The notes under the pieces are model-generated. The model was not told the origin of the DNA. It worked only from the letters and a program-made list of their open reading frames with translations, and did no database searches. A stretch of 24,584 nt of DNA from an uncultured Anaerolineae bacterium (lineage in GTDB: Bacteria > Chloroflexota > Anaerolineae > Anaerolineales > Villigracilaceae), in NCBI GenBank assembly GCA_903854805.1, contig CAINXK010000496.1:1-24584 (forward strand), read 5' to 3'. The position numbers were made by a program, and so were the translations under genes. Positions within the stretch are counted from its first letter, which is position 1. Each line of letters opens with the position of its first letter. Shown piece after piece: positions 1-24,584 of the stretch.

Positions 1-1198
1 GAGAGTCTGGATCCAGTGGGGAGATAATCCCCAACAACTCCAGGCCCTATTCGACAAGTATGGCGCAGCTAACGGCGTAAAGGTTGAAGTAACTGCCCCA
101 CTGGCGGAAGACAAGATCCTACCCACGCTGACCGGCTCGGACACTCCCGACATCCTGGTTTTGAGTGGCGGCGACCGGGTCAAATCCTACTACAAAGAAC
201 TTCTGGTTGACGAGCTGGGCAGCGCCATCAAGACCGGCGGCATCGATCTCAACGATATGTATACTGCGCCGCTGGAACAATGCAAAACGGGGGATAAGAT
301 CTTGTGTCTGCCCTGGGGCACTGATATGTATGCCTTGTTCTGGAACAAGGAAATGTTTGAAGCCGCTGGTTTGGATCCCAATACTCCTCCCAAAACCATG
401 GAAGAATTGGCTGAGTTCGCGGACAAAATCACGAAAGTCGGCGCAGACGGAAAAATCGAAAAGATCGGCTTCCTTCCCAACCAGGGTTGGGGGCATAATG
501 ATCTGTATGTCAGCATGTTCGGTGGGTTCTGGTACAACCAGGACGGCACCCAGCTGACCGCCAACAGCCAGCCGATGATTGATTCTTACGTATGGCAGCA
601 GCAATTCTTCACAAAATACGGCACGGACAAGGTGCAGTCGTTTGCAGCAGGCTTTGCCGATGCTTATATGTCACCAGATTATCCATTCTATACAAGCAAG
701 ATGGCTATGTATGTGGACGGCGAATGGATGACCGGCCCCAACTTCATTAGCAAGTTCAAACCAGAACAAAGCTATGGTGTAGCGCCCTTCCCACCCCCAG
801 CTGCGCATCCAGAACGCGCCAACACAGCCGTTGTGCAGGGCACCGTGGCGGTCATCCCGGCAAATTCAAAGAACAAGGAAGACTCAGCTAAATTATTGGC
901 CTGGATGATGTCACCCGCAATCGTGGCAGAAGAGTTCTGCTTCAACGCCAATCTGCCAACCAGCAAAAAAGCTGCCGAAGATAAATGCTTCACCGAAAAC
1001 CCAAAATTCAAGATTTTTGTGGATATGATGAACAGCCCCAATGCAAAGTATGTCATCACAACCCCAATCACATCTGAACTGCTGGATGCGCTTACGCAGG
1101 TGGAAGAAAAGGTATTTACCACCGGAGCAGAACCCAAGGCACTGCTTGATCAGTTACAGGCCGATTTTGAGCCCAAGCTGAAGGATGCACTGAAGTAA
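1..1198 (+). CDS. Sugar ABC transporter substrate-binding protein (family 1), 5'-truncated
   Basis: This is the extracytoplasmic receptor of a CUT1-type sugar ABC importer. The reading frame is open from base 2 to the TAA at 1196-1198, giving about 398 visible residues. The true start, with its signal peptide or lipobox, lies before the window; the TTG at 161 is internal, because the upstream codons read as good SBP sequence (RVWIQWGDNPQQLQALFDKY). Family-1 features include the LPWGTDMYALFWNKEMFEAAG stretch (residues shown in two overlapping pieces of the hinge region: LPWGTDMYALFWNKE then MFEAAGLDP), a PKTMEELAEFADKIT helix, and a C-terminal VEEKVFTTGAEPKALLDQL helix. Two permeases follow, so the receptor and channel are clearly paired. 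Ligand specificity cannot be read from the sequence; an oligosaccharide is likely because GH1, GH4 and other sugar enzymes follow. Confidence 0.93.
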   Translation, partial: RVWIQWGDNPQQLQALFDKYGAANGVKVEVTAPLAEDKILPTLTGSDTPDILVLSGGDRVKSYYKELLVDELGSAIKTGGIDLNDMYTAPLEQCKTGDKILCLPWGTDMYALFWNKEMFEAAGLDPNTPPKTMEELAEFADKITKVGADGKIEKIGFLPNQGWGHNDLYVSMFGGFWYNQDGTQLTANSQPMIDSYVWQQQFFTKYGTDKVQSFAAGFADAYMSPDYPFYTSKMAMYVDGEWMTGPNFISKFKPEQSYGVAPFPPPAAHPERANTAVVQGTVAVIPANSKNKEDSAKLLAWMMSPAIVAEEFCFNANLPTSKKAAEDKCFTENPKFKIFVDMMNSPNAKYVITTPITSELLDALTQVEEKVFTTGAEPKALLDQLQADFEPKLKDALK

Positions 1199-1214
1199 GT
1201 AAGCGAGTCACGGC

Positions 1215-1249
1215 GGGGGGACGGTGAAACATCCGTCCCCCCATTTTTC
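1215..1249 (+). terminator. Intra-operon hairpin with T tail after the binding-protein gene
   Basis: A perfect 10-bp stem (GGGGGGACGG at 1215-1224, CCGTCCCCCC at 1233-1242) closes an 8-nt loop and is followed by ATTTTTC. This is the canonical form of a Rho-independent terminator. It starts 16 nt after the stop codon of the binding protein and 98 nt before the first permease. In sugar ABC operons such elements commonly act as partial terminators or 3' stabilisers, giving more receptor than permease; that role is inferred here. It could also be a full terminator if the permeases have their own promoter. Confidence 0.85.
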
Positions 1250-1312
1250 ATGTTATTCCCGATCTGTGTTACCTGCGAAAATTCAGGGCAGATGGGCTGG
1301 AGGCATAGATAG

Positions 1313-2269
1313 ATGGACAGGCTCCCCGACACAGAACGAAAATATCCCAATCTCAAATGGCCGCCAAAATTTCGGAAATGGGGCTTCCGTGAACGCACCA
1401 ATTTCAAAATTGGGATGTTGTTCCTGCTTCCCTGGACAATTGGCTTTCTGGCCTTCACCCTCTATCCGATGCTGGCTTCGCTGGTATATAGTTTTAGTAT
1501 TTATCATCCCAGGCAGCCGCTAGAATTCATCGGGCTCCAAAATTACGCCAACTTGCTGCATGATGACCTGTTCTGGAAATCACTCCAAAACACTCTTTAT
1601 ATGGTGGCGATTGGCGTACCGCTGACCCTCCTGGCATCTTTTGTTTGCGCGGTTCTTTTAAATCTAAAAGTACGCGGACAGTCCATTTACCGGGTAATAT
1701 TTTTTCTGCCTTCGATTGTGCCAACCGTGGCCAGCACAATTTTATGGCTGTGGATCTTAAATCCACAAACCGGGATATTGAACAGCCTGCTGGGATCCGT
1801 CGGAATTGCCGGACCAAACTGGATGAGCAATCCGGATTGGTCCAAACCTGGGCTGATCATGCTGGGAATGTGGGGCATGGGCGGTACGATCATCATATAT
1901 CTCTCCGGGCTCCAGGATGTACCCGTCAGCCTGCTGGAAGCTGCCGAACTGGATGGCGCCAATTGGTGGCAGCGTCTCTGGCACGTGACCATCCCGATGG
2001 TTTCTCCCATCACGCTCTTCAATTTGATTACCGGGATCATTGGCACCTTTCAGTATTTTGCCCAGGCCTATATTTTCCGCGGACAGCAAGCGCTCGGGTT
2101 CCCATTAAATTCGACCCTTTTTTACAGCGTTTATCTCTACCAAAATGGCTTTTTGTGGCTAAAAATGGGCTATGCATCCGCAATGGCCTGGGTGCTGTTC
2201 ATCATCATTCTGATCTGCACACTGCTGCTGCTGAAAGTCAGCGAGCGTTTTACGTATTACGCAGGATAA
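1313..2269 (+). CDS. Sugar ABC transporter permease, MalF/UgpA type
   Basis: This 318-residue inner-membrane permease would form half of the translocation channel of a CUT1 sugar importer. The start at ATG 1313 is supported by CTGGAGG at 1297-1303. Hydrophobic segments run from about residue 32 (MLFLLPWTIGFLAFTLYPML) to the C terminus (MAWVLFIIILICTLLLL), with about six membrane spans. The EAA loop that contacts the ATPase is clear: EAAELDGANWWQRLWHVTIP starting at E209. Length and layout are normal for the family. It lies 4 nt before the second permease, so the two are co-transcribed. No ATPase gene is present in the window. Confidence 0.95.
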   Translation: MDRLPDTERKYPNLKWPPKFRKWGFRERTNFKIGMLFLLPWTIGFLAFTLYPMLASLVYSFSIYHPRQPLEFIGLQNYANLLHDDLFWKSLQNTLYMVAIGVPLTLLASFVCAVLLNLKVRGQSIYRVIFFLPSIVPTVASTILWLWILNPQTGILNSLLGSVGIAGPNWMSNPDWSKPGLIMLGMWGMGGTIIIYLSGLQDVPVSLLEAAELDGANWWQRLWHVTIPMVSPITLFNLITGIIGTFQYFAQAYIFRGQQALGFPLNSTLFYSVYLYQNGFLWLKMGYASAMAWVLFIIILICTLLLLKVSERFTYYAG

Positions 2270-2273
2270 AACC

Positions 2274-3392
2274 ATGAGCACTGATTCGCTCCAATTGATC
2301 ACCAATCAAGACCAGGATCCGGGCAAACAAGCCCGTAAACGTAATACCGGTCGAATCCTGCAGTCTCTAGTCAGCCATGCCGCCCTTTGGATTGTGGGCT
2401 CATTTTTTCTGATCCCCTTCATCTGGATGTTGTTGACCGCCTTCAAATCCAACCAGGATGTCTTTCACACACCACCCCGCTGGCTGCCGTATGACAATGT
2501 GCGGGTTACGGTCAACGGAACTGAACTACCACTTTACAACGTTCAGACCGCGAATGGGGTCAAGCAGCTTGCAGCCGTAAAGATCATCGAAGGGATTGGC
2601 ACCTTTGTGGACCCGGCCAATCCGGGCCAGACAATCGATCTAAAAATGCAACAAGGTGCAAACCGGATTGCCGAACCCATTATGGAAATCAGCTTTCGCT
2701 GGCAAAATTTTTCAGATGCCATGTCACGCGGCAGCCGCCCGGGTGTGGGCGCCAGTTTCTGGGTTTATTTCAAAAACAGCCTGGTAATTGCGTTTTTCTC
2801 GATCGTGGGAACTTTGTTGTCAAATACACCTGTGGCGTATGCTTTTGCACGCTTAAAATTCCCAGGGCGTGATGTACTCTTCGTGATCATCCTGGCCACC
2901 ATGATGCTGCCGTTCCAGGTCACAATGATCCCGATGTACCTGTTGTTTAACGAAAATTTGCATTGGGGGAATACTTTTTTGCCCCTGATCGTGCCGACTT
3001 TCTTTGCCAATGCGTATGATGTCTTTCTGTTGCGGCAATTTTTCCGCACCATCCCGGAAGAGATGTGCGACGCTGCGCGGGTCGATGGAGCCTCAGAATG
3101 GCAGATATTCACATTATTGGTCATTCCGCTTTCGGTGCCGGTTCTGGCAACCGTGACCGTCTTCACCTTCCTGTGGGCCTGGAATGATTTCACCGGACCT
3201 TTGCTTTTCCTGACAAGCCCGCGCAACTTTACCATGGCACTCGGCTTGCAAGATTTCCAAGGCCAGCGCACCATGATCTGGAATCAATTGATGGCTGCCG
3301 CGACGGTTTTCACCGTGCCAATCGTGGTCGCATTTTTCTTCGCCCAGAAAACGTTTATCCAGGGCATTAAATTGACAGGCAGTAAAGAGTAA
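2274..3392 (+). CDS. Sugar ABC transporter permease, MalG/UgpE type, with extracytoplasmic insert
   Basis: This is the second channel subunit of the CUT1 importer, 372 residues, starting 4 nt after permease 1. Its EAA-type loop (DAARVDGASEWQIFTLLVIP from D266) and C-terminal membrane spans are typical. It is about 90 residues longer than usual MalG-like permeases. The extra length lies between the first membrane span (about residues 33-56) and the second (from about residue 160), giving a polar segment with beta-strand-like text (VRVTVNGTELPLYNVQTANG). By topology this insert should face outside and may contact the binding protein. Similar long permeases are known in Chloroflexota-type sugar systems, so it is probably not a fusion accident. 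Confidence 0.94.
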   Translation: MSTDSLQLITNQDQDPGKQARKRNTGRILQSLVSHAALWIVGSFFLIPFIWMLLTAFKSNQDVFHTPPRWLPYDNVRVTVNGTELPLYNVQTANGVKQLAAVKIIEGIGTFVDPANPGQTIDLKMQQGANRIAEPIMEISFRWQNFSDAMSRGSRPGVGASFWVYFKNSLVIAFFSIVGTLLSNTPVAYAFARLKFPGRDVLFVIILATMMLPFQVTMIPMYLLFNENLHWGNTFLPLIVPTFFANAYDVFLLRQFFRTIPEEMCDAARVDGASEWQIFTLLVIPLSVPVLATVTVFTFLWAWNDFTGPLLFLTSPRNFTMALGLQDFQGQRTMIWNQLMAAATVFTVPIVVAFFFAQKTFIQGIKLTGSKE

Positions 3393-3395
3393 AAC

Positions 3396-3465
3396 GCTCG
3401 GGTAGCTTTTGACTTGGTAGAAGATCACAGGGCTGGTTTTTGCCGGGCGGACTGCTGCGTGTGCC
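3396..3465 (+). repeat. Copy 1 of a diverged 70-nt intergenic repeat
   Basis: This block begins 3 nt after the permease stop. It aligns without gaps to 16609-16678: by eye 49 of 70 positions match, including GCTCGGGTA at the left end and GCTGCGTGTGC at the right. It lies in a 245-bp gap (3393-3637) with no convincing gene. Further on, the gap holds a 7-bp inverted repeat (GCCAGCC 3560-3566, GGCTGGC 3584-3590) that has no T tail. Both copies sit just downstream of a gene's stop region, so the block could be a degenerate mobile element or a structured 3' UTR. Its function is unknown. Confidence 0.6.
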
Positions 3466-3631
3466 AGGTGCTGTAAAGCCAACCCTGTCCAGCATGGCTG
3501 GCCGCTGCGTAAGCCCGCCGAGCGGATGGAACACTACCTGGATAACAATAAAAATACCCGCCAGCCAGCGGTAGACATGTTTAGGCTGGCAATGTCAGAC
3601 TAAATATAAAAAATTTGCGAAAAGGAATTGA

Positions 3632-4960
<1,329 letters not shown>

Positions 4961-5028
4961 TTTAAATCGGACCCGGAACAAATCTGCAGCACAAAAATTA
5001 GATCGCAAAATAAACAAAAGGAGAATCC

Positions 5029-6423
5029 ATGTCTCTACCCACCAAGATCGTCGTCATCGGTGCTGGCAGTGCCAGCTTTGGCGAAAACACACTTTCAGCT
5101 TTAATGCGTTCCCCAAAGTTAAAAGGCAGCAGCCTGTCTTTTGTCGATCGAAACAGCCGCAACCTCGATATCGTCTATCGACTGGCACAGAGGCTCAACC
5201 GAGAATGGAACAGCGGCATCACACTCAGCGCACACACGCACCACAAGGAGGCCCTGGATGGCGCCCAGTTTGTGGTCAGCGCCATCGAGGTCGGCCCACG
5301 CGAAGAACTCTGGAAAAGCGACTTTGAGATTCCATTAAAACACGGCGTCAGGCAGCCTTATGCCGAAAATGGCGGCCCTGGTGGTTTTGCGCATACTGCC
5401 AGGAATGTTTTGCCTGTGCTGGAGATCGCCCACGATATGGAACAGGCCTGCCCTCAAGCCTGGTTTATTAACTTTACCAACCCGATGGTACGCATTTGTG
5501 ACTTGATCAACCGGCACACAAAAATCAAGGCGGTGGGTCTCTGTCACCAAATTTTTGTCAGCTACAATTTTGTAGGCATGGTTTTGTGTAAAGAATTGGG
5601 TATCGATGTGCCGGCAGGCATCACCGGCATGCAGGCCGACATCGCCGAACATGCCGCTCGTGAAAAAGTTCTGCGCCAGGTTTTACCGCTGATCGATATT
5701 CGCGCGGCGGGTACAAACCACTTTTCATGGATCCTTTCAATCCGAAAACGGGATAGCGGCGAAGATCTCTATCCGCTTTTCCGCCAGCGCTGGGATGAAT
5801 ATGATCCCAATTTTGAGCCGCTTACCCGGCGCGTATTCGATGCCTTTGGGCTTTTCCCCGTGCCGGGCGACACGCATTTATGCGAGTACCTGCCCTGGGT
5901 CAGCGATCCACAGACCAAACCCTGGGATAAATACAACCTACGCCTGTATGATTGGGAAGCTGCGGCAAACATGCGCGATTTCGGTCTCAACCGGCTGGAA
6001 AGCATGGCTGATAACGTCATGCCCATAGACGCTCTCATGAACACGGACAGCGAAGGCGCGCTGGAGATGATCGAAAACATCGCCGGCGCAGGTACTCACT
6101 ATCACCTGGCCGCCAATCTGCCCAACCAGGGGCAAATCGCCAACCTACCGTTCAACACTATCGTGGAAACACCAGTTGTGGTCGATGGCAGTGGCATCCA
6201 GCCTGTTCACGTTGGCAGCCTGCCAGAACCAATCGCTGAACTTTGCCGCCGCGAACTGTTTGCCGCCCAGCTTGGTATCGATGCCGCCGTGGAAGGCGAC
6301 CGCCAGAAAGCCTTGCAATGCCTGCTGCTAGACCCGGTCATCACGGATATAGAAACTGCGAAATCAGTTTTGGACGATTACCTGATCGCGTACAAACAAT
6401 ATTTACCGCAATTCTGGAAATAA
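5029..6423 (+). CDS. GH4 family NAD- and metal-dependent glycosidase
   Basis: GH4 enzymes cleave glycosides by an oxidation-elimination-reduction cycle using NAD+ and Mn2+, not by the classical two-acid mechanism. This 464-residue protein shows the N-terminal dinucleotide fold (KIVVIGAGSASFG), the NFTNPM motif, and the metal ligands Cys and His in GLCHQ (C172, H173) and NH in GTNHFSW (N230-H231). The length fits the family. ATG 5029 has a good AAAGGAG at 5017-5023. Sequence style is closer to the alpha-galactosidase/alpha-glucuronidase/galacturonidase branch than to phospho-glucosidases, but that is a judgement by eye. It is 3 nt from the next gene, a second NAD(P)-binding oxidoreductase, so the two are co-expressed. 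Confidence 0.92.
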   Translation: MSLPTKIVVIGAGSASFGENTLSALMRSPKLKGSSLSFVDRNSRNLDIVYRLAQRLNREWNSGITLSAHTHHKEALDGAQFVVSAIEVGPREELWKSDFEIPLKHGVRQPYAENGGPGGFAHTARNVLPVLEIAHDMEQACPQAWFINFTNPMVRICDLINRHTKIKAVGLCHQIFVSYNFVGMVLCKELGIDVPAGITGMQADIAEHAAREKVLRQVLPLIDIRAAGTNHFSWILSIRKRDSGEDLYPLFRQRWDEYDPNFEPLTRRVFDAFGLFPVPGDTHLCEYLPWVSDPQTKPWDKYNLRLYDWEAAANMRDFGLNRLESMADNVMPIDALMNTDSEGALEMIENIAGAGTHYHLAANLPNQGQIANLPFNTIVETPVVVDGSGIQPVHVGSLPEPIAELCRRELFAAQLGIDAAVEGDRQKALQCLLLDPVITDIETAKSVLDDYLIAYKQYLPQFWK

Positions 6424-6426
6424 CTC

Positions 6427-7476
6427 ATGCAGCCTGATCTCGAAAACCTTCCGAACAGCGTACCATTAAGGATCGCGTTTGCCGGAACAGGATATATCAA
6501 CAAAGTGCACGCCAAATCTGCCAGGAATGCCGGTGCGAATTTGGTGGCAGTTGTCAACCACAGACCCGAATCGATGGCTGAATTTGCCTCGGAATTTACC
6601 ATTCCGAGGCAGTACCAGAACCTGGGTGATCTGCTCAAGGATGGCGGTGTAGACGCCCTGGTGGTTTCAACACCAAACCATCTGCATGCCGAACAGACCA
6701 ACGCTGCACTGCAGGCTGGAGTGCATGTGCTGGTGGAAAAACCAATGGCCATGAATGCGCTTGAAGCAAAGGCCATGCACGACTCGGCTCAAATGAACGG
6801 AAGAACGCTGATGGTGGCACACTGCTTCCGTTTTGATCCGCAAAGCAACTGGCTGCGCGAGCAAATCGCAGCTGGCAAGATTGGGAAAATCATCCGCACC
6901 AAAGGCTATGGAGTGCATGTCAATTGGGGGCCATCCGGCTGGTTTACACAGAAAAAATTCGCTGGCGGTGGCGCCATGGCCGATGTGGGTATCCATGCTC
7001 TGGATACCGCGCGCTTTCTGCTCGGCGATCCGCAGCCCGTCAGCGTGTATGCGAAAATCAGCACAAACTACGGTGATTATGATGTGGACGACACAGGCAT
7101 TGTGTTGGTCAACTGGGATAATGGGATCTGTTCTTATTTTGAGGCCGGTTGGCGGCAGCCACACGCAGATCAAGCCTGCGCAGGCACTCAACTCTATGGG
7201 CAAAACGGTTTTGCTTCGCTATTTCCAACACGCCTCGAAATACCCGAGCCTGGCAAAAATGATCTGAGTTTGCTGATGGAGCCATCGGTTTTTAAAGAAA
7301 ACCGCACTGACGAGGCTTCACAAAACATGTACGATGCCCAGATGCAATATTTTTTGGAATGTATTCAGTCAGGCAAAACTCCCAATCCCGGCGGTTTGGA
7401 AGGCTGGAACAACATGCGCGTTGTAGATGCAGCTTATGAATCCAGCCGGACAGGCAAAGTTGTGGAGCTCAATTAG
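6427..7476 (+). CDS. Gfo/Idh/MocA family oxidoreductase
   Basis: This 349-residue NAD(P)-dependent sugar or cyclitol dehydrogenase has a Rossmann N-terminal half (LRIAFAGTGYINKVHAKSA), the EKP motif of the family (E104-K105-P106), and the DVGIHALD signature (D186, H190, D193) in the C-terminal domain. The start at ATG 6427 lies 3 nt after the GH4 stop; the ribosome site is weak, so translational coupling is likely. Family members oxidise or reduce sugars at C1, C3 or C5, and some make 3-keto glycosides for elimination. Pairing with GH4 suggests a sugar that is oxidised during processing. The exact reaction is not known. Confidence 0.93.
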   Translation: MQPDLENLPNSVPLRIAFAGTGYINKVHAKSARNAGANLVAVVNHRPESMAEFASEFTIPRQYQNLGDLLKDGGVDALVVSTPNHLHAEQTNAALQAGVHVLVEKPMAMNALEAKAMHDSAQMNGRTLMVAHCFRFDPQSNWLREQIAAGKIGKIIRTKGYGVHVNWGPSGWFTQKKFAGGGAMADVGIHALDTARFLLGDPQPVSVYAKISTNYGDYDVDDTGIVLVNWDNGICSYFEAGWRQPHADQACAGTQLYGQNGFASLFPTRLEIPEPGKNDLSLLMEPSVFKENRTDEASQNMYDAQMQYFLECIQSGKTPNPGGLEGWNNMRVVDAAYESSRTGKVVELN

Positions 7477-7575
7477 ACGCGCGCCTTGCACCACAAACTT
7501 GCTGCAGCCACCCGCCAGGAAAATCGAACAGCCTGGCCTCTCATCACCCGGTAACTGAACGGAAAAGGAAAGAAC

Positions 7576-8466
7576 ATGACACCCAACCCACTGCTAAAGA
7601 AACTTGGTTATTCGGATACGGATCGACTGGTGATCATCCATACTGATGACATCGGCATGTGCCAGGCAGCGCTGCAAGCTTTTGAAGATTTATGGGATTT
7701 TGGCACGATCTCTTCCGGCGCTGTGATGGTGCCGTGCCCCTGGTTCCCGGCAACGGCCGAGTATTGCCGGAAGAATCCTGAAGTGGATATGGGCGTCCAC
7801 GCCACACTCAACTCTGAATGGGAAGCATACCGCTGGGGTCCGATCTCGACCCGTGACCCGCAATCTGGCTTAATGGATAAGGATGGTTACTTTCACCAGT
7901 GGCATCCGGCTGTCTATGATCAAGCTCTTCCAGAAGCTGTTGAAGTGGAAGTAAACGCACAGGTGGAACGCGCCCTGGGTGCCGGTATTGATATCACCCA
8001 CATCGACTCACACATGGGCACCATCATGCATCCCAAATTCGTTCAAGCCTATCTCCAGGCCGGAATAAGTCGCAAAATCCCCAATATGGTGCCACGCGCC
8101 AGCGCCCAAGGTTTCTCGATGATGGGCATTAACGCTGAATCTTTGGCTGATTACCAACCGATTCTAGCGCAGCTCGAAGAGCAAGGGCTGCCGATGCTCG
8201 ATGGGCTGGCCGCGCTGCCATTGGAACACAGCGATGACCACATTGGGCTGGCGAAAAAGCTTTTGACCGAACTTCCCGTGGGAGTCACCCATTTCATTTT
8301 TCACCCATCCGTGGATACCCCCGAGTTGCGAACAATCGCCCCGGATTGGCGGGCGCGCGTCGCCAACTACAATGCTTTTATTAGCAAAGAAATGAAAGAT
8401 TTCATCAAAAACTCCGGCATCCAGGTCATTGGTTACCGGAAAATAAAGGATGCGTTGAGGGCGTAA
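7576..8466 (+). CDS. ChbG/YdjC-type carbohydrate deacetylase
   Basis: YdjC/ChbG enzymes are metal-dependent deacetylases; E. coli ChbG removes an acetyl group from chitobiose and chitobiose-phosphate. This 296-residue protein has the metal-binding HTDDIG (H22, D24, D25), the GVHATLNSE stretch (H75), and HIDSHMG (H142, H146), which match the His/Asp metal site of the family. ATG 7576 follows AAAAGGAAAG at 7563-7572. It lies 99 nt after the oxidoreductase and 2 nt before the symporter gene. The 99-nt gap has only a weak inverted repeat (GCCAGG/CCTGGC) and no clear terminator. It implies that an N-acetylated sugar is among the substrates, though other family members may act on other amides. Confidence 0.9.
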   Translation: MTPNPLLKKLGYSDTDRLVIIHTDDIGMCQAALQAFEDLWDFGTISSGAVMVPCPWFPATAEYCRKNPEVDMGVHATLNSEWEAYRWGPISTRDPQSGLMDKDGYFHQWHPAVYDQALPEAVEVEVNAQVERALGAGIDITHIDSHMGTIMHPKFVQAYLQAGISRKIPNMVPRASAQGFSMMGINAESLADYQPILAQLEEQGLPMLDGLAALPLEHSDDHIGLAKKLLTELPVGVTHFIFHPSVDTPELRTIAPDWRARVANYNAFISKEMKDFIKNSGIQVIGYRKIKDALRA

Positions 8467-8468
8467 GC

Positions 8469-9830
8469 ATGGCGGAACAGATGGAAACAAGTATCAAAAC
8501 CCGTGTCTTATATTCGCTGACTGCCCTGGGAGTAACCATACCGGGCGAGGCGGTCGCTGGCGTGATCGCGTTTTACATCGTGGATGTCAAGAATCTACCC
8601 ATCCAATGGTATGCAACTTTCTGGTTTTTCTACACACTCTATAATGCATTTAATAACCCAGTGCTTGGATTTCTCTCCGACCGGACTAAATCACGTTGGG
8701 GGCGGCGCATCCCATATATTCTATTTGGCGGGCTGCCCTATGCTGCGGCCTTTGCCCTGCTTTTTACGGCTCCATTCGACGGTAAGGCCAATCCGGCTGG
8801 GCTCTTATGGTATTTCGGCACTGCCATCGTAGTTTGGGAGGGCCTATATACCGCCCTGGCAACCGGCTATTACGGATTGCTACCCGAAATGTTCGCTACT
8901 TATGAGGAGAGAACCGACGTTGCCGCCCGGATGAACATTTTTCAGATCGTCGGGTTGTTTATCGGCGCAGCCTTGCCCCCTTTGCTGGCAAAACTGCTGG
9001 GCTGGTCTGGAATGGGCATGGTGTTATCCATCATCTCGGTAATCGCGATCTATGCCGGTTATCCAGCCATGTTCGAACGCAAAGAACTAAAAACGGACAC
9101 CAGCTTCCCTTTTCTGGATGCTCTAAAATCAACCTTTTTGAATCGCAGCTATTTGACCGCCGCGGGATCGCAGACCATGCGTTTTTTCGCCACCGGCACA
9201 CTGCAGGCTGGCATGCTTTTCTACATGAAATATAGTCTGAAAGTGGACGAAAGCATGGCAACCGTCATTTTTGGAATTTCGTTTCTGATCGCGGCTTTGT
9301 CGCTCTACCCATGGCGCAATTGGGTGGCCAACAAACTTGATACGCGCCGGACCCTGATGCTTGCCAATGGAGTCATCATGCTCGGCCTGATCCCGATCGG
9401 ATTTGCGCCCAGCCTTGTTTATACATTCATCGGGGCAATCTTCATCGGAATCGGGCTGGGTGGCCTGGTGCTGCTTGGTGACGTCATTATGACCGAAGTG
9501 GTCGACGAGGATCAGGTCAAAACCGGGCACCAACGCGCCGGGATGTATTTTGGGATGAGTGGGCTGGTTATCACTCTGAGCGGGCTGTTGGTTTCGAGTA
9601 TTTTTGGGCTGATCATGCCCATCTTTGGCTACGATACACTTCTGGAAACTCAACCTGAAAGTGTGAACCTGGGCTTCCGCTTGTTTCTGACGATCCCTCC
9701 AGCCATTGGTTTTCTGCTGGCAATCTGCCTGCTCTGGCTGTACCCATTGCATGGCAAATATTTACAAAGCATACGCGAGACACTTGGCACTGCGCGAAAC
9801 AAACAAACTGACAGGAAAGACTCAATATGA
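8469..9830 (+). CDS. GPH-family (MelB-like) sugar:cation symporter
   Basis: This 453-residue membrane protein belongs to the glycoside-pentoside-hexuronide:cation symporter group of the MFS. About 12 hydrophobic segments are visible. The loop GFLSDRTKSRWGRRIPYILF is the typical N-terminal-half signature of MelB-type carriers, with the Asp and Arg of the SDRTKSRWGRR stretch. It begins 2 nt after the deacetylase stop and its last codons overlap the next gene by 4 nt (ATGA at 9827-9830). It would import a glycoside or sugar acid with Na+ or H+. It gives the cluster a second import route beside the ABC system, or serves efflux; direction is not visible. Confidence 0.9.
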   Translation: MAEQMETSIKTRVLYSLTALGVTIPGEAVAGVIAFYIVDVKNLPIQWYATFWFFYTLYNAFNNPVLGFLSDRTKSRWGRRIPYILFGGLPYAAAFALLFTAPFDGKANPAGLLWYFGTAIVVWEGLYTALATGYYGLLPEMFATYEERTDVAARMNIFQIVGLFIGAALPPLLAKLLGWSGMGMVLSIISVIAIYAGYPAMFERKELKTDTSFPFLDALKSTFLNRSYLTAAGSQTMRFFATGTLQAGMLFYMKYSLKVDESMATVIFGISFLIAALSLYPWRNWVANKLDTRRTLMLANGVIMLGLIPIGFAPSLVYTFIGAIFIGIGLGGLVLLGDVIMTEVVDEDQVKTGHQRAGMYFGMSGLVITLSGLLVSSIFGLIMPIFGYDTLLETQPESVNLGFRLFLTIPPAIGFLLAICLLWLYPLHGKYLQSIRETLGTARNKQTDRKDSI

Positions 9831-10849
9831 CAGACGATAAAAAATTTTTTCTGGGTGTGGATGCGGGCGGTACCAAAACCCATGCACTGATTTCAGATGA
9901 AAAAGGACAAACCTGCGGTTTTGGGACCGCTGGGCCTGGTAATTGGGAATCAATCGAACTTGAAGGTCTGCTCGCAACCTTGCAGACAGCAGTTGGCCAG
10001 GCAGCGAGCATGGCCAAGCTCAACATTACACAAATTTCCGGTGCCGGCATGGGCCTGGCCGGGTATGATTGGCCCAGCCAGCGGGAAATGCTACTGGGCG
10101 CAATCAAAGCGCTGGGGTTGAATTGCCCCATCGAGATTGTCAATGATGCCACACTGGGCATCTTTGCCGGTGCGACCCAGGGTTGGGGAGTATCGGTTGT
10201 ATCTGGAACCGGTTGCAATTGCCGAGGCTGGGGCAAAGACCGCCACAGCGAAGGGCGCATGATCGGAGGCGCGCCGCACTGGTCGGGAGAATTTGCGGGT
10301 GGATACGACATTTTGATGCGTGCCATGCGTGCTGTCACCTTCGAATGGGGCAAACGTGGCCCGGCCACCGCGCTTTCCATGGCTTTCCTGAAAAAAACCG
10401 GCGCCAAAAATCTGGATGAATTGGTTGAAGGCATGTACATCCAAAAATATTCGATCGATCCAGCCTTTGTGATGCTGGTCTTCGAGGTGGCAACCCAGGG
10501 CGATGCCGAGGCACTTAACATTTTGCGTTGGGCCGGAGATGAACTTGGTCAGATGGCTTGTGGAGTGATCCGCCAGCTGGGCCTGGAACGGGATACTTTC
10601 GAAGTGGTGCTGATCGGTAGTGTTTATGATGGTCACCCACTCATGACGGAAAGCATGCGCAACACCATCCTGGCAGTTGCGCCAGGGGCGCAGCTTGTGC
10701 GTCTCAAAGCCCCACCCGTTATCGGAGGTGTCTTGCTCGGGATGGAGCAGGTGATCGGTCAGGCTGCCTATCAATACCGCGACAAGCTTGTGCGGAGCTT
10801 TCCCAATTTGGGCTCACAAGCCAACCCCAGCCTCCTGGTTTCAGATTAA
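9827..10849 (+). CDS. BadF/BadG/BcrA-type ATPase, N-acetylglucosamine kinase-like
   Basis: This 340-residue protein has the actin/hexokinase fold of the BadF/BcrA ATPase domain that includes eukaryotic and bacterial N-acetylglucosamine kinases. Visible elements are the phosphate-1 loop FLGVDAGGTKTHALISDE (residues 6-23), the phosphate-2 region VVSGTGCNCRGWG, and the sugar-side IGGAPHWSGEFAGG. Length is normal for GlcNAc kinase. No Cys cluster of benzoyl-CoA reductase activators is present, so that role is unlikely. It overlaps the symporter by 4 nt and is 9 nt before the next gene. In this cluster it most plausibly phosphorylates an amino sugar after deacetylation or glycoside cleavage; the exact sugar is not visible. 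Confidence 0.88.
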   Translation: MTDDKKFFLGVDAGGTKTHALISDEKGQTCGFGTAGPGNWESIELEGLLATLQTAVGQAASMAKLNITQISGAGMGLAGYDWPSQREMLLGAIKALGLNCPIEIVNDATLGIFAGATQGWGVSVVSGTGCNCRGWGKDRHSEGRMIGGAPHWSGEFAGGYDILMRAMRAVTFEWGKRGPATALSMAFLKKTGAKNLDELVEGMYIQKYSIDPAFVMLVFEVATQGDAEALNILRWAGDELGQMACGVIRQLGLERDTFEVVLIGSVYDGHPLMTESMRNTILAVAPGAQLVRLKAPPVIGGVLLGMEQVIGQAAYQYRDKLVRSFPNLGSQANPSLLVSD

Positions 10850-10858
10850 CGAGGAAAA

Positions 10859-12043
10859 ATGTCGATCCGGATCGGTTACGCGCAATCCATTATTACCCCA
10901 GCCCTGGTACGGCCGGTTTTCCTGGCCGGTTTTGGACAAAATCGCCGTGCAGTGGATGTTCACGATGATTTATTTGCGCGCGTCCTGGTTGTGTGCTCAG
11001 ATAGTGAGACCCTGGTCCTATGCGCATTGGACTTGATTGGCTTTTTTCGCAAGGATGTTTTGGAAATAACCGAGCGCATACACCTGCAAACCCCGGGTGC
11101 CCAGCTGATCCTGGCCAGTACACATACCCATCACGGACCAGACAGCATGGGTCTTTGGGGTCCAGACGATAAAACCAGCGGCGTTGATGCGCTCTACATG
11201 CACGAATTAAAAGAAATAGTTATCGCAACTATTTTGGATGCGCTCAGTAGCTTAAACCCAGCCAGTTTGTTGACAGCTTCCATCCACGTACCCGGGGTGG
11301 CAAAGAATGCCAGAAATCCCGCAATCGTTGACGATGAATTAACGATCGCACAATTTATCGACCCTCACGGAAAAGCACTCGCCAGCCTGTTTAATTTTCC
11401 ATGTCACCCTGAAGTACTCTGGGAACACAATCCACATATCAGTGCCGATTATCCGGGCGTGCTGCGGCGCGAGGTGGAGCGCGCCAGCGCAGCCCCATGC
11501 ATCTTCTTTGCAGGCGCACTGGGCGGTATGATGACACCGGATGTAAAGGAGCACTCCTTTGATGAAGCTGAATTGATCGGGAAGAAGCTGGCTGAAGAGG
11601 GCTTGAAGGCCATAGAATCTAAGGCGCTGCGTGCTCAGCCAGACCAGATCAGCATTCGTAAGGCTGAAATCAATCTCAAACTCACCAACGTTTTGTACAA
11701 ACTGGCCTTCTGGCGCAAACTTCTACCAGATACCCGCAACAAACGCGGGGAGCTGATCAGCGAGGTCAACCTGCTTAAGATCGGGCCGTTATGGCTGGCA
11801 ACTGTCCCCGGAGAAATGCTGCCGGAGCTGGGCATGGCACTAAAAAACAGCCTGATCAGCGCTGGTGCAGGCGTTGCTGGAGTGATTGGGCTTGCGAATG
11901 ATGAACTTGGTTACATCCTACCAAAAGAAGATTTTAAATACCCACTCAATCCATTCAGGCCTGGCAAGCATTATGAAGAGACAAACGCCATCGGCAAGGA
12001 GATTGGCCCGCGGGTGATCGAAGCACTATTGAGCCTGCTGTGA
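10859..12043 (+). CDS. Short neutral/alkaline ceramidase-like zinc hydrolase
   Basis: This 394-residue protein resembles the N-terminal catalytic domain of neutral/alkaline non-lysosomal ceramidases. It contains STHTHHGPDSMG (H89, H91), CHPEVLWEHN (H183), VPGEMLPELG (E319) and NDELGYILPKEDF (Y352), in the order of the zinc-binding residues of that fold. Full bacterial ceramidases are about 650 residues with a C-terminal domain and signal peptide; this one lacks both, so it is probably cytoplasmic. The likely position of the catalytic Ser reads as Thr (T226 in GGMMTPD), which is uncertain by eye. Given the neighbours it may cleave an N-acyl or ester bond on a sugar, not ceramide. GAGGAAA precedes ATG 10859. 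Substrate is unknown. Confidence 0.75.
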   Translation: MSIRIGYAQSIITPALVRPVFLAGFGQNRRAVDVHDDLFARVLVVCSDSETLVLCALDLIGFFRKDVLEITERIHLQTPGAQLILASTHTHHGPDSMGLWGPDDKTSGVDALYMHELKEIVIATILDALSSLNPASLLTASIHVPGVAKNARNPAIVDDELTIAQFIDPHGKALASLFNFPCHPEVLWEHNPHISADYPGVLRREVERASAAPCIFFAGALGGMMTPDVKEHSFDEAELIGKKLAEEGLKAIESKALRAQPDQISIRKAEINLKLTNVLYKLAFWRKLLPDTRNKRGELISEVNLLKIGPLWLATVPGEMLPELGMALKNSLISAGAGVAGVIGLANDELGYILPKEDFKYPLNPFRPGKHYEETNAIGKEIGPRVIEALLSLL

Positions 12044-12079
12044 CCATCCCAAAATCATCAAAATTGTAGACCAGTCTGG

Positions 12080-13285
12080 ATGAAATCAGTCCCTGATATT
12101 CCAACCACCCGCGCCGTCTGGCTAATGCGCGCTTATTACCTGCTGTGGACCGGTGCAGGTGGTTTTATTTTTCCTTTTATCAGCCTGTTTTACAAACAAC
12201 AGGGGCTTACCGGGACCCAAATGGGGTGGCTCGGCACAATCACCAGCATCGTCAGCCTGATCAGCGCCCCTCTTTTGGGTCGCCTGAGCGACAAGCTCTC
12301 CAATCCACGCAAGGTCCTTCAATTTTGCCTGTTTGGGTCGGCTATGCTAATGGCACTGCTCAGCCAGCAAAGTTCTTTTTTGTGGATGGCGATCATCATT
12401 GGGTTGGAAGCATTCATCGGCGGCCCAATTTACCCACTCTCAGACGCCCAGGCCCTGATGATCACCAACGAGAAGCAAGGCTACGGTTCGATCCGGTTAT
12501 GGGGATCACTGGGCTGGGCTATCACAGCTTTCCTGGGAGGCTTGATGGTGCAGCGCGCCGGGTTGGTGACAGTATTCATCGGCTATGCCACCCTATACGG
12601 AATATGCATATTCATGCTGCAATGGATCATAACCTCGGCTGGCACAGCAAAAAAAGAGACTGACCCGCAACCTTCGTTAAAAGCAGTCGTCCGCTCGCTT
12701 TTCCGCGATCGCGCCTTGATCGGGCTGGCGCTCAGCCTGGCAGTCTTATGGTTGACAGCCAACGGCCGGCATCACTTCGAGACCATTTATATGCAAGAAC
12801 TCGGCGCAAGCGACCAGGTAATTGGCTGGGCCTATACATACCCGGCGCTGATGGAATTACCCATCATGCTCTGGGCGGATAGACTGATGCAAAAATTCAG
12901 CGCTGGAAGGCTGCTGGCAGCAGGTATCCTGCTGGAAGGTTTATCAATGCTGGTGATCGTTATCTTCCCTACACTTGAAAGCATGCTATTCATGCGTGCC
13001 GCCAGTGGGCTGTATTACAGTTTTTATGCAATTGCATCTGTAGCCTACGCGGTGGAGCGCGCACCAGCTGCCCAGGCGGCAACTGTGCTTTCATTATATT
13101 TTGTCAGCCTGGGCGGAGTTATTGCATTGATTGCATCGCCCATCAGCGGCGCGATCTATGATCGGAGTGGCGCATATCCGCTCTATGTGATTGCAGCCGT
13201 AGGCGCCTTGCTGGCCTGGCTGATCCTGGTATTGACACATCCAAAAGCCAACCAGACCAGCGCCCAGGATTTTGCGCCAGAATAA
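12080..13285 (+). CDS. MFS transporter (MFS_1-like)
   Basis: This 401-residue carrier has about 12 membrane spans. The motif-A-type loop GRLSDKLSNPRK lies between spans 2 and 3, and YGSIRLWGSLGWAITAFLGG is typical of the MFS_1-like/LacY-related subgroup. It begins 36 nt after the ceramidase-like gene with only a weak ribosome site, so it is probably the last gene of the operon. The substrate is unknown; a sugar or nucleoside-type solute is plausible from the subgroup. No terminator with a T tail was found in the stretch that follows. Confidence 0.87.
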   Translation: MKSVPDIPTTRAVWLMRAYYLLWTGAGGFIFPFISLFYKQQGLTGTQMGWLGTITSIVSLISAPLLGRLSDKLSNPRKVLQFCLFGSAMLMALLSQQSSFLWMAIIIGLEAFIGGPIYPLSDAQALMITNEKQGYGSIRLWGSLGWAITAFLGGLMVQRAGLVTVFIGYATLYGICIFMLQWIITSAGTAKKETDPQPSLKAVVRSLFRDRALIGLALSLAVLWLTANGRHHFETIYMQELGASDQVIGWAYTYPALMELPIMLWADRLMQKFSAGRLLAAGILLEGLSMLVIVIFPTLESMLFMRAASGLYYSFYAIASVAYAVERAPAAQAATVLSLYFVSLGGVIALIASPISGAIYDRSGAYPLYVIAAVGALLAWLILVLTHPKANQTSAQDFAPE

Positions 13286-13626
13286 TTCAAGGCAATGAAA
13301 AAGCATAATTATTCATCCCCAGCCATTTGCCGAATAAACATTTACAGGTTTGAATTTTCCCCGCCCGCGCATCTTGGAGGGTATTACTTTTGACAATATG
13401 AAATTTTCGCAGCGCTGTGATAACCACGCTGGGGGTTCTTCTGACTATGGAAGAGATCGCCAGCTGATTTTTTACCTGCGCAAAGCGCTGGGTGGCTCAT
13501 CAAAGATTTGCCCCCGCCAGTGGCGGGCCGGGTGCAGGAAATACGGCGGGTGGCGAGAACACTCCAGCTGGATAAGAATTATTTTTCAGCCAGGGCCGAT
13601 CAGCGCTCTGATACAAGCACGCTTAC

Positions 13627-13681
13627 GCGAGAAAAGGTTGAGAGGAGTTGCTTGCTGATTGATAAAACTCGCTTTTCTCGC
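13627..13681. repeat. 10-bp inverted repeat with 35-nt loop
   Basis: GCGAGAAAAG at 13627-13636 is the exact reverse complement of CTTTTCTCGC at 13672-13681. The arms are 10 bp and the gap is 35 nt. It lies about 150 bp before the promoter at 13828. It is not followed by a T tail, so it is not a standard terminator. It could be a regulator site or the stem of an RNA; no function is claimed. Confidence 0.55.
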
Positions 13682-13827
13682 ATGAAAGGACACCCGCCGT
13701 TCTCAGCGTACATGGTTTCTTTGATGGGAATTCGCAAAATAATCAGAATTTCCGGATGCATTACCAAAATGAAATCCATGTTTGGGAATAACCAGATTAG
13801 GAATTGTGGATTTTTATAATTTAAATA

Positions 13828-13856
13828 TTGCATTGTTCACTGCGCTAGTCTATAAT
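13828..13856 (+). promoter_or_regulatory. Sigma-70-type promoter for the LLM-prenyltransferase/CPBP unit
   Basis: A perfect TATAAT at 13851-13856 is preceded by TTGCAT at 13828-13833 with a 17-nt spacer. Transcription would start near 13863, leaving a short leader before the ribosome site AAGGGAGAAG and ATG 13890. This also argues against the longer frame that starts at 13782, which would begin before the promoter. Confidence 0.65.
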
Positions 13857-13889
13857 CCACGGAATTATTTGCAGAAAAGGGAGAAGACC

Positions 13890-15890
13890 ATGTCTGAACT
13901 TGCACGACCAATAGGAATTGGGTTTGCCGCGCGCGGCAAAGTTTCCGAGGTTGTCGGCTGGGCCGATGATGCCCGCCGCCAGGGAGTTCACTCTGTCTGG
14001 ATCCATGACAGCCTGTATGAACGCGATGCTGTTACTTACGCCACAGCCATCGCAGTACAGGTTCCACAAATCCGCGTCTCGCTCGGAGCGCTCAGCGTTT
14101 ACACGCGCTCGCCTGCATTGATTGCGATGACAGTTTCTGCACTCGACGAAATCGCTCCAGGGCGGATCATCCTGGGGCTTGGCACATCCATACCACTACG
14201 CTTGGCCCAAATGGGTATTCCTTATAGCCCCGAAGCAGGTGTCGAAAACGTCAGTAAAGCGATTGATACTCTCAAAGCGATGTGGACAGGTCAACGGATC
14301 CCATCGGCGACCCCCAACCTTCCGCCCATCCAGCCAATGTTCCCTCCAGTTCACCGTGTACCGATCTACATAGCGGCCTACCGCACCCCGTTCCTGCAGC
14401 TCGCAGGTGAAAAAGCAGATGGATATCTTGCGCGTCCGGCAGAATCCATCCCCAATATGAAACGGCTGATCGCGAAACTGCGCAGCGCTGCTGTAGGAGC
14501 CGGGCGGGATGAAAATGCCGTCGATGTAGCCGGGTACTTGCTCACGCACGTGGATAAATCCCGGCGCGAAGCAATGAACCGTGCCAAGCGGGAACCGTTC
14601 GTAATTTACATGATCAGCGTTCTCTCCAACTTCTCGCTGGAACAAGCCGGTTTCGAGCCGGCTTTGCGCGATCAAATCGCGGCGGCCTGGCGGGCAGAGG
14701 ATTATCATAAAGCTGCCCAGTTGATCCCAGATGAAGTCCTGGACTCCTTCATGCTATGCGGCACGCCTGATGAAGTTGCGGAGGGCGCGGCTCGTTATAA
14801 TGAAGCTGGTATGACCACCCCCATATTACAGCCCATCATCCAGGAAGACGATCAGATCCAAAAGATATTACACGCGGCTCAACTCTATGGGTCAGCAGCC
14901 ATCAAAGAGACTTCCAGACCAGCCGTAGAAACATTATTCCAATCTACGAGCGGAACAGGAAAAGAAAAGGACCGCTTGAATGTATTTGAACGGACCTGGC
15001 GAAAATTTGGGGCTGCGGTTGAAATTACCCGCCCGTTCAGCTTTACGGCCTCCGCAATTCCGGTACTGGCCGCTGGCGCGATTGCCCTGGTTGAAAAGCA
15101 ATTCAATTTTCCACTCTTTTTGATCTCCCTGGCGGCCTCCGTCCTGCTTCACATCGGCACCAATATCACCAATGAAATCTATGATGTTCGAAACGGTGTT
15201 GACTCAATTACATCTCCACGCGCCAGCCTTTCCTTGCTAAAAGGCCGCCTTACAGAAAAAGAAGCCTTTACGCTCACATTTACAGCTTTTACCCTGGCAA
15301 TGCTCTTTGGGATTGCTTTGATCGCTGCCCGGGGTTGGCCGGTGGCCCTGCTGGGATTTTTGGGATTAGCGCTGGGGTTCGGCTACACCGCCCCACCCTT
15401 CCAATACAAATACCGCGCAATGGGCTTACCGCTCGTCTTCATATTGATGGGTCCGTTGATGGTCATGGGTGCTTACTATGTCATCACTGGCAGCATCAGT
15501 ATTTCGCCTGCGGTTGTGAGCATTCCGATTGGTTTTCTGGTCACTGCCATTTTGCATGGCAATGAATGGCGGGATATTTCTGATGATGCCCGCTTTGGGA
15601 TTGGGACCTTTTCAGGGTTTGTCGGCCGCAAATGGGCTCATCTGGTGTACGTCTCACTCGTCAGCGGGGCTTTTCTGGCAGTAGTGCTGGGTGTGCTCTT
15701 ACACTGGTTACCCCAAACCAGCCTGCTGGCGCTGCTCTCATTGCCGCTGCTTGTGCGAGCGGTTCATACGGCCGGGATGGGCGTCAATGGATTACAACGT
15801 TCAATCGCCAAAATTGATCTTGAAACTGCCCAGCTGCACGCAGCCTTTGGAATCTTGTTCGTGGTCGGTCTGGCCCTCGGGAAAGTATGA
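13890..15890 (+). CDS. Fusion: LLM flavin/F420 oxidoreductase + MenA/UbiA-type prenyltransferase
   Basis: ATG 13890 with AAGGGAGAAG gives 666 residues. The frame is open upstream to 13782, but that part lacks homology-like text and precedes the promoter. Residues about 1-330 are a luciferase-like monooxygenase fold similar to F420-dependent Mer-type reductases (GRIILGLGTSIPLRLAQMGI). After a linker, residues about 365-666 form a polytopic membrane domain of the UbiA superfamily. Its two Asp-rich motifs are NEIYDVRNGVD (N428, D432, D438) and NEWRDISDD (N558, D562, D566), closest to MenA-like dihydroxynaphthoate prenyltransferases. The fusion suggests a redox step coupled to attachment or modification of a prenyl chain, as in quinone or lipid synthesis. 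It overlaps the next gene by 4 nt. Confidence 0.88.
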   Translation: MSELARPIGIGFAARGKVSEVVGWADDARRQGVHSVWIHDSLYERDAVTYATAIAVQVPQIRVSLGALSVYTRSPALIAMTVSALDEIAPGRIILGLGTSIPLRLAQMGIPYSPEAGVENVSKAIDTLKAMWTGQRIPSATPNLPPIQPMFPPVHRVPIYIAAYRTPFLQLAGEKADGYLARPAESIPNMKRLIAKLRSAAVGAGRDENAVDVAGYLLTHVDKSRREAMNRAKREPFVIYMISVLSNFSLEQAGFEPALRDQIAAAWRAEDYHKAAQLIPDEVLDSFMLCGTPDEVAEGAARYNEAGMTTPILQPIIQEDDQIQKILHAAQLYGSAAIKETSRPAVETLFQSTSGTGKEKDRLNVFERTWRKFGAAVEITRPFSFTASAIPVLAAGAIALVEKQFNFPLFLISLAASVLLHIGTNITNEIYDVRNGVDSITSPRASLSLLKGRLTEKEAFTLTFTAFTLAMLFGIALIAARGWPVALLGFLGLALGFGYTAPPFQYKYRAMGLPLVFILMGPLMVMGAYYVITGSISISPAVVSIPIGFLVTAILHGNEWRDISDDARFGIGTFSGFVGRKWAHLVYVSLVSGAFLAVVLGVLLHWLPQTSLLALLSLPLLVRAVHTAGMGVNGLQRSIAKIDLETAQLHAAFGILFVVGLALGKV

Positions 15891-16525
15891 TGAAAAAAGA
15901 TAAGAATTTACTGATTTTCGGTTCGGCGCTTGCCTTTGGGTTGTTCGCGCTGACCTTTCGCGGGCCCAAGAAAAGATTCTGGGATCGAATGACGGGAACC
16001 GGTCTTTCACTGGGTACGCTTTCGCTTGCCACACAACCAGAATTGAGAAAGACCCGCATTGGGATCAAGGAAATATTTCTTGGGATCGGGTCAGCCGCAG
16101 TCCTTTATGGAATTTTCCACATTGGCGATCGCCTTTCGCGGGTCATTGTTCCGAATGGCGGCCAACAAATCGATGACATTTATAAACTTAAGCGCATTCG
16201 CCCACGCGAAGAATTGATGACCCGTCTGACACTCGTGATCGGCCCGGCCGAGGAGTTTTTCTGGCGCGGCTTCTTACAGGATGGTTTGATGCAGCAATTC
16301 GGTCGCTTTTGGGGCTGGGTGGCTGGAACCGCTGCCTATGGTGGCGCACACATCGCCAGTGGAAACTTTACCTTGATTGGCGCCGCGACAATAGCAGGCG
16401 GATTCTGGGGCGGGCTGTATGCGCTCGGTGTGCCACTGGGCGCTTTGATAGTCAGTCATATTATCTGGGACAATCTGATCTTCCTGATTGCGCCAACTTC
16501 AAAATTGGAAGAAGAGCTGTCCTGA
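15887..16525 (+). CDS. CPBP (Abi/CaaX-type) intramembrane metalloprotease
   Basis: This 212-residue membrane protein carries the CPBP glutamic protease motifs: PAEEFFWRGFL (E122, E123, R127), then YGGAHIASGNF and HIIWDNLIF with the later conserved His residues. Family members process prenylated proteins in eukaryotes (Rce1) and act in bacteriocin self-immunity or unknown membrane processing in bacteria. The start at ATG 15887 overlaps the stop of the upstream fusion (ATGA); a second ATG at 15890 is equally possible. Coupling to a prenyltransferase-containing gene is notable because CaaX processing in eukaryotes also pairs prenylation with this protease fold, but that link is only inference here. 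Confidence 0.88.
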   Translation: MMKKDKNLLIFGSALAFGLFALTFRGPKKRFWDRMTGTGLSLGTLSLATQPELRKTRIGIKEIFLGIGSAAVLYGIFHIGDRLSRVIVPNGGQQIDDIYKLKRIRPREELMTRLTLVIGPAEEFFWRGFLQDGLMQQFGRFWGWVAGTAAYGGAHIASGNFTLIGAATIAGGFWGGLYALGVPLGALIVSHIIWDNLIFLIAPTSKLEEELS

Positions 16526-16608
16526 ACCCAGCAAAGCTTGATTGAGCGGCTGTGGCGGACAGTATTTACGGTGACAATCTCAAATTCTCGTATGGCTAGG
16601 AGGCTCGA

Positions 16609-16678
16609 GCTCGGGTAACTTCTAACTTGCGAAGAGAGCGCCGGACCAATTTTTAGTGCGCGGAACGCTGCGTGTGCT
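16609..16678 (+). repeat. Copy 2 of the diverged 70-nt intergenic repeat
   Basis: The block aligns gaplessly to 3396-3465 with about 49 of 70 identical positions, sharing GCTCGGGTA at the left and GCTGCGTGTGC at the right. It lies 84 nt after the CPBP stop, in the same orientation as copy 1. Confidence 0.6.
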
Positions 16679-16747
16679 CATCATAGGTTTACCCGCAGAT
16701 GATGCCTTGTGTGGAAGTGCAGCTCTCAGCCTTGCTTGCCCGGTTCA

Positions 16748-16778
16748 TTAATCGCCCGAGCAGCACAACCAGGATGGA
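16748..16778 (+). repeat. Copy 1 of a 31-nt intergenic repeat
   Basis: Positions 16748-16778 match 24460-24490 at 29 of 31 bases, with core TAATCGCCCGAGCAGCA. Such identity over 31 nt between two non-coding stretches 7.7 kb apart is unlikely by chance. In both places a palindrome-like sequence follows within about 10-45 nt. Confidence 0.75.
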
Positions 16779-16810
16779 TAAGTGCTAGAACGAAGAGCTC
16801 GCGAATAAAT

Positions 16811-16862
16811 ACAATTATTTTTTGTAGTTATTTTACGGAAAAACTTCCGTAAAATAACTACA
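16811..16862. repeat. T-run plus 18-bp perfect palindrome element (copy A)
   Basis: ACAATTA and a run of six T precede an 18-bp perfect stem (16823-16840 with 16845-16862) around the 4-nt loop AAAC. The same leader and first stem bases (GTRGTTATTT) recur at 22575-22619. The T run is on the 5' side of the stem, so on neither strand does it have the form of a standard Rho-independent terminator; it looks like a REP-like or miniature-element remnant. It ends 44 bp before the GH127 start and could affect its expression. Confidence 0.75.
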
Positions 16863-16906
16863 GCCGCTGTTCCATGCCAGCCAATGTGTGAGGCTCCCAT
16901 AAAACC

Positions 16907-18904
16907 ATGAGAGAACTGCCCGCCCGCGACGTCACCATCATAGATAGCTTCTGGTCAGCCCGGTTAGAAATTAACGCCACACGGGCCATTTTTCACCAGT
17001 GGAGCCAGCTGGAAAAAAGTGGCTGCATCGATAACTTCCGGATTGTTGCCGGCGAAAAACAGGGCTTCCGCGAAGGCTGGGTCTTTGCAGATTCAGATGC
17101 CTATAAATGGTTGGATGCGGCAGCGCGAATTTACGCCATATCACCTTCTGATGAACTAAAGCAATTGATGGATGAGCTCATTGCGCTTCTGGCTCGCACT
17201 CAAATGGCGGATGGCTATATTAACACCTATAACCAGTACCATTTCCAGGGTCAACGCTGGGTGAACCTGCAAATTGAGCACGAACTTTACTGCCTCGGAC
17301 ACCTGATCGAGGCGGGTGTTTCACACTTCGAGGCCACTGGCGAGAGCCGTGCCCTCGAGATTGCCAGGCGCGCCGCCGACCTTCTGGTTACCAGCTTCAA
17401 GACTGCCTCACCTGAGCGCACCGAAGGTCACCAGGAAATAGAAATTGCCCTGATGCGGCTATTCATGGCAACCGGCCAAACTGAGTACCTCGATCTGGCT
17501 CAAAACTTTATCGAACTACGCGGGCGGATCCATTTTTTTGCATTGATCGCCCAGCGAGAATATGCCAGCCACCAGGAACGCAAGGCCTATATCAATACAA
17601 AACGCAGCGAATACGCGCTTACGCATCCAGAATATAGCGTATCAAAAATTCCAGCAGATAACGAATCCAAGAACCCACCCTTTTCCAAACTGCGCCGACA
17701 GCTGAATGCCTGGCGTGGATTTTACAATCAACAACACGCCCCGGTCCGTCAACAAACCATCCCGGTCGGTCATTCAGTGCGATACGGCTACTTCCAGACC
17801 GCCACGGCCATGCTCCACCGGCTGAGAGGCGATGCCAGCCTGCTGCCAGCCTTGCAGCAATCCTGGGAACACCTGGTCTGCCGCCGGATGTATGTCACCG
17901 GTGGGATTGGCTCGCTACCTGGGAATGAAGGTTTCGGCTTCGATTATGAACTTGATCCAGAATACGCTTATAACGAGACTTGTGCTGCACTCGCCAGCCT
18001 GTTCTGGAACTGGGAAATGGCACTCGCCACGCGCCAGGCTCAATACAGCGATCTCTTTGAATGGCAGCTGTATAATGCCGCCGCGGTGGGCATGGGCTTG
18101 AATGGCGAAACCTACCTTTACAACAATCCGCTGAGCGTACAGCGTTCGCACAGCGTTACGCGCAAAGCCTGGTATTCTGTGCCGTGTTGCCCTCCCAATC
18201 TCTCGCGGACCTGGGCAAGCCTCGGCAAGTATATTTATTCCCATGCCGAGTCTGACTTGTGGATCCATCAATATTTTGGGAATGAAACAAGCCTTGAAAT
18301 GGAGACCCTGACCACGCGCATCCGGATTGATTCACAGCTGCCCTTCGATGGTTGTGTGACCGTCCAGCTGGACCCCGTTTCTGAAAGCAAGTTTCGCGTC
18401 AATTTACGTATTCCATCCTGGTGCCTGGCTATTCCGGGCGGCTCGCAAGCATCCGGTTGCAAGGTATCGATCAACGGGACGGCCTACCCGTTCCAGACTC
18501 CACCCTACCCGGCCGGCCAGATCGCAAATGGGTTCGACCCGCGCGGCAGCTTCTTCCTGCCAATTTCGCGCAGCTGGAGCCCTGGTGATATGATCAAGAT
18601 GGAATTTGATATGCCGGTTATGCTGCGCCACGCACATCCGAAAGTAAAAAATCACCAGGGCAAAGTTGCCATAACCCGTGGGCCACTCGTCTACTGTCTC
18701 GAAAGTAACGACAATCCGGGTGTGGATATTTTCACGACCAGGATTGATCCGGCCAGCTTGCTTCCGGTCGTGGCCGAGACTGAACTAGGCAGAATCACCA
18801 CCCTGCGCGGAAAATCAGTGCAAGGCCAAGACCTGACCTTCATTCCATATCAAATGTGGGCCAATCGAGGCGCATCTCAGATGACAGTCTGGGTGAATGG
18901 CTGA
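16907..18904 (+). CDS. GH127 beta-L-arabinofuranosidase-like glycosidase
   Basis: GH127 enzymes release beta-linked L-arabinofuranose using a zinc-bound Cys nucleophile, as in Bifidobacterium HypBA1. The 665-residue length fits. The N-terminal part (VTIIDSFWSARLEINAT, then QMADGYINTY) and the (alpha/alpha)6 barrel text are typical. The zinc/catalytic residues are visible: NETC (E357, C359) and VPCCPPN (C427, C428), which correspond to HypBA1 E338, C340, C417 and C418. There is no signal peptide, so it acts on imported fragments. The ribosome site before ATG 16907 is weak. It stands apart from the main cluster with repeat elements upstream. Related GH146 and similar families share the fold, so exact linkage is uncertain. 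Confidence 0.92.
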   Translation: MRELPARDVTIIDSFWSARLEINATRAIFHQWSQLEKSGCIDNFRIVAGEKQGFREGWVFADSDAYKWLDAAARIYAISPSDELKQLMDELIALLARTQMADGYINTYNQYHFQGQRWVNLQIEHELYCLGHLIEAGVSHFEATGESRALEIARRAADLLVTSFKTASPERTEGHQEIEIALMRLFMATGQTEYLDLAQNFIELRGRIHFFALIAQREYASHQERKAYINTKRSEYALTHPEYSVSKIPADNESKNPPFSKLRRQLNAWRGFYNQQHAPVRQQTIPVGHSVRYGYFQTATAMLHRLRGDASLLPALQQSWEHLVCRRMYVTGGIGSLPGNEGFGFDYELDPEYAYNETCAALASLFWNWEMALATRQAQYSDLFEWQLYNAAAVGMGLNGETYLYNNPLSVQRSHSVTRKAWYSVPCCPPNLSRTWASLGKYIYSHAESDLWIHQYFGNETSLEMETLTTRIRIDSQLPFDGCVTVQLDPVSESKFRVNLRIPSWCLAIPGGSQASGCKVSINGTAYPFQTPPYPAGQIANGFDPRGSFFLPISRSWSPGDMIKMEFDMPVMLRHAHPKVKNHQGKVAITRGPLVYCLESNDNPGVDIFTTRIDPASLLPVVAETELGRITTLRGKSVQGQDLTFIPYQMWANRGASQMTVWVNG

Positions 18905-18980
18905 TCAGGCTCATTCAGCGAATGACGTACTCAGCAAATCACTTCATTTTGATCAGATATTTAGGGAAAGTAGCCATTAA

Positions 18981-19955
18981 ATGCCAGGTTATCGACTTCA
19001 GCGCGTCAAGCTGATTTTCAACCCCACCTCAGGGCGCTCTGATTCTTCGCCGACCTTGCTCCAGGAGGTGGTAGCTGAACTTCAGGCTCAAAACTTCATC
19101 CCAGAAGTCTATCTGATTGACCCAGGCGCCAATCTCTTCCAGGTCTTGGACGAAGCGTTCAGACGCCGCATCCGCCTGTTTGTCGTCTGCGGCGGAGATG
19201 GAACCATCGAAATCGTTTCACACTGGATCATCGGGAAAAACGCAGTGCTGGGGATCATTCCGGCCGGTACCCAAAACAATCTGGCCCTCAGCATGGGCAT
19301 ACCGGCCGAGATCAAGGCTGCAGTTGGGCTGCTACGAACCGGGCAGCGCAGCAAAATCGACATCGGTATTGCCAGGGTTGGAGACACCGAAATCCCATTT
19401 CTGGAGGTATGTTCGATTGGGCTTTTTTCGGCGCTGTTTAATTCCGCGGACAGTCTTCAAAAAGGTGATCTGGCCAGTCTGGGAGAAATTCTTTCCACTC
19501 TAGCGTCATTTCCAGTCGCTCATATCCAACTGGCTTTGGACAAAAAACAAACCATCAGCCTGCATGGGCATGTCGCACTGGTAGCCAACCTACCATTTTT
19601 TGGCTTAAATTATCGGCTGACTCCCAACAGCCCCTATGATGACGGTTTGCTGGATATACTGGTTTTTACAGAATTTACCAAGCTGGAATTGGTCGGGAAC
19701 GTGCTCAATCAGGGCGGTGCTGGGGAGGCTGCCTTGGATGAGCGCATCCGCCGTTTTCGGGCGCACAGCCTGGTCATTAGAACTGACCCAGTCATGCCAG
19801 TCCAGGCCGATGATACAGCGCTCGGAAACACACCTGTCCATATAACCACCCAACGCAAGGCTATTACTGTCATGACAGGGTTGCCACCATCACACCAACC
19901 ACGCCTGGGTGGTTTTCTGCGTAACTTGAACATCTTCCGTTTTTTGGGAAAATAA
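18981..19955 (+). CDS. Diacylglycerol kinase / sphingosine kinase family protein
   Basis: This 324-residue cytosolic lipid kinase has the DAGK catalytic signature: KLIFNPTSGRSD near the N terminus, CGGDGTIEIVSHW with G71-T75 as the nucleotide-binding GGDGT, and IIPAGTQNNLALSMGIP. The C-terminal beta-sandwich half follows (NLPFFGLNYRLTPNSPYDDGLLDI). ATG 18981 follows AGGGAAAG at 18963-18970. It would phosphorylate diacylglycerol or a related lipid such as a sphingoid base. A ceramidase-like hydrolase is encoded about 7 kb upstream; a common sphingolipid theme is possible but not supported by operon structure. Confidence 0.9.
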   Translation: MPGYRLQRVKLIFNPTSGRSDSSPTLLQEVVAELQAQNFIPEVYLIDPGANLFQVLDEAFRRRIRLFVVCGGDGTIEIVSHWIIGKNAVLGIIPAGTQNNLALSMGIPAEIKAAVGLLRTGQRSKIDIGIARVGDTEIPFLEVCSIGLFSALFNSADSLQKGDLASLGEILSTLASFPVAHIQLALDKKQTISLHGHVALVANLPFFGLNYRLTPNSPYDDGLLDILVFTEFTKLELVGNVLNQGGAGEAALDERIRRFRAHSLVIRTDPVMPVQADDTALGNTPVHITTQRKAITVMTGLPPSHQPRLGGFLRNLNIFRFLGK

Positions 19956-20088
19956 GCTTCCAGCCGCCAGATGATTGGATCAGCGCTTAGATTACACGCA
20001 TATATTCCAATTACGCGTCTGACGGCCCTTGTGGAAAATCGCAGATAAATCTTTAAGACGCTATTTTTTTGTTCAACCAGGGAAAAGC

Positions 20089-21009
20089 ATGCACAAACTA
20101 CTGCTCCTTACAAAAGACAAGGATCGCGAAGCGTATGGCAGGTATTTACGAGCTGCAGCGCTCCCTGAGCTGGAGATTGCCAGTTCAAGCATGCCAGACA
20201 TTGACCTGGTTTTTGGTGAGCCCAATCTGATCCGTGAGGTTCTACCCGACCTGCCGGCGCTGCGCTGGGCCCAGGCTACCTGGGCCGGCGTGGACCCATT
20301 GCTTGATCCAAGTCTCAGACGTGACTATATCCTGACCAATGCCCGTGGTGTCTTTGGCGGTTTGATGTCAGAATACGTTTTTGGCTATCTGTTAATGCAC
20401 GAACGCAAAATCCTGCAGCGCCTGGCGGCTCAAAAACAATCCCGCTGGGAGCCCAGCCTGACTGGCACGCTGCGAGGCAAAACGATCGGCCTGTTGGGTG
20501 TCGGCTCGATTGGCGCGCACCTGGCCGAAAGCGCCCAACACTTTGGCATGCGAGTGCATGGTTATACCCGCAACAGTGAAACCAGCCCGCAAGTGGACCG
20601 GTATTACCACGGGGCTGAATTATTGTCGTTTGCATCCCAACTGGATGTGCTCGTCAGCACGCTACCCAACACAAATGAAACCAGGAAAATCGTCAGTGCC
20701 AGCCTGCTGGAAGCCCTGCCAGAGCAGGCTATCTTCATCAACGCCGGACGGGGCAGCGCCGTGGATGAAGCCGCCCTGATCGATGCGCTCAAGCGTGGCA
20801 GACTGGCCGGCGCGGTTCTGGATGTTTTTGAACAGGAACCGCTGCCAGCGGAACACCCATTCTGGCAGACAAAAAACTTATTCATCACCAGCCACACCGC
20901 CGCGCCCAGCTTTCCACAGGATATAGCCAGCCTGTTCATTGATAATTATCGTGCCTACATCGAAGGCAAGCCGCTCAAGTATCAAGTGAGTTTTGAATTG
21001 GGGTATTAA
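20089..21009 (+). CDS. D-2-hydroxyacid dehydrogenase (GhrA-like)
   Basis: NAD(P)-dependent D-isomer-specific 2-hydroxyacid dehydrogenase. The open frame extends to a TTG at 20029, but ATG 20089 is preceded by CCAGGGAAAA and begins where homology-like text starts (MHKLLLLTKDKD), giving 306 residues. The Rossmann motif GLLGVGSIGAHLAE and the catalytic triad are visible: Arg in NAGRGSAVDE (R221), Glu in FEQEPL (E250) and His in TSHTAA (H269). Likely substrates are glyoxylate, hydroxypyruvate or another 2-keto acid. It is separated from its neighbours by more than 130 bp on each side, so it may be a single-gene unit. Confidence 0.92.
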   Translation: MHKLLLLTKDKDREAYGRYLRAAALPELEIASSSMPDIDLVFGEPNLIREVLPDLPALRWAQATWAGVDPLLDPSLRRDYILTNARGVFGGLMSEYVFGYLLMHERKILQRLAAQKQSRWEPSLTGTLRGKTIGLLGVGSIGAHLAESAQHFGMRVHGYTRNSETSPQVDRYYHGAELLSFASQLDVLVSTLPNTNETRKIVSASLLEALPEQAIFINAGRGSAVDEAALIDALKRGRLAGAVLDVFEQEPLPAEHPFWQTKNLFITSHTAAPSFPQDIASLFIDNYRAYIEGKPLKYQVSFELGY

Positions 21010-21323
21010 TCATCTCCGGAAAATAAACTTTCATTTCGCGAACAACAAAACACTTCTATAAATCAGAATCCTGCCTGGTTCGTCTCAACGATTTGTTTAG
21101 CGTTTAATTTCTGTGGTCCGGTTCTGCGAGGCTGAATTTTTAGACTGCGAATCAGGAGGTAACTACGCAGCGGGGAGATCCCTTTTCGCAATATCAAATC
21201 CAAACAGCACTTCCCGGGTTTTATACGCTACGTGTCAGACACCTTTCACCCGTATTTTCATACGAATGAAAACTGTAAGCAGACGCCACAACGAGCAATT
21301 CACTTGGATGGCCAGGAGAGAAA
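21010..21323. other. 314-bp intergenic stretch, no gene seen
   Basis: AT-rich at its left end. A small frame (21113-21343) overlaps the next gene's start and has no recognisable domain. A short palindrome (TTTTCAT 21255-21261, ATGAAAA 21266-21272) about 50 bp before the MFS start could be an operator. No convincing promoter hexamers were found. Confidence 0.5.
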
Positions 21324-22535
21324 ATGGGCAACCAGAAATTTAAATTGTATGGCTACCGGTGGGTAGTGTTGGCAGTTTTCATGTTCATTAATTTAACCAT
21401 CCAGATTTTATGGATCGGTTATGCCCCGATCACCGGCCCGGCAGCCAGATTTTATGGCGTCAGTGACCTGCAGATCGGGCTGCTGGCCATGACCTTCATG
21501 ATCGCATTCATTCCATTATCCATCCCCGTCTCATGGGTGATAGATACCTATGGCTTCCGCGTAGCGGTCAGCATTGGGGCGGTTTTAATGGGGATTTTCG
21601 GTTTGGCACGCGGATGGGCAGGAAATCAATACACACTTGTGCTGTGGAGCACCATAGGAATTGCGATTGCCCAACCCTTTCTGCTGAACGCCTGGACCAA
21701 GGTTCCTGCCAATTGGTTTGGGGTCGACGAACGCGCCACGGCTGTTGGCTTGGTGACACTTTCCAGCCTGGTCGGGACTGCGCTTGGCATGGTCCTGACG
21801 CCCATCCTGACCGAAAGCATGTCAATCCCCACCGTTCAATTGATCTATGGCGGCCTGGCGACTTTTTCGTCTGTCTTGTTTATCGCCCTGGCGCGCGAGA
21901 AGCCACCCACGCCACCCTGCCCTGCGGGCGATGAGGTCCGTTCGCTGATGCTCGACGGTCTCAAGCACGCCTTTCAAGTGAAAGCCTTCTGGTTATTTCT
22001 GGTAGTTTTTTTCCTTGCCATGGGCATCTTTAACGGAGTAACCACCTGGGTGGAGGATATCATTCGCCCACGCGGTTTTAGCCCGATTGATGCCGGAACG
22101 GTTGGTGCGCTCATGCTGGTCGGCGGGGTGATCGGCGCTGTGGTGATTCCACCCTTCTCGGATAAACAGCACAAGCGACGCATCTATTTAGTAGTGGGAT
22201 TCTTGTTAGCCATTCCCTGCCTGCTGGTTCTGACGTACGCGACCAGCGCCTGGGTATTGTTTACTTCATCTTTTTTCCTGGGCGTTTGCCTGGTAGGTGT
22301 CAGCCCGATCGGGATCCAATATGCAGCCGAAATTACACATCCCACACCAGAAGGCACTTCCAATGGGCTGATCCAGCTTTTTGGTCAGGCTTCGGTGGTA
22401 TTCGTCTATATCATGGAGGCTACCAAGTCAGCGGATGGGGCTTTTACCCCGGCGCTCCTGCTTGCGGCGGGCTTGCTTGCGATCAGTGTGCTGTTGGCCA
22501 CACAACTGGTTGATCCACACTTCGCCACAGAATAA
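21324..22535 (+). CDS. MFS transporter, FLVCR/DIRC2-like group
   Basis: This 403-residue carrier has about 12 membrane spans. The text RWVVLAVFMFINLTIQILWI and NAWTKVPANWFGVDERATAV is typical of the FLVCR/DIRC2-like MFS branch, which includes haem and organic-cation carriers in animals and many uncharacterised bacterial members. ATG 21324 has a strong AGGAGAG at 21314-21320. It stands alone and converges with pgi. The substrate is not predictable. Confidence 0.88.
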   Translation: MGNQKFKLYGYRWVVLAVFMFINLTIQILWIGYAPITGPAARFYGVSDLQIGLLAMTFMIAFIPLSIPVSWVIDTYGFRVAVSIGAVLMGIFGLARGWAGNQYTLVLWSTIGIAIAQPFLLNAWTKVPANWFGVDERATAVGLVTLSSLVGTALGMVLTPILTESMSIPTVQLIYGGLATFSSVLFIALAREKPPTPPCPAGDEVRSLMLDGLKHAFQVKAFWLFLVVFFLAMGIFNGVTTWVEDIIRPRGFSPIDAGTVGALMLVGGVIGAVVIPPFSDKQHKRRIYLVVGFLLAIPCLLVLTYATSAWVLFTSSFFLGVCLVGVSPIGIQYAAEITHPTPEGTSNGLIQLFGQASVVFVYIMEATKSADGAFTPALLLAAGLLAISVLLATQLVDPHFATE

Positions 22536-22574
22536 TTGTTGCACTGATGTGTAGTAGCTGACCAGCGGATGGGT

Positions 22575-22619
22575 ACAATAATTTTTTTGTGGTTATTTCG
22601 CGCAGCGCGAAATAACCAC
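22575..22619. repeat. T-run plus palindrome element (copy B)
   Basis: ACAATAA and seven T precede a stem of 13-15 bp: GTGGTTATTTCGCGC at 22589-22603 and its reverse complement at 22605-22619. Leader and first ten stem bases match copy A at 16811 with one indel and two changes, while the inner stem differs. The changes are compensated within each stem, so the fold is kept. It lies between the convergent MFS and pgi genes and might serve as a two-way transcription barrier, but the T run is on the wrong side for a standard terminator on the + strand. Confidence 0.75.
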
Positions 22620-22639
22620 CTATGGGCATGCTTCTCGCA

Positions 22640-22679
22640 GGGGCTGCAATCGCATACAGCCCCAACCCAGCCTGGTTGG
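22640..22679. repeat. Two overlapping short hairpins between convergent genes
   Basis: GGGGCTG (22640-22646) pairs with CAGCCCC (22657-22663), and CCAACC (22662-22667) pairs with GGTTGG (22674-22679). The two structures share two bases, so they are mutually exclusive or adjacent. They lie 8 bp beyond the pgi stop on the minus strand and may help end its transcript; neither has a T tail. Confidence 0.45.
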
Positions 22680-22686
22680 CTCAGGT

Positions 22687-24339
22687 TTAAGGGCTTTCGC
22701 CCCTTAAAGATTTGATCGCATTGATCAGGCCGTTTGTGGATGAATCATGGCTGCTTACCGGGCCATTTCCTGCCAACTCCGGCAGGATCTGCTTGGCTAA
22801 CTGCTTGCCCAGTTCAACTCCCATCTGATCGAAGGAATTGATGTTCCAGATCACACCTTGCACAAAGATTTTGTGCTCGTATAGCGCGATCAAACCGCCA
22901 AGCACTTCCGGGGTTAATTTTGGATAGAGGAAGGAATTTGTTGGCCGGTTGCCTGGAAAAGTACGGGCGGGCACGAGAGCCTCGAGCTGCTGGCCTGAAA
23001 TACCTTCTTTTTCCAGTTCGGCACGGGCTTGCTCAGCAGACTTGCCTTTCATCAGGGCTTCGGTCTGAGCCAGGTAGTTAGAGAGCAGAATGGAGTGATG
23101 ATCTCCCAGGGGGTTGTGGCTGACAGCGGCGGCCAGGAAATCACACGGGATCAGCTGAGTACCCTGGTGAATAAGCTGGTAAAAAGCATGCTGACCATTG
23201 GTGCCTGGCTGGCCCCAGATGACTGGCCCAGTTGAATAGTTGACCCACTCACCCTGCCGGGTAACACTCTTTCCGTTGCTTTCCATATCGCCCTGTTGAA
23301 AATAAGCCGGGAAATAGGCCAGATATTGGTCATAAGGCAAAATGGCGTGGGAATGTGCATGAAAAAAATTAGCGTACCAGACACCCAGCAGCCCCATCAT
23401 GACCGGGATATTCCTCTCGAGCGAGGCTGTGCGAAAATGCTGGTCGACCTTGTGCGCGCCAGTCAGCAGCTCTTCAAAACAATCCATGCCCACGTACAGG
23501 GCAATTGAGAGCCCAATCGCAGACCAGAGCGAATAGCGACCGCCAACCCAATCCCAAAATTCAAACATATTACGGGTATCGATCCCAAATTTGCTGACCG
23601 CTTCCGAGTTGGTGGACATGGCGGCAAAATGCTTGGCAACAGCAGCCTCGTCTTGCGCTGCAGCCAGGAACCAGCGCCGCGCCGATTGCGCGTTGGTCAT
23701 GGTTTCCTGGGTGGTAAAGGTTTTTGAAGCCACCAGAAACAGCGTGGTTTCAGGGTTAAGCGACTTAAGGGTCTCTACCAGGTCCGTGCTATCGACATTG
23801 GAAACAAAATGCAAGCGCAAATCATCACGGGCATAAGGCTTTAATGCCTCACAAACCATCTTGGGACCCAGGTCCGATCCGCCAATGCCAATATTAACGA
23901 TATCGGTCATCGGTTTGCCGGTATAACCCTTCCATGCGCCAGAGCGGACAGACTCGCTGAACCTTCGCATGCTGGTCAGCACCCGCTTGATCTCGGGCAT
24001 CACATCCTGCCCGTCGACGTAGATCGGGGTATTCGAGCGATTTCGCAAGGCAATATGCAATACAGCCCGATTTTCAGTGACGTTTATCTTTTGACCGCTG
24101 AACATGGCTTCAATATTTTGAGACAGATCTGCCTGGCGAGCCAGGTCGAACAATAAAGACAAGGTTTTTTCAGCAATACGGTTCTTGGAATAATCGAACA
24201 GAATTTCTCCAAACCGTAAGGAAAAGCGTTCAAAGCGCTGGGGGTCCCGCGCGAAAAGGTCCTTTATCTGCACAGCCTCAATTTCGCGCTGATGCTGGTT
24301 CAATGCCTGCCAGGCTGGTGATTCTTCAAGACGGGACAT
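22687..24339 (-). CDS. pgi: Glucose-6-phosphate isomerase
   Basis: Cytoplasmic isomerase that interconverts glucose-6-phosphate and fructose-6-phosphate. I chose the ATG at 24339-24337, which has AGGAGAA just upstream on the minus strand and gives 550 residues, close to the 549 of E. coli Pgi; the frame extends 17 codons further without support. Active-site residues are in place: [25 protein letters not shown]353 in DMESNGK, H384 in NGQHAFYQ and K512 in VELGKQLA, matching E. coli E355, H386 and K514. It is the only minus-strand gene and would channel glucose-6-phosphate from the neighbouring sugar pathways. Confidence 0.98.
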
Positions 24340-24459
24340 ATATTTTCTCCTATGTGTTCTTTGGGTTGCAAACCAGGTCAGGCCTACCAACCCATCCCCC
24401 TGTCCCTAAACCAAAAACACGGGGTGAAGAGTTTTTTTGGGAAGGCAAACCATCAAATT

Positions 24460-24490
24460 TTAATCGCCCGAGCAGCAGAACCAGAATGGA
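24460..24490 (+). repeat. Copy 2 of the 31-nt intergenic repeat, upstream of pgi
   Basis: Matches 16748-16778 at 29 of 31 positions. A degenerate palindrome follows (GTGGT at 24500-24504, ACCAC at 24525-24529), echoing the outer arm of the 16811 and 22575 elements. The rest of 24340-24584 holds no visible gene; it must carry the pgi promoter on the minus strand, but I could not identify its hexamers. Confidence 0.7.
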
Positions 24491-24584
24491 ATTATATCCG
24501 TGGTTATACCGAAAGACTTTGTTTACCACGCCAGCTGCCCCCAGGGGCCAGTGCGACAGGCTGCCCGATCGCTGCGGCTTCCAC

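Follow-up and report, generated by a model that had tools for sequence, protein, structure and literature searches.

A conserved protein predicted to join an F420-type LLM barrel to a UBIAD1/MenA-type prenyltransferase in Chloroflexota

The closest described enzymes to the protein analysed here are the F420-dependent methylene-tetrahydromethanopterin reductase Mer (PDB 1z69 and 8qpl), the 1,4-dihydroxy-2-naphthoate (DHNA) prenyltransferase MenA and the animal vitamin K2 prenyltransferase UBIAD1 (PDB 8djk). In Mer, Glu6 is catalytic and Gly61-Val62 forms a non-prolyl cis-peptide below F420 (accessible part of PMC11094777). UBIAD1 formed no MK-4 in vitro when DTT was left out, and its authors hold that menadione has to be reduced before it is prenylated (accessible part of PMC4398444). 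Quinone auxotrophs such as Lactiplantibacillus plantarum use exogenous DHNA (accessible part of PMC10746273). According to the available text of a 2026 survey, most lineages that lack quinone pathways belong to Bacillota and Chloroflexota, and undiscovered quinones are raised as a possibility (PMC13386864).

The protein is encoded at 13890..15890 on the forward strand of the window, i.e. the whole stretch of 24,584 nucleotides analysed. Its reading frame runs uninterrupted from the ATG at 13890 up to a stop codon whose last base is 15890 (666 amino acids); the furthest upstream start available in frame would be a TTG at 13782, and a possible ribosome-binding site, GGGAGA, was recognised by eye upstream of the ATG (13879..13884, +). 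The translation matches Bac_luciferase (PF00296) at residues 17-309 with 160.7 bits against a cut-off of 27.9, and UbiA (PF01040) at residues 390-622 with 98.8 bits against 34.2. AlphaFold2 models both domains confidently (mean pLDDT 86.5, pTM 0.77), the first as a TIM barrel and the second as a multi-helix membrane fold with long helices spanning residues 365-663. Based on alignment and model, the chain divides into an LLM TIM-barrel domain (residues 1-334; 13890..14891, +), a variable linker (residues 335-368; 14892..14993, +) and a UbiA-type membrane prenyltransferase domain (residues 369-666; 14994..15890, +); pLDDT falls below 50 within the linker, at residues 340-360, and again at residues 565-570. 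The Pfam score and fold place the barrel in the LLM superfamily, while the Pfam score, membrane fold and two Asp-rich motifs place the second half in the UbiA superfamily. Sequence, predicted fold and homologues together show a conserved single chain composed of an F420-type LLM oxidoreductase barrel and a UBIAD1/MenA-like prenyltransferase; the initial annotation had likewise placed an LLM and a MenA/UbiA-type domain in one uninterrupted frame.

The same annotation had considered that two separate genes might have been joined by error, or that all close relatives might prove unfused. Relatives keep both domains on one chain. A protein search gave 2302 matches, and each of the 120 listed, among them the window's own protein, has both Pfam domains; tblastn at E 1e-40 found 75 loci on contigs of other genomes that match the fusion at 47-86% identity, 74 of them in a single aligned stretch. 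In the exception, L068, the match falls into two stretches whose frames differ; the loci L065, L066 and L074 are incomplete, and the alignment of L041 ends at residue 620. Of 301 genomes sampled evenly across the phylum, 38 have a match with an E-value of at most 1e-60, a few of these matches being partial or in pieces. The 75 loci come mainly from metagenome-assembled genomes (MAGs) called Chloroflexi, Chloroflexota or Anaerolineae/Anaerolineales, and further labels are Dormibacterota, Actinobacteria, Frankiales, Dehalococcoidia, 'bacterium' and, for one partial locus, Acidobacteriota. Membrane halves without a barrel exist on contigs of 248-547 kb (P0174, P0188 and P0123) and are what an assembly or sequencing artefact merging two genes would have in its favour; they are few among the best matches, and the retention of the fusion across the listed proteins, the 75 contigs and the 38 genomes contradicts that explanation, which we reject as having a negligible chance of being right. 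In a search with the UbiA half, many of the 120 proteins listed of 550 matches resemble fragments of the fusion. The fusion is a real, widespread domain combination built from known families, not a new category. In a narrow literature search, mostly without subscription papers, we found no described enzyme with the LLM-then-UbiA order, in line with what had been claimed at the outset, and a search aimed at F420 genes in Anaerolineae likewise yielded no description of the fusion; the sequence databases hold many members that have passed unremarked.

The barrel most resembles Mer by sequence and by fold, confirming its first description as Mer-like, and its nearest relatives in alignment and fold comparison use F420. 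In the VIA-align output most rows span residues 5-340, and UBIAD1 stands at rank 38 of the 50 rows shown. The barrel is nevertheless ruled out as a true Mer, since it scores 129 bits with the Mer equivalog model TIGR03555 (cut-off 348.7) and the position of the catalytic Glu6 (PMC11094777) is taken by a glycine, Gly11 (13920..13922, +), throughout an alignment of 44 fusions that contains the window's own. The Mer pair Gly61-Val62 corresponds to Gly66-Ala67 (14085..14090, +), which is nearly invariant in these 44 sequences, whereas Asp96 of Mer is replaced by Ile101 in the window and by Leu in many relatives. A comparison with Gln178 of Mer was dropped, as chain position 178, counted along the alignment, is not Gln and the numbering disagrees with that of the paper.

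In the membrane half, Asp-rich motif 1 comprises residues 425-438 (15162..15203, +), which read N425...N428-E-I-Y-D432-V-R434...D438 with the core N428-E-x-x-D432...D438, and motif 2 comprises residues 556-568 (15555..15593, +), which read HGNEWRDISDDAR with the core N558-E-W-R561-D562-x-x-x-D566. The alignment of 44 fusions thereby bears out the earlier claim that both motifs are present: their N, E, W, R and D residues do not vary, the family form of motif 2 is HGNEWRDxxxDxR, and AILHGNEWRDI is invariant or nearly so. The motif skeleton is common to MenA and the fusion, and the top NCBIfam model for this half is the MenA model NF004749, with 165.8 bits against a cut-off of 277. The second MenA model, TIGR00751, gives 76.3 bits against 102.15; scores below both cut-offs rule out a standard MenA, though the two are related. 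MenA has no LLM domain, its GPxR following motif 1 is SPRAS in the window's fusion, and the GK that ends the motif 2 stretch in three bacterial MenAs is GI in the window.

UBIAD1 is the sole solved relative found by a sequence search with the membrane half (E 2.2e-23, 26% identity). It has in common with the window's fusion the pattern AILHxNxxRDxxxDxxxGI, taken from one UBIAD1 chain, of which the terminal GI varies among relatives of the fusion (GA in L010, for example). The two differ in the residues beyond motif 1, and the solved UBIAD1 chain carries no reductase domain, unlike the fusion. In a tree of 37 UbiA domains that includes three long rows, the fusions form a supported clade, and their grouping with MenA is weak (92/92). 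Based on these comparisons and the predicted fold, the membrane half is nearest to UBIAD1 and MenA. As the GPxR of MenA reads SPRAS in the window, the acceptor is probably other than DHNA; from the motifs we infer a naphtho- or benzoquinol-like acceptor that perhaps has no carboxylate.

A reductase built into the chain is chemically sensible because menadione must be reduced before UBIAD1 prenylates it (PMC4398444, as far as accessible). The fusion may be a two-step membrane enzyme that uses F420H2 to reduce a quinone-type head group and then, in its second domain, attaches a prenyl chain to the quinol; we regard this as a serious possibility that falls somewhat short of being probable. In such a scheme the barrel would hand a hydride from F420H2 to the head group or to its enone precursor, the membrane domain would at once prenylate the resulting hydroquinone with a polyprenyl diphosphate, and the respiratory chain would thereby receive a prenylquinol. 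Its head group would be obtained by salvage from neighbours, similar to the use of menadione by UBIAD1, or come from an unrecognised pathway. The order, reduction before prenylation, is likewise one that we infer. An alternative assigns the barrel alone a function, as an F420H2:quinone reductase feeding the quinone pool, with the prenyltransferase merely serving as a membrane anchor. Ddn does carry out F420H2:menaquinone reduction, though with another fold (PMC8498797, as far as accessible), while Asp-rich motifs that are invariant in 44 fusions argue against a mere anchor and make this alternative quite improbable. A different product is the more substantial rival. The altered GPxR and the sub-cut-off MenA scores would also suit a non-respiratory prenylated compound, e.g. 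an ether-lipid precursor, a cofactor or another terpenoid, with the barrel reducing the head group or double bonds of the chain. The likeness to MenA and UBIAD1 in sequence and fold speaks against it, as do the other NCBIfam scores, since the 25 models shown for the fusion, of 39 in all, include a single chlorophyll-type one, at 33 bits, and none for archaeal lipids. Taken with the host genomes described below, we consider such a product unlikely.

We therefore turn from the chain to its hosts, of which 30 were searched, chosen from the 75 loci to span identity and label; all are MAGs by title, of unstated completeness. The screen covered the menaquinone genes MenB and MqnA/C/D. None of the 30 hosts has MenB above the cut-off; every one contains weaker matches to the MenB model, the best with 244 bits against 342.7 (G028), which we read as probably other enoyl-CoA-hydratase-type proteins. 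MqnC is likewise absent above the cut-off from all 30, weaker matches in nine genomes falling on their CofH genes, and no host has MqnA/D. The NuoH subunit of complex I (PF00146, a model that can also match related hydrogenase subunits) was matched in 29 of these 30 hosts. With no MenB or MqnA/C/D above cut-off in the 30 hosts and NuoH in 29, a quinone is the best fit among the three products originally suggested; a prenylated flavin-type cofactor and an archaeal-like lipid, the other two, are neither favoured nor disfavoured by these data. A quinol-forming fusion would make sense in bacteria equipped with complex I yet missing both known pathways to the menaquinone head group.

This is further supported by the phylum sample. 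MenB exceeds the cut-off in 104 of the 301 genomes and MqnA/D is matched in 48, yet menaquinone genes (MenB or MqnA/D) occur in 1 of 38 genomes with the fusion versus 150 of 263 without it (Fisher p 1e-11, a value inflated by kinship). Fusion and menaquinone genes seldom share a genome, a pattern that would not be expected of a function independent of quinones. Its link to quinones is one of genome-wide co-occurrence, not of an operon: across the 76 loci (the 75 and the window) no quinone operon was found around the fusion. A UbiE/MenG-like methyltransferase gene, named by eye, lies at or near the fusion in 6 of the 76 (cluster 24, representative L038). The single fusion genome with MenB above the cut-off is G260, where the fusion match consists of two stretches in an 854-residue open frame.

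A check of the host for another menA had been proposed, and 11 of the 30 hosts do encode a separate MenA-type protein (G001, G004-G007, G013 and G020-G024; loci L144, L148, L089, L154, L161, L170, L111, L179, L183, L187 and L191), L089 and L111 both exceeding the TIGR00751 cut-off and the remainder being assigned by best match. A second MenA-like UbiA family, which we call SKWL after a SKWLxxTRA sequence near the N-terminus, occurs in 15 of 30. With a MenA-type protein in 11 hosts and the SKWL family in 15, the fusion is often not the sole prenyltransferase candidate, and hosts that have a MenA-type protein would need no second one, a point in favour of the non-respiratory product. Nearly all UbiA places in the hosts were classed, by BLAST grouping or best match, with ten proteins scored against NCBIfam; two fragments in G010, one in G011 and the weak matches L164, L167, L181, L188, L196, L198, L200 and L201 were left unclassified. 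The fusion is the only MenA-like UbiA protein found in G015, G018, G027 and G030, all four of which match NuoH, and G010 and G011 contain besides it only the unclassified fragments and heme-type enzymes. Hosts that have a MenA-type protein but no head-group genes resemble L. plantarum, which likewise keeps late prenyl-transfer genes in the absence of upstream ones; no reductase fusion is seen for auxotrophs of this type in the accessible part of PMC10746273, unlike in the hosts here. By analogy, the MenA-type genes of these 11 hosts, in which MenB, MqnC and MqnA/D all fail to reach the cut-off, may serve DHNA salvage. SKWL genes were located at L078, L139, L140, L129-L132, L095, L103, L106 and L113, in tandem in some genomes, and one copy (L132) lies beside cydAB-like genes recognised by eye; motif 2 of two aligned members reads GKHxDKxxxD, not N..RDxxxD. 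No quinone operon was found in the neighbourhoods of this family.

The use of F420 by the barrel requires a look at cofactor genes in the hosts, a check that was likewise proposed at the outset and that came out in part. The tail-building genes are present in most hosts (CofE in 26 of 30, CofD above cut-off in 25), whereas FO synthase, i.e. CofG and CofH both above cut-off, is found in 9 and missing in 21, which weakens the F420 reading for the hosts concerned. Either FO salvage or another FO synthase could account for these genomes. An alternative that does without F420 takes the LLM half as a monooxygenase that uses FMN and O2 to hydroxylate an aromatic ring, the prenyltransferase then acting on the hydroxylated product; we hold this to be improbable. 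CofD hosts without FO synthase number 16 of 25 (G001-G008, G011, G015-G017, G019, G027, G029 and G030), and have tail-building genes with no known source of FO (e.g. L116, L117, L119 and L120). CofD and CofE genes are clustered in G005, G001, G002 and G008. Among the cluster proteins of G005 (L119) and G001 (L116) that were scored, Pfam recognises CofC, an F420-dependent NADP oxidoreductase, an LLM protein, a nitroreductase, a PNPOx-type protein and an amidohydrolase.

Downstream of the fusion, and overlapping its stop by 4 nt, lies a gene for a CPBP/Rce1-like intramembrane protease (15887..16525, +; PF02517, 47.8 bits against a cut-off of 22.4). A first gene call placed a CPBP gene in 53 of the 76 loci, directly adjoining the fusion in 51. 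A profile built from these 53 sequences detects it on the same strand within 1500 nt downstream in 72 of 76, the exceptions being L066, which is cut by the contig end, L011, with 1257 nt to the end, L017, with its CPBP gene 2308 nt off, and L004. Residues E122, E123, R127, H155 and H191 are kept in at least 90% of the 53 sequences; EE and His residues are conserved in this family, and with the PF02517 score they place the partner among CPBP/Rce1-like proteins. Given this frequency, what is conserved is a pair of genes, fusion and CPBP; no other neighbour is nearly universal. Regulation, maturation and a scaffold function are candidate roles for the protease.

The interest of the fusion lies mainly in the missing-quinone question, as it marks a set of genomes without known menaquinone genes that still match complex I, and offers a testable candidate enzyme with reduction and prenylation on one chain. 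If the two-step reading is true, the UbiA enzymes would gain a class coupled to a redox reaction and F420 a new respiratory role, and complex I would be explained in lineages counted as having no quinone pathway. If the quinone reading is wrong, the fusion and CPBP pair is still a widespread membrane system for which our narrow literature search found no description. In a more far-reaching version, which we consider doubtful, Chloroflexota, Dormibacterota-type and some actinobacterial lineages would possess an unrecognised route to a respiratory quinone, by salvage or de novo, and the fusion would be its committed step, driven by F420H2, with a carboxylate-free naphtho- or benzoquinone reduced and prenylated in one polypeptide and CPBP as obligate partner.

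Further observations concern the neighbourhoods. At L101 a gene for another UbiA protein (2836-4206) lies 3' of the fusion and CPBP frame and has an N-terminal part of 150 residues. This part has the look of a split-barrel flavin domain, which we do not claim, as it gave no Pfam match at E 5 and none consistent in 14 relatives. The protein has 4006 matches at E 0.001, and the few organism-named ones among the 120 listed are actinobacterial. In the window, the regions 161-13285 and 16907-24390 have the look of sugar uptake and breakdown, with genes for an ABC transporter, glycosidases, MFS transporters, a GH127 enzyme and diacylglycerol-kinase-like and glucose-6-phosphate isomerase-like proteins; the ceramidase-, GH127- and DAGK-type frames were scored with Pfam and the others were named by eye.
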